Made by a program: the position numbers and the translations under genes. The notes beneath the pieces are model-generated. The model saw nothing but the letters and a program-made list of their open reading frames with translations. It was not told the origin of the DNA and ran no database searches. A DNA stretch of 64,000 nt from an uncultured Sunxiuqinia sp. GTDB taxonomy: Bacteria > Bacteroidota > Bacteroidia > Bacteroidales > Prolixibacteraceae. The stretch is taken from contig NZ_CANLZV010000001.1 in the NCBI RefSeq assembly GCF_947495665.1, forward strand, positions 124,001-188,000, in the 5' to 3' direction. This document shows positions 1-64,000 of this stretch, in pieces. Numbering within the stretch: the stretch's first letter is position 1; every line of letters begins with the position of its first letter.

Positions 1-99
1 AACTTTACTTTGATGGATGAGGGAGTAGGTTTTTCCGCTGATTTCGGCAATCAGCAGGTTGCAGGTGTTGGTTCCAAGGTCAATAACGGCAAGTTTCAT
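1..99 (-). CDS. Ppx/GppA-type exopolyphosphatase, N-terminus only
   Basis: Partial gene: 33 codons from an ATG at 99 to the window edge, with no stop. The peptide starts MKLAVIDLGTNTCNLLIAE, which is the phosphate-1 loop (DLGTNxxxLLI) that opens the ASKHA fold of exopolyphosphatase/guanosine pentaphosphatase proteins. Family knowledge: these hydrolyse polyphosphate or pppGpp in the cytoplasm. It lies 57 bp downstream of an exported-protein gene on the same strand and may be co-transcribed with it. Ppx and GppA cannot be told apart from this fragment. Confidence 0.85.
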   Translation of the reverse strand, partial: MKLAVIDLGTNTCNLLIAEISGKTYSLIHQSKV

Positions 100-156
100 A
101 ATCGGATTGAATGCAATTTCAACAAAGATAAAAATTGTGCGGCATGGAACAGGGTT

Positions 157-1074
157 TTACGGGCGGTCCAGTTTAAACGGGGAACGCGGGTGCCAGTTGA
201 ATCCAACGGAGAAGGAGCTGTAGTAATAATCCTGCAGCCCGGTTTTGTATTCCACAAAATAGTTTACGATCGGATTATTGATGATCAGACGTCCTTTGAG
301 TTGAATGGGGCGGTCTTCACCATACCATTTCCAGCCATTGTAGCCCGATGCCCCCACGCCCAGTTCCAGTTTGCGGTAGTTGAACTGGCTTTCCAGTCCC
401 CACAGGAAGCCTTCATTTTGCTCCAAGTCAAATTGATTGGTTTGCCACACGTAAAACCCAGCCATGGCATTGAGCCGGAACTGAAACTGCCCGAAGTTCA
501 CCAACTGTTTACCCATACTCATGTAATGCCAATGCGCCGGCAGGTCGGTTGCCCGGCCATCTTGGATGCTTCCGGTGGTCGTTTTCAGCGCATTTACCAC
601 CATGAAGGCGGGCCAATACGAACGTTCCCTCAGCAATTGGATGTAGGTGTTTAAAATCAGGTCGCCCCGGTTCAGGCTCCAGCCCGGGTCATCCTTGAAA
701 AGTTGCATGATATCCCGCACCTCATTGGTCGTATGAAAGTATTCCAGCAAGTTCCACTGCAGTTCGAATGCCATGAAATTTTGAACGACCGGAAACCGAA
801 AGTTGAGCATCAGGCTGTGTCCGCTGTCGCCTCCACCATCGCGAAAATAGGAATCGCTGGCAATCCGAAACAAGTTATCAGTACCTACTTCTCCATCTAA
901 AATAGCGGGAATTGGCAGGGCGTTGGGACCCAGTGTTCCCGGCGCAATTAAAAGGTATTGTTTGTTGTCGGCCCCAGGGTAATAGGGAACAAAATCGTTG
1001 GTCGATTCGCGTTGAGCCCGCAGGCCGTTCCACCCTAACACCAGCGTTAGCAACAATATTGTCTTTTTAATCAT
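157..1074 (-). CDS. Exported beta-rich protein of unknown function
   Basis: 305 residues from the ATG at 1074. I prefer this start to upstream in-frame starts because it opens directly with a signal peptide (MIKKTILLLTLVLGW, cleavage likely after LRAQ). The mature part is rich in aromatic residues and alternating patterns, ending in strand-like segments (YYYSSFSVGFNWHP), as in outer-membrane beta-barrel or periplasmic beta-sandwich proteins. I recognise no catalytic motif. It sits just upstream of the Ppx/GppA gene on the same strand. Function unknown; an outer-membrane location is inference. Confidence 0.7.
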   Translation of the reverse strand: MIKKTILLLTLVLGWNGLRAQRESTNDFVPYYPGADNKQYLLIAPGTLGPNALPIPAILDGEVGTDNLFRIASDSYFRDGGGDSGHSLMLNFRFPVVQNFMAFELQWNLLEYFHTTNEVRDIMQLFKDDPGWSLNRGDLILNTYIQLLRERSYWPAFMVVNALKTTTGSIQDGRATDLPAHWHYMSMGKQLVNFGQFQFRLNAMAGFYVWQTNQFDLEQNEGFLWGLESQFNYRKLELGVGASGYNGWKWYGEDRPIQLKGRLIINNPIVNYFVEYKTGLQDYYYSSFSVGFNWHPRSPFKLDRP

Positions 1075-1078
1075 TGTA

Positions 1079-1109
1079 CAAAAATACCGAATCCCTTTTG
1101 GCATACAAA
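1079..1109 (-). promoter_or_regulatory. Candidate Bacteroidota promoter for the exported-protein gene
   Basis: On the minus strand there is TTTG at 1109-1106, a 19-nt spacer, then TATTTTTG at 1086-1079, matching the Bacteroidota -33/-7 pattern (TTTG, about 19 nt, TAnnTTTG). The -7 box ends only 5 nt before the ATG at 1074, so the transcript would be leaderless or nearly so. A second TATTTTTG at 1113-1106 overlaps the -33 element and could serve as an alternative -7 box. Confidence 0.4.
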
Positions 1110-1177
1110 AATAGGGGGCATAAGAAGAACAAAGATCCAAGATTCAAGAACCAAGAGGGTTTCCGATTGATCAGGGC

Positions 1178-2425
1178 CTAGTCAATGACTGTCAATTCAG
1201 GGATGGGGATAACAAACTTTCCTCCCCATTCGCGGATGTAGCTGTTGTAATGGATGAGTTCTTCTTTTAAGTTCCACGGGAGAATAAACAGGTAATCGGG
1301 ACGGGTTTCTTTGATTGTGTCCGGATGATAGATCGGGATGTGGCTTCCGGGCAAGAAGTTGCCTTGCTTGTGCGGATTCCGGTCAACGGTATAATCTAAA
1401 AAATCGGTTCTCACCCCACAATAATTAAGCAGTGTATTTCCTTTACCAGGGGCTCCATACCCGGCTACCTGCTTGCCTTCCCGCTTTGCCTGAATCAGGA
1501 ACTGCAGGATTTTACGTTTGGTTTCTTTCACCTTTTCGTTGAACTGATCATAGTAGGAGAGGGTGTCCATGCCTTCTTCGTGCTCCTGTTTTAAAAGCTG
1601 ATGAACGGCCTCACCAACCGGCTTGCTTTGATCGCCCTTATGACAGGCGTGTATTCTGATTGAGCCCCCATGGGTATTGAGTTTTTGAACATCAAAAAGG
1701 GTGAGCCCATGGTGATCGAAAATGGTTTTTACGGCCGTGAAAGAAAGGTAGGAGAAATGCTCGTGGTAGATGGTGTCGAACTGGTTTTCTGCAATCAGGC
1801 GCTCCAGGTGAGGAAATTCCATGGTAATGACACCGTCGGCTTTCAGGAAATGTTTCATCCCCTTCACAAAGTCATTGATATCGGGAACGTGAGCCAGGAT
1901 GTTGTTGCCAATGATCAGGTCGGCCTGCCCGTAGTGCCGAACCAGATCCTGAGCGGTTTGATGACCAAAAAAGCGGATCTCGGTTTTTATGCCTTTTTCG
2001 CGTTGGGCATATTCCGCAATTTCACGGGAGGGGTCGATGCCTAAAACCGGAATACCCTTCGCCGCAAAATATTGAAGCAGATAGCCATCATTGCTGGCAA
2101 TTTCTGCGACCAAAGCATTGGGGCCGATGTCAAACCGCTTGCTGACATATTCCACGTATTGCTTGGCGTGCTCAAGCCAGGTATCCGAATAGGAGGAATA
2201 ATAGGCATAGTCGCGGTAAATAACCTCGGGTGAAACCACCGGAGGAGCTTGTGCCAGAAAACATTGCTCACAGACATAAACCTTGAGCGGGAAATGGGGT
2301 TCCATTTTATGGAGGTCTTCCTGACGTATTTTGTCTTCGCAAAGTGGCTGCATGCCCAGGTCGGTTACCAAGTGGCTAAGTGGTGTGTGGCAGAAATTGC
2401 ATCTCCCAAATGATTGATCCTTCAT
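1178..2425 (-). CDS. SAM-dependent sugar C-methyltransferase (TylC3/NovU-like)
   Basis: 415 residues in three parts. An N-terminal zinc-binding domain has paired cysteines (CNFCHTPL near residue 9 and CEQCF near residue 52). A Rossmann SAM-binding core follows (VAEIASNDGYLLQYF, about 106-120), then a C-terminal domain with VAGYGAPGKGNTLLN (about 320-335). This is the architecture of NDP-hexose C-3/C-5 methyltransferases that make branched deoxysugars. It is the last gene of the polysaccharide locus, downstream of gmd, the cytidylyltransferase-GHMP gene and GDP-fucose synthase, so a GDP- or CDP-linked keto-deoxysugar substrate is likely (inference). Confidence 0.85.
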   Translation of the reverse strand: MKDQSFGRCNFCHTPLSHLVTDLGMQPLCEDKIRQEDLHKMEPHFPLKVYVCEQCFLAQAPPVVSPEVIYRDYAYYSSYSDTWLEHAKQYVEYVSKRFDIGPNALVAEIASNDGYLLQYFAAKGIPVLGIDPSREIAEYAQREKGIKTEIRFFGHQTAQDLVRHYGQADLIIGNNILAHVPDINDFVKGMKHFLKADGVITMEFPHLERLIAENQFDTIYHEHFSYLSFTAVKTIFDHHGLTLFDVQKLNTHGGSIRIHACHKGDQSKPVGEAVHQLLKQEHEEGMDTLSYYDQFNEKVKETKRKILQFLIQAKREGKQVAGYGAPGKGNTLLNYCGVRTDFLDYTVDRNPHKQGNFLPGSHIPIYHPDTIKETRPDYLFILPWNLKEELIHYNSYIREWGGKFVIPIPELTVID

Positions 2426-2618
2426 ATGGCGTTGTTTTTATTCAGATAAATATCCTTCCCATTTTGCCTGCTGAAACGCCTGAATTAGGGGCGAAGGAGC
2501 ACACGAAAAACAGATGTTCTGAGAATATAGAGAAACATCAGTTGTTATTAGTACGTTTTTGGGGGCTTGATGGGTTCATGTTCTGAGTTTTTAATCTCGA
2601 ATTTAGTTAGGGCCGAAC

Positions 2619-2916
2619 AGCTGATTCGTATTGAGTAGCTTAACATGAAGCTTTCGATGTTGGTGTTTGGGCTTCGCCCTGATGCCAGTCCCTTTTCTCC
2701 TTAGATGAGAAAAGGAACCAAAAGAATCAAGGCTGACGTTGCTTTTGAACGAAAACGACGGATCGGTCACTCCCCGAAAACCAACTCCTCCCGCTGGTCG
2801 TCAAACAGGGTTTTCTTAGCGTGTGCCCGCGCGAATTCCTTCCCTTGTTTTCTGTTTCAAAACCCTCGTAGGCCATTCTTTTCACCTGTCGGCGAAGTGG
2901 GGGAGCTGGCCGTTGT
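2619..2916. repeat. Direct repeat A, copy 1 (298 bp)
   Basis: Starts AGCTGATTCGTATTGAGT and ends GGGGGAGCTGGCCGTTGT. It matches 2968-3265 at a constant offset of 349 bp with only a handful of substitutions (for example TAGCTTAACATG against CGTTTTACGTG near the start). A short related piece, GGGGAGCTGGCC, recurs near 12779. Confidence 0.9.
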
Positions 2917-2967
2917 TCAGTTGTTCTGTTATCAGTTGCCTGCTGTCGAGTTTGGTTGTTTCCTTAA

Positions 2968-3265
2968 AGCTGATTCGTATTGAGTCGTTTTACGTGAAGC
3001 TTTCGATGTTGGTGTTTGGGCTTCGCCCTGATACCAGTCCCTTTTCTCCTTAGATGAGAAAAGGAACCAAAAGAATCAAGGCTGACGTTGCTTTTGAACG
3101 AAAACGACGGATCGGTCACTCCCCGAAAACCAACTCCTCCCGCTGGTCGTCAAACTGGGTTTTCTTAGCGCGTGCCCACGCGAATTCCTTCCCTTGTTTT
3201 CTGTTTCAAAACCCTCGTAGGCCATTCTTTTCACCTGTCGGCGAAGTGGGGGAGCTGGCCGTTGT
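2968..3265. repeat. Direct repeat A, copy 2 (298 bp)
   Basis: Second copy of the sequence at 2619-2916, separated from it by 51 bp. Near-identity suggests recent duplication or gene-conversion-like homogenisation. Confidence 0.9.
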
Positions 3266-3334
3266 CGGTTGAGTGTACTTGTTATATTAACACGATCTCC
3301 TTCGCCCTATGCTCCCTGCCTTTGCTATGTCCTG

Positions 3335-4468
3335 CTATTCCAGGTAGTGCTGATACATCAGGCGAACGCCTTCTTCCAGCTCAATGCTGTGTTTCCATCC
3401 CAGGCGGTGAAGCTTGGACGGATCCGTCAGCTTGCGAAGGGTACCATCAGGCTTGGTTCGGTCAAACTCAATGCTGCTCTGAAATCCAACGGTTTGTTGA
3501 ATGGTTTCCGCCAGTTGCCGAATGGAAATTTCCTTGCCGGTGCCAATGTTGATGTGGGTGTTTCGCACTTCGTCTCCACTGCTTGCTTTGATATCTTCAA
3601 AGTTTCGGTTTTCCAGCAAGAAAACACAGGCTGCCGCCATATCTTCCGACCAAAGGAATTCGCGCATCGGATTACCGCTTCCCCATAAATACAAGGTAAC
3701 CGGCTGCTTTTGAGATGCGGGTGGCGTGAACAGGCGTGTTTCTTCTTCCGTATCTGAATGGTGCAGGTAGATCCCATATTTTTTCAGCATGTACAGGATG
3801 TCTTCCTCTGAAGCCGCTCCGTCCATGCCTTCCACGGGACGTTTATTCAGGTCGTCGCGGATGGCATCCCAGTTGCTTTCTTCGAGGCACTTCGACAAAT
3901 GAATTTTCCGTACCATAGCGGGCAAAACATGCGAGGTCTCCAGGTTGAAGTTGTCATTGGGACCATACAAGTTGGTCGGCATAACCGAAATGAAATTGGT
4001 GCCATACTGCATGTTGTAGGCTTCACACATTTTTAAGCCGGCAATCTTGGCGATGGCGTAGGGCTCATTGGTGTATTCCAGCACATCGGTTAGCAAACAA
4101 TCTTCAGTCATGGGTTGAGGCGCGTTCTTCGGATAGATGCAGGTAGAGCCGAGGAACAACAGTTTTTTCACGCCATGCACATAGGACTGGTGAATTACAT
4201 TGTTCTGAATTTGCAGGTTTTCATAGATGAACTGTCCGCGGTAGGTGTTGTTGGCGATAATGCCTCCAACTTTGGCTGCGGCCAGAATTACATATTCCGG
4301 TTTTTCGGTTTCGAAAAAATGAGCGACGGCTGATTGATCCATCAAGTCCAGCTCTTCCAACGACCGGCCAATGAGGTTGGTGTATCCTTTGTTTTGAAGG
4401 GTTTTCCAGAGGGCAGAACCCACCAGGCCTTTATGGCCGGCAACGTATATTTTGCTATCTTTTTTCAT
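3335..4468 (-). CDS. fcl: GDP-L-fucose synthase
   Basis: 377 residues from the ATG at 4468; an upstream start would add 15 unconserved residues. Extended SDR fold: NADP-binding GHKGLVG at residues 11-17, catalytic Ser108 in LGSTCIYP, and Tyr137/Lys141 in EPYAIAK. The family epimerises and reduces GDP-4-keto-6-deoxy-mannose to GDP-L-fucose. It is longer than the usual 310-320 residues because of a charged insert around residues 190-265 (between the NLYGPND region and GSGNPMREF), a form I associate with Bacteroidota. Its substrate is supplied by gmd in the same locus. Confidence 0.93.
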   Translation of the reverse strand: MKKDSKIYVAGHKGLVGSALWKTLQNKGYTNLIGRSLEELDLMDQSAVAHFFETEKPEYVILAAAKVGGIIANNTYRGQFIYENLQIQNNVIHQSYVHGVKKLLFLGSTCIYPKNAPQPMTEDCLLTDVLEYTNEPYAIAKIAGLKMCEAYNMQYGTNFISVMPTNLYGPNDNFNLETSHVLPAMVRKIHLSKCLEESNWDAIRDDLNKRPVEGMDGAASEEDILYMLKKYGIYLHHSDTEEETRLFTPPASQKQPVTLYLWGSGNPMREFLWSEDMAAACVFLLENRNFEDIKASSGDEVRNTHINIGTGKEISIRQLAETIQQTVGFQSSIEFDRTKPDGTLRKLTDPSKLHRLGWKHSIELEEGVRLMYQHYLE

Positions 4469-4516
4469 ATTGAATGCATTGATTTGGATGATTCTATTGG
4501 CGAAAGGAAACAAGGA

Positions 4517-5698
4517 CTAGAGCCCGGTTTCCTTTCGGCGTACTTTGATTCGCATGGCCCCTTTTATGGGTTCATCAGCGAGCAGAATGAGGTAACCACC
4601 ACCGCCGGCTCCTGCCAGCTTCCAAGCCAAAGCCTGTGATTTGTAGCTCTCAATCACCTGATTAATTTCTTCGTTAATCATGGATGGGAACATGCTTGTC
4701 TGCGCCTCAAACGAGTCGAGAAAAGCCTTGGAAAAGGCCGGCAAATCTTTTTGCATGATGGCAGACCAGGCTTTTTCCGAAGCACTCGCCAATCGTTTTA
4801 CATTGTCGGTGTTGATGTAGGTCTCTTTTAACAAGTCCAGTCCATTGCGACGGGGCCATAACAGAACCATGTATAAATGATCTTCAAGCCAGGTCAGGAT
4901 TTCTTCATCGTTTACCGATTCAAATTGCTTGGGCCAGTAGGCTGCATCGTAGTAATGTCTGACCAGCCCCGGCATGCAAATTCCAATGGCATCCTGAGCC
5001 CCTGAAATAAGTTCCGATCCGGGATCGTTTTCAAATTTGAACAGAATTTCGGCTAAACGTTCAGGCTTTTCAAGCGGGAGCGTGTAAGGCCATATCTTTT
5101 TGGCGGCATTGCGTGTTGAGGTGCTCATGCCACACCGTTCGTTGTATTCAATAATGGGTTCCAACGACAGGGTGATGGCCCAGCCGGGATGGTATTTCGA
5201 TACATAGGGCTGGTCAATCCAGGTGCCGGCCAAATCAATCCGGTAGGGCAGGGTGCAGTTGTCTGAGGAACGAATGGCTGTTGTTGAGCGGGCGGGCAAG
5301 CCTGCATCCGGAATTCGTTCCAGTACCTTGAGCTCGATTCCCAGTTCGGCACACATCTTTTTCTTGGCGGGCGAATAACCATCTTCGTTCACCACAAAAA
5401 AATCGGGCTGCAGGGCTTTTAGTTCTTGCTCAAAGTCCATGATTCCACTGCCTGAATTGATGAAGGCATCGGTTACATGACGAACCGCCTTGACCATATA
5501 GAGGCGTTCCTGCTCGCTGTTGATGGTATGGCGTCCTTTCAACTCTTCAATGGTTTGATCGGAACCAATTCCCACATAAAGATCGCCAAATTGAGAGGCT
5601 TCCTTAAAAAATGCGACATGTCCGGAATGAAGCAGGTCGTAACAACCGGAAACGAAGACTTTCTTGGGGCTAGTATTGTTTATTTGTTGTTTTTCCAT
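4517..5698 (-). CDS. Cytidylyltransferase fused to a divergent GHMP-kinase-like domain
   Basis: 393 residues. Residues 11-140 form a nucleotidyltransferase of the glycerol-3-phosphate cytidylyltransferase/RfaE-C type with HxGH at 24-27 (CYDLLHSGH). From about residue 150 a GHMP-like domain begins, with motif 1 (LPYRIDLAGTWID) and motif 3 near the C-terminus (LAGAGGGGYLILL). The glycine/serine-rich ATP loop (motif 2, normally PxxxGLGSSxA) is not recognisable; the nearest match is PGSELISGAQDA. It sits between gmd and GDP-fucose synthase, so it probably makes or modifies an activated sugar in the same pathway. The exact reaction is unknown and kinase activity is doubtful. Confidence 0.8.
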   Translation of the reverse strand: MEKQQINNTSPKKVFVSGCYDLLHSGHVAFFKEASQFGDLYVGIGSDQTIEELKGRHTINSEQERLYMVKAVRHVTDAFINSGSGIMDFEQELKALQPDFFVVNEDGYSPAKKKMCAELGIELKVLERIPDAGLPARSTTAIRSSDNCTLPYRIDLAGTWIDQPYVSKYHPGWAITLSLEPIIEYNERCGMSTSTRNAAKKIWPYTLPLEKPERLAEILFKFENDPGSELISGAQDAIGICMPGLVRHYYDAAYWPKQFESVNDEEILTWLEDHLYMVLLWPRRNGLDLLKETYINTDNVKRLASASEKAWSAIMQKDLPAFSKAFLDSFEAQTSMFPSMINEEINQVIESYKSQALAWKLAGAGGGGYLILLADEPIKGAMRIKVRRKETGL

Positions 5699-5850
5699 AC
5701 GTGTTTATTTTTTAGCAATTGGATATCGGGCACTGGGACTGTGAGAATTTGAGCACTGAGATTGTGAGCGCTGAGCCATTGAGCACCTCATTTATAATAT
5801 CTCATCTTATCACCGTCTCACCCTCTCATTTTCTCACCGTCTTTCTTCTT

Positions 5851-7038
5851 CTACTCAAAATAATTCAAAGTGCGGTAGCCACCCTCACGCAGCAGAGCAT
5901 CTTTTTGCATCAGCTTAATATCCGATTGCATCATATCCTGTACCAAGCCGTTGAGGTCATATTCAGGTTTCCAGCCTAAAACGGTTTGGGATTTGGTTGG
6001 ATCGCCAATCAGCAGATCAACTTCAGTTGGGCGGAAATAGGCGGGATCAACAGCCACGACAGCTTGCTGGTCTTCGGAATTGTTCGAAGGGATTGTTGTT
6101 GTAATTCGGGTCTTGATTCCTTCCAGGTATTGTTCGCCCACTTTCTGACAGAACAGGGCTTCATCAAGGGCTGTGAAATACCCCTTTTCATCTGCTCCTT
6201 CGCCGGCAAAGGTAATTTCCAGACCGATTTCGGCAACAGCCAGTTTAATAAAGTCACGAATGGTTGTGGTAATCCCGGTGGCAATCACGTAATCATCGGC
6301 TTTTTCTTGTTGCAGAATGAGGTACATGGCTTTGATGTAATCTTTGGCATGGCCCCAGTCGCGCTTGGCCGACAGGTTCCCCATGTACACTTTGTCCTGC
6401 ATACCCAAGGCAATTCGGCTGATGGCCCGGGTAATTTTGCGGGTTACAAAAGTTTCTCCCCGGATGGGCGATTCATGGTTAAACAGAATTCCGTTATTGG
6501 CATGCATGTTATAGGCTTCACGATAGTTAACTGTGATCCAGTAGGCATACATTTTGGCAACGGCGTAGGGGGAGCGCGGGTAAAAAGGTGTCGTTTCCTT
6601 TTGTGGAACTTCCTGCACCAGCCCATACAATTCACTGGTTGAGGCCTGGTAGATGCGTGTTTTTTCGGTGAGACCCAAAAGACGAATGGCCTCGAGCAAA
6701 CGAAGTGTTCCAATTCCATCCGCATTGGCTGTGTATTCCGGTGTCTCAAAACTCACCGCCACATGGCTCATCGCAGCCAGGTTGTAGATCTCGTCGGGCT
6801 GCACTTCCTGCACAATCCGTGTGAGGTTCATGCTGTCGGTCATATCTCCATAGTGGAGCACCAGGTTGCGGTTTTCCACATGCGGATCCTGGTACAGGTG
6901 GTCAATCCGGTCGGTGTTAAACAAGGATGAACGTCGTTTGATGCCATGAACCATATACCCTTTTTTCAGCAGGTATTCGGCCAGATAGGCTCCATCCTGT
7001 CCGGTGATGCCGGTAATCAAGGCTACTTTTTGTGTCAT
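5851..7038 (-). CDS. gmd: GDP-mannose 4,6-dehydratase
   Basis: 395 residues, extended SDR. GxxGxxG at residues 10-16 (GITGQDG), the active-site segment STSELYG at 133-139, and Tyr158/Lys162 in SPYAVAK. The central [15 protein letters not shown] and RDWGHAKDY segments are typical of Gmd. It converts GDP-D-mannose to GDP-4-keto-6-deoxy-D-mannose, the precursor for GDP-fucose and related deoxysugars. Slightly longer than the usual 345-375 because of a lysine/threonine-rich stretch around residues 300-325. First of the gmd / cytidylyltransferase-GHMP / fcl set. Confidence 0.95.
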
Positions 7039-7331
7039 AATTGTCGTATTATCAGTTGTTTGTAATTAGTTGTTTGTAATCAGTTGTCGGTTGTCAGTTA
7101 TCGGTTGTCAGTTATCGGTTGTCAGTTGGCGAAGTGTCTGGGCCTGCTGTTCTCCAGGCTTTGTGAATCTCAGGCGTTCTTCGCGGTTAAGCTGTGCTAA
7201 GATACATAAGATTCTCGTCTTTAGTATTTGTTGGGCGTAACTCTGTGAATTACTTTATTAAGGTTAAAGTTGTCATGGTTAAAGGTTAAAGTGTCTTGAT
7301 GGTCATTCGTTGGGTACTTCTTGCTCATTTG
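7039..7331. repeat. Spacer with short degenerate phrase repeats
   Basis: At 7050-7129 the phrase GTTGTCAGTTATCG and variants (GTTGTCGG, GTTATCGG, GTTGTCAG) recur head-to-tail with a period of roughly 10-13 nt. The remainder has AGGTTAAAGTT/AGGTTAAAGTG near 7260-7293, the same phrase that recurs at 12637, 27183 and 27967. No gene seen. Confidence 0.7.
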
Positions 7332-8051
7332 CTAGTTAATCCAGAAAGCGAGTAGTTTTAGCCAAAGGTAAGCGAGAATAACGGCGATCAGGAAGATGCC
7401 GGTATGTCCAATCAAGGGAAGGGGCTTGTGCTTATAGCGGGCATAGGCACTGTAAATTAAGATGCCTGCCAGGTTTCCGGAGAGTGCCAGTGCCAACAAA
7501 AAATCATTGAAGGGCAGCTGCACAAATCCTTTGATGCCCACAAAAAACAGGGCATGTAGGAGTGCCAGTACTAGCATGGTCATCTTACGAAACAAGACCA
7601 GCTCGTGAAATACATACATGAATGCAATGACAAAAGCGATTTGCACCAGTGCATCCAATGTGGGATTCATCCCCGGGATAAGAATTCCCTGGGTGCCCCG
7701 GGAGTGAAGCACCAGTACCGCTGCAGCCAGCAGCTTGGCCAGTTGCCGGATGTACCGAAAGGTGACGTTTGTATCCAGGAGCAAGCCCGAAAAAAACAGG
7801 ATAACCATGGCGGCTATCAGCGGATGCAAGCTTCCAAAGCCTTTGCTGCTGGTGCAAAGCGCCAAGGCCAGGTTGATGCCAAAAAACATGGAGACGCCCC
7901 CCATCGTTAGCAGGGGAAGCTTGGGGAAGTGTTTTTCTGGTTCTGCAGTCAGATTTTTAGCCAGGCCTACCTGGGCCACTGAAGGTTGAACCAAAAACAC
8001 GCTGACAAAGGCAATGCTAAAGCATAGTCCGCTTAAAATAAATTCACTCAT
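7332..8051 (-). CDS. Degenerate MraY/WecA-like integral membrane protein
   Basis: 239 residues, about 7-8 hydrophobic segments. The order of elements follows the polyprenyl-phosphate HexNAc-1-phosphate transferase family: P-LLTMGGVSMFFG near residue 45, GLLLDTNVTFRYIRQLAKLLAA where GLxDDxxxxxxxxKL is expected, a GNLAGILIY segment, and PLIGHTGIFL where FMGDTGS is expected. The paired Asp becomes LD, the NxxNxxDGxDG loop is gone, and GDTGS reads GHTGI. The protein is also about 100 residues short. I infer a catalytically dead relative, perhaps structural or regulatory; the family assignment rests on pattern reading only. Confidence 0.6.
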   Translation of the reverse strand: MSEFILSGLCFSIAFVSVFLVQPSVAQVGLAKNLTAEPEKHFPKLPLLTMGGVSMFFGINLALALCTSSKGFGSLHPLIAAMVILFFSGLLLDTNVTFRYIRQLAKLLAAAVLVLHSRGTQGILIPGMNPTLDALVQIAFVIAFMYVFHELVLFRKMTMLVLALLHALFFVGIKGFVQLPFNDFLLALALSGNLAGILIYSAYARYKHKPLPLIGHTGIFLIAVILAYLWLKLLAFWIN

Positions 8052-8329
8052 GTCGAATCGCTTGTTTTATTTTTACCATTGAGGCCGTCTGTATAGCCCG
8101 GTGTATTATTCAGACCAATCAACGGTCAAGTCTCGAATCCTTAAATCCCTGAAGGGACTTTGAAAAGGAAAAATCCGGGCTTAGCACATCCATTGTAAGC
8201 CAATGATGAATGGGGAATTTTGTAGACAGCCCCTAAAAAAATGCAAATAACGGGGTTTTACACTTGTAATGCAAAATTATATTCAATTAAAAGAGGAAGA
8301 TCGGTTGTCGGTTGTCGGTTGGCAGCGAG

Positions 8330-9010
8330 CTTAGGGCAAAGGGCAGAGGGCAAAGAGCATGGGGTTAATCTGCACCTTTGCCTGGCGCTTAATGCTAATT
8401 ATTAATAGTCATTTGTTGGTCATTCGTTGAGTGCTCGCTATTTTCATCTGACTTCGTGCGTTCGTGAGTTCGCGACTTCATCTGTTCGTTATTGGCAGAG
8501 AGCAGAGGGCAGAGGGCAGAGGGCAGAGAGCAGAGGGCAAAGGGCAAAGAGTATGGGGGTAATCTGCACCTTTGCCTGGCGCTTAATGCTAGTCATTAAT
8601 AGTCATTTGTTGGTCATTCGTTGAGTGCTCGCTATTTTCGTCTGACCTCGTGCGTTCGTGAGTTCGCGACTTCATCTGTTCGTTATTGGCAGAGAGCAGA
8701 GGGCGGAGAGCAGAGGGCAAAGGGCATGGGGTTAATCTGCACCTTTGCCTGGCGCTTAATGTTTGTCATTAATAGTCATTTGTTGGTCATTCGCAGAGTG
8801 TTCGCTATTTTCGTCTGACCTCGTGCGTTCGTGAGTTCGCGACTTCATCTGTTCGTTATTGGCAGGGAGCAGAGGGCAAAGGGCATGGCGTTTGCCTGTG
8901 CCAGTGCCTGGCGCTTAATGCTAGTCATTAGTAGTCATTTGATCGTCATTCGTTGATTGGTTACTTTTTCGTCTGACCTCGTGCGTTCGTGAGCTCGCGA
9001 CTTCATCTTC
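8330..9010. repeat. Minisatellite, four units of 159-194 bp with an internal heptamer array
   Basis: The landmark CCTTTGCCTGGCGCTTAATG occurs at 8375, 8569 and 8742, with a variant at 8901, so unit spacing is 194, 173 and 159 bp. Each unit carries TCATTTGTTGGTCATTCG (GATCG in the last), the phrase CGTGCGTTCGTGAGTTCGCG, and a run of (C)AGAGGG(C) heptamers. Differences in heptamer number account for much of the unit-length variation. A related single unit lies at about 26490-26580. Confidence 0.85.
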
Positions 9011-9017
9011 CTTTCCT

Positions 9018-9056
9018 CGTCATCGCGAACAATGTGAAGCGATCTGCTATTGGAAG
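9018..9056. repeat. Dispersed repeat CGTCATCGCGAAC, copy 1
   Basis: The segment TCGTCATCGCGAACAATGTG continuing AAGCGATCTGCTATTGGAAG is repeated almost exactly at 10380-10419. It resembles the widespread bacterial intergenic motif CGTCATTGCGAnnGAAGCAATCT (established knowledge). Confidence 0.7.
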
Positions 9057-9444
9057 GTTGGAAGATTAGAATATAGGAAGGTTAGAATGGTAATTGGTTA
9101 AAGCTGAACGGTAAGGGGGCACCGTTGCCAACGACGGTCAATCAGTCGCTCGTTTCCGTAATTCTCAAACGTGAGGTAGCGGAAAATTGATTCGTAGCGA
9201 TTTTTTTCGTTGTAATAAGCTTTACCATGCTGGTTTTTGCATGTTCTTACTTATTCATAATCATTCTATATTATGTTTTTCGATAAGTAGTATTTGGAAA
9301 TATCGCAAAAGGATTTGTAACTTGAAACATAAGATTGTACGAAGTAAACCGCCGGCTGGTCATCAACCTTTCCTGTTTAGTAGCGCGGATCGGAAGAGGA
9401 GGCCGGCGGAGCTTTTGCAAGATATCACAAAATTTAATGTTACC

Positions 9445-10131
9445 ATGAGTTATCAAAGTGATTTTGAACTTTGGAAAGAACAAATTGAGAATCTCCCTCC
9501 GGAGGAGCTTAAGCTACCGAACCAACCCATTGACGATTTTGTGGCGCGTGTTGAAACTTTGGCTGTTGATGCCAATGAAGACCGGGAGGTTTTAGCTGCT
9601 GCCGGTATGGATGTTACTTTAATTGATGATCTGACCCCTCTTAGTGGTGCTTTGCGTTATTGCCAGGCTAATTGGATGAGTGTTTTCCGGGCTCGGGAAG
9701 AAGCAGAAGCTTTATGGAAGGAACAGGCTCCGCAAGCCTTCCAGTTTCGAGATGAACTGTTACACCATTTTTCCTTTGCCTATCGGGATTACGAAGACAT
9801 TCAAAAGAAAGTAATGCGCATTCGCGAGGGAGCCAGCCAAGCTGATATGATTCAGGATTTATTGGAACTGGCTGTGCTGGGTGAAAAATACCCAGAGCCC
9901 TTAAATGCCATCAATTTTGACTTGGCTCAGTTGCAGGAAGCACGTACCGTTTCGCATACCCTATCGGAACTATTGGCTGCTGCCAATGGTGCTGCCGATG
10001 ATAGCAGCGAAACTAAAGTTATGCGCGATAAGGCGTATTCTTTACTGGATCAAAAATCGAGTACGATTCGTGAATTTGGCCGTTATGTCTTTTGGAAAAA
10101 TGAAAACAAGCGAAAACGCTATTACAAGTAG
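9445..10131 (+). CDS. Helical protein of unknown function
   Basis: 228 residues from the ATG at 9445 (MSYQSDFELWKEQ). The frame is open upstream to 9187 but that part is basic, unstructured-looking and overlaps repeat-rich spacer. The sequence reads as all-helical, with acidic N- and middle parts, and ends in the basic, aromatic tail GRYVFWKNENKRKRYYK. No signal peptide and no known catalytic motif. It is the only plus-strand gene inside the minus-strand polysaccharide locus, is flanked by repeats on both sides, and has a convincing terminator 40 bp downstream. I do not recognise the family. Confidence 0.65.
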   Translation: MSYQSDFELWKEQIENLPPEELKLPNQPIDDFVARVETLAVDANEDREVLAAAGMDVTLIDDLTPLSGALRYCQANWMSVFRAREEAEALWKEQAPQAFQFRDELLHHFSFAYRDYEDIQKKVMRIREGASQADMIQDLLELAVLGEKYPEPLNAINFDLAQLQEARTVSHTLSELLAAANGAADDSSETKVMRDKAYSLLDQKSSTIREFGRYVFWKNENKRKRYYK

Positions 10132-10162
10132 TTTGTTAAACCCCTTGATTTTAGTAGCCCCG

Positions 10163-10316
10163 CGGCAGTTTAACCCCTCCCGCGGGGTTTTTTTGTGTCC
10201 ATCGGCAGTTTAAGGTGCCCCTCAGCAGTTTAAGTGAGTCAATCGGTTAAGTTGACCTGTCCCCCGGCAGTTTAAGTGAGTCAATCAGCTTGGTAAACCG
10301 TCCCCCGGCAGTTTAA
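10163..10316 (+). repeat. Five phased copies of CGGCAGTTTAA
   Basis: CGGCAGTTTAA (third copy CAGCAGTTTAA) starts at 10163, 10203, 10223, 10265 and 10306, so spacings are 40, 20, 42 and 41 nt, close to multiples of 20-21. Copies 3 and 4 are followed by an identical GTGAGTCAATC. Each copy is preceded by a C-rich run (CCCC or CCCCC). The array starts inside the terminator region of the upstream gene. Confidence 0.8.
10172..10194 (+). terminator. Rho-independent terminator after the 228-residue protein
   Basis: Stem AACCCC / GGGGTT (10172-10177 with 10184-10189), loop TCCCGC, followed by a run of Ts to 10194. Located 40 bp after the stop of the plus-strand gene. Confidence 0.7.
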
Positions 10317-10379
10317 AGCATCCCCTTGCGGACTTGGAGCTTCCCATTGGCTGTTTGAGGCGAATTATCATGCTTTTAT

Positions 10380-10419
10380 CCGTCATCGCGAACAAGGTGA
10401 AGCGATCTGCTATTGGAAG
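10380..10419. repeat. Dispersed repeat CGTCATCGCGAAC, copy 2
   Basis: Near-identical to 9018-9056: CCGTCATCGCGAACAAGGTG followed by AAGCGATCTGCTATTGGAAG. Confidence 0.7.
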
Positions 10420-10423
10420 AATA

Positions 10424-10701
10424 GAAGGTCAGAGGGTTGGAAGATTAGAATGGTTATTGGCTTCGACTCATTAAACCACTTAATCGCTGACCACCGATGA
10501 CTCACCACGATTTCTACCCTGGCGGGGCTCCTTCTTTTCTATCGCTGTTTTTCCTCCATTCCGAAGAGGTGGGCGCCGATTGATCGGCGATGGGGTTTTT
10601 TACCTTTTCCAAAGTTCTAACCTTTGGAAAAAGTTGGAAACTCACCCCAAGCCAGCTTCGCAGGCTTTGCCCCTCTCTTCGAAAAGAGATGGGAAGAGGT
10701 T
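10424..10701. repeat. Direct repeat B, copy 1 (278 bp), with internal palindromes
   Basis: Matches 10805-11082 at a fixed offset of 381 bp with few mismatches. It carries two inverted repeats: TTTTCCAAAG / CTTTGGAAAA (10605-10614 with 10622-10631, 7-nt loop) and GCCGAT / ATCGGC around 10575-10588. Both are preserved in copy 2. Confidence 0.9.
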
Positions 10702-10804
10702 GGCAGATTAGAAGGTCAGAAGATTAGAATGTTGGAAGGGGGATTGGCTAAAGCCGATTGGTAAGGGGTGTTGGGGGGACGAATATCGGAATATCGGAAG
10801 GTCA

Positions 10805-11082
10805 GAAGGTCAGAGGGTTGGAAGATTAGAATGGTTGTTGGCTTCGGCTCATTTAACCACCTAATCGCTGACGACCGATGACTCACCACGATTTCTACCC
10901 TGGCGGGGCTCCTTCTTTTCCATCGCTGTTTTTCCTCCATCCCGAAGAGGTGGGCACCGATTGATCGGCGATGGGGTTTTTTACCTTTTCCAAAGTTCTA
11001 ACCTTTGGAAAAAGTTGGAAACTCACCCCAAGCCAGCTTCGCAGGCTTTGCCCCTCACTTTGAAAAAAGATGGGAAGAGGTT
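10805..11082. repeat. Direct repeat B, copy 2 (278 bp)
   Basis: Second copy of 10424-10701. Its hairpin-forming segments are intact, whereas substitutions lie mostly outside them (for example GGGCGCCG against GGGCACCG, CTCTTCGAAAAG against CACTTTGAAAAA). Confidence 0.9.
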
Positions 11083-11237
11083 TGGAAGATTAGAAGGTTG
11101 GAAGGTTGGAAGGTTGGAGGATTAGAAGGTCGGAAGATTAGAATATTGGAAGGGTTATGGGGTTCCATTTTCACTTAATTAGCTAACCACTTTCTTCTTG
11201 CGTTTTAAACCTTCCAGATCTTGGAGACGCTGAAAGG

Positions 11238-12437
11238 TTATGCCTGGTACTCAACGATTGCCTTCACACAGCGCATTGCTGCTTGCCCATCCCAAAGCTC
11301 AGGTCGTTGTGGTACACGTCCTGCCTTAATTGCCTTTTGGTATTCTTTTCGGATGCGTTCAATGTTATTGCCGACCAATACGCTGGCCCCTCCATGTTCT
11401 TTCAACGTTACCGGTCGTTCTGTATTCCAACGGAGGGTTAGGCAAGGAGTACCTAGTACACAACATTCTTCTTGTAAGCCACCGCTATCTGTGAGCATGA
11501 TGGAGGCACTCATATTAAGCCGCAACATTTCGTGGTACCCGATGGGGTGCATCAAAAAGAGATTGGTGCAGGTAATGGCCTTTTCCCATAATCCAAAGTT
11601 TTGAAGCATTTTTTGCGTACGGGGGTGAATGGGCCAGATGACAGGCATTTCGCTGGCTACTTCATCGGTGAGGAAATGGAGAATAGTTTCCAGAACTTCT
11701 TTTTGATCGACATTGGATGGCCGATGAAGGGTGAGGAGCGCGTAACTACCCCTATCTCTGCTTGGAGCTGAATCCGCTTCCTTAAGAAGGGGGATAAAGG
11801 CTTGCGCGCGGTCTGAATCCAGCAGATTGGCTTTTATTATATGGTTGATTTGAAGTGTTGATGCTTTATCCCGATTGGCTTCAAGAGTGTCAATCATAAT
11901 ATTGCCAACGAATTTGATTTTTTCATCCGGAACGCCTTCTTTTTGAAGGTTCTCATTGGATAGTTTATCCGGAGTAAGCAGGAGATCGCTCAACCGGTCG
12001 GTAACAAGTCGGTTGACCTCTTCGGGCATCGTAATATCGCCTGAACGAAGACCAGCTTCAATATGACATACCTTGATGTTAAGCTTCTTGGCAGTTACAG
12101 AACAAGCCAAGGTAGCATTGACATCACCAACCACGACCACCCAGTCTGGTTGTTCTTGCAAGCATACCTTTTCAAATCCGATCATCGTGTTACCTACCTG
12201 TTCCGCATGGCTGCCGGAACCAATCCCCAGGTTTATGTCTGCTGCGGGGATGCCCAGCGCATCAAAAAAGGCCTGGCTCATCCGGTCATCGTAATGTTGC
12301 CCGGTGTGTACCAATATATGCTGAATGTTTGGGCTGGTAGCATCGTTATGCGTTTGGTTGTATTGTTCGATGGCACGTACAAACGGAGCAATCTTCATGA
12401 AGTTAGGACGAGCCCCTACAATGGAAATGATTTTCAT
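11238..12437 (-). CDS. wecB: UDP-N-acetylglucosamine 2-epimerase (non-hydrolysing)
   Basis: 399 residues with a GT-B fold. Opens MKIISIVGARPNFMKIAPF, the UDP-binding GxRPxxxK motif, followed by HTGQHYDD near residue 43, CHIEAGLRSGD near 127, and DSGGLQEECCVLGTPCLTLR near 320, all hallmarks of the family. It interconverts UDP-GlcNAc and UDP-ManNAc. It follows an NAD-dependent epimerase gene on the same strand and probably provides an N-acetylated mannosamine-type precursor for the polysaccharide. Confidence 0.95.
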   Translation of the reverse strand: MKIISIVGARPNFMKIAPFVRAIEQYNQTHNDATSPNIQHILVHTGQHYDDRMSQAFFDALGIPAADINLGIGSGSHAEQVGNTMIGFEKVCLQEQPDWVVVVGDVNATLACSVTAKKLNIKVCHIEAGLRSGDITMPEEVNRLVTDRLSDLLLTPDKLSNENLQKEGVPDEKIKFVGNIMIDTLEANRDKASTLQINHIIKANLLDSDRAQAFIPLLKEADSAPSRDRGSYALLTLHRPSNVDQKEVLETILHFLTDEVASEMPVIWPIHPRTQKMLQNFGLWEKAITCTNLFLMHPIGYHEMLRLNMSASIMLTDSGGLQEECCVLGTPCLTLRWNTERPVTLKEHGGASVLVGNNIERIRKEYQKAIKAGRVPQRPELWDGQAAMRCVKAIVEYQA

Positions 12438-12970
12438 GTTATCGTGGTTTTGGTTGTTATAGGTTTTGCAGAGTGGCTAGATGCCGTTAGCTAGCTTTGT
12501 TCTCAACAGCTACTCCTGTCCAAAACTGTTGTTGGTTTTCTTGATCCTTCCGCCCCAATCGATTGAGCCACCTTCCCCCAAAAAAAAGGGATGTGCTGGT
12601 CGCTCGTTTCTGTTACTCTTAAACGACTTCAAATTAAGGTTAAAGTGTAAAGGAACAAGGTTAAAGTGTCTGGAGCTTGTCAATCGATGATCACTACTTA
12701 CAACTGTGCTGAACTTCGATTGGTGGTATTTTGCGCTGATGCTGACAGGTCGATGCCTTGTTGTCGTTGTAAAGGACGGGGAGCTGGCCTCTCGTTTCCG
12801 TTGCTTAAAAGGAGGCAAAAACTGTGGGATCTTCGATAGGTTCTTACAAGCCAAAGTCCAGAGCGGGAAGGGGAGGCTGTTCTTTTTCATCGCACGATAA
12901 TCTTCGCTTGATTTGTGAATGATGTTTTTCAAACTTTTATTACTGGCCCCTCCATGAGGTATCTTGGATG
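12438..12970. other. Gene-free spacer (533 bp)
   Basis: Holds scattered repeat phrases (GGTCGCTCGTTTCTGTTACTC at about 12599, AAGGTTAAAGTG around 12640-12670, GGGGAGCTGGCC at about 12779). The antisense ORF across it is low-complexity and follows these phrases. Confidence 0.6.
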
Positions 12971-13963
12971 TTATTCACTTTCAAAGGTGATGCCGTCCTT
13001 ATTTTTATCAATGAACTCGTAATGCAGGGTGTTGTGCAATCCTTGGCCCAAGGTATAAGGCGCTTTGAATCCACAATTGTGTGCTTTGGTGGCATCGAAT
13101 TGCGTGGTGGCGCAAAACTTTTTGACCCGAACCGAGCTAACGGCAAACTTTTTTCTTGTAAGGGCACTTAAGATGTCGAATCCATATCCGCCCAACATAC
13201 CTAACCAGTAAGGAAAATGTGTGGAGGGAATATGCTTATTTAAACTTTCTTCCACCTGAGCTACCAAGTCGTTCATGTTCAAGTCTGGCTTGTCGATGTA
13301 GTTGAATACCTGGTAGCCGGGCTTTGTATTTTTTAGATGGTATTTGATAAAAGCGGCGATATTACCAACATAGGCCATGGACTTGTAGTTGGTTCCCTTG
13401 CCCACCATTAAAAATTTACCGGAGGCAATTTGTTTGAGCAGGTTATATACGTTGCCACGATTCCGTTCTCCAAAAATCACCGTTGGACGAATGATGGTTA
13501 ACGAACGGTTTTCCGGATCTTGTTGGTGCCAGGCCCTTAATACCTCTTCGGCCTGCCATTTGCTTTTGCCATAGTGGTTAAACGGATCAGCCGGGTGTTG
13601 TTCATTGGGATTCTCTTTGTTAAGGCCATATACCGCTACCGAGCTGGTAAAGATGATGTTTCTTACTCCGTTCTTGTCCATGGCATCCAAGACGTTTCTG
13701 GTACCCTGGACATTTACATCGTAATACAAGGAAGTGGGAGAAACATCATCACGATGTTCGGCGGCAAGCAATACCACCGCTTCCTGCCCTTGAAGCGCGT
13801 TGTCCAGCTCCGCTTGGTTTCTGACATCACCAAGGGTTGTTAGCTCCGGAAAAAATGGGCTTTGTTGTTTATCAAAGATTTTTAGCTTAAAATCAGTTCT
13901 TGTAATATCAGTTAAGCGTGTTCCGACAAAACCGGAAGCACCGATGAAAGTAACGTTATGCAT
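12971..13963 (-). CDS. NAD-dependent nucleotide-sugar epimerase/reductase (extended SDR)
   Basis: 330 residues. GASGFVG at residues 8-14 is the NAD-binding loop; Ser107/Ser108 lie in IFTSSVAVYG, and Tyr131/Lys135 in HYGKSK form the catalytic dyad. The overall pattern resembles UDP-GlcNAc 4-epimerase-like or 4-keto-reductase enzymes of O-antigen loci (WbpV/WbpK group), but I cannot fix the substrate. Starts 3 bp before the stop region of the downstream GT2 gene, so these are tightly linked. With wecB it probably builds an N-acetyl deoxy- or manno-type sugar. Confidence 0.8.
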   Translation of the reverse strand: MHNVTFIGASGFVGTRLTDITRTDFKLKIFDKQQSPFFPELTTLGDVRNQAELDNALQGQEAVVLLAAEHRDDVSPTSLYYDVNVQGTRNVLDAMDKNGVRNIIFTSSVAVYGLNKENPNEQHPADPFNHYGKSKWQAEEVLRAWHQQDPENRSLTIIRPTVIFGERNRGNVYNLLKQIASGKFLMVGKGTNYKSMAYVGNIAAFIKYHLKNTKPGYQVFNYIDKPDLNMNDLVAQVEESLNKHIPSTHFPYWLGMLGGYGFDILSALTRKKFAVSSVRVKKFCATTQFDATKAHNCGFKAPYTLGQGLHNTLHYEFIDKNKDGITFESE

Positions 13964-13965
13964 GG

Positions 13966-14715
13966 TTATTTCGAGATGAATTGTTTTAGTTTTGGAATTA
14001 AACGAAGAACGGGATAAAATGGAGATACTTTGATGCCATTCTTTTTAAAAGCTCGCAAGATATTTCGATTTCCTTCAATGATTTTTTTGAGTGAGCCTGT
14101 ACTTTCTCCACCATAGCGCATTTTTACAATTGTTTCATCAAGGAAGGAAACTTTTATGCAATTCTTTTCTATAAAACGTAGCATCAGTTCAAAGTCAGCT
14201 GATACGTCGAGATTCGTGTCAAAAAGACCGTATTTTTCATATACTTCCTTCTTAACAAAGAATGTAGGATGAGGAGGATGCCATCCTTTCGTAAAACTGC
14301 CTGAAATAAAGGGAGATGATTTCCAGTGTCTGATTACTTTGTTCGTGTCTGTGGGAGCTACGAAATTGAGGTTTCCATACAGTGCATCACAGTTAGTTGT
14401 TGTGAATGTTTGGGCAATTTTTGCTAATATATTATCGGAAGCATAAAAGTCATCGGAATTTAAAATTCCAATAATGTCGCCATTGGCGAGTTTAATCCCT
14501 TTATTCATGGCATCATAAATGCCCTTGTCGGGTTCAGAAATGATGGTCTTAACCCGGTTGGGTCTTGATTTTATTATTTCGATGGTATTGTCTTTTGAGG
14601 CGCCATCAATAATAATGTGCTCAAGGTCAATTTCAGTCTGCTCATGAACCGAATCAATACAGCTAGCAATAAAAGGTGCACTATTAAAAGTGGCGGTGAC
14701 GATAGAAATTTTCAT
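13966..14715 (-). CDS. Family 2 glycosyltransferase
   Basis: 249 residues from the ATG at 14715 (MKISIVTATFNSAPFI); a GTG at 14754 overlapping the upstream stop would add 13 residues lacking GT-A character. GT-A fold: IIDGASKDNTIEII (about 35-48) and the metal-site NSDD at 86-89 (GILNSDDFY), followed by GWHPPHPTFFVKKEVYEK. Cytoplasmic, transferring a sugar to the lipid-linked repeat unit. It begins the AT-rich core of the locus and follows a GT4 gene with about 35 bp between stop and start. Confidence 0.9.
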   Translation of the reverse strand: MKISIVTATFNSAPFIASCIDSVHEQTEIDLEHIIIDGASKDNTIEIIKSRPNRVKTIISEPDKGIYDAMNKGIKLANGDIIGILNSDDFYASDNILAKIAQTFTTTNCDALYGNLNFVAPTDTNKVIRHWKSSPFISGSFTKGWHPPHPTFFVKKEVYEKYGLFDTNLDVSADFELMLRFIEKNCIKVSFLDETIVKMRYGGESTGSLKKIIEGNRNILRAFKKNGIKVSPFYPVLRLIPKLKQFISK

Positions 14716-14750
14716 AATTATAAAACACTTTTGTTCAGACGATGACTGTT

Positions 14751-15908
14751 TCACTGTTTCAGAGTATCAATTAATACTTTAGATTGATTTTCAAATGCAT
14801 ATCGTCTGGATGTTTCTATTGCATTTTTTCGCACCTCATTATAGTTGGATTTCGTATCTCTGAGTTGGTTAAATAGATTATTTAATGCTGTTACACTTTT
14901 AGGTTTAAATATAAATCCATTTATCCCATCATTAATTATACTTGGAATACTGCCAACGTTTGTTGCCAGAACCAAACAGCCGCTTGCCATTGCTTCAAGA
15001 ACTACTTGAGGCAGTCCTTCGCTATAGCTTGGCAGGATGAAGATGTCGTGAGATCGGTATATGTCCAGTAGCTGAGGTCCATATGGAATATAACCGTGAA
15101 GATGTATCTTATTAGAAAGGTTATATTCTTTTATCAGTTGTTTCGTATTTGACATGTATTGTCCATCACCCACAATTGACAATTCGTAATCAATATTTGT
15201 GTTTTTTAAAGCGCTCAATAATTCATTTATTCCTTTGTTTACTTCAATACGACCAACGAATAGTAGGCGCACTCTTTCTTCTATATTCAGCGGGCGAAGT
15301 TTAGATTCATCGATAATATCATTGATATGATATCTGGAACTTACAAATTCACGGACATTATTGGATAGGTGCGCATAGCGCTTTTTTATATCAGGTCCTA
15401 ATGTTAAAACATGTGAGTTATTTTTATTGGCAAAATTTTCCACAAATGTTTCTAAATAATTAGCGATAAATCGAGCCATTGTTTTATAAATTCCACTATA
15501 TCGCATAGGGATCATTTCACGGGTATTTTGCCGAATTAGCAGACAGTGTTTTTTTTCATACCTTATTGCGTATTTCAATATTATAAGACTGATTGGAGAA
15601 GGGGTCATTACAAGTAATACATCAGACTTTTTGATGAAATCCTGAATTGTTTTTTTATTTCTAAGCCAATAGAATGGTAGTTTTAAAAACAATGCAAAAA
15701 GGTTTGAATAGCTATTTAATTCAAAAAAATGATTGTATTGCTGGATTAAATAGGAACTTTTTAATGAATCTTCTGTCCCTAATCTACCAATAAATTGAAA
15801 ATCGAAATGAGAAGATATTTCATTGAGTAATAATGTGTATATATCTTCACAAAACAAAAGGTTTTTCTTTTTTAAATATCTTGTTTCTAAATAAACTCCA
15901 ACTTTCAT
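14751..15908 (-). CDS. Family 4 glycosyltransferase
   Basis: 385 residues, GT-B fold. The C-terminal nucleotide-sugar domain has LLFVGRIEVNKGINELLSAL (near 230), LSIVGDGQYM and the E-x7-E signature SYSEGLPQVVLEAMASG (near 310). The N-terminal half is AT-rich and divergent, as usual for acceptor-binding domains. Probably adds one residue of the repeat unit on the cytoplasmic side of the membrane; donor sugar unknown. Confidence 0.9.
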   Translation of the reverse strand: MKVGVYLETRYLKKKNLLFCEDIYTLLLNEISSHFDFQFIGRLGTEDSLKSSYLIQQYNHFFELNSYSNLFALFLKLPFYWLRNKKTIQDFIKKSDVLLVMTPSPISLIILKYAIRYEKKHCLLIRQNTREMIPMRYSGIYKTMARFIANYLETFVENFANKNNSHVLTLGPDIKKRYAHLSNNVREFVSSRYHINDIIDESKLRPLNIEERVRLLFVGRIEVNKGINELLSALKNTNIDYELSIVGDGQYMSNTKQLIKEYNLSNKIHLHGYIPYGPQLLDIYRSHDIFILPSYSEGLPQVVLEAMASGCLVLATNVGSIPSIINDGINGFIFKPKSVTALNNLFNQLRDTKSNYNEVRKNAIETSRRYAFENQSKVLIDTLKQ

Positions 15909-15982
15909 TTATGTGTATTTTATGCTTTCATTAACTATTTTACGTCTCAATTAAAATACTTTTTAGAGAGTAGTGGCGTGTT

Positions 15983-17065
15983 TTAACTATTTAGTAGTAG
16001 TAGGTATTGCTGTAATATACTTTCTGTCTTAAATATATTTTCTGCTATATTTTTATTTGAAATTCCTTCATTTAATAAATCATTTGGATGGGAATTGAGA
16101 GCATAGCTCAGACTTTTAGATATTGATTGTGCATCAAATGGGTTAGATAGAAAATTGGAATTTAGAATTAGCAATGGGACATCAGAAACCCGGGTGGCAA
16201 TAACAGGTTTACCAGCGACCATTGCTTCACAAACCGTATTGGGTAATCCTTCCAGAATACTGAATAGACCTACGGCATCAGCTTGATGTATTTTTTTATT
16301 GATATCTAAAGTTGGAGGATGAAAAGAGAAAACGTTATCTAACTGATATTTTTCAATCTTTTTTAGTGCGACAGACTTTGAATCATCATGATTATCATCG
16401 CCATACCAATCAATTTTCAATTTATTTTTTTCTTCTTTTGTTAGTAGGTTTACAGCTTCAACCAAACAATTTAGGTTTTTTAAATACCGATGACTAGCAG
16501 CAATAACAATGTTAAATTTGCCATCTTTTTGTGGGGTGAATTTTTCGTTCGATTGCCATTTTTTAAAGTCAACAATATTGTATATTACTTTGCATTTTCT
16601 GGAAGCAAGAAGCGGATTGACTTTTCTAACCATTTTAATATTTGCATGAGAGTTGGCTACAACATAATCAGCAAATAAATGAAACCATCGATAGGCTTTC
16701 AATTTGAAAGATTTCAGGATGGCTGGGTTTGCACTTCGTTCTCCAACGACTAATTTCCATTTCCTCCTTGGGAAACCTGCTATTTCACAAATGAAGTTTG
16801 GTGCCTCCAAAAAGGATAAAACAGAATTAAAGTTCCCATGACGTATGTATCGGCGCATTTTTAATAGCCGCATGAAATGATTTGGAGCAATAATTTCATG
16901 CACTGCAATATTATTTTCATCGAGGATATCTTTAAAAAAGTTGATGCGGTGGTATACCAAAAAAGAAACCTTATGCCCATTTTGCTTTAAGCCAACAGCC
17001 AAATTAACAAGTTGACGTTGTGCACCACCAGAGCCAAGACTGTCAATAACGCAGAGTATTTTCAT
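15983..17065 (-). CDS. Family 4 glycosyltransferase
   Basis: 360 residues. Begins MKILCVIDSLGSGGAQRQLVNLA, a classic GT4 N-terminus with the GGAQR acceptor loop. The C-terminal half has FSILEGLPNTVCEAMVAGKPVIAT (E-x7-E region, near 275). Its start codon overlaps the stop of the upstream polymerase-like gene by 4 nt, so the two are translationally coupled. Donor and linkage unknown. Confidence 0.9.
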   Translation of the reverse strand: MKILCVIDSLGSGGAQRQLVNLAVGLKQNGHKVSFLVYHRINFFKDILDENNIAVHEIIAPNHFMRLLKMRRYIRHGNFNSVLSFLEAPNFICEIAGFPRRKWKLVVGERSANPAILKSFKLKAYRWFHLFADYVVANSHANIKMVRKVNPLLASRKCKVIYNIVDFKKWQSNEKFTPQKDGKFNIVIAASHRYLKNLNCLVEAVNLLTKEEKNKLKIDWYGDDNHDDSKSVALKKIEKYQLDNVFSFHPPTLDINKKIHQADAVGLFSILEGLPNTVCEAMVAGKPVIATRVSDVPLLILNSNFLSNPFDAQSISKSLSYALNSHPNDLLNEGISNKNIAENIFKTESILQQYLLLLNS

Positions 17066-18423
17066 AAGAACTTGAGCATCGAATATATAATCAATAAGCC
17101 AGAGTACATAAATATATATTTAAGTTTATTCTTTATGATTATTTGTTTTGTTTGCTGTGATTGAATATAGACGAATAAAATGTACATGATGGGGTAGACG
17201 GCCATGATTCGTCGAACGTTAATATTGGAAGAGTTGGCCAATAAAAACAAGGCCATAAAACCCAACAGCCAAATGCTTAACTTTGGGAGTTTTTTATAGT
17301 ATTTCTTCAGATTTATGAAAGAAATAAAAACTACATAGCCCCAAAAAACAGGAGCTATGCCTGCTACAATAGCCAAGAGTATTTGAGGAATAGAGTTTGA
17401 ATTTGCTAGCTGAAACCAGGGTGGAAAGGGTGAGATTTGAGAAAATGCGGTAACCGATAGTTGCTTAATACCAAAAGGCAAACGATAAAGTATAGCTCCG
17501 AGCCCTCCTGAGTCTTCTGCACTTAAAGAAGTAGCTTCGGCATATCGATCTATGACCATAAATACAGTACTAAGAGAAGAGAGTATATATTTGATTGATA
17601 AGGCTGCTATGAAAACAACGATAACTGTCGTTAGAAAGTAATAGAATCTTCTGTATTTATTATTACCAGCCTTAGTATACAAAAAGAGCAAAGGAAAGAA
17701 GGAGAATGCAATACCACTTTCGAACCTGAACTCAAGTGTAATGAATTGCAATAGAATTAAAAATAGTAATCTATTTATGGTAAATGGACGATGTACAAGA
17801 TATATAGCTATTGTAAATAATAGTGTAATATGAATATCTCTTAGAAGCCAAGGCGAAAAAGATAAAACATAGGCAAAAAATAAATAAAACAAAGTGTATT
17901 TGAATGCTAATTCTTTTTTTACATAAAATAATAACGTTTTATAGATGAATAGATTTATAAGTACTGCTAAAGCAGAAACGTTTATTATCTGAAATAAAAC
18001 AGTGTTTCCTGTTAAATATTTGTTTGCAATAAATGCTAATGTACCAAAAAGAAAATAAGCTCCTTCCTGTTCAATATGTTCCCTGTAAATAAAACATGAA
18101 TTAAAGATAGCATTTATCGACGGTTTATTTCCTAACTGTTCAGCTACTGTATAAAAATGGTCTTGATCTGGATAAATAAAAAAACTGTTTACTGCTGTAT
18201 ATCCCCAATAAGCAAGCATTGTGTATGAAGTGTATATAAGAAAAGCTAAGTAGAAAATAGATAGTAGATGAATGAGTTCAGCTTTATTTTTATTGGATAA
18301 CCAATAAGAGATTCCAGTACCAATAATAAAAAACGAGATAAGAGAAACCGTTGTTGACATATCGCCACTAAAAAGCGATATACAAAGCATTACAACGACA
18401 CTTAAAAATAGAAAAATAATCAT
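17062..18423 (-). CDS. Wzy-like polysaccharide polymerase (multi-pass membrane protein)
   Basis: 453 residues with roughly 11-12 hydrophobic segments spread over the whole length and a soluble loop containing YPDQDHFYTVAEQ around residues 84-96. Sequence identity is not diagnostic in this class; the call rests on topology, length, AT-rich composition and its place among GTs and a Wzx flippase. The family would polymerise repeat units on the periplasmic face. A membrane glycosyltransferase is the main alternative. Confidence 0.65.
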   Translation of the reverse strand: MIIFLFLSVVVMLCISLFSGDMSTTVSLISFFIIGTGISYWLSNKNKAELIHLLSIFYLAFLIYTSYTMLAYWGYTAVNSFFIYPDQDHFYTVAEQLGNKPSINAIFNSCFIYREHIEQEGAYFLFGTLAFIANKYLTGNTVLFQIINVSALAVLINLFIYKTLLFYVKKELAFKYTLFYLFFAYVLSFSPWLLRDIHITLLFTIAIYLVHRPFTINRLLFLILLQFITLEFRFESGIAFSFFPLLFLYTKAGNNKYRRFYYFLTTVIVVFIAALSIKYILSSLSTVFMVIDRYAEATSLSAEDSGGLGAILYRLPFGIKQLSVTAFSQISPFPPWFQLANSNSIPQILLAIVAGIAPVFWGYVVFISFINLKKYYKKLPKLSIWLLGFMALFLLANSSNINVRRIMAVYPIMYILFVYIQSQQTKQIIIKNKLKYIFMYSGLLIIYSMLKFL

Positions 18424-18652
18424 TTGAAGCTATTTATTGCTTATTTACTTTTCAGCTTAAACCATAGTCTCAATATCCTGTTGATGATATATTAACCTAA
18501 GTGGCAAATCCAAGACTAATTTCAACAATTAGGATAATGTTTTTTCCAAAAATGAAAATTAACTACATTGAAGCAGAACAGACTAGTTATCAATTGGAGG
18601 TTAGCTTTTTACGAAGCAGAGCTTAGGGGAACCAATCCCACAGAGATTAGAA

Positions 18653-19777
18653 TTATATATTTTTAATAGTTTCCTTTAATGCAAATTCTTGGACCCAATA
18701 TTTACCTTCAACAAATTCATACTCTCCTTTTTTTATTCGTTGATAAAATCCAGGTACCTCATTTATTTTCAATTGTTCTGCTGTATCTATTCCAATAAAA
18801 ATTGAGGATTCTATTATAAAATATTGATTTAATTTTTCGCTAAATAGTAAATCTGTTGCTAAAAAATTTGCTTTAAAAAGTTCCTTAACTTTAAATGCTA
18901 AGTCTAGAGCTTTTGGCTCAATCGCCTTTTTAACAACATTGCCTGCTCCAGAAGCTTTAAAATCTCCTTTTTTGGGATACCGATAATAGCCAAATAATTT
19001 ATCTCCTGTAACCATAATTCTTAGATCATATGTGGCATCACTAATAAACTCTTGAAAAAGAATATAGTCTTTTTGACGTTGAAACTGGAAGTATGTTTTT
19101 GCACCTTTTGATGAAAATGCTTGATTTATAAGTTTGATTGCTTGACGTTTATTCGCAATCTTATTTACTCCAAACGAAGCTGAACCAGTATTAAGTTTTG
19201 AGATAATTGGGTATTTTGCTTTTTCTGCATATTCCAAAGCATCTTCTTTAGAATGAGATACAAAAGTAGGTATTTCTGGTAGATTAAAATGTTGGTATAA
19301 ATAATGCGCATTTACTTTATCTTCGTATGTCCAGATCTCATCAAATGATGGTAAGCACTTTTTATTCATTAGTTTATCTAGCACATATATTTTGTTAGTG
19401 GCAATATCTTGAGTAGCAGGATCTGAATTAGTATGCCAAACAATTACATCAAATTTTTTGGCTTTTTCCAGCCAATCATGTCTGTATATATCATAGTACT
19501 CGTACGAAATATTGTTGTTCTTTAAAAATTTCTCATATTTCGGATAATAGGCACGATTGCTCACATATCCTTCATATTCATATCCATCTTTAACAATCCC
19601 AACGCAAATGTTTGGATTCTCATTGTTTTTTAATACTACTTTATCTGCTTTATATAGTGTATCCTCCAATTTTTCTAATGGTATAATACTTCCATTGGCT
19701 ACACGTTTTTTTATATAAAAATTCCTAATAAATGGAATTAAAAATACTATCTGTTTGATTATTTCTTTTGCAAGCAT
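18653..19777 (-). CDS. ATP-grasp ligase, possible amino-acid-to-sugar ligase
   Basis: 374 residues. A hydrophobic N-terminal stretch (IVFLIPFIRNF, residues 10-20) may tether it to the membrane. The ATP-grasp core spans about 155-350: KYPIISKLNTGSASFGVNKI (nucleotide lysine and loop), ILFQEFIS and YDLRIMVTGDKLFGYYRY, then the Mg-site strand FLATDLLFSEKLNQYFIIESS. ATP-grasp enzymes activate a carboxylate as acyl phosphate and join it to an amine. Its downstream neighbour on the genome map is the opine-dehydrogenase gene, so I infer it couples a uronic acid carboxyl and an amino-acid amine. Substrates unproven. Confidence 0.75.
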   Translation of the reverse strand: MLAKEIIKQIVFLIPFIRNFYIKKRVANGSIIPLEKLEDTLYKADKVVLKNNENPNICVGIVKDGYEYEGYVSNRAYYPKYEKFLKNNNISYEYYDIYRHDWLEKAKKFDVIVWHTNSDPATQDIATNKIYVLDKLMNKKCLPSFDEIWTYEDKVNAHYLYQHFNLPEIPTFVSHSKEDALEYAEKAKYPIISKLNTGSASFGVNKIANKRQAIKLINQAFSSKGAKTYFQFQRQKDYILFQEFISDATYDLRIMVTGDKLFGYYRYPKKGDFKASGAGNVVKKAIEPKALDLAFKVKELFKANFLATDLLFSEKLNQYFIIESSIFIGIDTAEQLKINEVPGFYQRIKKGEYEFVEGKYWVQEFALKETIKNI

Positions 19778-20044
19778 AAATTAATTCTTAAAATAGATAA
19801 TTTGACTGATCAAAGAAAGTGAAGATAATCCAAAATTATCTTTTGTCTGTTTTAGGTGATTAAAATATTTAGTGGGATATGCAATAATTATTGTGTATAA
19901 TTTTAAAAGGTGGAATAATGAATGTAACAGCTTCAAATCTTTCATGTTGCTTAATTATTCCTTTTTTTTATCAAATGATTTTTCCAATTAAGTATTTCTT
20001 TGATCCTATGAATTATACTTAATTTAATAAATTATGAAAATCAT

Positions 20045-21013
20045 TTATTTCACTTGAAATGCTCTGTTTTGAAAATCATTTATTTTGGAATCAATAATTA
20101 CACCTTTTTTAACGATTAGTGCATTATTTAAAACATCATTAACTTTGTTATTTATTAAAAAATTAATGTAGTAAGAAACAATTGAGCTGAGCGATTTCGA
20201 AATTGTTTTATAAAACAAGCTTGGTGTGTGATCAACAACATAATGAGTTATTCCGTTTTGTACATAAGTGGGATTCTCTATTGTTGTTGGTACCGATGTT
20301 TCTATTGCTCCATTTTTATCGCAACTTATGTCAATGATTAATGTATCTTTTTTCAGATATTTTAAATCGTTTTGATAAATAATATGATCTTTTCTCGTAG
20401 TGTCCCAAGTAATTGCATTAACAATAACATCAAAATTGAATAGTTCTTCCCTAAAAAGTTGTTCTGTTTTTCTATCGTAAACTGAAATATTAGCACCCAT
20501 GTAATTTAGAATTTTCATTGCCCCTCTTGCAATATTCCCTCTCCCTAAAATAGCGACTTTTGTTTCATATGGGAAAAGACCATGTAATAAAAAGGCATGA
20601 ATTATAGCAGCTTCACCTGCAATCTCATTATTTCTATAGAAAGTATGTCTTCCTCTGTCAAACATTTCTTCCCATGCAAATGCTGTTAGTTCATTTTTTA
20701 TTAAAATATCTGTAATACCTCTATTTTGAACTGCATGTACCCATCCAAAAATAGTTTGACATTTTAATTTATCAATATAGTCAGCATCGCCAATCTTGGG
20801 ATCGCATATAATATCTTTTGTTAAAACTTCATCTCTAGATACAATATTCACTCCTAGATTTATATATTCTTGATCTGTATATCCCAAATTTAGTCCATAT
20901 CCTTTTTCAAGAAAAATATATTTTGGGGTATCAATGTTTTTAATATCCTCAGGGAGCAATGTTCTTCTATTTTCATTTTCTTTGCGACTAATTGGAAAAC
21001 CTACAGTATTCAT
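20045..21013 (-). CDS. N5-(carboxyethyl)ornithine synthase-like opine dehydrogenase
   Basis: 322 residues in the alanine dehydrogenase/PNT superfamily. The N-terminal half (VGFPISRKENENRRTLLPED) matches AlaDH/PNT N domains. A Rossmann loop GRGNIARG lies at 157-164 with Asp180 ending the second strand. The C-terminal stretch around VVDHTPSLFYKTISKSLSS resembles carboxyethyl-ornithine synthase (ceo) of Lactococcus rather than true alanine dehydrogenase. Known members reductively condense pyruvate with the side-chain amine of ornithine or lysine. Next to the ATP-grasp gene and inside a glycan locus, it probably makes a carboxyethyl amino acid for glycan decoration (inference). Confidence 0.75.
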   Translation of the reverse strand: MNTVGFPISRKENENRRTLLPEDIKNIDTPKYIFLEKGYGLNLGYTDQEYINLGVNIVSRDEVLTKDIICDPKIGDADYIDKLKCQTIFGWVHAVQNRGITDILIKNELTAFAWEEMFDRGRHTFYRNNEIAGEAAIIHAFLLHGLFPYETKVAILGRGNIARGAMKILNYMGANISVYDRKTEQLFREELFNFDVIVNAITWDTTRKDHIIYQNDLKYLKKDTLIIDISCDKNGAIETSVPTTIENPTYVQNGITHYVVDHTPSLFYKTISKSLSSIVSYYINFLINNKVNDVLNNALIVKKGVIIDSKINDFQNRAFQVK

Positions 21014-21281
21014 AGTATTTGATTTTTAGTTATTTATTTTTTGTATAGACAAAAGAGACTTTTTCCCATTATCATTCTAGATATCTTCAATTTAATTGTG
21101 TTGTTTGCTAAATACTATTTATAGACCCCTATTGAAGAAATACATAATCTACATATCTGTTTGTAGTATTGTTTGGGTAGCAATATTCTAACTTGTAGCT
21201 AATGTTTTTTCTTTACAAGATTTAATCCAACGGTAGCTAAACGAACCTGGACGGTTATAGATGGCAATTTTCATCTTTTTT

Positions 21282-22376
21282 TTAGTTTAATTTTAGGGTT
21301 TCCCTACGTACTTCAGTCATAACTTTCTCCCACTTGTCAACGATTAAGCCAGGGCTAAAACGTTCCACATCTTTAATTGCATTTTTTGACAGTTTCTCTC
21401 TGAGAGTTTTATCATTAAGTAGTCTTGATAATGTTTGTTGCATTTTATCCATATTTTGATTCTCTACAAGTAATCCGTTTTTATTATGTGTTATTATTTC
21501 TGCAGGACCTGTATTGCAATCAAAACTAGCACAAGCACATCCCTGAGACATTGCTTCATTTAAAACCATTGGGAAGCCTTCATACTTTGAAGCTAATACA
21601 AAAACGGAACTATTTTGCATTAACAAATTAATCTCTTTTTGAAATCCAAGAAAAACTACAGAAGAGCTAACTCCTAAATCTTGTGCAAGTGATTTTAGAT
21701 AATTAAAGTTCTCGCTTTTTCCTGTGCCTGCTATTTCTAATACCCAACCAGGGTATTGTTTGTGAATATTACTCCATATTCTTATTAAATTATCAAATCC
21801 TTTACCTTCCCATCTGTCAATACTTCCAACTGCTAGAATATTTTCCCGTCTTTCTTTTTTGGAAGTTGTCGGTGTGTAAGACAAAGGATTAGGGATTACC
21901 ATTCTATTTAATCTATTTCCAATAAAATTTGCATCTTTTTCTGTTAAAACTATAACCTTTTTAGCTAGCTTATTTAGACAGATTCGCACAAAATATTCGT
22001 ATCTCGAAGATATTCTGGTGAAAGTAGAGTGTTCTGAAGTAATAACCGGAGCAGATAAACCTGTTTTTGCTATTAAAACATGGACATTCAATGACCATAT
22101 AAAAGATACAGAGATATCGGGTCTTATGGTTTTTATTATTGATCTGATATTTTGATAAAGTCTTAAAAAATATAATAGTTTATTTTTTGTGCTGTGGTTT
22201 TCTTTATACAAGTCAATAATTTTGACATTCTCATCTAATGTGTATGCGAAAGGTATTGATGTATTGGTTGCTAAAAATACTTCATGTCCTCTATTGGTTA
22301 GATGATTACATAGTATAGACATAACTCTTTCAGCACCACCACCTCTCATTGATGAAATAAAGAATAGGACTTTCAT
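21282..22376 (-). CDS. Family 4 glycosyltransferase
   Basis: 364 residues. Begins MKVLFFISSMRGGGAERVMS (acceptor-side GGGAER loop). The C-terminal domain has ILAVGSIDRWEGKGFDNLI, GWVLEIAGTG and the E-x7-E segment SKYEGFPMVLNEAMSQG. Organised like GalNAc- or glucuronosyl-type GT4 enzymes of O-antigen loci, but the donor cannot be read from the sequence. AT-rich; separated from the opine-dehydrogenase gene by 268 bp without an obvious gene. Confidence 0.9.
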   Translation of the reverse strand: MKVLFFISSMRGGGAERVMSILCNHLTNRGHEVFLATNTSIPFAYTLDENVKIIDLYKENHSTKNKLLYFLRLYQNIRSIIKTIRPDISVSFIWSLNVHVLIAKTGLSAPVITSEHSTFTRISSRYEYFVRICLNKLAKKVIVLTEKDANFIGNRLNRMVIPNPLSYTPTTSKKERRENILAVGSIDRWEGKGFDNLIRIWSNIHKQYPGWVLEIAGTGKSENFNYLKSLAQDLGVSSSVVFLGFQKEINLLMQNSSVFVLASKYEGFPMVLNEAMSQGCACASFDCNTGPAEIITHNKNGLLVENQNMDKMQQTLSRLLNDKTLREKLSKNAIKDVERFSPGLIVDKWEKVMTEVRRETLKLN

Positions 22377-22433
22377 TTTATGTATAAATTTATTAATCTG
22401 ACTATATTTTAATACTTGGAAATACTGTTAATC

Positions 22434-23975
22434 CTATTTTGATAAGGGGTGAGACTTCATTATTCTCCGACAAGCACTTGAAGAAAACTCCAATACTTTT
22501 TTCCTTTCAAATTTAGATAAGCCCAATATCAGAGAGAAGATAATAACTATTAAAGAACATGTTATAAGTGCTATAGATTTTACAAAGATACTATGTTCGC
22601 TTAAGTTTGTTAAAACCATTGAAATAGGAAAGCAGACAACTAGAACCTTAAAGCTAGGAAACAGTACTTTTAATAAGTAGGATTTAAGATCCAAGCTAAT
22701 TGTTTTTGTTGCTAATATAAGAAGAGCAAAGAGGTTAATAAGCTCCATACCTATCATTACAATAAATACGACATAAAATTTGAATCCATGGGATAACAAT
22801 AAATATGATATTGGGAAATTTAGAAATAGAATGCTTGCATCGATTAATTGATATGTTTTTATTTTTCCTGTTGCTTTAAATAAAGAATCAAGTGGGCCAT
22901 GAAAAATCCGTATTAATATAAAAACAAGAATTAGTTGGACAAAAATTGTAGTATAGCTCGGAACTGTTTTCAACCAAATATTTAGTAAAAAATCGGTAGA
23001 GGATAAGACAGGTAATATCAATGCTAAAGAAACGAAAAAAGAAGCCTTTGAAGTAAAAAATATTAGTTTAAAAAACTCATCACTTTTTTTTTGAGCGTAA
23101 AGTTGTACTATACGAGGATTCGCTGCAGTTATAAGATTGGTTATAAATTGAGTTGTTGCGGATCTGACTTGGTATGCTATTCCACGAGCAGCATTGATAG
23201 AGGTTCCTCCAAAAAGGTTTAATAAGATGTTTCCTCCTTCATTGGCTAGAACGTAAGCTGAATTACCAAAGAAGTTCCATCCGGCAAAACTTCCCATTTG
23301 TTTAAATAATTTTAAATTCCAAGAAAATTGATATTTACAAAAGGGAAAGTTTTTTTTACAATAAATTGTGCTTAAAAGCCGAGTAATTAAAGATACAATT
23401 AGAATTAGTATAGCATAGAGGATTAACTTATCAAAACGAAGGTAACCCAGTAAAATGACAACCATCAATTTTAGAAAACCATCTAAGATTGAGATGTAAG
23501 CATATACATTCATTTTTTCTTTAGCTATGATAGTCGCATCATAGGGTACTGTCATAATAGTAATAATCGCTGAAAACACAGAAAGGTGAAATACTACTTG
23601 AGCTGCAAACAGCCTTTCAGGCTCTATTACCAACTTATTATTAATGTACCAAAGGCCAATAAATTCAGCGAAGAAAAGAAAAGTTGCAGAGAGTATAATA
23701 TGAATATTTATACTCATACTAAAAATCTTGGTTACTCCGCCAAATTCACTTTTACCTACTTCATAATTTAAAAACCTCTGAGTTGCAGATGCAAATAGTC
23801 CCCTCAAAGAAGAAAACATTGCGACAACACCACCGACTACGTTATATATACCATAATCATTTATCCCTAACTCTTTTAGTAAAATTCTTGTTGTATAGAA
23901 TGAGATGCCCATCATTATGAGCATTCTCATATAAAGGAAAGCAGTGTTTTTAGCAATGCGTTTGTTAGTAGACAT
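22434..23975 (-). CDS. Wzx-type oligosaccharide flippase
   Basis: 513 residues from the ATG at 23975, which shares one base with the TGA of the upstream wbpP-like gene (TGATG); this coupling makes it preferable to the track's further-upstream start. About 12-14 membrane segments, MATE/MVF-type, with the FYTTRILLKELGINDYGIYNVVGG opening typical of bacterial polysaccharide flippases. Exports the lipid-linked repeat unit to the periplasm for the Wzy-like polymerase in the same locus. Confidence 0.9.
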   Translation of the reverse strand: MSTNKRIAKNTAFLYMRMLIMMGISFYTTRILLKELGINDYGIYNVVGGVVAMFSSLRGLFASATQRFLNYEVGKSEFGGVTKIFSMSINIHIILSATFLFFAEFIGLWYINNKLVIEPERLFAAQVVFHLSVFSAIITIMTVPYDATIIAKEKMNVYAYISILDGFLKLMVVILLGYLRFDKLILYAILILIVSLITRLLSTIYCKKNFPFCKYQFSWNLKLFKQMGSFAGWNFFGNSAYVLANEGGNILLNLFGGTSINAARGIAYQVRSATTQFITNLITAANPRIVQLYAQKKSDEFFKLIFFTSKASFFVSLALILPVLSSTDFLLNIWLKTVPSYTTIFVQLILVFILIRIFHGPLDSLFKATGKIKTYQLIDASILFLNFPISYLLLSHGFKFYVVFIVMIGMELINLFALLILATKTISLDLKSYLLKVLFPSFKVLVVCFPISMVLTNLSEHSIFVKSIALITCSLIVIIFSLILGLSKFERKKVLEFSSSACRRIMKSHPLSK

Positions 23976-25054
23976 CAGTGACTTAATTGTTTGAAATTTT
24001 CCCAATACCATTCACACGCTTCTTCCAATCCTTTTTTTACAGAGTATTCCGGGAGATAAGCTAGCAAGGAATTTCCTTTTTCAATGGAAGCCAAAGAGTG
24101 GGGCACATCACCTTGTCTTTTTGCGCCATATTTGAATTTGACATCCGCAATGCCCGGGTCGAACTTGGCCAGGTTATCTTTTAAGATTTGGGCTAATTCG
24201 TTGAGCGAAGTGCGTTCACCAAAGGCCACATTGAAGACTTCGGAGAGGGATGTACTTGAACTCGCTGATTTCGTTGTACTTTCTTCACAATGTTTTGCGT
24301 CATACTGGATGCGCTTTTCGACAATCGATTTGGTAGGAGTAATGGCGGCTAGTTGATTGGCTTGAATAACATTCTCGATGTAGGTGAAGTCGCGGGAGTA
24401 GGAACCATCTCCATTAATCTGTGGACTTTCGTGCTTGATCAATGCCGATACAAATTTCGGTATTACTGCAGCATAGGCACCATTCGGATCCTGGCGACGG
24501 CCAAAGACATTGAAGTAGCGCAAGCCGATGGTTTCAATACCGTAAATATCCGAAAAGTTTTTGGCAAAAAGTTCATCTACATATTTGGTAATGGCGTAAG
24601 GGGATAGCGCATTGCCAATTTTATGTTCTACTTTTGGCAGGTCAGGATGATCACCATAGGTGGAAGAACTGGCTGCATACACAAAACGTTTCACATTGGC
24701 TTCTTTGGCCGCATGTAGCATTTTTACGAAGCCACCAATATTTACATCCGTACTGGTCATTGGGTCAGCAATAGAGCGCGGAACACTTCCCAGTGCAGCC
24801 TGATGCAATACATAGTCGCAACCTTCCACCGCTTTTTGGCAATCCTCGTAATTGCGAATGTCGCCTTCAATTAAGGTAAATTCAGAGTGTTTTAGCGCTT
24901 GGACAAGATTTTCACGTTTGCCGGTTGCAAAATTATCCAGGCAAATCACGGTGTTGTTTTGTTCTAGCAAACGGTCAACCAGATTGGAGCCGATAAACCC
25001 GGCTCCACCAGTTACCAATACTTTCTTATTTTCAATGATGCTATTTTTAGTCAT
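23975..25054 (-). CDS. UDP-HexNAc(A) C4-epimerase (WbpP/TviC-like)
   Basis: 359 residues, extended SDR. GGAGFIG at 16-22, Ser-rich active-site strand AASSSTYGD around 128-135, Tyr153/Lys157 in PYAITK. The QDPNGAYAAVIPKF and RDFTYIENV segments match WbpP/TviC. A low-complexity insert of about 25-30 residues (region EKRIQYDAKHCEESTTKS, near 250-280) sits where the family normally runs straight to VFNVAFGERTSLNEL. Follows the dehydrogenase gene by 18 bp. With it, this enzyme would make UDP-GalNAcA from UDP-GlcNAc, as in Vi antigen synthesis. Confidence 0.9.
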   Translation of the reverse strand: MTKNSIIENKKVLVTGGAGFIGSNLVDRLLEQNNTVICLDNFATGKRENLVQALKHSEFTLIEGDIRNYEDCQKAVEGCDYVLHQAALGSVPRSIADPMTSTDVNIGGFVKMLHAAKEANVKRFVYAASSSTYGDHPDLPKVEHKIGNALSPYAITKYVDELFAKNFSDIYGIETIGLRYFNVFGRRQDPNGAYAAVIPKFVSALIKHESPQINGDGSYSRDFTYIENVIQANQLAAITPTKSIVEKRIQYDAKHCEESTTKSASSSTSLSEVFNVAFGERTSLNELAQILKDNLAKFDPGIADVKFKYGAKRQGDVPHSLASIEKGNSLLAYLPEYSVKKGLEEACEWYWENFKQLSH

Positions 25055-25072
25055 TTTATAATCTTCTTTTTA

Positions 25073-26359
25073 TTATAGTCTCCCGTCTACAAGCTGTTTG
25101 TCCCAGATACCTTTAATATCGTATATGACTGCATCGTGACTGTTCCGTAGTTTTGAAATATCAATTTGTTTAAACTCATTGTGAGCAACTGCCAATACTG
25201 CTGCATCATAGCTCTGGTTAGCGTAATCTTCAACAAGCGATAAACAATACTCATGTTCAACTTCCTCTTTGTTGGCCCATGGATCATAAACATCGACATC
25301 ACAGCCGTATTGTTTGAGCTCATTGATGACATCAATAGCCTTTGTATTGCGAATATCCGGACAGTTTTCTTTAAATGTAATACCAAGTACCAGTATCTTA
25401 CTGTTTTTTACGGCGTGTCCTTTGTTTATAAGAAGTTTCACAATTTGGGAGGCGATCCAGGCACCCATCCCGTCATTCATACGACGACCAGCAAGGATAA
25501 TTTCCGGGTTGTAACCAGTTTCCTGCGCTTTTTGCGCCAGGTAGTAAGGATCAACACCAATACAGTGTCCTCCAACTAAACCCGGGGAGAAGGGGAGGAA
25601 GTTCCATTTTGTTCCAGCAGCTTCCAGCACGTCTTTCGTGTCAATTCCTAAATTGCTGAAAATTTTGGCCAATTCGTTCACAAAAGCAATGTTAATGTCA
25701 CGCTGTGAATTTTCGATGACTTTGGCCGCCTCAGCTACTTTGATGGAGGGAGCCAAGTGGGTTCCGGCGACAATTACAGATTGGTATAGTTGATCCACTT
25801 TTTGACCAATCTCTGGGGTTGAACCCGAGGTGACCTTTTTAATTTTAGTTACGGTGTGTTCTTTATCCCCCGGGTTGATACGTTCAGGTGAATATCCGAC
25901 AAAGAAGTCGGTGTTAAATGTGAGTCCGGATACCTTTTCAAGCACAGGAACACAATCTTCCTCCGTTGCTCCTGGATATACTGTTGACTCGTAAATTACA
26001 ATATCGTTTGGTTTCAAAACTGAACCAACGGTTTCTGAAGCTTTGACTAAAGGAGTAAGAACAGGACGGTTGTTTTTATCTGTTGGCGTTGGCACTGTTA
26101 TAATGTAGTAGTTGCAGTCTGCAAGTGCTTCGGGCGAGGTGGTTAGGTTTAAGCCTGTTGGCGAGCTGCCTTTTAGCACTGATTGTAAGTTGTCGTCTGC
26201 TACTTCCAAAGTGGCATCATGTCCCGCTTTAAGTTCATCAATGCGTGCTTGGTTTATATCAAAACCAACAACTGGGTATTTTTTTGCAAATTCGACAGCT
26301 AGTGGTAAACCAACATAGCCCAATCCAATGACGGCAATTTTTGTTTCTTTTAATATCAT
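25073..26359 (-). CDS. UDP-N-acetylhexosamine 6-dehydrogenase (WbpO/TviB-like)
   Basis: 428 residues. GLGYVG at 12-17 binds NAD; catalytic Cys266 lies in VGGHCIGVDPYYLA; ESTVYPGATEE and the RDINIAFVNEL helix agree with the UDP-GlcNAc/GalNAc dehydrogenase branch, not UDP-glucose dehydrogenase. Oxidises C6 of the UDP-HexNAc to a uronic acid. Paired with the epimerase 18 bp downstream. Its product offers the free carboxyl group that the ATP-grasp enzyme of this locus could amidate (inference). Confidence 0.92.
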   Translation of the reverse strand: MILKETKIAVIGLGYVGLPLAVEFAKKYPVVGFDINQARIDELKAGHDATLEVADDNLQSVLKGSSPTGLNLTTSPEALADCNYYIITVPTPTDKNNRPVLTPLVKASETVGSVLKPNDIVIYESTVYPGATEEDCVPVLEKVSGLTFNTDFFVGYSPERINPGDKEHTVTKIKKVTSGSTPEIGQKVDQLYQSVIVAGTHLAPSIKVAEAAKVIENSQRDINIAFVNELAKIFSNLGIDTKDVLEAAGTKWNFLPFSPGLVGGHCIGVDPYYLAQKAQETGYNPEIILAGRRMNDGMGAWIASQIVKLLINKGHAVKNSKILVLGITFKENCPDIRNTKAIDVINELKQYGCDVDVYDPWANKEEVEHEYCLSLVEDYANQSYDAAVLAVAHNEFKQIDISKLRNSHDAVIYDIKGIWDKQLVDGRL

Positions 26360-27263
26360 GGAAGGTTATTTTTTTATGAGTTTTTTATTACTATTTATTT
26401 TGCAGCTCGACGAGCGCTTTGTGTTATTGAATTTGGATACTTATACTTCGTATGCTTTGTTGATAAAATTGTGCATGAGTTCGTAGGTACATGAGCAAAG
26501 AGCATGGGGTAATCTGCAGCTTTGCCTGGCGCTTAATACTTGTCATTGGTAGTCATTTGTTGGTCATTTGTGCGTTCGTGCCTTCGTACCCTCGTGTCGT
26601 CCTCCCTTCTCCGGTTTCCCTTCTCCTTGGAACTTTAGCCTTCAGTCTTGGATTTTTAACCTTAATCCCTGGCGTCTTTGCGGTTAGGAAGACTGTTGTC
26701 AGTTATCGGTTGTCGGTTATCGGTTGTTGATGGCAAAGAGCGAAGGGCATGGAGCAAAGAGAATGGGGCCCAATACTGTGCTTGTAAGAATTGACATTTG
26801 ATGGTCATTCGTGCCTTCGTCCCCTCGTGTCTTCGCCCGTTCTTCTTTTCCCCTTTAACCTTGGATTTTTAACCTTAATCCCTGGTGCCTTAGCGGTTAA
26901 AGAATGTGCATGAGTTCATAGGTTCATGAGTTCGTTTTTTGCTCTGTGTTCCTCTGTGATTTACTCCTGATCACTCTGTGGTTGAAGAGGCTTGTCATTG
27001 GTTGTCAATAGTAGTCACTCAATAGTCAATTGGGCAGAGAGCATGGGGCGCCTTAGCCTAATCCTTTGCCTAAAAGATGTCATTGGTTGTCATTTGATCG
27101 TCATTCGTGCGGTCATGCCTTCGTACCCTCATGTCTTCTCCCTTCTGCCTGGCTCCCTTGGTTCTCGCTACTCACTACTTCAAATTAAGGTTAAAGGAAC
27201 AAGGTTAAAGTTGTCAAGGGTAAAGTATCAAGGTTAAAGAGCCAAAGCGCCTGTTCGTTGATG
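26360..27263. repeat. 0.9-kb spacer, mosaic of dispersed repeats
   Basis: 26490-26580 carries one unit of the 8330-9010 minisatellite. 26570-26600 and 26810-26850 hold CGTGCCTTCGTACCCTCGTG phrases. 26695-26730 has TCGGTTGTCGG/TTATCGG phrases. 26900-27030 is an inverted copy of part of the 37148-37653 tandem repeat (CATGAGTTCATAGGTTCATG, CTCTGTGGTTGAAGAG, TCATTGGTTGTCAATAG). 27182-27235 has AAGGTTAAAG phrases. No gene seen. Confidence 0.75.
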
Positions 27264-27638
27264 TCAAACCATGGGGTTGATCAGATTTATCGTATGGTCT
27301 ATATTTTGAAAATCGCTCGTGTTGGCTGTCACCAAGTCCAGTTTTGAACTGCTTGCCGTTGCAAGAATGATCGCATCAGGCAGTTTGATTTTGTGCTGAC
27401 GTCGGATGAGAATCACTTGGTCAACAATTGTTTGTTCCAGTTGGATGACTTCAAAGACATTGCAAATTCGTTCCATGAGCTGCTGCTCTGCTTGATCTTT
27501 AAATGGATACCCCAAGGCCTCCATGTAAGTGATTACCGATATATACAGTTTCATGTCCTTGTTGGCAATCTTTTCCAAGGGTAACTTTTTCTGCGATAAA
27601 TAGATTAAAATATTGGTATCAACGAGCTTCCCATTCAT
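27264..27638 (-). CDS. PIN-domain ribonuclease toxin (VapC-like)
   Basis: 124 residues. The acidic metal-binding set of PIN domains is visible: Asp7 (LVDTNILIY), Glu40 (ITYMEALGYP), Asp88 (KLPDAIILATA) and Asp109 (NTSDF). VapC-type toxins cleave tRNA or rRNA. Starts 20 bp inside the 3' end of the antitoxin gene, in the usual antitoxin-first order. Lies between two sugar dehydrogenase genes in the polysaccharide locus. Confidence 0.88.
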   Translation of the reverse strand: MNGKLVDTNILIYLSQKKLPLEKIANKDMKLYISVITYMEALGYPFKDQAEQQLMERICNVFEVIQLEQTIVDQVILIRRQHKIKLPDAIILATASSSKLDLVTANTSDFQNIDHTINLINPMV

Positions 27639-27858
27639 CGCGGCTTTTCTTTTGCCAATCCACCGGGTTATCCACTTGATTGAATAGGTTCCCTGGCTGG
27701 ATGGTGTTTAAGATGCTTTTCAATTGATCGTATTGAGAAGATGCCTGTTTGGGCTGAAGATCATCTTCTATTTGTTTGACAAACGGAATGTTTTGCAGAA
27801 GCTTTTTAAGCAATCTTGCATTTTTTTTGGTGTCAACTTTGATTCGGAGCGTTGTCAT
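27619..27858 (-). CDS. Antitoxin partner of the PIN toxin
   Basis: 79 residues from the ATG at 27858; the frame is open to 27900 but a promoter covers that part. A basic start (MTTLRIKVDTKKNARLLKKLL) is followed by an acidic/polar tail that ends in NPVDWQKKSRDEWEAR, typical of a toxin-wrapping antitoxin C-terminus. Not a recognisable AbrB or RHH DNA-binding fold. Assigned mainly by its overlap with the vapC-like gene. Confidence 0.75.
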   Translation of the reverse strand: MTTLRIKVDTKKNARLLKKLLQNIPFVKQIEDDLQPKQASSQYDQLKSILNTIQPGNLFNQVDNPVDWQKKSRDEWEAR

Positions 27859-27872
27859 GCATTTATTTTTTT

Positions 27873-27903
27873 CAAAATTAACTCTTTTTGCATTAGTCAC
27901 AAA
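27873..27903 (-). promoter_or_regulatory. Promoter of the toxin-antitoxin pair
   Basis: On the minus strand: TTTG at 27903-27900, 19-nt spacer, TAATTTTG at 27880-27873, the full Bacteroidota -33/-7 form. The -7 box ends 15 nt before the ATG at 27858, which gives a very short leader and supports that start codon. Confidence 0.7.
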
Positions 27904-28172
27904 ATTGGTTGTCAGTCCTATGAAATACTCACGATGTGAATTTCACAGGATAAATTGTCGGTTATCAAGGTTAAAGGATAAAGTATCAAGGTTAAAGTGG
28001 CAAAGCACATGTTCGTTGATGTCATTCGTGCGTTCGTGCGTTCATGTCATCGTACGTTCGTGTCATCGTGCCTTCGTACCCTCGTGACTTCTTCCTACGT
28101 TCGTCCGTTTTCCTTTCTCCTTTAACCTTGGATCTTGTTTCTTCAACCTTTAACCTTGGATCTTTCTTCTCC
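27904..28172. repeat. Spacer with phrase repeats
   Basis: 27955-27995 has TTGTCGGTTATCAAGGTTAAAG-like phrases; 28020-28110 repeats CGTTCGTGCGTTCATGTCATCG and variants; 28120-28165 repeats CCTTTAACCTTGGATCTT. No gene. Confidence 0.65.
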
Positions 28173-29609
28173 TCACCCTTTTCCGATGCTTTTCAACTCA
28201 AAGCCGATGGTTGTCAGTGCTTTTCGGTCAAGGATGTTCCGTCCATCGAAAACGAATGCCGGTTTGAGCATGCTGTCGTAAACTTTCTGCCAGTCGTAGG
28301 TTTTAAATTCATCCCATTCGGTGAGTACGGCCGTAGCATGTGCTTTGGCCATGGCCTCATAAGGATCAGCATGAACCTGTACCAGTTGTTGGAGTTCCTC
28401 TGTGGCAATGGCCTTTTCCGGGTGTTGCTGGTATAAGTATTCCAGATCGCGGAAAATCTGCGCTTTGGAAACCTGAGGGTCGTACACATGAATCTCGGCC
28501 CGGTCTTGTAACAGTTCGTCGGCTACGTAAATGGCAGCACTTTCGCGGGTATCGTTGGTGTCCTTTTTAAAGGCCCAGCCCAGAAAGGCAATCTTTTTTC
28601 CCGACACGGTATTGAATAAGCTGGAAATGATTTGTGTGGCAAAACGACGTTTTTGGTAATCGTTCAGTTTCACCACCTGTGCCCAGTAGTCGGCTACTTC
28701 GGGCAGGTTGAAGTGCTGGCAGAGGTATACCAGGTTCAGAATGTCTTTTTGGAAGCAGGAGCCGCCAAAGCCCACCGAAGATTTCAGGAACTTGGGCCCA
28801 ATGCGGCTGTCCATCCCAATAGCATGAGCCACTTCGTCTACATCTGCTCCGGTACGTTCGCACAATGCTGAAATGGAGTTGATGCTGGAGATGCGCTGCG
28901 CCAAAAAGGCGTTGGCTGTTAATTTGGATAATTCGGAAGACCAGATGCGGGTGGTAACGATTTGGTCGCGTGGAATCCAATTGGCGTAAATGTTCGCTAA
29001 GGCTTGTTCGGCTTGTTGACCGGCCTCATTATCTTCGCTGCCAATTAACACGCGGTCGGCATGCAATAGGTCCTGAATGGCTGTTCCTTCCGCCAGAAAT
29101 TCGGGGTTGGACAGCACGGCAAATTGAGGGGCTTTAGGGTTGGTGGACTGGTTGGAAGAGTCCAGAATGGTCCGGATGGCCTGGGCGGTACGTACCGGCA
29201 GGGTGGACTTTTCAACTACAATTTTGTTGGTGGTGGCGACTTCCGCAATTTGGCGGGCACACAGCTCAACATATTTGAGGTCGGCAGCCATGCCTTTTCC
29301 AACTCCGTAAGTTTTTGTAGGGGTGTTTACGGAGATAAAAATCATTTCCGCCTCGCGAATGGCACCTTCCACATCCGTTGAAAAAAAGAGGTTACGCCCG
29401 CGCGCTTCAGCCACCACTTCGGGTAGGCCCGGTTCGTATACCGGAAGTTTGGAGAGATCCTTGTCATTCCAATCCGCAATGCGCTGGTCGTTGATGTCAA
29501 CCACGGTGACCTGGATATGTGGACATTGTTGTGCAATGACGGCCATGGTTGGCCCGCCAACGTACCCTGCACCAATGCAGGCAATTTTCTTGATTTCAGT
29601 TGGAAACAT
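28173..29609 (-). CDS. UDP-glucose 6-dehydrogenase, long (eukaryote-like) form
   Basis: 478 residues. NAD loop [10 protein letters not shown] near residue 11, Cys285 in [12 protein letters not shown] as catalytic nucleophile, and an extended C-terminal nucleotide-binding domain ([19 protein letters not shown]). The length and the GGSCFQKD motif place it with the animal/plant-type UGDH also found in Bacteroidota. Makes UDP-glucuronate from UDP-glucose, a second uronic-acid donor for this locus. Starts about 220 bp below the Wzz gene. Confidence 0.92.
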
Positions 29610-29827
29610 ATCTATGAAAGGTTTTAAAATTTCAAGTAAATAAGGTTTAAAGTGTCAGTTGTCAGTTGTCAGTTGTCAGTTGCCAGTTTGCCTATGCTTA
29701 TGTCTTTAATGCTTGCCTGGCTCCTTGTTCCGTTCTCCTTTCTCCGGTTTCCGGTTATTTTCTTCCGGTCTGCCGTTAATTTGGAAATTCAATTCTGAGA
29801 TTTAACTCTCGACTCCCGACTGCTATC
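29610..29827. repeat. Spacer with CAGTTGTCAGTTGTCAG phrases
   Basis: 29653-29690 is a head-to-tail run of the CAGTTGT(C) phrase; 29710-29790 repeats TCTCCTTTCTCCGGTTTCC-like pyrimidine stretches. No gene or clear regulatory element. Confidence 0.6.
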
Positions 29828-30952
29828 TTACTCTTCTTCCCAGCGTTCGCGGATGCTGGCCAGGAACTGCTTTCCAAACACGATGCCTACTCCCAGGATT
29901 CCTCCCAGGAAGGTCCAAATGATCAGGATCATCGGGCGGTTGGGTTTGGATTTTTGGAGCGGAATACGAACCGGCTCCACAATGGTGAGCACCGGCGCAT
30001 CTTCCTTTACCTTGATTTGTGCTTGTTCCAGCTGTTTGGCCAGCTCGGAATACACCGAGAAGGCGATGTCGTACTCACTTTGCAGGCGTTCGATTTCTGT
30101 TTGTGCCATGGCCGAAGACACGTTTTTGTTTTGATCGCGAAAAAGGGCCAGCTTTTCCTGAGCATTCTGAAACTCCTGCTTTTTCTCCTGATAGCGCTCT
30201 CGGATAAAGTTCAACTGCTCCTGCGCCTTTTGTATGCGATAGGTGGTGATGTATTCCTGCAGCAGTTGCTGTGCCTTTTGGGCGACCTGTGCCGCTAAGG
30301 CCGGATCGTGAAAACGGGCCGCTAAGGTCAGCACGCCTTCTTTGTCGTTGATATCCAAGGACAGGTTCTCGTTCATTGTTTTAAGAACGCTTTCTTGCTC
30401 CTGGCTTAAAGCCAACAGGTCGCTATTCCCACTTGAGGGTGATGTTGGTTGTTCCCCTCTCACGGCTTTCAGGATCACCCCCGGCAAGCCCAAAGTGTAT
30501 TTTTTGATGTTCCCCAGGATCCCCGGTTTTTTGTATTCGGTGTAGTACTCAAACAAGCTGACCGGCTGATTCACCTCTTTGATTTGAAAGGGCGTATTCA
30601 TCAGCTCCATCTGAAAGGAAACGGATTGCAGAATCTTGGGATAAACCATGGGTGACAGGACTTCTGCTCCGCTACTCATGTCGAGGTTGAAGCCGGCCAT
30701 AGCGGCCAGTGAGGACAGTCCACCGAGCTTGGAGCCTCCGGACTGGCCGGTTTGCGGCACCATGGTGGTTTGTACCGTGTATTCCTTGGGGCTGAGCAGG
30801 GCAAACACCAAGCCCAATGCAATCCCGATAAGGGTATACTTGATGATGGTGCGCCGCCCTTCCCACAGGTCTTTGGCTAAGGCGATCAAGTCAATTTCGT
30901 CATCTTCAGCGGCTGTCTTAGCCGGGATAGGTGTATTTTCTTTGTTTGTCAT
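29828..30952 (-). CDS. Wzz-type polysaccharide chain-length determinant
   Basis: 374 residues. Two membrane segments bracket the protein: IIKYTLIGIALGLVFALLSP (about 37-56) and MILIIWTFLGGILGVGIVFG (about 340-360), with the conserved Pro-rich P-x-x-P-x-x-P motif (PLQKSKPNRP) just before the second. A long helical coiled coil lies at about 235-305. No C-terminal tyrosine kinase domain, so this is the short form of the polysaccharide co-polymerase. Controls chain length together with the Wzy-like polymerase; located between ugd and the export genes. Confidence 0.92.
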   Translation of the reverse strand: MTNKENTPIPAKTAAEDDEIDLIALAKDLWEGRRTIIKYTLIGIALGLVFALLSPKEYTVQTTMVPQTGQSGGSKLGGLSSLAAMAGFNLDMSSGAEVLSPMVYPKILQSVSFQMELMNTPFQIKEVNQPVSLFEYYTEYKKPGILGNIKKYTLGLPGVILKAVRGEQPTSPSSGNSDLLALSQEQESVLKTMNENLSLDINDKEGVLTLAARFHDPALAAQVAQKAQQLLQEYITTYRIQKAQEQLNFIRERYQEKKQEFQNAQEKLALFRDQNKNVSSAMAQTEIERLQSEYDIAFSVYSELAKQLEQAQIKVKEDAPVLTIVEPVRIPLQKSKPNRPMILIIWTFLGGILGVGIVFGKQFLASIRERWEEE

Positions 30953-31231
30953 GTGTGTGCAGTTGAGAGTTAACAGTTGTCAGTTGTTGGGTATCGGTTA
31001 TCAGTTAACAGTTATCAGTTAACAGTTGTCAGTTATCAGTTGTCGGTTATCAGTTGTCGGTTATCAGTTATCCGTTGACCAGGATTTTTCGACATAGGAG
31101 ATGTTTACGAACGTACGAAGGCATGATGGTTTTCAGTTTTCAGTTATCGGTTTTCAGTTGACCAAGAATTTTCAACATAGGAGATGTTTACGAACGTACG
31201 AAGGCATGATGGTACGAAGGCACGATGGTTA
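30953..31231. repeat. Spacer with phrase repeats and a 57-bp direct repeat
   Basis: 30970-31075 is a long run of TTATCAGTTGTCGG/TTAACAG phrases. 31074-31130 is repeated at 31157-31213 (57 bp, offset 83) and includes ATAGGAGATGTTTACGAACG. No gene. Confidence 0.75.
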
Positions 31232-31612
31232 TTATTGCTTGGGTGTCCATTTCTCAGAATTTTGACTCATCTTAATTATCATGGCGATGATATGTTCAAA
31301 CTGATCGTAAAGCTCATCATGGATCGCTTCGTTGATGTATTTAAACGAGTGAGAAAAATCCAGCCAAACTTGAGTTTCGGCCGCCTCCGCTTCGGAGTCC
31401 GACAATTTAGAAATGAAGTTCTTGGGGTATCGTCTTTTTCTCCATGCTTCAGCAAGGTTTGCACAAACCGACCTGGAACTTCTTCTGATTTGATTGGTCA
31501 ACGCATGCCTCTCTTCAGCAGGAAAAGATTGGGTTAACTGATGAATCCTTAAGGCAGCCTGGTAAGCCTCCTGATAGACTTTCAATTCTTTATGTGACCG
31601 TATCTTTTCCAT
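31232..31612 (-). CDS. Four-helix-bundle protein (23S rRNA IVP-like)
   Basis: 126 residues. The pattern HKELKVYQEAYQAALRIHQL, followed by ALTNQIRRSSRSVCANLAE and EAAETQVWLDF, is diagnostic of the four-helix-bundle family first seen in 23S rRNA intervening sequences and common as free-standing genes in Bacteroidota. Biochemical function is not established. It lies alone between wzz and the SLBB export gene, flanked by repeat-rich DNA on the wzz side. Confidence 0.88.
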   Translation of the reverse strand: MEKIRSHKELKVYQEAYQAALRIHQLTQSFPAEERHALTNQIRRSSRSVCANLAEAWRKRRYPKNFISKLSDSEAEAAETQVWLDFSHSFKYINEAIHDELYDQFEHIIAMIIKMSQNSEKWTPKQ

Positions 31613-31675
31613 CGTATGCTTCGTTGTTCGTTGTTACGTGCCTTCGTGCGTTCGTGACTTCATGCCTTCGTTTTC

Positions 31676-34078
31676 CTATCTTAACACCGCGGCAATGGCG
31701 ATGGCAATGGAGGAGAAGGCACTGGCAACGGATAACCATCGCGAGGTTTGATCTCCGGCGGGGCGGTCAGGCTTTTGCGGAACAACAATCTGACAGCCGG
31801 GCTCGGGGCTCGGATAGTGTCTTCCGATGAATCCCTTGGTTACCTTGGTGGTACCATCGCTGTAAATGATGAATACTTTTCCTTTCTTGGCTTTCGGACT
31901 AAATCCTCCTGAGCGGTTGATGTAGTATTTCAGCGAGCGGTTTTCTTGGTAAGCCAAACCTACAGGGTTCAATACTTCTCCGGAAACTTTAATCTCCTGG
32001 GTCACCTCGGGAACCAGCAGCTCGTCGCCTTCACGCAAGACATAGTCGTAGATTGACCCTGGATTCTCGAGGATGTCATCCAGGCGTAGTTCCAGTTTAT
32101 AATGGTCATCCATCTGCGCTTCGGCCGATTTTAGCAGGCTATCGGGCATGGCGGTCAGCAGCGATTCATTGATGGCCTCATCATCGGTTCGCAGGCGTCT
32201 CAGGGTGGCTCCTTTGCTGAAAGCATGGGGCGTTAAGCCTCCGCAACGCTTGATCAAGTCTGAAACCCGTTCGTTTTTATTGCTGATGCTGTATGGGCCT
32301 GGATAAACCACTTCACCCTCGATGGTAACCGTCCGTTGGGTGTTGTAAGATGGTGCTTTTCGCACATAAATGTAATCGAAAGGCTGAATTTTGAATTCGG
32401 CATCCTCCGAGTTGATGTTCAGGTCGCGACTGATGTTGAACTGGTACAAGTCGGCAAGTTCGTTGGAAACTTGGGCTGCTGATTCATAATCGTGACGACG
32501 GGCCAGTTCGATGAACGATTCGCTGGCCGCTTCCGTAAATCCACCGGCCAAAAATACCAGGTCTTTTAAGCTCATGTTTTCCCGGTAAGGATATTCTCCG
32601 GGGTATTGCACCTGACCGTAAATCTTGATAAACCGGGCTTCGCGCATGCTGAATACGTCCTGAATAATGACATGGTCTTCCCGTTTCAGATCGAGATCAT
32701 TCTTTCCTCCCAGTATTTCGGATACTTCGAAGGCAATGGTTTGCGGACTCAGGTCTTTGCCCAGGCGAATGATAACACCACGGTTGCTGAATACGCTTTC
32801 TTTAACCCCATCGGCTTTGGCAATCAGCTCCGAAAGTTTCATCCCTTCGGTGAGGGCAAACGTTCCGGGGCGGAACACGGCCCCTTCGATACTGACACGG
32901 TTTTCATAGCGGTCAATGATTTCACCGGCCTCAATGAAGTCTCCGTTTTGTAAGGTAAACGAATCAAATTCATTTTGTGTGATGTCCAGTACCTGAAATT
33001 GTTTGCCGGTTGTGCGGGTAATGGACAGGCGTTTGCGGTATGCCTGGTTTGAAAAGCCACCGGTATAACGGAGCAGGTCGTTCAGCTTTTCGCCTTCCTG
33101 CAGCTCGAAATAGCCTTTGCGCTTGAAGGAGCCGGAAGCTTCGACCCGTATGTCATAGGTTGGAATAAACAGGATGTCCTGGTCGCGCAGCACAATGTTG
33201 TTGGAGGCGTTGGCATGAATCAGGAAGTCGTACACATCAATCTCGGCGATTACTTTGTTTTGACGAATGACCTGAATGTTGCGGAAGGAGCCATTTTCGT
33301 TGGGACCGCCCGAGAGGTAAAGGGCATTAAAGGCGGATGCCGTTGCCGGCAGGGTGTAGGTGCCCGGCGTATATACTTCCCCAATGACATTGACCTTGAT
33401 GGAGCGGAGGTTGCTCAGCCCGATCTCTGCAAAGGTGTTGGGTTTGTCGCCGCCCATGCCACTGTAAATGGCAACCAGACGCTGACGGATTCGTTTTTCT
33501 GCCTCGCGGAAATCAATACCGGCTACCTGAACAGGCCCCAGATCCGGAATCTGGACATTGCCGTTGGCATCAACCAATAGCTGATAGCTTTGCTGGCTGG
33601 CTCCCCAAATGTTGATCATGAGCTGGTCGTTGATCCCCAGTACATAGCTATCCGGAACCGGAATATTAACCGAGGGCTCAAAGCTTAAGTTCTGGGTATT
33701 GAAGAAATGGAAACCAAAAATCTTGGATGCATTGGAGGTGGTGTCCACAGGCATCTTTTGCGACAGGGAATCTTGCGGCTTGGTAATCTCCTCCGGAGAG
33801 ATTGGTTTAAGGCCGTTTTGTTTGCCGTTGAGTTGCAGCTCGCTGATCCGGGTTTTTAGCTGGCTGATTTGAGAAGGTGTAGCTCCACGTAGCCGGGCCA
33901 TTTCAATGGCCTGATCCATGGTGAGCCCTCTTTTTTCGATTTCCTGCACAATCTGCTGTACTTGTTGATCGCTGAGTTTGTTAACATCTACCTGCGTTGG
34001 CATTTGTGCCGAAGGAGTCAGGTAGCAAACCAGCAGGCCGATGATCCAGATAAATTTTAGTGCTTTACGTAATAGCAT
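31676..34078 (-). CDS. SLBB-domain polysaccharide export protein (Wza-like)
   Basis: 800 residues. Signal peptide (LKFIWIIGLLVCYLTPSAQ), an N-terminal helical region with DQQVQQIVQEIEKRGLT, then a polysaccharide-export domain (about 130-230; GINDQLMINIWGASQQSY) and a series of about five to six SLBB domains to residue 770 (for example VEASGSFKRKGYFEL, KIYGQVQYPGEYPY, IEGEVVYPGPYSISN, VSGEVLNPVGLAY). A hydrophobic C-terminal helix (WLSVASAFSSIAIAIAAVL) follows. Forms the outer-membrane/periplasmic export conduit of the locus. Confidence 0.93.
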   Translation of the reverse strand: MLLRKALKFIWIIGLLVCYLTPSAQMPTQVDVNKLSDQQVQQIVQEIEKRGLTMDQAIEMARLRGATPSQISQLKTRISELQLNGKQNGLKPISPEEITKPQDSLSQKMPVDTTSNASKIFGFHFFNTQNLSFEPSVNIPVPDSYVLGINDQLMINIWGASQQSYQLLVDANGNVQIPDLGPVQVAGIDFREAEKRIRQRLVAIYSGMGGDKPNTFAEIGLSNLRSIKVNVIGEVYTPGTYTLPATASAFNALYLSGGPNENGSFRNIQVIRQNKVIAEIDVYDFLIHANASNNIVLRDQDILFIPTYDIRVEASGSFKRKGYFELQEGEKLNDLLRYTGGFSNQAYRKRLSITRTTGKQFQVLDITQNEFDSFTLQNGDFIEAGEIIDRYENRVSIEGAVFRPGTFALTEGMKLSELIAKADGVKESVFSNRGVIIRLGKDLSPQTIAFEVSEILGGKNDLDLKREDHVIIQDVFSMREARFIKIYGQVQYPGEYPYRENMSLKDLVFLAGGFTEAASESFIELARRHDYESAAQVSNELADLYQFNISRDLNINSEDAEFKIQPFDYIYVRKAPSYNTQRTVTIEGEVVYPGPYSISNKNERVSDLIKRCGGLTPHAFSKGATLRRLRTDDEAINESLLTAMPDSLLKSAEAQMDDHYKLELRLDDILENPGSIYDYVLREGDELLVPEVTQEIKVSGEVLNPVGLAYQENRSLKYYINRSGGFSPKAKKGKVFIIYSDGTTKVTKGFIGRHYPSPEPGCQIVVPQKPDRPAGDQTSRWLSVASAFSSIAIAIAAVLR

Positions 34079-34115
34079 GTTCTAATCGTTTGTTTCAGTT
34101 GTATGACTTCTGTGT

Positions 34116-34646
34116 TTATTTCTCGTTGGTCCAAATGAGCAGGCTGGGCTTGTGTTGTAAATAGCTCTTCTGTTCATTTTTCCGGATATGCGTATATTGA
34201 ATTTTTCGGTTGATTATTCTTTCCGCTTTACGAATATAGTTATTGATGAGTTTAATGTCCAATTGGTTGCCTACGAAAATCAAATCAATGGTTTGAGAAT
34301 CGATTCCATGCGCAAAATCTCCGGTCAGGTAAGCGGCATCGATATCCTGCAGTTTCTGCGCAATGTTCTCAATAATCGTGTCAATGCCCACCATTTTTAG
34401 TAAAATGCTGTGAATGTCTTTAAACAGTGGATGAGACGTATTTGCCTGAAAAAATTTCTTGTTGCCATCAAAGTGGCTGCGTAGTAAGCCTGCATCTTCA
34501 AAACGGTTCAGCTCAATCCGGATGGCATTGGAGGATTCGCCGAACTCCTGCTCAAGGCTCCGTAAATAGCTTTTGTTGTTCTTGTTCAGAAAGAACTTAA
34601 GCAGAATTTTTATTCGTGTTTTTGAAGTGATTAATGCGTCAAGCAT
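34116..34646 (-). CDS. Winged-helix regulator with nucleotidyltransferase-like C-terminus
   Basis: 176 residues. Residues 1-80 form an ArsR/MarR-like winged helix (KTRIKILLKFFLNKNNKSYLRSLEQEFGE, then SSNAIRIELNRFEDAGLL). Residues about 95-176 resemble a minimal nucleotidyltransferase fold: LTGDFAHGIDSQTIDLIFVG stands where GSxARGxxxxxSDIDLxVxG is usual, with the first catalytic Asp and the Ser missing. It is the first gene of the polysaccharide locus, 38 bp before the export gene, and so is the likely transcriptional regulator of it (inference). Confidence 0.75.
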   Translation of the reverse strand: MLDALITSKTRIKILLKFFLNKNNKSYLRSLEQEFGESSNAIRIELNRFEDAGLLRSHFDGNKKFFQANTSHPLFKDIHSILLKMVGIDTIIENIAQKLQDIDAAYLTGDFAHGIDSQTIDLIFVGNQLDIKLINNYIRKAERIINRKIQYTHIRKNEQKSYLQHKPSLLIWTNEK

Positions 34647-35246
34647 AATTTTTCAGGTCGAAAAAGATATTGTTCTATTGGATGTACGGCTTGCTTGGGT
34701 GTTCGTCTTTTATCTTGAAAAGGGTCCGAATTTGGCGATTTCATTTTTACACCTGCTTTAGCTAACAAATACGCTTGTATGAGCCGATGTTTGTTCTTCA
34801 AATGTGATTCGAGAAAATGAAATGCCTGGATTGTCTTCTGTTTTTGTAAGGAGCCTATTCCCAGTTTGTTGTGTGTTTTTGTCGTTGCGGTAAAGAACCG
34901 TTTTGTTGACGGCTTCTCACAGCTCCGCCTCCTCAGTCCCATTCTGCCGAGTGTTGAATCGCTTTGTAAAAGAAATGCTGTTACTAAATTGTAACAGCAA
35001 ATCGAGTAGCAAAACTACTCAATTTTTCCAGAAATGGTTTATTCTTTTCCAGAATTTCATGAATGAACCATTTTTGATAGAGAATGAGCCTTTCCGACTC
35101 ATGAACGATACTTTTGAGCTTTTATTTTGTTGGTCAAATAAGAACTGAATCCTGTGGCGAAAGTATGGAAAAAGGTCCATTGATCGGCAGAACCCATCGC
35201 AAGGAAATCACTAGTAATTGGGATTGCCGCAAAGGCCGTTGTCCGG
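34647..35246. other. Divergent spacer (600 bp) between EPS locus and diflavin reductase
   Basis: No gene, repeat or hairpin stands out. It must hold the promoter of the minus-strand EPS operon, but I found no full TTTG-N19-TAnnTTTG pair on that strand; a lone TAGTTTTG lies at 35017-35010. Confidence 0.5.
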
Positions 35247-35254
35247 TAGTTTTG
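35224..35254 (+). promoter_or_regulatory. Candidate promoter for the diflavin reductase
   Basis: TTG at 35224-35226, 20-nt spacer, TAGTTTTG at 35247-35254. Transcription would start near 35260, about 180 nt before the preferred ATG at 35439 and just before an in-frame GTG at 35283. Confidence 0.45.
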
Positions 35255-35438
35255 TTGAAGAGTTGAAGGGACGGGAGCAGCCGTGTTTTTTAGGGCGCTT
35301 GGTTATAATTGTTTAAAGGCTTCATTGGCTATTGAACCTACTCAAGCCCCAGTTTGTTCCTTTTTACCATATCATTCTGATTCGTTAATACCACAATTTG
35401 AAATTCGGGTATCCAATGTTTTATTTCGTGATGCGACT

Positions 35439-37070
35439 ATGTTTATAACAGCAATAAAAAAAATATGGGGTGGAAAGCCGCTTGATCCGCCCGGGATAAT
35501 GACTATTCTTTACGGCGGGCATTCGGGCAATTCAAGTTTCATTGCCAGGGAAACCCAAAAGTTTTTTCAAAAGAAAAAGTTGGAACCACGTGTGGTCAGT
35601 ATGGCCAAGTATGATTTTGCCCAGCTAGCTGATGAACAACACTTGGTGATCATTGTGAGTACGCATGGAGAAGGAGAGCCGCCAGAAGAGGCCAGGCGTT
35701 TTTACCAGTATTTACATTCCGGGGAAGCTCCTCGCCTGGAGGGAGTCAGCTTTACAGTTTGTGCCTTGGGCGATAGTCGTTATGCTTATTTTTGCCAAGC
35801 GGGTAAAGATATTGATTTGCGCCTGGAAAGTCTGGGAGCTGAGCGCTTTTACAAGCGCATCGATTGTGATGTTGCTTACCACCGGCCTGTTTCGAAATGG
35901 GTTTCCGGTGTTGCCAATGCCTTTCAGCCCAACACGGAAAAGCAGTTGCTGGCAGACTTGTCGGAGGATAACCATTATGCCAGCAGTCCGGCAATACTGC
36001 ATCGGGTTTATCCGCTGAACCCGGAGTCGGATTCGGCAATTTATCATGTCGAACTGGAGTTGGGTGCCCCGGACTTTAGCTACCGTCCGGGAGATTCTGT
36101 CCGCATGCTTCCGGAGAATCCGGTGGAGTTGGTTGGGCATGTGTTGGATTTACTAGGAACTTCGGCTGATATTCAGGTGTTCTTTGAGGAGCAAGTTCTG
36201 TTGCTGAAAGAGGTATTGCTTAAGCAAGTTGAACTAACAAGTTTGAGTCGAGGTGTTTTAAGGCGCTACTGGGAACTTTGCAGGCATGCGGGATTGGAAG
36301 CTCTGCTTGCCGATGCGGATTTGCTAAAAAGTTATCTGGAAGGTCGGGATGTTGGCGACTTGCTGGCTGATTTTCCGTTTCAAGGCGAACCGGAACAACT
36401 TCTTCCTGTTTTGAGGAAAATTCAGCCCCGGCTCTATTCTGTTGCTGGGAGCATGGCAACCGATCCGGGTAAGCTGCACTTAACGGTGAAACAGGTGTTG
36501 TTTGATTGGCAGGAACGCAAGCGGCTGGGAGCATGTTCCAATTTTTTAACTCAGCAGTTAAAGCCAGGTGCGAATATTTCGGTTGAGCTTGTGCCCAATG
36601 AAAATTTCAGGTTGTCGGAACAAGCCGATGTACCGGTGATCATGATTGCAGCCGGAACGGGTATAGCTCCCTTTCGGGCATTTATGGAAGAGCGTGCCTG
36701 GCAGCATCCTCAGTCCCGGAACTGGTTGTTTTTCGGGGAGAAAAAGAGTGATCGTGATTTCTTATACCGCGAGGACTGGGAACGCTGGAAGGCCAATGGT
36801 GTGCTGAGTCGGATAACACTGGCTTTTTCGCGCGATCAGGAGGAAAAAGTGTATGTGCAGCATCGTTTGCGTGAGCAGGCTCAACGGCTCGGAGAGTGGT
36901 TGCAGGATGGAGCTCACGTGTATGTTTGTGGATCTGTTGCGATGGGGCAGGAGGTGACAGAAGTAATTGAAGAGGTGATGGAGTTGGTAAATTCGCAGAG
37001 CCCTGAGGAGAATCGCCTTTCGCTGGACTTGCTGCGTGAAGCAGGGCGCTGGCATGTGGATGTGTATTAG
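35439..37070 (+). CDS. Diflavin reductase (CysJ / sulfite reductase flavoprotein-like)
   Basis: 543 residues from the ATG at 35439; the frame is open to a GTG at 35283 but those 52 residues look non-conserved. Flavodoxin domain about 20-150 (LYGGHSGNSSFIARE, VSTHGEGEPPEEA, CALGDSRYAYF), FAD/connecting domain about 185-395 (PRLYSVAGSM, GACSNFLTQQL), NADPH domain from about 400 (MIAAGTGIAPFRAF, FFGEKKSDRDFLY) and the C-terminal RWHVDVY like CysJ. Transfers electrons from NADPH via FAD and FMN. No sulfite reductase hemoprotein gene is adjacent, so its acceptor is unknown. Confidence 0.9.
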   Translation: MFITAIKKIWGGKPLDPPGIMTILYGGHSGNSSFIARETQKFFQKKKLEPRVVSMAKYDFAQLADEQHLVIIVSTHGEGEPPEEARRFYQYLHSGEAPRLEGVSFTVCALGDSRYAYFCQAGKDIDLRLESLGAERFYKRIDCDVAYHRPVSKWVSGVANAFQPNTEKQLLADLSEDNHYASSPAILHRVYPLNPESDSAIYHVELELGAPDFSYRPGDSVRMLPENPVELVGHVLDLLGTSADIQVFFEEQVLLLKEVLLKQVELTSLSRGVLRRYWELCRHAGLEALLADADLLKSYLEGRDVGDLLADFPFQGEPEQLLPVLRKIQPRLYSVAGSMATDPGKLHLTVKQVLFDWQERKRLGACSNFLTQQLKPGANISVELVPNENFRLSEQADVPVIMIAAGTGIAPFRAFMEERAWQHPQSRNWLFFGEKKSDRDFLYREDWERWKANGVLSRITLAFSRDQEEKVYVQHRLREQAQRLGEWLQDGAHVYVCGSVAMGQEVTEVIEEVMELVNSQSPEENRLSLDLLREAGRWHVDVY

Positions 37071-37718
37071 GGAGTAGGGAGAATCCAAAGAATGACAATT
37101 TTTCAAAGGCACAGGATCAGGCTAAGGAAGTCCCATGCTCTCTGCCAAATGACGAACGGACGAAGACAAGAAGACACGAACGCACGAAGTCAGAAAGAAG
37201 TTGAGAGTCATGAGTAGCGAGTATCTGCAATATGACTATTGAATGACTACAATTGATAACCAATGACAAGTCAGTTTAACCACAGAGTAACCAGAAGTCA
37301 ATTACAGAGTGCCACAGAGCGAAAAACGAACTCATGAACCTATGAACTCATGCACATTCTTTAACCGCAAAGACGCAGAAAATCCGCAAAGCAATCAAGG
37401 AATGACGAACAGACGAAGGCAAGAAGACACGAACGCGCGAAGTCAGAAAGAAGTTGAGAGTCATGAGTCGCGAGTATCTGCAATATGACTATTGAATGAC
37501 TACAATTGACAACCAATGACAAGTCAGTTTAACCACAGAGTAATCAGGAGTGAATCACAGAGTGCCACAGAGCGAAAAACGAACTCATGAACCTATGAAC
37601 TCATGCACATTCTTTAACCGCAAAGACGCAAAAGATCCGCAAAGCAATCAAGGAATGACCGTCAATTGACTACTAATGACTATCTATGACAAGTACCAGG
37701 CCCAATCCTCTTGCGAGT
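37071..37718. other. Spacer with a 253-bp tandem duplication
   Basis: Apart from the tandem duplication at 37148-37653, the flanking 75 bp on each side contain only related phrases (AATGACAATT, TTGACTACTAATGAC). No gene. It is the intergenic region between convergent genes. Confidence 0.7.
37148..37653. repeat. Tandem duplication of a 253-bp unit
   Basis: Unit 1 is 37148-37400 and unit 2 is 37401-37653, at exactly 253 bp offset with only scattered changes. Each unit contains GACGAAGGCAAGAAGACACG-like phrases, ACCACAGAGTAA...CACAGAGTGCCACAGAG and AACTCATGAACCTATGAACTC. The ACCACAGAG...CACAGAG phrase family is a widespread bacterial intergenic repeat type. An inverted copy of part of the unit lies at 26900-27030. 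Confidence 0.9.
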
Positions 37719-40019
37719 TTAGTTGCTTACTTCAAACTGATGCGTGCCGGAGCCCAGGTTTTTTATGATTAAGAATTCTTCTGATTTTTGGTACTTTGCT
37801 TTTCGGTTGTTATGGCTTACCTGCTGTGCTTTTGACCAAAATGGCAGGTAAACATCAGCCGTTGTATTGGCTGGAATAATTACTTTAAGCTGGAAACGCT
37901 TCTCAGGTTCGTTAAAAAAGGAAACCTGAACATCTCCCCGGATGGTTGGGCATTTGATTTGCGCTTGCTTTAGTGTTCCCGGCTGTGGCTTGATTCGGAT
38001 TTTGCTGAATCCTGGTTCCAGAGGTTCAATGCCCATCAGTTTTCGTGGGATAATGTTGGCCGGCACAGAGCCCCAGGCGTGATTCCAGTCCTGATTGGGC
38101 TTGTATTTGTTGTCCCAGGCTTCCATCGTGATGGTGGATCCGGCCCGAATCATGTTGTACCAGCTTCGCTCGCTGGTTGATGTTAGCAGTTCCAGCCCAT
38201 AGTCGGCATTATGCCCGTCGTAGACAGCCTCCATTAAAAACTGCGAACCATAAACACTGCAGGCCATCCCGCGGGAGCGAATAAACGCATTGATTGCTTC
38301 GGTGTTTTTAGACGGGGCCAACCCAAAAGCCAGGGGAAACATGTTGGCATGCAGCGAGGCATGGTCAGTTCCGATACCATCGGTGTAGATTTTTCGTTTC
38401 GGATCGATTAATTTCTCATTGAAGTGTTTTTGGAGCCGCGCAGCACGCTTGGCGTAGAACTCACTTTCGTCAGTATATCCCAGTTGGTTTGCAATGGTGC
38501 TCATCACTTTTAAGGCGAAGTAGTGGTAAGCATTGACGACGGTGTTGATATCCTGAAATACAAAGCCATCGGTTTCGCCGGCTTCATTTTTCCCCAGTCC
38601 CAAAATGCCGGTGTGTGGCCAATCAACTATGTCGCGAAGCTGATCATTTAAATGAATGGATTCGAGTACACTTGGCGTAACTATACCGGTGCGGGTGCTG
38701 ATGAAGCCCAACTCATCGGCAAGAGGTAACAGTGTTTTGGCTTTTAAGTCGGAGTAGTGCTGTTCCAGCGACTCTTTGTTACCTGTATAGAGGTAATCAT
38801 TCCAGGCCATCAGGACCGATTGAAGAATCCATTCGGTAGGCCAGGTGGCATGATGAATCAGGTATTCATACGAGTGGCGGGCCATGCTGTACTCGCGGGC
38901 AACACCATAGTGGCAGAGTTGATTGATCAGGGCATCGGCTTCGTAGGGGATACGTTCGCGGTCGCCATCAACATAAATTCCGGCAAAAGAGGTTGCCTTT
39001 ATGGAGTATTTGCACAAGTCCCAAACCTGATTAAGCACCGTGTCGGAACTGGTAAAGAACGATTCTGTTTCATCAAAGGGATAAAAGACTGTTTCGCGTG
39101 TGACCTGATGTTTCTCAATCGGGTGTTTATAGCCCTCGATTTCAACATAGCGAAAAGGAAAAACATCGCCAATGTATTGGGGAATCGGAATAGCACGGGG
39201 GCCTGTGTTGCGTTGATCCGGCTTGATGGCAATGAGGTAGGTGTTGCGTCCGTTGTTAAGCTTGAGCTGGTATTCAGCGTAGCGTCTGCTTCCTCCGGGA
39301 TTTGGATCAATCTGCTGATTGCTCAGGACTTCTCCCATACGCAGGGTGATGGTATCGCCTTCGGTTCCATCCAGGCTTAGCCGAATGCGTCCAAAGGCCG
39401 CTTTCCCCAAATCAATAAATGTTGTTTCCGGGGTTCGGGCTTCAATTGTTTGAGGGTGGTCATCCTGCTTTTGAAGGGGATAGCGAGCGGTCGCGTAGTT
39501 TTGAAGCTGTGAAGCCATTTTGAACTGAGAGACAGCAGACCAGGTGGATTCAACGCCATGGTTATCCCAGGTTTTTACTTTCCAAAAGTAAACGGAGTCG
39601 GGCAGAAGGGCTTTTCCTTGGTAGCTCAGGTTGATGGACTGGCTGCTTGCTACTTTCCCCGAATTCCAATAATCCCCTTCATTGTTTTGAATATGATGCC
39701 GGGATGAAGCAACCAGAACTTGCCAGGCCACTTGCATGGTGTTGTTTTGATTGGAATTAACCACCCAGCCAAAGAACGGTTTTCGTTGTGCAATTTCAGT
39801 AAACTGGAAGTTCTCCCGACGGAAAATGGCCTGGTCAAGCTGTGTGCTGACCGGATAGCCATTCAGGAAGACCTGATCGGCATCGGTGAGTAGATTGATC
39901 GAAAGCTGCGTGGGGCAATTTCTTGTTGTTGCGCTGGAAGGCTGGGAACTTGCGAGCATTAATAGCAGGAAAAAAGGCATGAGCAGAAGTTTTTCTGCAC
40001 TTTGGTGGGGATGAGTCAT
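37719..40019 (-). CDS. Exported alpha-L-rhamnosidase-like enzyme (GH78)
   Basis: 766 residues. Signal segment MPFFLLLMLASSQPSSA (a Met at residue 14 is an alternative start). An N-terminal FnIII-like part has YWNSGKVASSQS and YFWKVKTWDNHG, then beta-sandwich domains, then the (alpha/alpha)6 barrel. Acid-site motif at 350-362: VDGDRERIPYEAD (Asp351, Glu355, Asp362); this lacks the Cys-Pro of the usual DCPxRE form. The base Glu lies in STITMEAWD. A C-terminal beta-sandwich ends the protein. Hydrolyses terminal alpha-L-rhamnose (family knowledge). It precedes the gamma-glutamyltranspeptidase gene on the map, downstream of it in transcription. Confidence 0.88.
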   Translation of the reverse strand: MTHPHQSAEKLLLMPFFLLLMLASSQPSSATTRNCPTQLSINLLTDADQVFLNGYPVSTQLDQAIFRRENFQFTEIAQRKPFFGWVVNSNQNNTMQVAWQVLVASSRHHIQNNEGDYWNSGKVASSQSINLSYQGKALLPDSVYFWKVKTWDNHGVESTWSAVSQFKMASQLQNYATARYPLQKQDDHPQTIEARTPETTFIDLGKAAFGRIRLSLDGTEGDTITLRMGEVLSNQQIDPNPGGSRRYAEYQLKLNNGRNTYLIAIKPDQRNTGPRAIPIPQYIGDVFPFRYVEIEGYKHPIEKHQVTRETVFYPFDETESFFTSSDTVLNQVWDLCKYSIKATSFAGIYVDGDRERIPYEADALINQLCHYGVAREYSMARHSYEYLIHHATWPTEWILQSVLMAWNDYLYTGNKESLEQHYSDLKAKTLLPLADELGFISTRTGIVTPSVLESIHLNDQLRDIVDWPHTGILGLGKNEAGETDGFVFQDINTVVNAYHYFALKVMSTIANQLGYTDESEFYAKRAARLQKHFNEKLIDPKRKIYTDGIGTDHASLHANMFPLAFGLAPSKNTEAINAFIRSRGMACSVYGSQFLMEAVYDGHNADYGLELLTSTSERSWYNMIRAGSTITMEAWDNKYKPNQDWNHAWGSVPANIIPRKLMGIEPLEPGFSKIRIKPQPGTLKQAQIKCPTIRGDVQVSFFNEPEKRFQLKVIIPANTTADVYLPFWSKAQQVSHNNRKAKYQKSEEFLIIKNLGSGTHQFEVSN

Positions 40020-40063
40020 GGGACATTTGATTTTATAGGTTGGTCTGTTGTTTTTCGGATTGG

Positions 40064-41752
40064 TTAGTAGCCTGCAGCTTGTCCGTCTTTTCGGGATTCG
40101 GAAGCACCCAGGAAAACCTTGTTCTTCGGCTCCCAGCGGATGGCTTGATAGCCACCGTATCCTCCGCGGGAGTAGTTGATTTGATGTCCTTTGCTTATTA
40201 GTTCCCGGATGGTGGGGTAGTCAAAGCCACTTTCCAGGAAAACAGTTCCGCCATCGGTCATCTTTTCGCCCGTAGGCTGGCTCGATCCCTCATGGCGTAT
40301 TCGTGGGGCATCGCCGGCTTCCTGCAGATTCATGCCAAAATCAATCAGGTTGCAAATGACCTGAACATGGCCCTGAGGCTGCATGGCACCACCCATCAGC
40401 CCAAAACTCATGAATGGCTGGCCGTCTTTAGTGATGAAGGCCGGGATGATGGTGTGAAACGGACGTTTGTGTGGCGCATAAACATTATGGTGCCCTTCTT
40501 CAAGGGCAAACAGTTCACCGCGGTTTTGCAGAACAAATCCCAGTTTTCCGGGTGTCATGCCAGAACCCATGCCGCGGTAGTTGCTCTGAATTAATGAAAC
40601 CATATTGCCCTCGTCATCCGCTGTTGTCAGGTAAATGGTGTTTCCCTGCTCGAGCTCTCCGGCCGGAAAGCTTTGGCTGGCTTTTTGCAGGTCAATGAGT
40701 TTAGCGCGTTCCGTGGCGTACTCTTTTGAAATCAGTTCGTCCACCGGAAGCGTATTGAAGTCGGGATCAGAATAGTATTTGGCGCGATCTTCGAAGGCCA
40801 GTTTCTTGGCTTCTATAAAGAGATGCATGTATTCCGGCGAGCCAAAACCCATCTCCGAAATGTCGTATTGCTCCAGTATGTTGAGGATCTGCAAAACAGC
40901 TGTTCCTTGTCCATTGGGAGGTAGTTCCCATATGTCGTAGCCGCGGTAGCTGGTTGAAAGAGGCTCTACCCATTCCGAAGAATGATCCGCCAAGTCTTGC
41001 AGGCTCAGAAACCCTCCCTGAGCTTGCAGGTAGTCAACCATTTTATGGGCTATTTCTCCTTTGTAAAAGGCATCGCGACCTTCGGTGGCAATTTGTTCAA
41101 GGGTGTTGGCTAAGAGCGGATTTTTAAAGATTTCGCCTTTGCCAGGTGCTTGTCCATTTGGTAGGAAGACTTCTGCAAATCCCGGATAGTCTTTTAGAAT
41201 TTCGGCATTACGTTTCCAATAGTAGGCAATTAGCTCTGATACAGGAAATCCTTGTCGCGCGTATCGAATGGCAGGCAGCAGGATCTGTCTCATCGTGAGG
41301 CTTCCAAACCGTTGGTGAAGCTCGGACCACCCGTCAACACACCCGGGGACTGAAACGGAAAGCGGACCATAAGCAGGTACTTTAGCGTAGTTGTGTGCTT
41401 TAAAATAGTCGAGGGTCAGTTGGTAGGGAGAACGGCCGCTGGCATTCAGCCCGTAAAGTTTCTGAGTTTTGGCATCCCAAACGATGGCAAAAAGATCGCC
41501 TCCAATTCCACAGCCAACGGGTTCTACGAGTCCTAAAACAGCATTGGCAGCAATGGCTGCGTCAATGGCATTACCGCCTGACTTTAGAATGTCGAGGGCT
41601 ACTTGGGTGGCGAGTGGTTGACTGGTGCAAGCCATGCCATGCTGAGCTATTACTTCGCTGCGTGTGGCAAATTGATGACCTGTGATTCGGTCCTGGGCAA
41701 GCATGAAGAAATTCAGGCATAGAGCCAACAAGAGTAAGACAGATTTTTTCAT
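40064..41752 (-). CDS. Gamma-glutamyltranspeptidase, exported
   Basis: 562 residues. Signal peptide MKKSVLLLLALCLNFFMLAQ. The Ntn-hydrolase fold is visible: GMACTSQPLATQVALDILKSGGNAIDAAIA near residue 39, and the autocleavage-site region GNTIYLTTADDEGNMVSLIQSNY near residue 375, where the nucleophilic Thr (in NTIYL) becomes the N-terminus of the small subunit. The later GLMGGAMQPQGHVQV segment replaces the usual GSPGGSRI of E. coli Ggt, as in acylase-like relatives. Probably periplasmic, releasing glutamate from glutathione or gamma-glutamyl compounds. Linked to the GH78 gene by a 44-bp gap. Confidence 0.9.
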   Translation of the reverse strand: MKKSVLLLLALCLNFFMLAQDRITGHQFATRSEVIAQHGMACTSQPLATQVALDILKSGGNAIDAAIAANAVLGLVEPVGCGIGGDLFAIVWDAKTQKLYGLNASGRSPYQLTLDYFKAHNYAKVPAYGPLSVSVPGCVDGWSELHQRFGSLTMRQILLPAIRYARQGFPVSELIAYYWKRNAEILKDYPGFAEVFLPNGQAPGKGEIFKNPLLANTLEQIATEGRDAFYKGEIAHKMVDYLQAQGGFLSLQDLADHSSEWVEPLSTSYRGYDIWELPPNGQGTAVLQILNILEQYDISEMGFGSPEYMHLFIEAKKLAFEDRAKYYSDPDFNTLPVDELISKEYATERAKLIDLQKASQSFPAGELEQGNTIYLTTADDEGNMVSLIQSNYRGMGSGMTPGKLGFVLQNRGELFALEEGHHNVYAPHKRPFHTIIPAFITKDGQPFMSFGLMGGAMQPQGHVQVICNLIDFGMNLQEAGDAPRIRHEGSSQPTGEKMTDGGTVFLESGFDYPTIRELISKGHQINYSRGGYGGYQAIRWEPKNKVFLGASESRKDGQAAGY

Positions 41753-42020
41753 CGGTTGGTTTGTTTAGAGTTTCTGAAAATACACAATTCTGTTGGGTTT
41801 TCAAACCGAGAAAATTGAGAGCTTGGATGATTTTGAGTGACTTACTCGTTGTGGTGTGATAAACTCGTTTCACCAGCGGAATAGCAGATGCAACTGGGCA
41901 AATCAAATACAGTCCGGGCTGTGCCGGTCAATTGTTTGTGTCCTGTGAGTAAAAAAGCTGAAAATAGGCTCCGTAAAAAACGCCAGTTATTACTGATTCG
42001 GATGCAGCACCGTGTGTCAA

Positions 42021-42428
42021 TCAGCTGTTTTTCCGAAACTCGTTCCTTACTGAGCTTGCCAGCTCGTAGCTGGGCTTGTATACATCCCAACGAAAAAATC
42101 CGGTTGTCATCCGGTGCAATTCGCCGTGGATTTGTTCCAAAGAATCCGAGATTCGCGAGCGGAATAGCTGAGCGCAAAGGGCGCATGGTGTTCCGGTGAT
42201 CTCTTCGGTCTCATTGTAAGCATCCTTTAGGGATTCAATTGATTCATCGTATTCTTTATTGATCAAAGAATCGTAAGAGTTAAATAAGCATTGGTTGATT
42301 GTTGCGCGTTGTTTCACGCATCGGCTACCATTGAACTGGCAACTTACAAATTGAATAGGTTCATACTGACCTTGCTGGTCACGGTTTGCGTTTAACCGTG
42401 AAAAAATCCATCCCTTCATGTCCTTCAT
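42021..42428 (-). CDS. Small Cys-containing protein of unknown function, paralogue 1
   Basis: 135 residues. Cysteines at about 30, 37 and 47 (SCQFNGSRC, INQCLFNS) and a CxxC at CALCAQLFRSRI. It shares with the protein at 42831-43241 a common plan: SC-x3-NG-x2-C, IN-x-CL-x-NS, EYD-x-SI-x2-LK, C-x2-CA-x-LFR-x-RI, EQIH-x-ELH-x-MTTG-x-F, YKPS-x-E. No signal peptide. Helical with a possible metal-binding CxxC. Not a family I recognise. Confidence 0.75.
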   Translation of the reverse strand: MKDMKGWIFSRLNANRDQQGQYEPIQFVSCQFNGSRCVKQRATINQCLFNSYDSLINKEYDESIESLKDAYNETEEITGTPCALCAQLFRSRISDSLEQIHGELHRMTTGFFRWDVYKPSYELASSVRNEFRKNS

Positions 42429-42830
42429 TTTTTCTATATTATAAATTACTCAATTATCTGCCTTCTTCACCAATCAAAAAAATATAGAAATCGAATGCCT
42501 TTAAATTGGATTCGAAGGTTAAAAGTAATAGAAATAATTAAATAATAGCTAGTTGCTTCATTTTTTTTTAACAGACATCCTTTTTTACCCGGCATGCTGT
42601 GTGGTGCGAGCTTAACTGTTTGGGAGCTGCTTGTAAGCACTGTGCTATTTTTTAATTTGCTGAAGAGCCATCGTGTCGTTGTTTGCTTCAGGAATTGCCA
42701 ATTGAACTCCTGAATCTATTTGAATAACGAACAAGTTATTGGTCGTGTTGTGTTACTTGCTGGTCTGCATTGAGCCTTTTCATCGGAATGTACAAGTTCG
42801 ATGAAAAGGAATTGGTGTCAGTCCGAATGT
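42429..42830. other. Gene-free spacer (402 bp) between the two paralogues
   Basis: AT-rich, with no supported ORF, repeat or terminator. Fragment-like resemblance to neither paralogue. Confidence 0.6.
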
Positions 42831-43241
42831 TTATATATTTTCTTTGAACTCCTGAATGACGACTGTGGCATATTCAAAGCTGGGTTTGTAGCGTTTGGAT
42901 TTGAAAAGGCCTGTCGTCATTTTGTGTAATTCATCGTGGATTTGTTCCATGGAAGCAGTAATTCGTGTGCGAAAGAGTTTGGCACAACTGGTGCAGGTTG
43001 ACTTTTCCAGTTCTTTGGTTTTATCAAAAGCAATTTTCAACTCATTGATAGAAAAGTCGTATTCGCGATGAGAAAAGTGGTGAAATGAGTTGACCAGGCA
43101 TTCATTGATTTTTTCCCGGTGGGTAGCGCAGTTCTTCCCGTTTTGGGGACAGCTATCCAGCTGAATCGGCTGGTTATTCGGTTCCGTCAGCGTTTTGTCG
43201 GGGGCCGGTTTCGAGTAAGTCCATTGCTCGTTTTCTTTCAT
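42831..43241 (-). CDS. Small Cys-containing protein of unknown function, paralogue 2
   Basis: 136 residues. Cysteines in SCPQNGKNC and INECLVNS and a CxxC in STCTSCAKLFRTRI, aligned one-to-one with paralogue 1. Differs in a longer, charged N-terminus (KENEQWTYSKPAPDKTLTE). Clear tandem duplication, diverged enough to be old. The conserved EQIHDELHKMTTGLF stretch may be a functional core. Function unknown. Confidence 0.75.
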   Translation of the reverse strand: MKENEQWTYSKPAPDKTLTEPNNQPIQLDSCPQNGKNCATHREKINECLVNSFHHFSHREYDFSINELKIAFDKTKELEKSTCTSCAKLFRTRITASMEQIHDELHKMTTGLFKSKRYKPSFEYATVVIQEFKENI

Positions 43242-43402
43242 TTATTGGTTATTTTGGTTTATGTACTTCATATAATTTCCTTTAAAGATAAAAATATCTT
43301 TAAATATAAATGCATTAACCGTATTAAAATTAGAACGATGAAAGCAATTCCTGATTCCGTCTTTTAAATATCGTAAAATAATTGTTTCTTCGGGCAAAAA
43401 AA

Positions 43403-43603
43403 ATGGACGGAAGAAAACGAGCTAATATTCAGATAGAGAGTCATGTGGAGATTGTGCAGAAGCATCATCAACGAACGGGTGAGTTGACAGAAGGTTATGT
43501 TGCCCGTATTTTGACCAAGTCGCCCACGCATCCGCATGGAATAAAAGTGCAATTGGAAACGGGTGAAGTAGGACGGGTGAAAACGATTTTGGAAGATGAT
43601 TAA
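43403..43603 (+). CDS. ywbE: YwbE family protein
   Basis: 66 residues from the ATG at 43403 (MDGRKRANIQIESHVEIV); an upstream start in the same frame adds 7 unconserved residues. The stretch TGELTEGYVARILTKSPTHP followed by HGIKVQLETGEVGRV matches the YwbE/DUF2196 family throughout. A small KOW/OB-like beta protein of unknown function, probably nucleic-acid binding (inference). Confidence 0.9.
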   Translation: MDGRKRANIQIESHVEIVQKHHQRTGELTEGYVARILTKSPTHPHGIKVQLETGEVGRVKTILEDD

Positions 43604-43702
43604 CTGTTGATTTCTCGGGAAAGTTATTCTTTTTGATCAATGATCCGGTAGTCAGTAGAGAGTAAAAAAAAGAGTTGCCGGACTTGTCGTTGGTCAAATT
43701 GC

Positions 43703-43756
43703 AAAAAAAAGGAGTTGGATTGCAGCTTTGTTCGTTGAAAGAAAGCTGCAATCCAA
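43703..43756 (-). terminator. Terminator of pheT
   Basis: A perfect 15-bp stem (TTGGATTGCAGCTTT at 43715-43729 with AAAGCTGCAATCCAA at 43742-43756), 12-nt loop, followed on the minus strand by a run of eight Ts (43710-43703). Lies 17 bp below the pheT stop. Confidence 0.85.
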
Positions 43757-43772
43757 ATTCCAATAATTCTTC

Positions 43773-46229
43773 TTAGCGAAGTTTTGCCCCCAGTTCTTTG
43801 TCAAACTGGAAAATTAACTTCTGCATGATTTTATCAATTTGCTTGTCTTTAAGCGTCTTTTCATCATCGCGCAAAGTGAAACTGACGGCGTAAGATTTCT
43901 TACCTTCCGGCACACCCTGGCCTTCATAAACATCAAACAAATCGACTGCTCGCAGGAGTTTGCGTTCAACCTTAAAGGCCAGCTCGCGAATTTGTCCAAA
44001 CTGCACTTCTTTGTTCAGCAACAAGGCTAAGTCCCGACGAACTTCAGGGTATTTAGGCAGTTCTGAATAAAGCGTCTGGTTGTTTTTCTGATCCTGTATA
44101 ATGGTTCCCATCACCAGGTCAGCTGCATAAACCGGATTGTCAATCTCAAATTGTTTTCTCAGTTTGGGGTGAACAATTCCAATTTCCACAACCTTTTTGT
44201 TGCCATTGCGGGTTGAGTAAGTTAAGCCTTCGCTGAAAAGTTCGTTGCTGAAGCTTTCAAGGTTTAACTTATCGTTTTTCAGTCCCATTTTCGCCAGCAG
44301 GTTCTCGGCATAGGTTTTCAACTGGTAGAAACTGCTTTCTGCCTGAGGAGAAGTCCAGTTTTCCCTTTCCTTTGCTCCGGTGATAAACAAGGCCAGGTGT
44401 TCTTCCTCGTGATAGTTTTTCAGGCGGTCCGCTGTTTGGTTATCATTGTTGTAGAAGTAGCAGTTGCCAAATTCGTACAACCGAAGGTCTGCATTTTGGC
44501 GGTTCGCGTTGCGGGCAATGGCTTCCAAACCACCGAAAAGCAGGGTTTGGCGCATAACTCCCAAGTCATTGCTTAACGGATTGAACAGCTTGACGGTATG
44601 TTCGTCTTTGTAGGTTTCTCCGTTTTCGTAATAGGATGCCTTGGTGAGCGAGTTCGACCAAATTTCATTAAACCCCTGGGCGGTTAGCATATCGGCCAGC
44701 AACATGCGAATTTTCTCCGGGTTGTGTGCGTTCGAGTATTGCAGCGAAGCATTCACTTTGGATGGAATTTCAATGTTGTTGTACCCGTAAATCCGCAGGA
44801 TTTCTTCCACCACATCGGCTTCGCGTTTAACATCTACCCGGTAAGGAGGTACAGAAAGCGACAAGCCTGTTTCTGTTTCGTTGTCGATTTTTATCTCCAG
44901 TCCTTCAAGAATCAGCTTGATTCGCTCAGCTCCCAGGTCTTTTCCAATTAACCGTTGGATGTTGGCATAGCTCACTTCAACTTTGAAGTCTTCGATAGGA
45001 GTGGGGTAAATATCTACGATTTCGGAGGATATTTTTCCGCCGGCAATTTCCTTAATAAGTAAGGCCGCACGTTTTAGGGCATAAATTACCCCATTGGGAT
45101 CCGTACCGCGCTCGAAACGAAATGAAGCGTCAGTATTTAAGCCATGGCGGCGTGCTGTTTTCCGGATGTAAACCGGATCAAAACAAGCCGACTCAAGGAA
45201 AATAGTTGTTGTAGAATCTTTTACGCCTGACTGAATGCCGCCGAAAACACCACCAATGCACATGCCTTCCTGAGCGTTGCAAATCATAAGGTCGTCCTCG
45301 TGCAGTTCGCGTTCCACTTCATCCAGAGTCGTAAATTTGGTGCCGGCAGGAAGTGTTTGAACCACCACCTTGTTTCCGGTTATTTGGTTGGCATCGAAAG
45401 CGTGCAGCGGCTGTCCGGTTTCAAACAGCACGTAGTTGGTAATATCCACCACATTGTTGATCGGACTCAAACCAATGGTTTTTAACCGGTTTTTCAACCA
45501 GTCTGGTGATTCCGCCACCTTCACGCCGCTAATGGTTACACCGGCATAGCGTGGGCATGCTTCGGGTGTTGCTACTTCAACGGGAATTTCCAGCGAGTGG
45601 TCATCCACTTTGAAGGCTTCCACGGAGGGCTTGGTGTAGACGATGGCTTGTTCCTGTTTCAGGTAGGCAGCCAGGTCGCGGGCCACACCAATGTGTGAGG
45701 CTCCGTCAATGCGGTTGGGCGTTAAGTCCACTTCAATGGAATAATCAGATTCAACATTGAAATAAGTGTTGGCAGGGGTTCCTACCACCGCATCGGCCGG
45801 TAAAACCATAATGCCATCGTGACTTTTGCCAAGGCCAATTTCGTCTTCGGCGCAAATCATTCCTTGTGACTCTTCGCCACGGATTTTGGACCGTTTGATG
45901 ACAAACTCTTCTTCTCCGCTATAAAGCGTTGTTCCTATGGTAGCCACGACCACTTTTTGCCCGGCGGCTACATTGGGTGCTCCGCAAACGATTGGGAGCG
46001 GGCTGTCGGTTCCAACATCAACCGTAGTTTTGCTCAGGTGATCAGAGTTGGGATGTTTCTCGCAGGTGAGCACTTCGCCAATAACTAACCCCCGAAGTCC
46101 GCCTTTAATACTTTCCACTTCTTCAATACTGCCAATTTCAAGGCCTGTCTGCGTAAGTACTCCTTCCAATTGTTGCGGAGTAAGATCAGTTGCTATATAG
46201 TCTTTTAGCCACTTGTAGGAAATTTTCAT
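43773..46229 (-). CDS. pheT: Phenylalanyl-tRNA synthetase beta subunit
   Basis: 818 residues, full length. Starts MKISYKWLKDYIATDL, then the tRNA-binding EMAP-like domain (VIGEVLTCEKHPNSDHLSKT near 50-70; CGAPNVAAGQKVVVA), B3/B4 editing region (about 210-390; GLSPINNVVDITNYVLFE, GTDPNGVIYALKRAA), B5, catalytic-core-like domain, and the C-terminal anticodon-binding FDX-ACB domain (PKYPEVRRDLALLLN). Charges tRNA-Phe together with PheS, which is not in this window. Own promoter upstream and own terminator downstream indicate a single-gene transcript. Confidence 0.97.
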   Translation of the reverse strand: MKISYKWLKDYIATDLTPQQLEGVLTQTGLEIGSIEEVESIKGGLRGLVIGEVLTCEKHPNSDHLSKTTVDVGTDSPLPIVCGAPNVAAGQKVVVATIGTTLYSGEEEFVIKRSKIRGEESQGMICAEDEIGLGKSHDGIMVLPADAVVGTPANTYFNVESDYSIEVDLTPNRIDGASHIGVARDLAAYLKQEQAIVYTKPSVEAFKVDDHSLEIPVEVATPEACPRYAGVTISGVKVAESPDWLKNRLKTIGLSPINNVVDITNYVLFETGQPLHAFDANQITGNKVVVQTLPAGTKFTTLDEVERELHEDDLMICNAQEGMCIGGVFGGIQSGVKDSTTTIFLESACFDPVYIRKTARRHGLNTDASFRFERGTDPNGVIYALKRAALLIKEIAGGKISSEIVDIYPTPIEDFKVEVSYANIQRLIGKDLGAERIKLILEGLEIKIDNETETGLSLSVPPYRVDVKREADVVEEILRIYGYNNIEIPSKVNASLQYSNAHNPEKIRMLLADMLTAQGFNEIWSNSLTKASYYENGETYKDEHTVKLFNPLSNDLGVMRQTLLFGGLEAIARNANRQNADLRLYEFGNCYFYNNDNQTADRLKNYHEEEHLALFITGAKERENWTSPQAESSFYQLKTYAENLLAKMGLKNDKLNLESFSNELFSEGLTYSTRNGNKKVVEIGIVHPKLRKQFEIDNPVYAADLVMGTIIQDQKNNQTLYSELPKYPEVRRDLALLLNKEVQFGQIRELAFKVERKLLRAVDLFDVYEGQGVPEGKKSYAVSFTLRDDEKTLKDKQIDKIMQKLIFQFDKELGAKLR

Positions 46230-46280
46230 AATTGCAATGCTTTATGCTGAATTTGAGAATGTCAGTCTTTTTGAGACCTG

Positions 46281-46311
46281 CAAAAGTAAGCATTTTTTGG
46301 GGTGGGGCAAA
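46281..46311 (-). promoter_or_regulatory. Promoter of pheT
   Basis: Minus strand: TTTG at 46311-46308, 19-nt spacer, TACTTTTG at 46288-46281. Same -7 octamer and same spacer length as the stable-RNA promoter at 60342-60372. The start codon of pheT follows about 50 nt downstream. Confidence 0.75.
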
Positions 46312-46458
46312 GTTGTATAATTATTGTGTTTTTATTTTTTTCAGAATAAAAGCTAAAAGGTCTTCCTTGTTTTAACCGGGACTAACAAGTGTCATCTTCT
46401 GTTGTCAAATATTTTCTTATTTTACGCACCAAATTTTTCAAAAAATAACACAAAGAAG

Positions 46459-48570
46459 ATGAAGAGATTTAATCCTGTTTTAATGCTTATTCTGGTTATT
46501 TTTGCTTCTTGTAATTCATCAACAGAAACAAATTCAGCCATGGATAATCCATTTTTGAAAACCTATGAAACCCCTTTTGAGGTTCCTCCTTTCGGTGAAA
46601 TTAAGATTGAGCATTATTTGCCTGCTGTAGAAGAAGGCATTAAGCAACATCAACAAGAAATAGAAGTGATTACTTCCAATCCGGAAGCTCCGACTTTTGA
46701 AAATACAATCCTGGCCATGGATGTGTCGGGTGATTTGCTGGACCGGGTGACAACCGTTTTTTACAACCTGAATTCGGCCAATACCAATCCGGAGATGCAA
46801 GCTTTGGCTCGTGAAATTTCGCCCATTACAACCGAGCACGGCGACAACATCATGCTGAATAAAGCACTTTTTGAGCGCGTAAAAGCTGTTTATGAGCAGC
46901 GCGAAAGCCTGAATCTGGACCAGGAACAGATGCGGGTGCTGGAAAAATTCTATAAAGATTTTGAGCGCAACGGGGCTAACCTGTCGGATGAAGATCAGGC
47001 CAAGCTGCGTGAGCTGAACCAGGAATTGTCGAATCTGCGTTTGCAGTTTGGTGAGAACCTGCTGGCAGAGACCAACAAAAACTTCCAGTTGGTGATTGAC
47101 AACGAAGCAGACCTGAGTGGCCTGCCGGAAGCGGTGGTTGCAGCTGCTGCTGAGGAAGCTGAAAAAGCCGGCATGACTGGTAAATGGGTTTTTACTTTGC
47201 AAAAACCGAGTTTGATTCCATTCCTGCAATATGCCGATAACCGCGATTTGAGGGAGCAGATTTATCGCGGCTATTTCATGCGTGGTAACAATGACAATGA
47301 GTTTGACAATAAAAAGATCTTAGGCCAAATGGTTCAGTTGCGTCAGGAAAAAGCCCAGTTGCTGGGATTTGAAAACTACGCTGCTTACATTCTGGATAAC
47401 AACATGGCTAAGACCTCTGAAAATGTTTACGATTTCTTGCTGAAACTGTGGAAGCCAGCCTTGGAAGTTGCCAAAAATGAGCGTGACGAAATGCAGGCGA
47501 TCATCAACCGTGAAGGTGGAAACTTCCAGTTGGAATCCTGGGATTGGTGGTACTATTCAGAAAAACTGCGCAAGGAAAAATACGATTTGGATGAGTCAGA
47601 GCTGCAGCCTTATTTCAGCCTGGACAATGTGCGAGAAGGAATTTTTTACGTATCCAACCAGTTGTATGGAATTCAATTTGAACGTCGGGAGGATATTCCG
47701 GTTTATCATCCGGAGGCTGAAGCCTGGGAAGTAAAAGAAGCTGACGGTTCGCATGTGGGTGTGTTGTACATGGATTTTCACCCCAGAGACGGCAAGCGTG
47801 TTGGTGCCTGGAACACTGGTTACCGCGATGTGGCTTACGTGGATGGCAAAAAAGTTCAGTACCCAATTACTTCCATTGTATGTAACTTCACACGTCCATC
47901 AGGCGACATGCCTGCTTTGCTGACCTTTGACGAGGTGACTACTTTCTTCCACGAGTTTGGTCATGCTTTACACGGCTTATTTACGGATGGCCCTTACCAG
48001 CGGACAGCAGGTCGTGTGCCACGCGACTTCGTTGAACTGCCTTCTCAAATTATGGAGAACTGGGCCGCTGAACCAGAAGTACTGAAAGTATATGCCAAAC
48101 ATTACGAAACCGGAGAAGTAATTCCGGATGACTTGGTGCAGAAGCTGGTTAACAGTGGCCACTTCAACCAAGGGTTTGCAACCGTTGAATACCTGGCGGC
48201 TTCGCTGCTGGATATGGACTGGCATACCAAGGCTTTTGAAGGAGATGTGCTTGATTTTGAACGTTCATCCATGGACGCGGTGGGCTTGATTGATGAGATT
48301 ATTCCTCGTTACCGGAGTACTTACTTTTCGCATATTTTTGCAGGTGGCTACTCGGCTGGTTACTATGTGTACATTTGGGCCGGCGTGCTGGATACCGATG
48401 CTTTTGCTGCTTTCAAAGAGTCAGGCGATCTGTTTAATCCTGAGCTTGCTGCGAAGTTCCGCACTTTGCTTGCCAAATCAGGTTCAGATGAGGGAATGGT
48501 TATTTACCGCAATTTCCGAGGACAAGATCCTTCTCCAGAATATTTGTTGCAGAAACGTGGCTTGAAATAA
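46459..48570 (+). CDS. dcp: M3-family peptidyl-dipeptidase (Dcp-like), lipoprotein
   Basis: 703 residues from the ATG at 46459. Lipoprotein-type signal: MKRFNPVLMLILVIFASC, with the lipobox Cys at residue 18. Thimet-oligopeptidase fold; zinc site HEFGH at 498-502 (TTFFHEFGHALHGLF) and further ligand E in the PSQIMENWAAEPEVL helix. The order and length match peptidyl-dipeptidase Dcp, which removes C-terminal dipeptides. Anchoring in the periplasm or outer membrane is inferred from the lipobox. Confidence 0.93.
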   Translation: MKRFNPVLMLILVIFASCNSSTETNSAMDNPFLKTYETPFEVPPFGEIKIEHYLPAVEEGIKQHQQEIEVITSNPEAPTFENTILAMDVSGDLLDRVTTVFYNLNSANTNPEMQALAREISPITTEHGDNIMLNKALFERVKAVYEQRESLNLDQEQMRVLEKFYKDFERNGANLSDEDQAKLRELNQELSNLRLQFGENLLAETNKNFQLVIDNEADLSGLPEAVVAAAAEEAEKAGMTGKWVFTLQKPSLIPFLQYADNRDLREQIYRGYFMRGNNDNEFDNKKILGQMVQLRQEKAQLLGFENYAAYILDNNMAKTSENVYDFLLKLWKPALEVAKNERDEMQAIINREGGNFQLESWDWWYYSEKLRKEKYDLDESELQPYFSLDNVREGIFYVSNQLYGIQFERREDIPVYHPEAEAWEVKEADGSHVGVLYMDFHPRDGKRVGAWNTGYRDVAYVDGKKVQYPITSIVCNFTRPSGDMPALLTFDEVTTFFHEFGHALHGLFTDGPYQRTAGRVPRDFVELPSQIMENWAAEPEVLKVYAKHYETGEVIPDDLVQKLVNSGHFNQGFATVEYLAASLLDMDWHTKAFEGDVLDFERSSMDAVGLIDEIIPRYRSTYFSHIFAGGYSAGYYVYIWAGVLDTDAFAAFKESGDLFNPELAAKFRTLLAKSGSDEGMVIYRNFRGQDPSPEYLLQKRGLK

Positions 48571-48599
48571 CACAGGCCCCAAAAGAAATAGAACTCAAG

Positions 48600-48635
48600 G
48601 AGTCTTGCGATTTTTATTCGCAAGGCTCTTTTTTT
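48600..48635 (+). terminator. Terminator after the M3 peptidase gene
   Basis: Stem GAGTCTTGCGA (48600-48610) pairs with TCGCAAGGCTC (48618-48628) with one G-T pair, 7-nt loop, then seven Ts. Confidence 0.85.
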
Positions 48636-48664
48636 GTGGTCGAATACGCTCCAGAGCGCTTGAC

Positions 48665-48672
48665 TAATTTTG
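48665..48672 (+). promoter_or_regulatory. Candidate -7 box of the EamA transporter gene
   Basis: TAATTTTG fits TAnnTTTG and lies 28 nt before the ATG at 48701. A TTG at 48634-48636 is 28 nt upstream of it, longer than the usual 19-21, so the -33 element is unclear. Confidence 0.35.
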
Positions 48673-48700
48673 TAAATTGCACGCATTAAATTTTAGCTAG

Positions 48701-49636
48701 ATGTTGATCCGAGTGAATGAATTATTGAAGAATCACCTGAAACTTCATTTTGTGGTTTTTATCTATGGGTTTACCGCCATTTTGGGAAAGTTAATTACAC
48801 TTCCTGCTGCCGAAATGGTTTGGTATCGCATGCTAATTGCTTTTGCTGCACTGGGGATTTACCTGAGCTATAAAAAGCAATCGGTGGTTTATTCCGGGCG
48901 AGTTGTTTTGAAAATGGTTGCAGTAGGGCTGGTTGTTGCTCTTCATTGGATCACCTTCTTTCATGCCGTTAAAATTTCGAACGTGTCGGTGACACTCGGG
49001 TGTTTGGCTTCAACAACCTTGTTCACCAGTATTCTGGAACCAATCATTGTAAAGCGGCGGGTTAAATGGTTGGAGCTTGTTATTGGCTTGGTGATTATTG
49101 GTGGGCTTTATCTTATTTTTCAGTTTGAGTTTCGTTATAAGTTAGGAATCCTTACGGCGCTTACCTCAGCCTTTTTGGCTGGTCTGTTTACGGTTTTGAA
49201 TAAAACATTTATCACCAAGTATCATCCCGTGGCCATCAGCTTCTATGAAATGGGGAGTGGCTTTGTGGGGATTACGCTTTTTCTTTTGTTAAGCGGGCGC
49301 TTTTCTTCGAACTTTGTCGCTCCAGTGCCATTAGACTGGCTATGGCTGGTTGTTTTGGGAATTATATGTACAGCCTATGCTTTTGTGGTTTCCATTGATG
49401 TGATGAAAGTGCTGTCGGCTTACTCGGTAGTGCTGACCATTAATATGGAGCCGGTTTATGGCATTTTGATGGCCTTCTTTATTTTTAGGGATTCAGAATT
49501 CATGTCAGCCGGTTTTTATATCGGAACGCTTGTTATTCTTTCCGCAGTTGTTCTTTATCCCTTTCTTGACAGGAAGTTGAGAAAACGGGCCTTGATAGCT
49601 GAAATGAAGGCCTCTTCAAAATCCTACGGTAAGTAA
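48701..49636 (+). CDS. EamA/DMT-family transporter
   Basis: 311 residues, about ten membrane segments in two five-helix halves, as in the drug/metabolite transporter superfamily. Segments such as LHFVVFIYGFTAILGKLI, GLVVALHWITFFHAVKISN and SVVLTINMEPVYGILMAFFIF match EamA repeats (the last the usual LxPV helix). Substrate unknown. Sits alone between the M3 peptidase and the GH78 operon, after a terminator, so it is probably transcribed separately. Confidence 0.9.
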   Translation: MLIRVNELLKNHLKLHFVVFIYGFTAILGKLITLPAAEMVWYRMLIAFAALGIYLSYKKQSVVYSGRVVLKMVAVGLVVALHWITFFHAVKISNVSVTLGCLASTTLFTSILEPIIVKRRVKWLELVIGLVIIGGLYLIFQFEFRYKLGILTALTSAFLAGLFTVLNKTFITKYHPVAISFYEMGSGFVGITLFLLLSGRFSSNFVAPVPLDWLWLVVLGIICTAYAFVVSIDVMKVLSAYSVVLTINMEPVYGILMAFFIFRDSEFMSAGFYIGTLVILSAVVLYPFLDRKLRKRALIAEMKASSKSYGK

Positions 49637-50078
49637 ATAGAAACTCGGATTTTGCTTCTACATTTTTAGGTAATGTTCTGTTACCTTTCAGAGTCTATTT
49701 ACTACATGCTAGTGCTTAGTTCTCGTTTCCTACCATTGACGGTTTAGCTTAATTCAGAATCATTTATACCCCGGGGCCGATAGCACAGGATAGTGGGTGC
49801 ATTTAATTTTTATATATTTAATGGCAAAGCTAAAACCTAAACTTGCTATGCGATTAAACCTCTTTCCTTTCGATGTGAAATCTGCCACATCTCTTATCTT
49901 TTTCATTTTTTGGTATTTGTTGATTTTTAGTCTCTTATTGGTTGAAGGACGGAGTTGCTTTGGAGAAAAACGGACAAGTGGTTGGGGAGATTTCGATTGG
50001 CAAGAAATCATTTGCAAACCTGATTAGACTTTAGAAATGCTAAAATCTCACAATAACTAAATCTAACTTTCTGAAATC
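49637..50078. other. Gene-free spacer before the GH78 operon (442 bp)
   Basis: No repeat or terminator seen and no full promoter motif. A 76-codon ORF at 49797-50027 has no family resemblance and uneven composition; I treat it as chance. Confidence 0.55.
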
Positions 50079-52379
50079 ATGAACTATAAATCGTTATTTC
50101 TTCTGGCTGTTTTATTCTTTTTAAATGGTGGTTTTGGTTCGGCCCAAAACTGGACGGCTCAGCGCATAACAGACGTTGAAAACCAGAATTTAGCCAACAC
50201 CTGGATTGATTTTGTCAAAGAATTTGAAGTGGAAGAGCTTCCGATTGAGGCGGTGGCATCCATTGCTTGTGATTCTAAGTACTGGATGTGGATTAACGGT
50301 AAGTTAGTGGTTTTTGAAGGTCAGTTGAAGCGAGGACCCAACCCAAAGGATACGTACTATGATCAAGTAGAATTGGCTCCTTTTCTGCAAAAAGGCAAAA
50401 ACAAAATTGCTATTCTGGTATGGTATTTTGGCAAAGAGGGGTTTTCTCATAAAAGTAGTGGGCAGGCCGGCCTGGTTTTCCAGTGCAAGGCCCTTGATAT
50501 TATTAGTGACCAAAGCTGGAAAAGCCGTCTGGATCGAGGGTTTGAAAACACCGCTGCACCTCATCCCAATTATCGGTTGCCGGAGTCAAATGTGCGATTC
50601 AACGCGCAGCTTGGCAATTTTAACTGGGTAAACCCCAACGAGGAATTGGTAGGATTTAATCCGGCAAAGGTTGTTGGAAGTGCAGAATCAGCTCCCTGGA
50701 ACCAGTTGGTTAAACGCCCTGTTCCGCAGTGGAAGGATTATGGGCTGAAGCGGTATCCTGAAATTTCTTCTTTGCCGTTTGAAAGTAAGGGGGATACGTT
50801 GGTGTGTTTGCTACCCTACAATGCACAGGTTACTCCTTATTTTAAGATTTCGGCAGAAGCCGGAAAGCTTATTGACATTCGGACAGATCATTACCGGGGT
50901 GGTGGTCCTGAAAATGTAAGAGCCGAATACATTACCACCAACGGTGTTCAGGAATACGAGTCTCTGGGGTGGATGAATGGCCACGAAGTGCGCTATTATT
51001 TCCCCGAAGGCATCACGGTACTCGATGTGAAGTTTCGGGAAACAGGATTCCAAAGCGGGTTTACAGGTTCGTTTAGTTGTAGCGATCCGTTTTTCAATCG
51101 CTTATGGGAAAAGGCCGTGCGAACTCTTTATGTTACCATGCGCGATACCTATATGGACTGTCCCGATCGGGAACGAGCACAATGGTGGGGAGATGTGGTT
51201 AATGAAAGTGGGGAGGCTTTTTATGCACTTTCGCCAGAGGCAGCCTCGCTCACCCGCAAAGGCATGTTGGAATTGGTGTGGTGGCAGAAAGAGAATGGCG
51301 TATTGTTTTCACCGGTTCCTGCCGGGAATTGGGATCGCGAGCTTCCGGGACAAATGTTGGCAAGTATTGGCTATTTTGGGTTTTGGAATTACTATCAGAA
51401 TACCGGAGATCAGGAAACGATTGAACAGGTTTATGACGGTGTTAAGCGGTACCTGGACATTTGGGAAATAGCAGACAATGGAATTTTAAAGGTTCGTGAA
51501 GGAGATTGGTACTGGGGCGATTGGGGGACAAATGTGGATAGACAAACTCTTTTCAATACCTGGTACTATTTGGCCTTAAAAGGATTTCGAAACATGTCTG
51601 AGCTACTTGGGAAATTCGAAGAAGTGACCCAAACGGAGCAAAAGATGCAACAATTTAAGACAGCTTTTAATCGGGTGATTTGGAATGGCCAGGAATACCG
51701 TTTCCCAGGCTATGAAGAAGAAACTGATGATCGGGCACAGGCTTTGGCTGTGGTGGCAGGTCTGGTTGACCCGGATAAATTCGCTCGGATTTATGAATTG
51801 TTGCAAAGCCAAAAATATGCCAGTCCATATATGGAAAAATATGTCATTGAAGCCTTGTTTCAGATGGGCTATGCTGAATACGGGCTGGAGCGATTGAAAG
51901 AGCGGTTCTCTTTGATGGTGAATGATCCGAAGAGTTCGACCCTGTATGAGGGCTGGGGAACCGGAGTTGACGGTTTTGGTGGTGGTTCGGCTAATCATGC
52001 CTGGAGTGGTGGCGGCCTGACTATTATGGCGCAATATGTGTGTGGTGTTTTTCCGGTGGAGCCTGCCTGGAAAACAATTCAAATTAAGCCTCAGCTAGGC
52101 AATCTGCAATTTGCCCAAACAGCGAATGAAACAATTGCCGGAGAAGTAAAAGTTCGTGTTGCACAGATTAATGGCGAATTCCGGCTTGAAGCTGGTATTC
52201 CGGGTGGCTCAACAGGTATAATCTGTATTCCAGATTCGTGCCAGTCGGTTGCTTTGAATAACAAAACCATTTGGAAAAGGAAGCCGAGGGCGAACTCCTA
52301 TGCACATTTCGTGAAACGGGAAAATGGCTACCTGTATTTTGAAGTTCAAAATGGCGCTTGGCACTTTGTCGGCAAATAA
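50079..52379 (+). CDS. Exported GH78-like alpha-L-rhamnosidase
   Basis: 766 residues. Signal peptide MNYKSLFLLAVLFFLNGGFGSAQ. N-terminal beta-sandwich domains to about residue 330, then the (alpha/alpha)6 barrel with DCPDRERAQWWGD at 360-372: Asp360, Glu365 and Asp372 have exactly the spacing of the acid-site residues of GH78 enzymes. Candidate base Glu624 in STLYEGWGTG. Starts the three-gene plus-strand rhamnosidase operon. Lacks the FnIII-like N-terminal domain of its two neighbours, so it probably takes a different rhamnoside. Confidence 0.85.
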   Translation: MNYKSLFLLAVLFFLNGGFGSAQNWTAQRITDVENQNLANTWIDFVKEFEVEELPIEAVASIACDSKYWMWINGKLVVFEGQLKRGPNPKDTYYDQVELAPFLQKGKNKIAILVWYFGKEGFSHKSSGQAGLVFQCKALDIISDQSWKSRLDRGFENTAAPHPNYRLPESNVRFNAQLGNFNWVNPNEELVGFNPAKVVGSAESAPWNQLVKRPVPQWKDYGLKRYPEISSLPFESKGDTLVCLLPYNAQVTPYFKISAEAGKLIDIRTDHYRGGGPENVRAEYITTNGVQEYESLGWMNGHEVRYYFPEGITVLDVKFRETGFQSGFTGSFSCSDPFFNRLWEKAVRTLYVTMRDTYMDCPDRERAQWWGDVVNESGEAFYALSPEAASLTRKGMLELVWWQKENGVLFSPVPAGNWDRELPGQMLASIGYFGFWNYYQNTGDQETIEQVYDGVKRYLDIWEIADNGILKVREGDWYWGDWGTNVDRQTLFNTWYYLALKGFRNMSELLGKFEEVTQTEQKMQQFKTAFNRVIWNGQEYRFPGYEEETDDRAQALAVVAGLVDPDKFARIYELLQSQKYASPYMEKYVIEALFQMGYAEYGLERLKERFSLMVNDPKSSTLYEGWGTGVDGFGGGSANHAWSGGGLTIMAQYVCGVFPVEPAWKTIQIKPQLGNLQFAQTANETIAGEVKVRVAQINGEFRLEAGIPGGSTGIICIPDSCQSVALNNKTIWKRKPRANSYAHFVKRENGYLYFEVQNGAWHFVGK

Positions 52380-52440
52380 GCCGCTCTATGGTTGGGACAA
52401 GCCAATTTTCACTTGATTAGATAACCTCAATAGAACGACC

Positions 52441-55251
52441 ATGAATAAACCAAACTTTTCTTGCTTTACCCAGAAGTGGATCCTTTATCCCCTGATACTT
52501 TCAGTTTTGTTTTTAACAGGTTGCTCTTCAGGCGAAGTTCAACTTACAGATCTTCGCTGTGAATACCTGAAGAATCCTGTAGGCATTGACAAACAACATC
52601 CCCGGTTTTCCTGGAAAATTTTATCGGAAGAACGGGGCGTTTACCAGCAGTCTTATTCCATTTTTGTCGATGAGAGCCTCGAGGAACTGGAGCAGGGGAA
52701 AGGGAAACAGTGGCAATCGGGTCAGGTTGAATCGGGACAAACCGTGAATGTAGCCTACCAGGGAGCACCTTTGAAAAGCAATCAGACTTACTATTGGCGG
52801 GTGCGTGTACAGACCAAGCAGGGAAAGACGTGCTGGAGTGAGCCGGCAACATTGCATACCGGGCTAATGGACGCAGAAGACTGGCAGGCGCAATGGATCA
52901 CAACCCGGGAGGATATCGCAGACGCAAGTCCGATTTTCAGGAAAGAATTTCACATCGAAAAAAAAGTAAAACAAGCTTATGCCTTTGTTACTGCCTGTGG
53001 TTTTTACGAGTTTTTGCTGAATGGGCAAAAAGTGGGCGATCATGTGTTGGATCCGGCAGTTACCGATTACCGGAAAACGATTTTGTATTCCACTTACAAT
53101 GTGACGGATTTTTTACAGGAAGGAGCGAATGTTTCGGGTGTGATGCTGGGGAACGGGGCCTGCAACTTAAGGCAAACCGAAGGTCGGTACAGCTGGGGAA
53201 ATGGCGGCTCCCGACTGGGGAATCCTTGTTTTATTGTTCAGCTAAATCTTACTTTTGAAGATGGGAGCCAACAGGTGCTCGTAAGCGATGATTCGTGGAA
53301 GTATGCACCGGGGCCAATCACTTTCAACAATATTTATGGGGGTGAAGATTATAATGCCTTGCTGGAAGTTGACGGTTGGGCAACTGATGAAATCAATGCT
53401 GAGAACTGGTCATTGGCCCGGATTGCTGAAGCTCCGGGAGGAAAACTGGTGGCGCAATCACTTCCTCCAATCCAAGTTACTCAGACCATTCTACCCATTA
53501 CTGCCACCCAAGTTGCTGATGGTGTGTATCTGTTTGATTTGGGGCAGAATATCGCTGGCTGGTGGCGCCTGGAAGTTCGCGGAAAGAAAGGGCAAACCAT
53601 CCGGGTAAGAGGCTCGGAAACCTTAAACGATGAGTTGTTCCCCAAACCGCTGGAAGCCGGAGACCGTTTGAGTGAAAAGTTTCGTTATCACGCCCAAAAC
53701 TGGACCGATTATACCTTGAAAGGTGGGGAGGATGAGACCTACGAACCGCGTTTTTTCTATACCGGTTTTCGCTACATCGAAGTGGCTACAAACGACGGAA
53801 GCACGCTGGACAAGCTGAAGGTAGAGGGGCGGGTGGTCCGGTCGGCACTGGAGCGTAACGGAAGCTTTACATCGTCCGATTCCTTGCTCAATCAAATTCA
53901 TGAAGCTGGCCTTTGGTCTCAAATGGGAAACACCGTCGGTTATCCAACCGACTGCCCGCATCGCGAAAAGGGGGCTTACAACGGAGATGGACAGGTGATT
54001 GCTGAAACCTCGATTCATGATTTTCAGATGGCCCCGTTTTTTTACAAATGGCTGAACGACATGCGTGATGCGCAGGAGGAGAATGGGCGTATTCCGAATA
54101 CTTCTCCCACCTTGATCGGAGGCATGGGCGGTGGTGTTGCCTGGGGAAGTGCTTACATCCTGATTCCCTATTGGATGAATTACTATTACAACGACGCTCA
54201 GATTCTGGAAGAGCACTATCCAGCCATGAAAAAATACCTGGAATACCTTATTGAGCTGGCTCAAACAGACAGCAATCCGGAGGAACCCTATATTATTAAT
54301 GACTTTTTAGGGTACTGGTATTCTTTAGGTGAATGGTGTGCGCCGGGGCAGCGTGATGGCCCCAATCACCCGGTGGTAAATACGTTCTATTTTTATTACA
54401 ATGCAAAGTTGTTTTCAGAAATTGCTCAATTGCTTGGAAATACTGATGATGCCCAGCGTTTTGCTGGATTGAGTGACACCATTAAGCAGGCGTTTAACCA
54501 GAAGTTCTTTCATCCGAAAACTGCGCTTTACGGAACAGACTCAACTTATCAGACTTATCAATTGCTGGCTTTGCATGGCAACTTGGTTTCGGAACAATAC
54601 AAGGAGGATGTTTTCAGAACCATCGTGGATGATTTGCATGCCCGAAACAAGCACCTGAATACCGGAATCATTGGAACAAAATACCTGTGGCCCATTTTAG
54701 AGCAGGGCAACCAGACTGATCTGGCCTATGAAGTGGCAACTCAAAAAACATATCCAAGTTTTGGCTATTGGCTGGAAAATCATTCAACCACTTTGTTGGA
54801 GGACTTTGAGGGAGAGAACTCGCATAACCATCAAATGTTTGGGTCTGTGGTTGAATATTTTTACAAGTATTTAGCCGGCATTCAATCGCCTCTGGAAGGT
54901 AACACATCCAAAGGGTATCGGCATGTTTACCTGTCACCTTCTGTACCGGAAGGATTGACTCACGTAGGTGCTTCGCAGGAAACGGTTGCCGGAACGATTG
55001 TTTCTTCGTGGGAAAAATCATCCAATCAGTTTCGCTATCAAGTTACCATTCCTGCCAACTCAACCGGAACGGTGGCTTTGCCAATTACGGGCTCTGAAGA
55101 AATGAGGGTGACAGAGAGTCAGTCGTTGATTTGGGAAAACGGCAACTACCAGCCGGGAGTGGAAGGCATTCGCAAGGTCACAAAAACAGGGAATAAAATT
55201 TTTGTCGAGCTTGAATCGGGAAGCTATCATTTTGAATTATCCGGTCAGTAA
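52441..55251 (+). CDS. GH78 alpha-L-rhamnosidase, lipoprotein
   Basis: 936 residues. Lipobox LTGC with Cys28. Domain order: FnIII-like (RCEYLKNPVGIDKQHPRFSW, YYWRVRVQTKQGK), two beta-sandwich rhamnosidase N domains (about 150-480), the (alpha/alpha)6 barrel with DCPHREKGAYNGD (Asp504, Glu509, Asp516), candidate base Glu787 (STTLLEDFEGEN), and a C-terminal beta-sandwich. The acid and base spacing matches GH78 enzymes. Begins 61 bp after the previous gene. Probably surface-anchored, cutting rhamnose-containing plant or algal glycans. Confidence 0.92.
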   Translation: MNKPNFSCFTQKWILYPLILSVLFLTGCSSGEVQLTDLRCEYLKNPVGIDKQHPRFSWKILSEERGVYQQSYSIFVDESLEELEQGKGKQWQSGQVESGQTVNVAYQGAPLKSNQTYYWRVRVQTKQGKTCWSEPATLHTGLMDAEDWQAQWITTREDIADASPIFRKEFHIEKKVKQAYAFVTACGFYEFLLNGQKVGDHVLDPAVTDYRKTILYSTYNVTDFLQEGANVSGVMLGNGACNLRQTEGRYSWGNGGSRLGNPCFIVQLNLTFEDGSQQVLVSDDSWKYAPGPITFNNIYGGEDYNALLEVDGWATDEINAENWSLARIAEAPGGKLVAQSLPPIQVTQTILPITATQVADGVYLFDLGQNIAGWWRLEVRGKKGQTIRVRGSETLNDELFPKPLEAGDRLSEKFRYHAQNWTDYTLKGGEDETYEPRFFYTGFRYIEVATNDGSTLDKLKVEGRVVRSALERNGSFTSSDSLLNQIHEAGLWSQMGNTVGYPTDCPHREKGAYNGDGQVIAETSIHDFQMAPFFYKWLNDMRDAQEENGRIPNTSPTLIGGMGGGVAWGSAYILIPYWMNYYYNDAQILEEHYPAMKKYLEYLIELAQTDSNPEEPYIINDFLGYWYSLGEWCAPGQRDGPNHPVVNTFYFYYNAKLFSEIAQLLGNTDDAQRFAGLSDTIKQAFNQKFFHPKTALYGTDSTYQTYQLLALHGNLVSEQYKEDVFRTIVDDLHARNKHLNTGIIGTKYLWPILEQGNQTDLAYEVATQKTYPSFGYWLENHSTTLLEDFEGENSHNHQMFGSVVEYFYKYLAGIQSPLEGNTSKGYRHVYLSPSVPEGLTHVGASQETVAGTIVSSWEKSSNQFRYQVTIPANSTGTVALPITGSEEMRVTESQSLIWENGNYQPGVEGIRKVTKTGNKIFVELESGSYHFELSGQ

Positions 55252-55291
55252 TAAAAAATCTTAAGTTTAAAAATCAGTAGCTTATAGTCGT

Positions 55292-57016
55292 ATGAAAAAT
55301 ATTCGTTTTACCATATTATCCGTGTTTTTGTTGTTGGTTGGAGCTTCTTGTTTTGCTCAATTTGAAGTGGTGAAGCTAAGGTGTGAACATCTCGAAAATC
55401 CTTTGGGGATTGACGGTGAACAACCTCGTTTTTCCTGGCAGCTGCAAGCTGAAAAGGATGGTATTTTACAGGCCAAATACCAACTTTGGGTGGGAACAGA
55501 TTTACAGGAAGTGAAGGCTGGAAAGGGGAACATCTGGAATTCTGGAGAAGTGGATTCGGCAAGGGTACCCGCGATTTATTCCGGTCCCAAACTCAGTCCT
55601 TTTACCCGTTACTTTTGGGCAGTAAAAGTTCAGGATGAAGCAGGCAATTGGTCTGATCTGTCAGAAGCAGCCCATTTCGAAACTGGCATGATGAATAAGG
55701 AGAACTGGCAAGGGAGCTGGATTTCGGATACCTATGACTATAACCTAAAATCAGCACCTTATTTCCGGAAGGAATTCAAGGTGAGCAAAAAGGTGAAGGC
55801 TGCTCGGGCCTACATTGTTGTAGCCGGTCTGTACGAATTGATGGTGAATGGCGAAAAAGTGGGCAATCATCGGCTGGATCCGATGTATACGCGTTTTGAC
55901 CGTCGGAATTTGTATGTTACCTATGATTTAACCAACTCCTTAAACGAGGGCAACAATGCCATTGGCGTCTTGCTCGGAAATGGCTGGTACAATCACCAGT
56001 CAACAGCCGTTTGGTATTTTGATAAGGCTCCCTGGCGTGCCCGTCCAAAGTTTTGCATGGATGTTCGGATTGTCTATGAAGATGGTTCGGAGGAAACAAT
56101 TCGAACCGGATCGGATTGGAAAACAACCGCGAGTCCGGTTATTTTTAACAGCATTTATACTGCCGAGCATTATGATGCCCGTCTTGAACTTCCGGGGTGG
56201 AACAAGCCCGGTTTTGATGATTCGAAGTGGGGGAGTGTGCTGCTAACAGGAGCTCCGTCTGAAAACATTGTGGCACAAACGATGGTGCCTGTTCGTCATG
56301 TTGAAGAACTTCCGGTGCAAAACATGAAGAAACTCGATGAAAACACCTACCTGTTTGACTTTGGGCGCAACATTTCGGGTGTCACTCAAATGACGGCACA
56401 AGGCCCTGAAGGAACAACCATCCGTTTGAAGCATGCAGAACGCCTGACGGAAAAAGGCTACGCCGATCTGTCGAATATTGATGTTCATTACCGGCCAACT
56501 GACGACACTGATCCTTTTCAGACAGATATCTTCATCCTAAGCGGTAAAAAGAAGGACACTTTTCTTCCACGCTTCAATTACAAGGGTTTTCAATATGTAG
56601 AAGTTACTTCCGATCAGCCGCTGGAGCTTAGCCCGGAAAATCTGACTGCCTACTTTATGCATAGCGATGTGCCTCCGGTTGGAACTATTTATTCTTCAAA
56701 CGAAACGCTGAATAAAACATGGCAGGCCGCCAATAGTTCTTATTTGGCAAACCTGTTTGGTTATCCGACCGATTGTCCGCAGCGCGAAAAGAATGGCTGG
56801 ACGGGAGATGCTCACATTAATATAGAAACCGGATTGTATAACTATGATGCCATTACGGTGTATGAAAAGTGGATGGCTGATCATCGCGATGAACAACAAC
56901 CCAATGGGGTTCTTCCGGCCATTATTCCAACCAGCGGATGGGGCTACCAATGGGCCAATGGCCCCGACTGGACGAGCACCATTGCGATCATTCCCTGGAA
57001 CATTTATTTGTTTTAT
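55292..57016 (+). pseudogene. GH78 alpha-L-rhamnosidase, 5' part, interrupted by IS200-type element
   Basis: 575 codons up to the insertion point, then a stop 12 nt into the element (57026-57028). Signal peptide MKNIRFTILSVFLLLVGASCFAQ. FnIII and N-terminal sandwich domains as in the upstream paralogue, and the acid-site motif DCPQREKNGWTGD (Asp494, Glu499, Asp506). The protein breaks at NIYLFY. The remainder, including the base Glu, lies at 57611-58582; joining the two at the shared TTGTTTTAT gives an uninterrupted frame of 898 residues. Both halves look otherwise intact, so the insertion seems recent. Confidence 0.93.
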
Positions 57017-57090
57017 TGGTCTCAATAGTAGTTAAAACTATGTACTTTAGTGCATCTTGCTTTAGCTTCTAAAAAAGCTACCTTTGAAAT

Positions 57091-57522
57091 ATGGTACAAA
57101 GGACAAATGGGCATACAGTTTCTGAGTTAACTGCCCATATTGTGTGGTCAACAAAATATCGGTATTCAGTACTCACCGGAGATATCAAGGTTCGCTGTCG
57201 TTCAATCTTGATTCAAATATGCGAATCAGAGGATGTAGTAATCTTGAAAGGCGTAGTCTCATCCGATCATATTCACATGCATATCAGTTATCGACCTTCT
57301 CAAAACATTAGCGACTTGGTAAAGAAATTCAAGGGGCGAACATCACGAAAGTTGCAACAAGAATTCCCATCATTAGGGAAAAAGTATTGGGGTCGTCATT
57401 TTTGGGCGATAGGTTTTGGTTGTTGGAGTTCAGGAAATATAACGGATGAGATGGTTAATGCCTATTTGGAACATCACAGAAAGCCCGAAGACCAAGATAA
57501 TTCAAATTTCATCCTAGAATAG
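57091..57522 (+). CDS. tnpA: IS200-type Y1 transposase TnpA
   Basis: 143 residues, normal size for IS200 TnpA. The HUH metal motif is in SSDHIHMHISYRPSQ; the Y1 catalytic tyrosine is in the C-terminal helix NITDEMVNAYLEHH. Also conserved: HIVWSTKYRYSVL near residue 16 and the KYWGRHFWAIGFGCWSSG stretch. Single-strand transposase acting on hairpin ends. No TnpB accessory gene. All key residues are present, so the element may still be mobile. Confidence 0.95.
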   Translation: MVQRTNGHTVSELTAHIVWSTKYRYSVLTGDIKVRCRSILIQICESEDVVILKGVVSSDHIHMHISYRPSQNISDLVKKFKGRTSRKLQQEFPSLGKKYWGRHFWAIGFGCWSSGNITDEMVNAYLEHHRKPEDQDNSNFILE

Positions 57523-57540
57523 TTGAAAAGAGATCTAAAG

Positions 57541-57593
57541 AATGACTTTCAGTCATTCTGATCGTAACAAACCTATGGACTTTCAGTCCATAG
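57541..57593 (+). other. Paired right-end hairpins of the IS element
   Basis: Two perfect hairpins with loop TTC, at 57541-57557 (7-bp stem) and 57573-57593 (9-bp stem). Both contain the same core GACTTTCAGTC, repeated with 34-nt spacing. Likely part of the transposase recognition site at the right end. Confidence 0.7.
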
Positions 57594-57610
57594 TGGTTAA
57601 GTTGTTTTAT

Positions 57611-58582
57611 GGCGATCGCAAAGTTTTGGCCGATTGTTATGACAACATCAAACAGTATGTTGACTACATTGATACGAACTGGCCTTCCGGTATTACCGAC
57701 TGGGGGCTGGGCGACTGGGTGCCGGTAAAATCAAAAGCACCCAAGGAGTTTACTTCAACAGCCTACTACTATGCGGACGTTGTTATTTTGTCCAAGGCAG
57801 CCAAACTTTTAGGGAAAGAGGGCGATTATCAGAAGTACCAGCGCTTGGCCGAAAAGATCAGGCAGGCACTGAATGCGAAGTACCTTGATCGTGAAAAAGG
57901 GATTTATGGTAGCGGCTTGCAGACCGAATTGAGTGTGGCACTCTACTGGGGGCTGGTGCCGGAGGAGTTGGTTGCGAAAGTAGCTGTAAACCTGGCTAAA
58001 CGAGTGGAAGCGGATAATAAGCATTTGGATGTGGGCTTGTTGGGAACGAAAACAATCCTGAATGCTTTGAGCGAGAATGGCTATGCTGACCTGGCCTATG
58101 AGCTTGCTACACAAGAGGATTTCCCGTCGTGGGGCTGGTGGATTGTCAATGGTGCCACAACTTTTTATGAAAACTGGCCACTGGATGCCCAAAGTTATAT
58201 TTCAATGAATCACATCATGTTTGGAGAAGTTAATGCCTGGTATTACAAAGGCTTAGGCGGGATTTTTCCGGATGAACAACAACCAGGATTCAAGAACATT
58301 ATTCTGAAACCAAATTTTGTAAAGGGGTTAACCTTTTTCAATGCCAGTCATGAAGGGCCTTATGGCGAGATTGTTTCAGCGTGGAAACGGGATGGCCGAA
58401 AAATAAGCTATCAGGTTCGTGTGCCTGCTAACAGTACAGCAACACTTTACCTGGAATCGGATAATGTTATGGAGAATGGGAAATCGATTACCCGCAATGA
58501 GCTTCTGAAAGTAGTAAAATCGGAAGGCGGAGGGTTGAGGATTTCATTGATGCCCGGAGAATACGATTTTACAATTCGGTAA
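57611..58582 (+). pseudogene. GH78 alpha-L-rhamnosidase, 3' part, after the IS element
   Basis: Continues the frame of the 55292-57016 fragment with GDRKVLADCYDNIKQYVDYI, aligning with the paralogue's EEHYPAMKKYLEYL region. Carries the second half of the barrel with candidate base Glu762 (GATTFYENWPLDAQ, numbering of the joined protein) and the C-terminal beta-sandwich. In-frame ATGs at 57542 and 57575 in the right end of the IS could allow translation of this half alone, but it would lack the acid residues and a signal peptide. Confidence 0.92.
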
Positions 58583-58587
58583 TCAAA

Positions 58588-58839
58588 ATGGGAGGCGAGG
58601 TAGTTACATGCTGCTTTTGGTCCAACGCCCAGGTTAACCAATATGCTTTGGGCATGAATGTGGTGGGACCAGGATGTTCCAAAATAGAACTTGAGCCTCA
58701 CTTGGGGGATCTGACTTGGGTGAAAGGTACTTTCCCGACTCCTTACGGTGTGGTTGAGAGTGAGCACCGAAAGCAGGCTGACGGAACAATTGCCACCAGT
58801 TTTGAGGCCTACGAGGAAGTCACAGTCATTTTGAAGTAG
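58588..58839 (+). pseudogene. C-terminal remnant of a further GH78-type gene
   Basis: About 83 codons that read as the C-terminal sandwich of a rhamnosidase-like enzyme (SKIELEPHLGDLTWVKGTFP then TPYGVVESEHRK). It starts 5 bp after the stop of the interrupted gene with no barrel in front of it, so it is best read as a deletion relic of a fourth tandem GH78-like gene. It lacks a signal peptide; an intact function is unlikely. Confidence 0.65.
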
Positions 58840-59012
58840 TTTTTTGAGTCATTCAGAAAGAATTGTCGGTTGGGGAAATAACCTTTCTGATGCTTCATAG
58901 CGTCTTTGTGGCGGTTGAAGTAGGAATGAGGAACGGAAGCATTTCTCAGGTACGTAATTTTTTCCGCATAATTCAGATATATCGGATTTCAGCTTGTGGT
59001 TAATACCATAAA

Positions 59013-59052
59013 AAAAGAGAGTCAAAATCGGGTGTGATTTTGACTCTCTTTT
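59013..59052 (-). terminator. Terminator of the SRP RNA-tRNA operon
   Basis: A 13-bp perfect stem GAGAGTCAAAATC / GATTTTGACTCTC (59017-59029 with 59036-59048), 6-nt loop, flanked by A and T runs on both sides, so it can work in both directions. Sits 5 bp below the tRNA-Arg 3' end. Confidence 0.85.
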
Positions 59053-59056
59053 CGAG

Positions 59057-59130
59057 TGAACCTGAAGGGATTCGAACCCCTAACCTCCTGATCCGTAGTC
59101 AGGTGCTCTATCCAATTAAGCTACAAGTCC
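59057..59130 (-). tRNA. tRNA-Arg(ACG)
   Basis: Cloverleaf readable on the minus strand: acceptor GGACTTG / CAGGTTC, anticodon loop CTACGGA with anticodon ACG (read as ICG), T arm GGTTCGAATCC. Last tRNA of the operon, followed by a strong terminator. Confidence 0.92.
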
Positions 59131-59418
59131 GTTTCAATTGAGGTGCAAATATAGCATATTTTTGGATAAACAATGGACTGAATTAAAAATTTTAAAACCG
59201 AAAGTCAGTCCGGTTGGTGTACTCTTTTGAAAATCTATTTGTTCCGTCGAAAAAAAAGATTCGAAATTTATGGGTCAGGAGATGGATTTTAGTGTATCCT
59301 AGAGAAACAGGAGCCTGCAAGCATTGGATTAGTCTCTCTCAGCTGCTTAAAATTTGTCTTCTCAACTTGATTTTTCATGCAGTTTCTTGGTTGGAGAATT
59401 TCGTATAAAGGCACAAAA
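59131..59418. other. Gene-free stretch between tRNA-Arg and tRNA-Gly (288 bp)
   Basis: No gene. It separates tRNA-Arg from the rest of the array and is preceded (in transcription) by a terminator-like hairpin, so tRNA-Arg may need its own promoter or read-through. Confidence 0.5.
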
Positions 59419-59450
59419 AAAGGTTGTCAAAAATGAATTGACAACCTTTA
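59413..59450 (-). terminator. Hairpin terminator between tRNA-Gly and tRNA-Arg
   Basis: Stem AAAGGTTGTCAA (59419-59430) with TTGACAACCTTT (59438-59449), 7-nt loop; on the minus strand the stem is followed by a T run (A tract at 59415-59420). Would end most transcripts of the tRNA array here. Confidence 0.75.
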
Positions 59451-59456
59451 AATCTG

Positions 59457-59529
59457 AGCGGGAGACGAGATTCAAACTCGCGACCCTTAGCTTGGAAGGC
59501 TAATGCTCTATCAGCTGAGCTACTCCCGC
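59457..59529 (-). tRNA. tRNA-Gly(TCC), copy 2
   Basis: Minus strand: acceptor GCGGGAG / CTCCCGC, anticodon loop CTTCCAA with anticodon TCC. Identical to the copy at 59875-59947. Confidence 0.93.
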
Positions 59530-59574
59530 AAATACTGAAATTCCAAAGATTTGATCTTGAAATTTCTCATGTTG

Positions 59575-59657
59575 TGGGGAGAGCAGGATTCGAACCTACG
59601 AAGTCATAAGACAGCAGATTTACAGTCTGCCCCAGTTGGCCACTTTGGTATCTCCCC
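59575..59657 (-). tRNA. tRNA-Tyr(GTA), copy 2
   Basis: Minus strand: 83-nt class II tRNA with a long variable arm; acceptor GGGGAGA / TCTCCCC, anticodon loop CTGTAAA, anticodon GTA. Identical to the copy at 60014-60096. Confidence 0.93.
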
Positions 59658-59722
59658 AAACTATTATTTTAGAACGTTTTCCTGTTGCCAGTTTTTTATT
59701 CCAGTTGAATGTTCAACTGTTG

Positions 59723-59796
59723 AGCCGAATCTCAGATTCGAACTGAGGACCCCGAGATTACAAATCACGTGCTCTGGCCAACTGAGCTAATTCGGC
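59723..59796 (-). tRNA. tRNA-Thr(TGT), copy 2
   Basis: Minus strand: acceptor GCCGAAT / ATTCGGC, anticodon loop TTTGTAA, anticodon TGT. Identical to the copy at 60162-60235. Confidence 0.93.
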
Positions 59797-59840
59797 AAAA
59801 AACGCAAAAACTGCGTTTCAATGTATTCTGTCAAAGAAAA

Positions 59841-59869
59841 AGGCTGTCCAATTAAATTGGCAAGCCTAA
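59841..59869 (-). other. Imperfect hairpin between the two tRNA triplets
   Basis: AGGCT..CCAATT pairs with AATTGG..AGCCT with an internal 2-nt bulge on both sides. Terminator-like or processing hairpin; weaker than the one at 59413-59450. Confidence 0.45.
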
Positions 59870-59874
59870 ACTTG

Positions 59875-59947
59875 AGCGGGAGACGAGATTCAAACTCGCG
59901 ACCCTTAGCTTGGAAGGCTAATGCTCTATCAGCTGAGCTACTCCCGC
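59875..59947 (-). tRNA. tRNA-Gly(TCC), copy 1
   Basis: Same sequence as 59457-59529. Third tRNA of the first Thr-Tyr-Gly triplet. Confidence 0.93.
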
Positions 59948-60013
59948 AAATACTGAAAATTCAAATTCCATGTTTTCAATTCGAAACAATGGATTCTAAA
60001 ATTTTCGATGTTG

Positions 60014-60096
60014 TGGGGAGAGCAGGATTCGAACCTACGAAGTCATAAGACAGCAGATTTACAGTCTGCCCCAGTTGGCCACTTTGGTATCTCCCC
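60014..60096 (-). tRNA. tRNA-Tyr(GTA), copy 1
   Basis: Same sequence as 59575-59657. Lies 439 bp from its duplicate, the same offset as the Thr pair. Confidence 0.93.
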
Positions 60097-60161
60097 AAAC
60101 TATTTTTAAGAACGTTTTCCTGTTGCCAGGTTTTTATTTCCAGTTGAATGTTCAACTGTTG

Positions 60162-60235
60162 AGCCGAATCTCAGATTCGAACTGAGGACCCCGAGATTAC
60201 AAATCACGTGCTCTGGCCAACTGAGCTAATTCGGC
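60162..60235 (-). tRNA. tRNA-Thr(TGT), copy 1
   Basis: Same sequence as 59723-59796. Its 5' end is only a few nt from the end of the SRP RNA, so its maturation by RNase P would also set the SRP RNA 3' region. Confidence 0.93.
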
Positions 60236-60237
60236 AG

Positions 60238-60338
60238 GTGGGTAAGCTACCTGTGTCGCACCGCTACAACCACCTACCCTTGCTGCCTTCCGACCCTGGG
60301 GGGATTCAGCGGGAGCTGGTCGCACAGGACTTACCCGG
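60238..60338 (-). ncRNA. ffs: Small SRP RNA (4.5S RNA)
   Basis: On the minus strand the apical domain GGGTCGGAAGGCAGCAAGGG carries the SRP54/Ffh-binding loops (GGAAG and AGCA). It is closed by a long pairing of GGGTAAGTCCTGTGCGACCA with TGCGACACAGGTAGCTTACC. About 100 nt, the usual small bacterial form without the Alu domain. Ends are approximate: the 5' end is set by the promoter and the 3' end by the adjoining tRNA-Thr. Confidence 0.9.
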
Positions 60339-60341
60339 CGA

Positions 60342-60372
60342 CAAAAGTAGAAAAAATTGTATTCCCAACAAA
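60342..60372 (-). promoter_or_regulatory. Promoter of the SRP RNA-tRNA operon
   Basis: Minus strand: TTTG at 60372-60369, 19-nt spacer, TACTTTTG at 60349-60342, a full Bacteroidota promoter. Start expected near 60336, at the CCGGG that opens the SRP RNA. Confidence 0.85.
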
Positions 60373-60374
60373 CG

Positions 60375-60404
60375 AAAGTTGCGGGCGAACGCAACTTTTT
60401 TTCG
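60375..60404 (+). other. Hairpin with T run between ffs promoter and DUF4199 gene
   Basis: AAAGTTGCG / CGCAACTTT (60375-60383 with 60390-60398) followed by Ts on the plus strand, so it has terminator form, yet no plus-strand gene precedes it for 1.5 kb. It could block antisense transcription into the DUF4199 gene. Confidence 0.5.
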
Positions 60405-60513
60405 CCCGGTTTTCTAACCAATTATTGATCAGCGATATCTTTTGAAATATTTTTTCGAATAATTTCTTTAAACAAAACAAGCGCGCTGTAAAGTGTACTT
60501 GTGAAAAATCCAA

Positions 60514-60521
60514 TATATTTG
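60514..60521 (+). promoter_or_regulatory. Candidate -7 box for the DUF4199-GT2 operon
   Basis: TATATTTG fits TAnnTTTG and ends 26 nt before the ATG at 60548. No -33 TTTG at the usual distance was found. Confidence 0.35.
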
Positions 60522-60547
60522 TCTGGTACCAATAAATCATATTAATC

Positions 60548-61099
60548 ATGGAAGAAAAATCGACTTTTTGGAAATCGGCAATGACCTATGGTATTTACTT
60601 GGCTGTTGCACTTATCTTTTACAACGTTATTCTTTATGTAACGGGTGAAAACATGAATACAACCCTGGGATTAGTTACCTGGTTGATTATGGGGGTTGGC
60701 ATTTACTTGTGTCAAAAAGGCTACAGAGATAAAGAGTTAGACGGATCTATTGAGTATAGCAAGGCCCTGGGGTTTGGTGTTTCGGTGATGCTGTTTGCCG
60801 GTGTATTAAACGCTTTGTACTCGGTCATTTTAATGAAGATTGATCCCAGTATTATGGACCAGGTGCGGATTTTGCAGGAAGAAGCCATGATGAAGCAAGG
60901 CTTGTCTGATGAGCAGATTGAAGCGGCCGGAGAAATGATGACTCGCTTTCAAAGCCCCTTGATTATTGTCCTTTCAAGTTTGTTTACCTTCGCGTTTATT
61001 GGATTTATTATATCTTTGATCACTTCCATTTTCATAAAAAGAAAGTCAGACGAAAACGCTTTTGATGAGGCGATGGGGGAAGTTAAATCTGAAGATTAG
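60548..61099 (+). CDS. DUF4199 membrane protein
   Basis: 183 residues. Four membrane segments (about 12-32, 40-58, 75-97, 140-165) with a helical amphipathic stretch MDQVRILQEEAMMKQGLSDE between the third and fourth, as in the DUF4199 family of Bacteroidota. Function unknown. The stop is 6 bp before the GT2 gene; in this phylum such genes commonly precede a DPM1-like glycosyltransferase. Confidence 0.85.
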   Translation: MEEKSTFWKSAMTYGIYLAVALIFYNVILYVTGENMNTTLGLVTWLIMGVGIYLCQKGYRDKELDGSIEYSKALGFGVSVMLFAGVLNALYSVILMKIDPSIMDQVRILQEEAMMKQGLSDEQIEAAGEMMTRFQSPLIIVLSSLFTFAFIGFIISLITSIFIKRKSDENAFDEAMGEVKSED

Positions 61100-61105
61100 T
61101 AAAAT

Positions 61106-62059
61106 ATGAATATTTCCGTAGTTATTCCTTTGTTTAATGAAGAAGAGTCGTTGCCTGAATTGGCTAAATGGATTAAACGGGTGATGGATGCTAACCAGTT
61201 TAGCTATGAAATTATCTTTGTTGATGATGGCAGCACCGATTTATCCTGGAAGGTGATTCAGGATTTGCACCAGGGAAACCGGCAAATAAAGGGCATTAAA
61301 TTCAGGAGGAACTACGGAAAATCTGCTGCACTGTATGCCGGCTTTGCGACTACTGCGGGCGATGTGGTGATAACCATGGATGCCGACTTGCAGGATAATC
61401 CGGAAGAAATTCCGGAAATGTACCGGATGGTTGTGGAAGACAATTTCGATTTGGTTTCGGGCTGGAAAAAGAAACGCTATGACCCGGTTTTATCGAAAAA
61501 TATTCCAAGTAAGTTTTACAACTGGATTGCCCGCAAGGCCACCGGGATTAAGATTCATGATTTCAATTGTGGACTGAAAGCTTACCGAAGCCAGGTCGTT
61601 AAATCCATCGAGGTGTATGGCGAAATGCACCGTTATATTCCTATTCTGGCGAAATGGGCCGGATTTAAACGAATTGGCGAAAAAGTGGTAAAACACCAGG
61701 AACGAAAATATGGTGTAACCAAGTTTGGAATTGAGCGGTTTATTCGTGGCCCGCTTGACTTGCTATCCGTGATTTTCATTTCACGTTTCAGTAAAAAGCC
61801 CATGCATTTTTTTGGCGTGTTGGGCTCGCTGGTGTTTCTGGTCGGTTTGATTTCCACCATTACCGTGGGCGTGAATAAACTGGTAGCGCTTGCTGAGCAG
61901 GTTCCTGCTCCTCGGGTAACCGACACCCCTTATTTTTTTCTGGCATTGACTGCCATGATTATCGGGACCCAATTGTTTTTGGCCGGGTTCATTGGTGAGC
62001 TGGTATCGCGCAATGCTTCGGAACGAAACAAATACCTGGTAGAAGATACCTTGGAATAA
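61106..62059 (+). CDS. DPM1/GtrB-like family 2 glycosyltransferase
   Basis: 317 residues. GT-A domain 1-220: VVIPLFNEEESLPELAKWI, IFVDDGSTDLSWKVI, and the metal site MDADLQDNPEEIP near 92-104. C-terminal membrane pair at about 235-265 and 275-305. This plan fits polyprenyl-phosphate sugar transferases that make Und-P-linked sugar donors for periplasmic modification. Co-transcribed with the DUF4199 gene. Confidence 0.93.
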   Translation: MNISVVIPLFNEEESLPELAKWIKRVMDANQFSYEIIFVDDGSTDLSWKVIQDLHQGNRQIKGIKFRRNYGKSAALYAGFATTAGDVVITMDADLQDNPEEIPEMYRMVVEDNFDLVSGWKKKRYDPVLSKNIPSKFYNWIARKATGIKIHDFNCGLKAYRSQVVKSIEVYGEMHRYIPILAKWAGFKRIGEKVVKHQERKYGVTKFGIERFIRGPLDLLSVIFISRFSKKPMHFFGVLGSLVFLVGLISTITVGVNKLVALAEQVPAPRVTDTPYFFLALTAMIIGTQLFLAGFIGELVSRNASERNKYLVEDTLE

Positions 62060-62063
62060 GCGC

Positions 62064-62918
62064 TCAAAAATCGTCTTCGTTCGGTGTCCAGTAGGGAACC
62101 TGATTCTCTGAGAAGTGAATGGGCACACCTTTGATAAAGCTTGTCATCCATTCGGATAGGTAGGCCATGCCTGCTTCTTCTGACTTAAGATGCCCCAAAA
62201 AGATAACCGCTTTGGGTTTGCCTTGCATCACCGCATCATTGATGTACTGATAGGTTTCCCATTCTTGTGCTTCGCCGGCAATAATTACATCAACATCTTG
62301 TAGCAGGGCAATTTGCCGTTTGGCTCCGGGAGCTCCAAGAGCCAACCCAATTTTAGAGACTTCAAGAGCGGGATCGCCAATGACGCGAATTCCCGGTATT
62401 TCAAACACCGACTGAAGTTTATGGGCCAGGTCTTTCAAGGACTGACTTTGGGTTTTCACCAGGTTTATATGATTGGCTACCGTTTGATTGGCCCAGCCCA
62501 GCTTATCAAGCATGCCAACATAAATGCCGTCGGGCTGATGGCGGTGCCAATGATCATGAAAGCGCCAGATGATTAATTCATGGGCTTTGATGTAAGCCAG
62601 TTTATCTTGCAACACCGGGTCATACTGCAAATCTTTCGTTTCATCCAAATGATTGTAAAAGACGGGTTCGTGCGTAATAATGAGGTTACAGTTTTTAGCC
62701 ACGGCCTCCTGCAGAACCTGCATGTCGGCAAACATGCAACAAAGCACACCGGTAACCTGCTCGTTAGGATCACCACTTTTAAAGGTGTCAACCGTTTCGT
62801 TAGCCCAGTCACAGGATAGCTGGTTTTTTAACTGATCAATGATTTGTTGGGCTGTTTGGCCCTGAGTAGTCAGACTGAAAAGGGTAGCCAGCAGAAAAAG
62901 GAATATTCGTGAAACCAT
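62064..62918 (-). CDS. Exported Nif3-like metal-binding protein
   Basis: 284 residues. Signal peptide MVSRIFLFLLATLFSLTTQG. The Nif3 dinuclear metal site is recognisable: HEPVFYNH near residue 84 (in place of HHPxxF), HDHWHRHQPDG, GEAQEWE near 213 and GHLKSEEAG near 240. Family members are mostly cytoplasmic hexamers of uncertain function (GTP cyclohydrolase-like fold); a secreted member is atypical. Converges with the GT2 gene with 4 bp between stops. Confidence 0.85.
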   Translation of the reverse strand: MVSRIFLFLLATLFSLTTQGQTAQQIIDQLKNQLSCDWANETVDTFKSGDPNEQVTGVLCCMFADMQVLQEAVAKNCNLIITHEPVFYNHLDETKDLQYDPVLQDKLAYIKAHELIIWRFHDHWHRHQPDGIYVGMLDKLGWANQTVANHINLVKTQSQSLKDLAHKLQSVFEIPGIRVIGDPALEVSKIGLALGAPGAKRQIALLQDVDVIIAGEAQEWETYQYINDAVMQGKPKAVIFLGHLKSEEAGMAYLSEWMTSFIKGVPIHFSENQVPYWTPNEDDF

Positions 62919-62973
62919 GGTTGTTGATTTTTAGGTTCTACGAAAATACGTTTTTCAGCTGGCCCCGAAAAGT

Positions 62974-64000
62974 TTAATTCTGTTTTTGCTCATATTTTTC
63001 TAATTGGCGAGCCACCTTTTTATTACTCACCGGCTGCTGGTTCAAAAATTGAAACGCCTTGCGGGCGATGAACTGGTTTTCATGGTTGAGTAAGCTGGCA
63101 ATAATCTTTTCACTTTCACGATTGCTAGCCTGATGAATGGTAAAAAGATCCAGAACATGTTTAACCATAGAGCCATTCAGTTCCGGAAGATTTTCTGCCA
63201 GCGTTAACTGGATAGAGGTGGCCAGCTTAGGGGCTTCTCCCAATTTGTTAAGTATTTTAACTTGTGTGAAGTAGGAACTGTTTTCAAAATGGCTGAATAA
63301 TTTTAATTGGTCTTTTTCATTGTCCAGCCAGTTGGATGGAATCCCCTCAATGGCTTTGTTAGAGACCAGTAGTTCGTTGCTTGCAGCCAGCGCGAAAAGT
63401 TTATCCTGCAAGGCTTGGGTTACTTTGATGTCGGGTGGAAGGTTCTCCAGTGCCCAGATGACATCTTGCTGGTTGGAACTGTTCAGGATTTGAATCGCTA
63501 ACTCGGGCTGAAGATGCTTCTGTGTATAAGCTTGAATCTTTTTTTGGGTTGAGCCATGTACAATATGCCAAAGAGTATAGGTTGTGTAAACGGCATTTTC
63601 AACAATGTAGTTTTTTACGCCGGCAATGGTTGCGGCACTTACGCCATCCACTTCATCGTTTTCAACCATCGGAACCAATTCTTCTATGCGGTAATTGGCT
63701 AGGTTCGAGTAGGGATCAGCCAGTAAGGCATGCAAATGCTCGTAGTCTTGCTGAGTGAAAGGATCGTGCTCTGTTTTACTTAGAAATTCGCCTTGGGGTA
63801 GTTGAAATCCCAGGTACCTCCCGGTAACTGTCCAGTATAAGGTAATATTCAGTAAACGGCATTCACCATCAATGCAAACACCGGTCAGGATTTTTCGGGA
63901 ATAGGAGTGAAGCAGGCCATCTTCATTTTTAATGACGAACAGGGTGTCATTAGGAATCGTGTCATTAAAGTTGACAACTTCGTGGGAGATGGTTGTATTT
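62974..64000 (-). CDS. Repeat protein with FMN-binding-like motif, C-terminal part
   Basis: Partial: the frame stays open from the stop at 62974 through 64000, at least 341 codons. The segment nearest the edge (LPQGEFLSKTEHDPFTQQDY) precedes NDEVDGVSAATIAGVKNYIV, which resembles the DxVSGAT flavin-attachment signature of FMN-binding domains, with Ala replacing Gly. Beyond it come helical HEAT-like repeats (SILLNH-type stretches) ending QLEKYEQKQN. No name can be given; the gene is co-directional with the Nif3-like gene 55 bp below. Confidence 0.7.
   Translation of the reverse strand, partial: NTTISHEVVNFNDTIPNDTLFVIKNEDGLLHSYSRKILTGVCIDGECRLLNITLYWTVTGRYLGFQLPQGEFLSKTEHDPFTQQDYEHLHALLADPYSNLANYRIEELVPMVENDEVDGVSAATIAGVKNYIVENAVYTTYTLWHIVHGSTQKKIQAYTQKHLQPELAIQILNSSNQQDVIWALENLPPDIKVTQALQDKLFALAASNELLVSNKAIEGIPSNWLDNEKDQLKLFSHFENSSYFTQVKILNKLGEAPKLATSIQLTLAENLPELNGSMVKHVLDLFTIHQASNRESEKIIASLLNHENQFIARKAFQFLNQQPVSNKKVARQLEKYEQKQN

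Follow-up and report, generated by a model that had tools for sequence, protein, structure and literature searches.

A carboxyethylornithine-synthase-type gene beside an ATP-grasp ligase gene in a Sunxiuqinia polysaccharide locus: a possible module for carboxyethyl-amino-acid decoration

The window, that is, the whole 64,000-nucleotide stretch of DNA from an uncultured Sunxiuqinia sp. that was analysed, carries a polysaccharide locus that includes a gene of the carboxyethylornithine synthase (CEO) type and, next to it, an ATP-grasp ligase gene. The features of the locus are as follows.

14751..15908, reverse strand: GT4 glycosyltransferase (family match)
15983..17065, reverse strand: GT4 glycosyltransferase (family match)
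17062..18423, reverse strand: candidate polymerase (Wzy), a membrane-protein-like sequence by eye, with no family match
18653..19777, reverse strand: RimK/LysX-like ATP-grasp ligase, 374 aa (profile, predicted fold)
20045..21013, reverse strand: CEO-type opine synthase of the window-type clade, 322 aa (Pfam, equivalog scores, tree, residues)
21147..21274, reverse strand: 5' remnant of a second, decayed ATP-grasp gene, directly upstream of the CEO gene (likeness to the L011 protein)
21282..22376, reverse strand: GT4 glycosyltransferase (family match)
22434..24011, reverse strand: flippase (Wzx; PF01943, PF01554)
23975..25054, reverse strand: 4-epimerase, TviC/WbpP type, UDP-GalNAcA supply (best model NF011728, TviC, 376 bits, below the cut-off of 760)
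25073..26359, reverse strand: UDP-N-acetylhexosamine 6-dehydrogenase, TviB/WbpO type, uronic acid supply (NF011729, 574.7 bits, cut-off 592; subfamily TIGR03026 above cut-off)
28173..29609, reverse strand: nucleotide-sugar dehydrogenase, closest to UDP-glucose 6-dehydrogenase, for a second route to uronic acids (TIGR03026, 331.9 bits, cut-off 189.8; best equivalog TuaD, 335 of 700)

The two routes to uronic acids that an earlier, sequence-only reading had placed in this operon are matched by the TviB/TviC-like pair and the TuaD-like dehydrogenase, with equivalog scores below cut-off. The remnant upstream of the CEO gene consists of two pieces in two frames, which resemble the L011 protein at its N-terminus: 12/22 for one (E = 8e-5), 7/19 for the other (E = 0.05).

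CEO enzymes use NAD(P)H to condense pyruvate with ornithine or lysine. The sequence-only reading had taken 20045–21013 for a gene of this type; an open reading frame is present exactly there, and its Pfam matches, identities and alanine dehydrogenase score agree. The product matches PF01262 (7.6e-21) and PF05222 (8.8e-12), which places it in the AlaDh/PNT superfamily, and it scores 90.8 of the 391.85 bits required by the alanine dehydrogenase equivalog, a cut-off that its relatives also miss by far. It is 34–36% identical to the RefSeq-named N(5)-(carboxyethyl)ornithine synthases of E. coli, Vagococcus and Lactococcus (Lactococcus, 36%), 27.5% identical to that of Streptomyces, and approximately 23–26% identical to annotated alanine dehydrogenases. 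Whether the dehydrogenase groups with the alanine dehydrogenases had been set as a test beforehand; in the tree it lies in a branch of 36 CEO-type rows (17 window-type, 3 lactococcal-type and 16 long-form) that is split from 7 AlaDH-type rows with support of 100/100. The alanine dehydrogenase model is the best model for all 7 of the latter, two of which exceed its cut-off (L024, 461 bits; L025, 521 bits), two fall just below it and three score 278–287 bits.

Taking R15, K75, H96 and D270 of alanine dehydrogenase as the reference pyruvate-site and catalytic residues, the predicted catalytic residues of the window CEO are R16, K73, H93 and D232, which are invariant in 36/36 CEO-type rows; against alanine dehydrogenase the alignment of the Lys column is uncertain, with Lys in only 2/7 AlaDH-type rows. 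Asn128 (35/36) and Asn199 (36/36) are likewise kept in the CEO-type rows; at these positions the 7 AlaDH-type rows carry Met and Gly/Ala. On its sequence, the product is assigned to the CEO branch of the superfamily, apart from the alanine dehydrogenases, and an identity as alanine dehydrogenase is rejected on the tree, the equivalog cut-offs and these residues. The lactococcal-type enzyme, which we take to be the characterised one, shares this branch, 36% identity and the four catalytic residues, and the same pyruvate chemistry would be expected, but it forms a separate clade and differs at six core positions. These positions (Q96, H123, E130, D204, D261 and H262 in the window CEO) differ between the window-type rows and all 3 lactococcal-type rows, are invariant or nearly so across window-type and long-form rows, and probably line the amine site. 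Because of them, we do not file the window CEO as a strict N5-carboxyethylornithine synthase.

The next gene downstream of the CEO gene, after a gap of 267 bases, is the open reading frame at 18653–19777 on the reverse strand. Its product matches the RimK family TIGR00768 (6.7e-19) at 68.3 of 143.4 bits, below cut-off, and its predicted fold is closest to RimK/ArgX/LysX (E = 5.5e-14, TM 0.51) in a moderately confident structure model (mean pLDDT 74.1, 3 sequences). Fold, profile and spacing thus agree with the earlier claim of an ATP-grasp ligase directly downstream. The putative membrane anchor also claimed for it stands in part: the model has an N-terminal helix at residues 2–27, but the best 19-residue Kyte–Doolittle mean, which lies at the N-terminus, is 1.06, and since this hydrophobicity is weak the helix would be at most peripheral to the membrane. 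The E-x-N metal motif is usual in ATP-grasp enzymes; Glu323 is kept in the window ligase, with Ser in the place of the Asn, and aligned relatives likewise have no Asn. RimK, LysX and ArgX are nearest in fold and profile, but the window ligase falls below the family cut-offs and sits in a glycan locus, and its acceptor and donor would be expected to differ. The TupA-like family PF14305 has no match in the window ligase at E 0.01, and none anywhere in the window's own genome. A scan of viral contigs for relatives of the ligase yielded 48 stretches that matched the pattern and 0 relatives.

The sequence-only reading had called for a search for recurrent pairs of this kind, and they recur across phyla, above control loci. 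CEO loci were collected by a profile scan of genome contigs in which the best 80 of 558 were kept (18 window-type and 62 long-form), none of them from a Providencia or Proteus genome with a known O-antigen structure; their assignment to polysaccharide clusters is a reading of open reading frames, plus family searches for some loci. On the E. coli plasmid NZ_AP027746.1, the CEO gene overlaps a RimK-type ATP-grasp gene by 8 bases in a cluster that further carries a flippase, glycosyltransferases, EpsG, an epimerase and ugd. The same pairing is found in degraded islands of three E. coli chromosomes and in Clostridia and Verrucomicrobia MAGs; loci with it include L037, where the order is TviB–flippase–CEO–ATP-grasp, and L055, with a long-form CEO gene. 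Among the best 80 of 558, an ATP-grasp gene of one of three kinds (RimK-type, TupA-like or sugar-transfer-type) is present in 9/18 window-type loci, and all 9 fall among the 12 that were read as polysaccharide loci; in 8 of these 12 it is the immediate neighbour of the CEO gene. TupA-like enzymes occur in 7/12, adjoining the CEO gene in L039, L042, L049, L052 and L053 (and later also in L231), with one gene between in L045 and two in L041. Uronic-acid genes are present in 8/12, a count without a matching control set; they accompany the pair in the window, in L012 and in 7/9 ATP-grasp-bearing window-type loci, the exceptions being L039, where no uronic-acid gene was matched within 10 kb, and L051, one of four contigs of only about 4 kb (with L037, L040 and L053).

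In the neighbour shuffle, for which leave-one-locus-out profiles were used, 10 ATP-grasp neighbours of CEO genes were observed vs 3.3 expected (p = 2e-5), with the ligase of L051 counted as a neighbour, although it is convergent with its CEO gene. Three further window-type loci, found regardless of ligases, include one with an ATP-grasp gene. Overall, 10/15 glycan CEO loci carry one vs 3/40 control polysaccharide loci (1/20 + 2/20; Fisher p = 2e-5), as scored with profiles built largely from CEO-adjacent proteins and, for the controls, without leave-one-locus-out; taken over all 21 window-type loci, the proportion becomes 10/21 vs 3/40 (p = 6e-4). One of these 21, L050 (Massilia), was counted as not glycan; glycosyltransferase-like genes lie close by on the opposite strand. 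Each control locus was chosen around a TviB-type gene; 29 come from the window's order and 11 from the order of L042, so that hosts are only partly matched. One control, L250, gave a weak match to the CEO profile that proved to be a true alanine dehydrogenase (485.8 bits). A single clade of CEO-linked RimK-type ligases is rejected (AU p = 5.6e-5), for which at least two separate pairings are the simplest reading; one old pairing followed by losses would be a less simple one.

Both partners also occur apart. ATP-grasp genes of the three kinds are absent from 5/15 glycan CEO loci (L038, L040, L043, L229 and L230), of which L040 spans only 4 kb and the others form two pairs of similar gene order, L038 with L229 and L043 with L230. 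The L038 cluster combines its CEO gene with LicD genes, an IspD-like gene, a CTP-transferase gene and a PhnW/BhcA-like aminotransferase for which all models are below cut-off; L229 resembles it by reading. Window-clade CEO genes in Clostridium and Carnobacteriaceae stand without a ligase or evident glycan genes, and for three CEO genes on plasmids of Lactococcus and Vagococcus the annotation shows neither a ligase nor polysaccharide-synthesis genes alongside. Among the 62 long-form loci of the best 80 of 558, one (L055) has an ATP-grasp gene of these kinds and one (L061) a nucleotide-sugar dehydrogenase gene, and none of seven long-form CEO genes from the window's phylum lies in a glycan locus, by reading of their neighbourhoods. 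Conversely, 0/20 loci of RimK-type ATP-grasp relatives in the same phylum have a CEO gene within about 7 kb on each side (less at contig ends), which means that this ligase family does not serve CEO exclusively.

The kind of product that such a pair could make has been described. As given in an excerpt of PMC10609480, the O-antigen of P. rustigianii O14, a structure from 2003, contains N-epsilon-[(S)-1-carboxyethyl]-N-alpha-(D-galacturonoyl)-L-lysine, the title of the structure paper placing the amide between the alpha-amino group of carboxyethyl-lysine and galacturonic acid. This agrees with the claim of the sequence-only reading that amide-linked carboxyethyl-lysine is known from Providencia, and fits the proposed coupling; the likeness is one of polymer structure only. 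The excerpt also lists an N-(1-carboxyethyl)alanine amide on Qui4N in P. alcalifaciens O35. For the ligase step, an excerpt of PMC11800379 reports that the C-terminal TupA-like ATP-grasp of C. jejuni HS:2 Cj1438 is a proven amide ligase acting on capsule glucuronic acid, with serinol phosphate or ethanolamine phosphate as the amine. Like Cj1438, the TupA-like enzymes of the CEO loci would form uronic amides, whereas the window ligase is of the RimK/LysX type and the amine of Cj1438 is a different one. The earlier statement that no such enzyme pair is known to have been described is in line with the literature search, in which the matches listed, as excerpted, included neither a CEO/ATP-grasp pair nor a gene or enzyme named for carboxyethyl-lysine uronamides.

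We propose that the two genes form a decoration module within a Wzx/Wzy-type polysaccharide locus. The CEO-type enzyme would join pyruvate reductively to the side-chain amino group of a diamino acid to give an N-(1-carboxyethyl) amino acid, a step suggested by its family, predicted fold and conserved active site. Lysine is the most likely amine, with ornithine or diaminobutyrate possible. A lysC–lysA pair in the L049 operon was considered as a pointer to lysine and is weakened by there being a single lysA match in that genome, so that the pair may be the housekeeping copy. The ATP-grasp enzyme would then amidate a uronic acid with the CEO product, as in Providencia O14, and the decorated repeat unit would be flipped and polymerised, as is general for Wzx/Wzy systems. 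Gene identities, catalytic residues, clade membership and recurrent linkage are direct observations, and we place the probability that the module makes a carboxyethyl amino acid and amidates a uronic acid with it at roughly 0.55. The proposal has held up in the separation of the dehydrogenase from alanine dehydrogenases and in the recurrence of the pairing, but less well in the CEO genes without an ATP-grasp gene and the ligase relatives without CEO.

If the module is real, the ligation could run in the opposite direction, with the ATP-grasp enzyme activating the carboxyl group of the carboxyethyl amino acid and coupling it to a sugar amino group. RimK and LysX, the nearest folds to the window ligase, ligate amino acids, and L039 has a CEO gene and ATP-grasp genes with no matched uronic-acid gene; the linkage in P. 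alcalifaciens O35 is of this sort (excerpt of PMC10609480). We nevertheless regard this direction as unlikely, given the uronic-acid genes in the window, L012 and most ATP-grasp-bearing loci and the precedent of Cj1438, which activates the uronic acid (excerpt of PMC11800379); reading of the window operon, by eye rather than by dedicated search, also brought no amino-sugar pathway to notice.

Alternatively, the neighbours may serve separate pathways, the ATP-grasp enzyme attaching a common amino acid, an amine or a peptide, with the product of CEO used elsewhere or attached otherwise, as the RimK-type relatives without CEO and the ligase-free L038 and L229 clusters would allow. The linkage exceeds chance both by shuffle and by controls, involves ligases of three kinds and CEO genes of two clades, and extends to overlapping genes in E. 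coli, and we hold this explanation to be improbable. More doubtful still is a dehydrogenase of alanine dehydrogenase-like or saccharopine type, acting on another keto acid or without an amino acid partner and supplying a simple precursor only. Superfamily and predicted fold are indeed those of alanine dehydrogenase, and the window-clade profile matches saccharopine dehydrogenases weakly (E = 0.014–0.028) and alpha-aminoadipic semialdehyde synthase at E = 3e-5; the tree, the score far under the alanine dehydrogenase cut-off and the two Asn positions all argue against it.

Beyond the proposed uronic acid amidation, a wider and more tentative reading, to which we give somewhat less than even odds, is that CEO-type enzymes constitute a carboxyethylation cassette of general use for surface glycans, one that moves horizontally and is joined in each locus to the attachment chemistry at hand. 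RimK-, TupA- or sugar-transfer-type ATP-grasp enzymes would serve amides, LicD and CDP-activation in L038 and L229 perhaps carboxyethyl amines in phosph(on)ate linkage, and genes for amine supply, among them the diaminobutyrate aminotransferase gene of L042, would join in. If true, this would account for carboxyethyl-lysine and similar substituents and predict others not yet seen. The recurrent CEO/ATP-grasp pair is a small, directly assayable gene set and a candidate origin of a long-known decoration, and it brings three kinds of ATP-grasp enzyme together in a single predicted function in glycan loci. It would give CEO-type enzymes, whose database name in our judgement rests mostly on similarity, a second role, and may allow carboxyethyl decoration to be predicted from sequence for capsule and O-antigen typing.

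The genome that holds the window (4.73 Mb in 70 contigs) has a minus-strand polysaccharide operon that extends from an export-protein-like gene down to a WecB-type epimerase gene. The operon core encodes a TviB-like dehydrogenase, a TviC-like 4-epimerase, a flippase, and GT4 glycosyltransferases. The genes for an N-(carboxyethyl)ornithine synthase-type (CEO) enzyme and an ATP-grasp ligase lie mid-core, confirming the pair that the sequence-only reading had placed in a glycan locus:

31676-34078, minus strand: export-protein-like gene (134.6 bits to the EpsE model, cut-off 262.65)
28173-29609, minus strand: ugd-like gene (model match)
20045-21013, minus strand: CEO-type dehydrogenase gene
18653-19777, minus strand: ATP-grasp ligase gene
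11238-12437, minus strand: WecB-type epimerase gene (model score above cut-off)

G+C is 29-32% across the stretch bounded by the flippase and candidate polymerase genes, both included, versus 43% for the whole window. It is lowest (29%) at the CEO and ligase genes, the pattern expected of an exchanged variable region. A second ATP-grasp gene, resembling that at locus L036, survives as a broken 5' end directly upstream of the CEO gene (21147-21274, minus strand), which suggests ligase turnover in the window locus. The 267-base gap between the CEO and ligase genes (19778-20044, minus strand) contains a short open reading frame, some 55 codons long, by eye perhaps a gene remnant. Small genes that by eye are PIN-domain-like and four-helix-bundle (23S-intervening-type)-like lie inside the polysaccharide region at 27264-27638 and 31232-31612.

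The dehydrogenase matches AlaDh/PNT domains with a score far under the alanine dehydrogenase (AlaDH) cut-off, and the closest fold to its predicted model (pLDDT 88.6) is alanine dehydrogenase (E 4.8e-24). In the plasmid collection, the named proteins most similar to it are annotated by RefSeq as N(5)-(carboxyethyl)ornithine synthase. Among the best 80 of 558 loci from a scan of genome contigs, 18 belong to a close, window-type clade, which comprises L037-L053 and L071 at 49-66% identity, and 62 carry a longer form (28-35%). A tree of 43 proteins covers 16 of the 18 window-type loci, omitting L040 and the partial L053, and 13 of the 62 long-form loci. In it, the CEO types split from seven AlaDH-type rows, two of which pass the AlaDH cut-off, with support of 100/100. 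Support is 82/89 for the window-type clade, 100/99 for the long form, and 99/85 for pairing of the window protein with L037. The sub-threshold score and the split bear out the earlier assignment of this protein as CEO-type and not a true AlaDH. All 36 CEO-type rows retain R16, K73, H93, and D232. The substrates of lactococcal CEO are pyruvate and either ornithine or lysine, which it condenses; at six further positions the lactococcal type departs from the other CEO types, so the amine of the window enzyme is not to be taken from the database name.

Profile and predicted fold (model built from three sequences; pLDDT 74.1) place the ligase near RimK, LysX, and ArgX. In an alignment of seven members, Asp309 and Glu323 do not vary, and the Asn of the usual E-x-N motif is not conserved. 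Within the window's phylum, 28 of 395 genomes match the ligase profile, the window's own among them. The reverse test, from ligase to CEO, speaks against the pairing: none of 20 regions fetched among the 27 other genomes has a CEO gene within the fetched flank; the ligase family is thus general, and its CEO-linked members are a minority. Sugar-transfer ATP-grasps occur in four of these regions and a PGA_cap-like gene in six. PGA_cap (CapA-like) genes were seen close to CEO or to ATP-grasps of the RimK or sugar-transfer type: in these six glycan loci by local profile (L205, L210, L211 (partial), L213, L215, L217), in L038, L039, and L055 by Pfam, and in L035 and L036 by reading; PGA_cap is a possible second partner of such ligases.

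The recurrence check proposed with the sequence-only reading found the CEO and RimK-type pair on E. coli plasmids and chromosomes, in L037, and in L055. On the E. coli plasmid NZ_AP027746.1 the order is priming transferase, "hypothetical protein", CEO, flippase, glycosyltransferase, an unnamed, weakly GT2-like protein (E 0.016), GT2, EpsG, epimerase, and a ugd-type nucleotide-sugar dehydrogenase, with export, phosphatase, and kinase genes past an IS91 on the opposite strand. Homology links the "hypothetical protein" to the ATP-grasp of the window (28% over 290 residues, E 7e-29; RimK family 1.6e-7), and its gene overlaps by 8 bases that of the CEO, which is 35% identical to the window's. The pair occurs in 5 of 5426 complete E. 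coli genomes: two identical on plasmids and three at 70.8% in chromosomal islands rich in insertion sequences. In those islands (L017, L018, L019) insertion sequences surround the pair, a flippase gene, and a short gene annotated as an ATP-grasp fold amidoligase, an arrangement read as a decaying polysaccharide cluster. L037, a possibly misbinned 4.6 kb contig of a Clostridia MAG, has the order TviB-flippase-CEO-ATP-grasp (66.7%, 65%, and 43% identity to the window for TviB, CEO, and ligase). In L055, from a Verrucomicrobia MAG, a long-form CEO adjoins a RimK-type ligase; a flippase gene and PGA_cap lie upstream of them.

The ligases of the window, L037, and L055 group with support of 97/92, the E. 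coli proteins are placed elsewhere, and a single clade of CEO-linked RimK-type ligases is rejected (AU p 5.6e-5). Because these ligases are not one clade, and more so since L055 joins a window-clade ligase to a long-form CEO, we read the same pair as having been assembled repeatedly; one old pairing followed by losses may also account for this pattern.

Twelve of the 18 window-type loci (from the best 80 of 558) lie, by reading, in polysaccharide clusters, and nine of the 18 have an ATP-grasp within the fetched flank (16 proteins, 11 confirmed by Pfam and five assigned from local profiles):

RimK type, the window's own: L037
TupA type (PF14305): L039, L041, L042, L045, L049, L052, L053
Sugar-transfer type (PF14397): L039, L041, L045, L049, L051

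With leave-one-locus-out profiles and genes shuffled within loci, 10 immediate CEO neighbors are ATP-grasps versus 3.3 expected (p 2e-5), and an ATP-grasp adjoins CEO in 8 of 12 loci (p 6e-4). Control loci anchored on a TviB-type gene contain an ATP-grasp in 1 of 20 from relatives (284 ORFs) and 2 of 20 from the orders of L049 and L042 (300 ORFs); PF14305 scores above cut-off in 5 of 61 relatives' genomes versus 0 of 14 named control genomes. Three more window-type loci, L229-L231, came from two order-wide searches of 295 genomes each. All three are polysaccharide-like by reading, and one of them, L231, has an ATP-grasp, a TupA-type gene overlapping CEO by 4 bases. The linkage is broader than the sequence-only reading could have foreseen. 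In total, 10 of 15 glycan CEO loci have an ATP-grasp versus 3 of 40 controls (Fisher p 2e-5; p 6e-4 with all 21 window-type loci as denominator). On the opposing side, six window-type loci are without a ligase (L044, L046, L047, L048, L050, L071), five of them apparently free of glycan genes. Of the 12 glycan loci, 8 have matches to uronic-acid genes (L045 and L053 to an epimerase only); the six other window-type loci have none.

Gene content offers hints of the amine. In L049, lysC and lysA lie between ugd and the flippase of the CEO operon, but no other lysA was matched in that genome, so this one may be the housekeeping copy. In L042, a diaminobutyrate aminotransferase-like gene (545.2 bits, EctB cut-off 552.2; two broader models above cut-off) follows CEO and TupA. 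In L038 (2106-9938), CEO is clustered with two LicD genes, with IspD-like and CTP-transferase/oxidoreductase genes, and with an aminotransferase gene of PhnW/BhcA-like type (below cut-offs); the cluster has no ATP-grasp of the kinds searched. L229 resembles it by reading, with LicD and IspD-like genes among others and likewise none of those ATP-grasps; this content would be consistent with a carboxyethyl amine linked through phosphate or phosphonate. At 642-6534 of L039, the sugar-transfer ATP-grasps have Ddl-like, serine/alanine racemase-like, and MurF-like genes as neighbors, as though the glycan received a peptide-like side chain. In three loci, a protein of some 466 residues is encoded near CEO (L043 12933-14333, L051 645-2051, L230 8227-9627); these are possible adenylate-forming ligases; two match AMP-binding weakly, below cut-off, and that of L230 has no match.

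Several O-antigens and capsules are known to contain uronic acids amidated by amino acids; in P. rustigianii O14, galacturonic acid forms such an amide with the alpha-amino group of carboxyethyl-lysine (PMC10609480). The TupA-like ATP-grasp domain of C. jejuni Cj1438 forms the amide on capsule glucuronic acid (PMC11800379). The literature searched, which leaves out most subscription journals, yielded no description of an enzyme pair for a carboxyethyl-amino-acid uronamide and so did not contradict the sequence-only reading on this point. The predicted decoration pathway, in which CEO would make a carboxyethyl amino acid and the ATP-grasp would amidate a uronic acid with it, survives the tests run.
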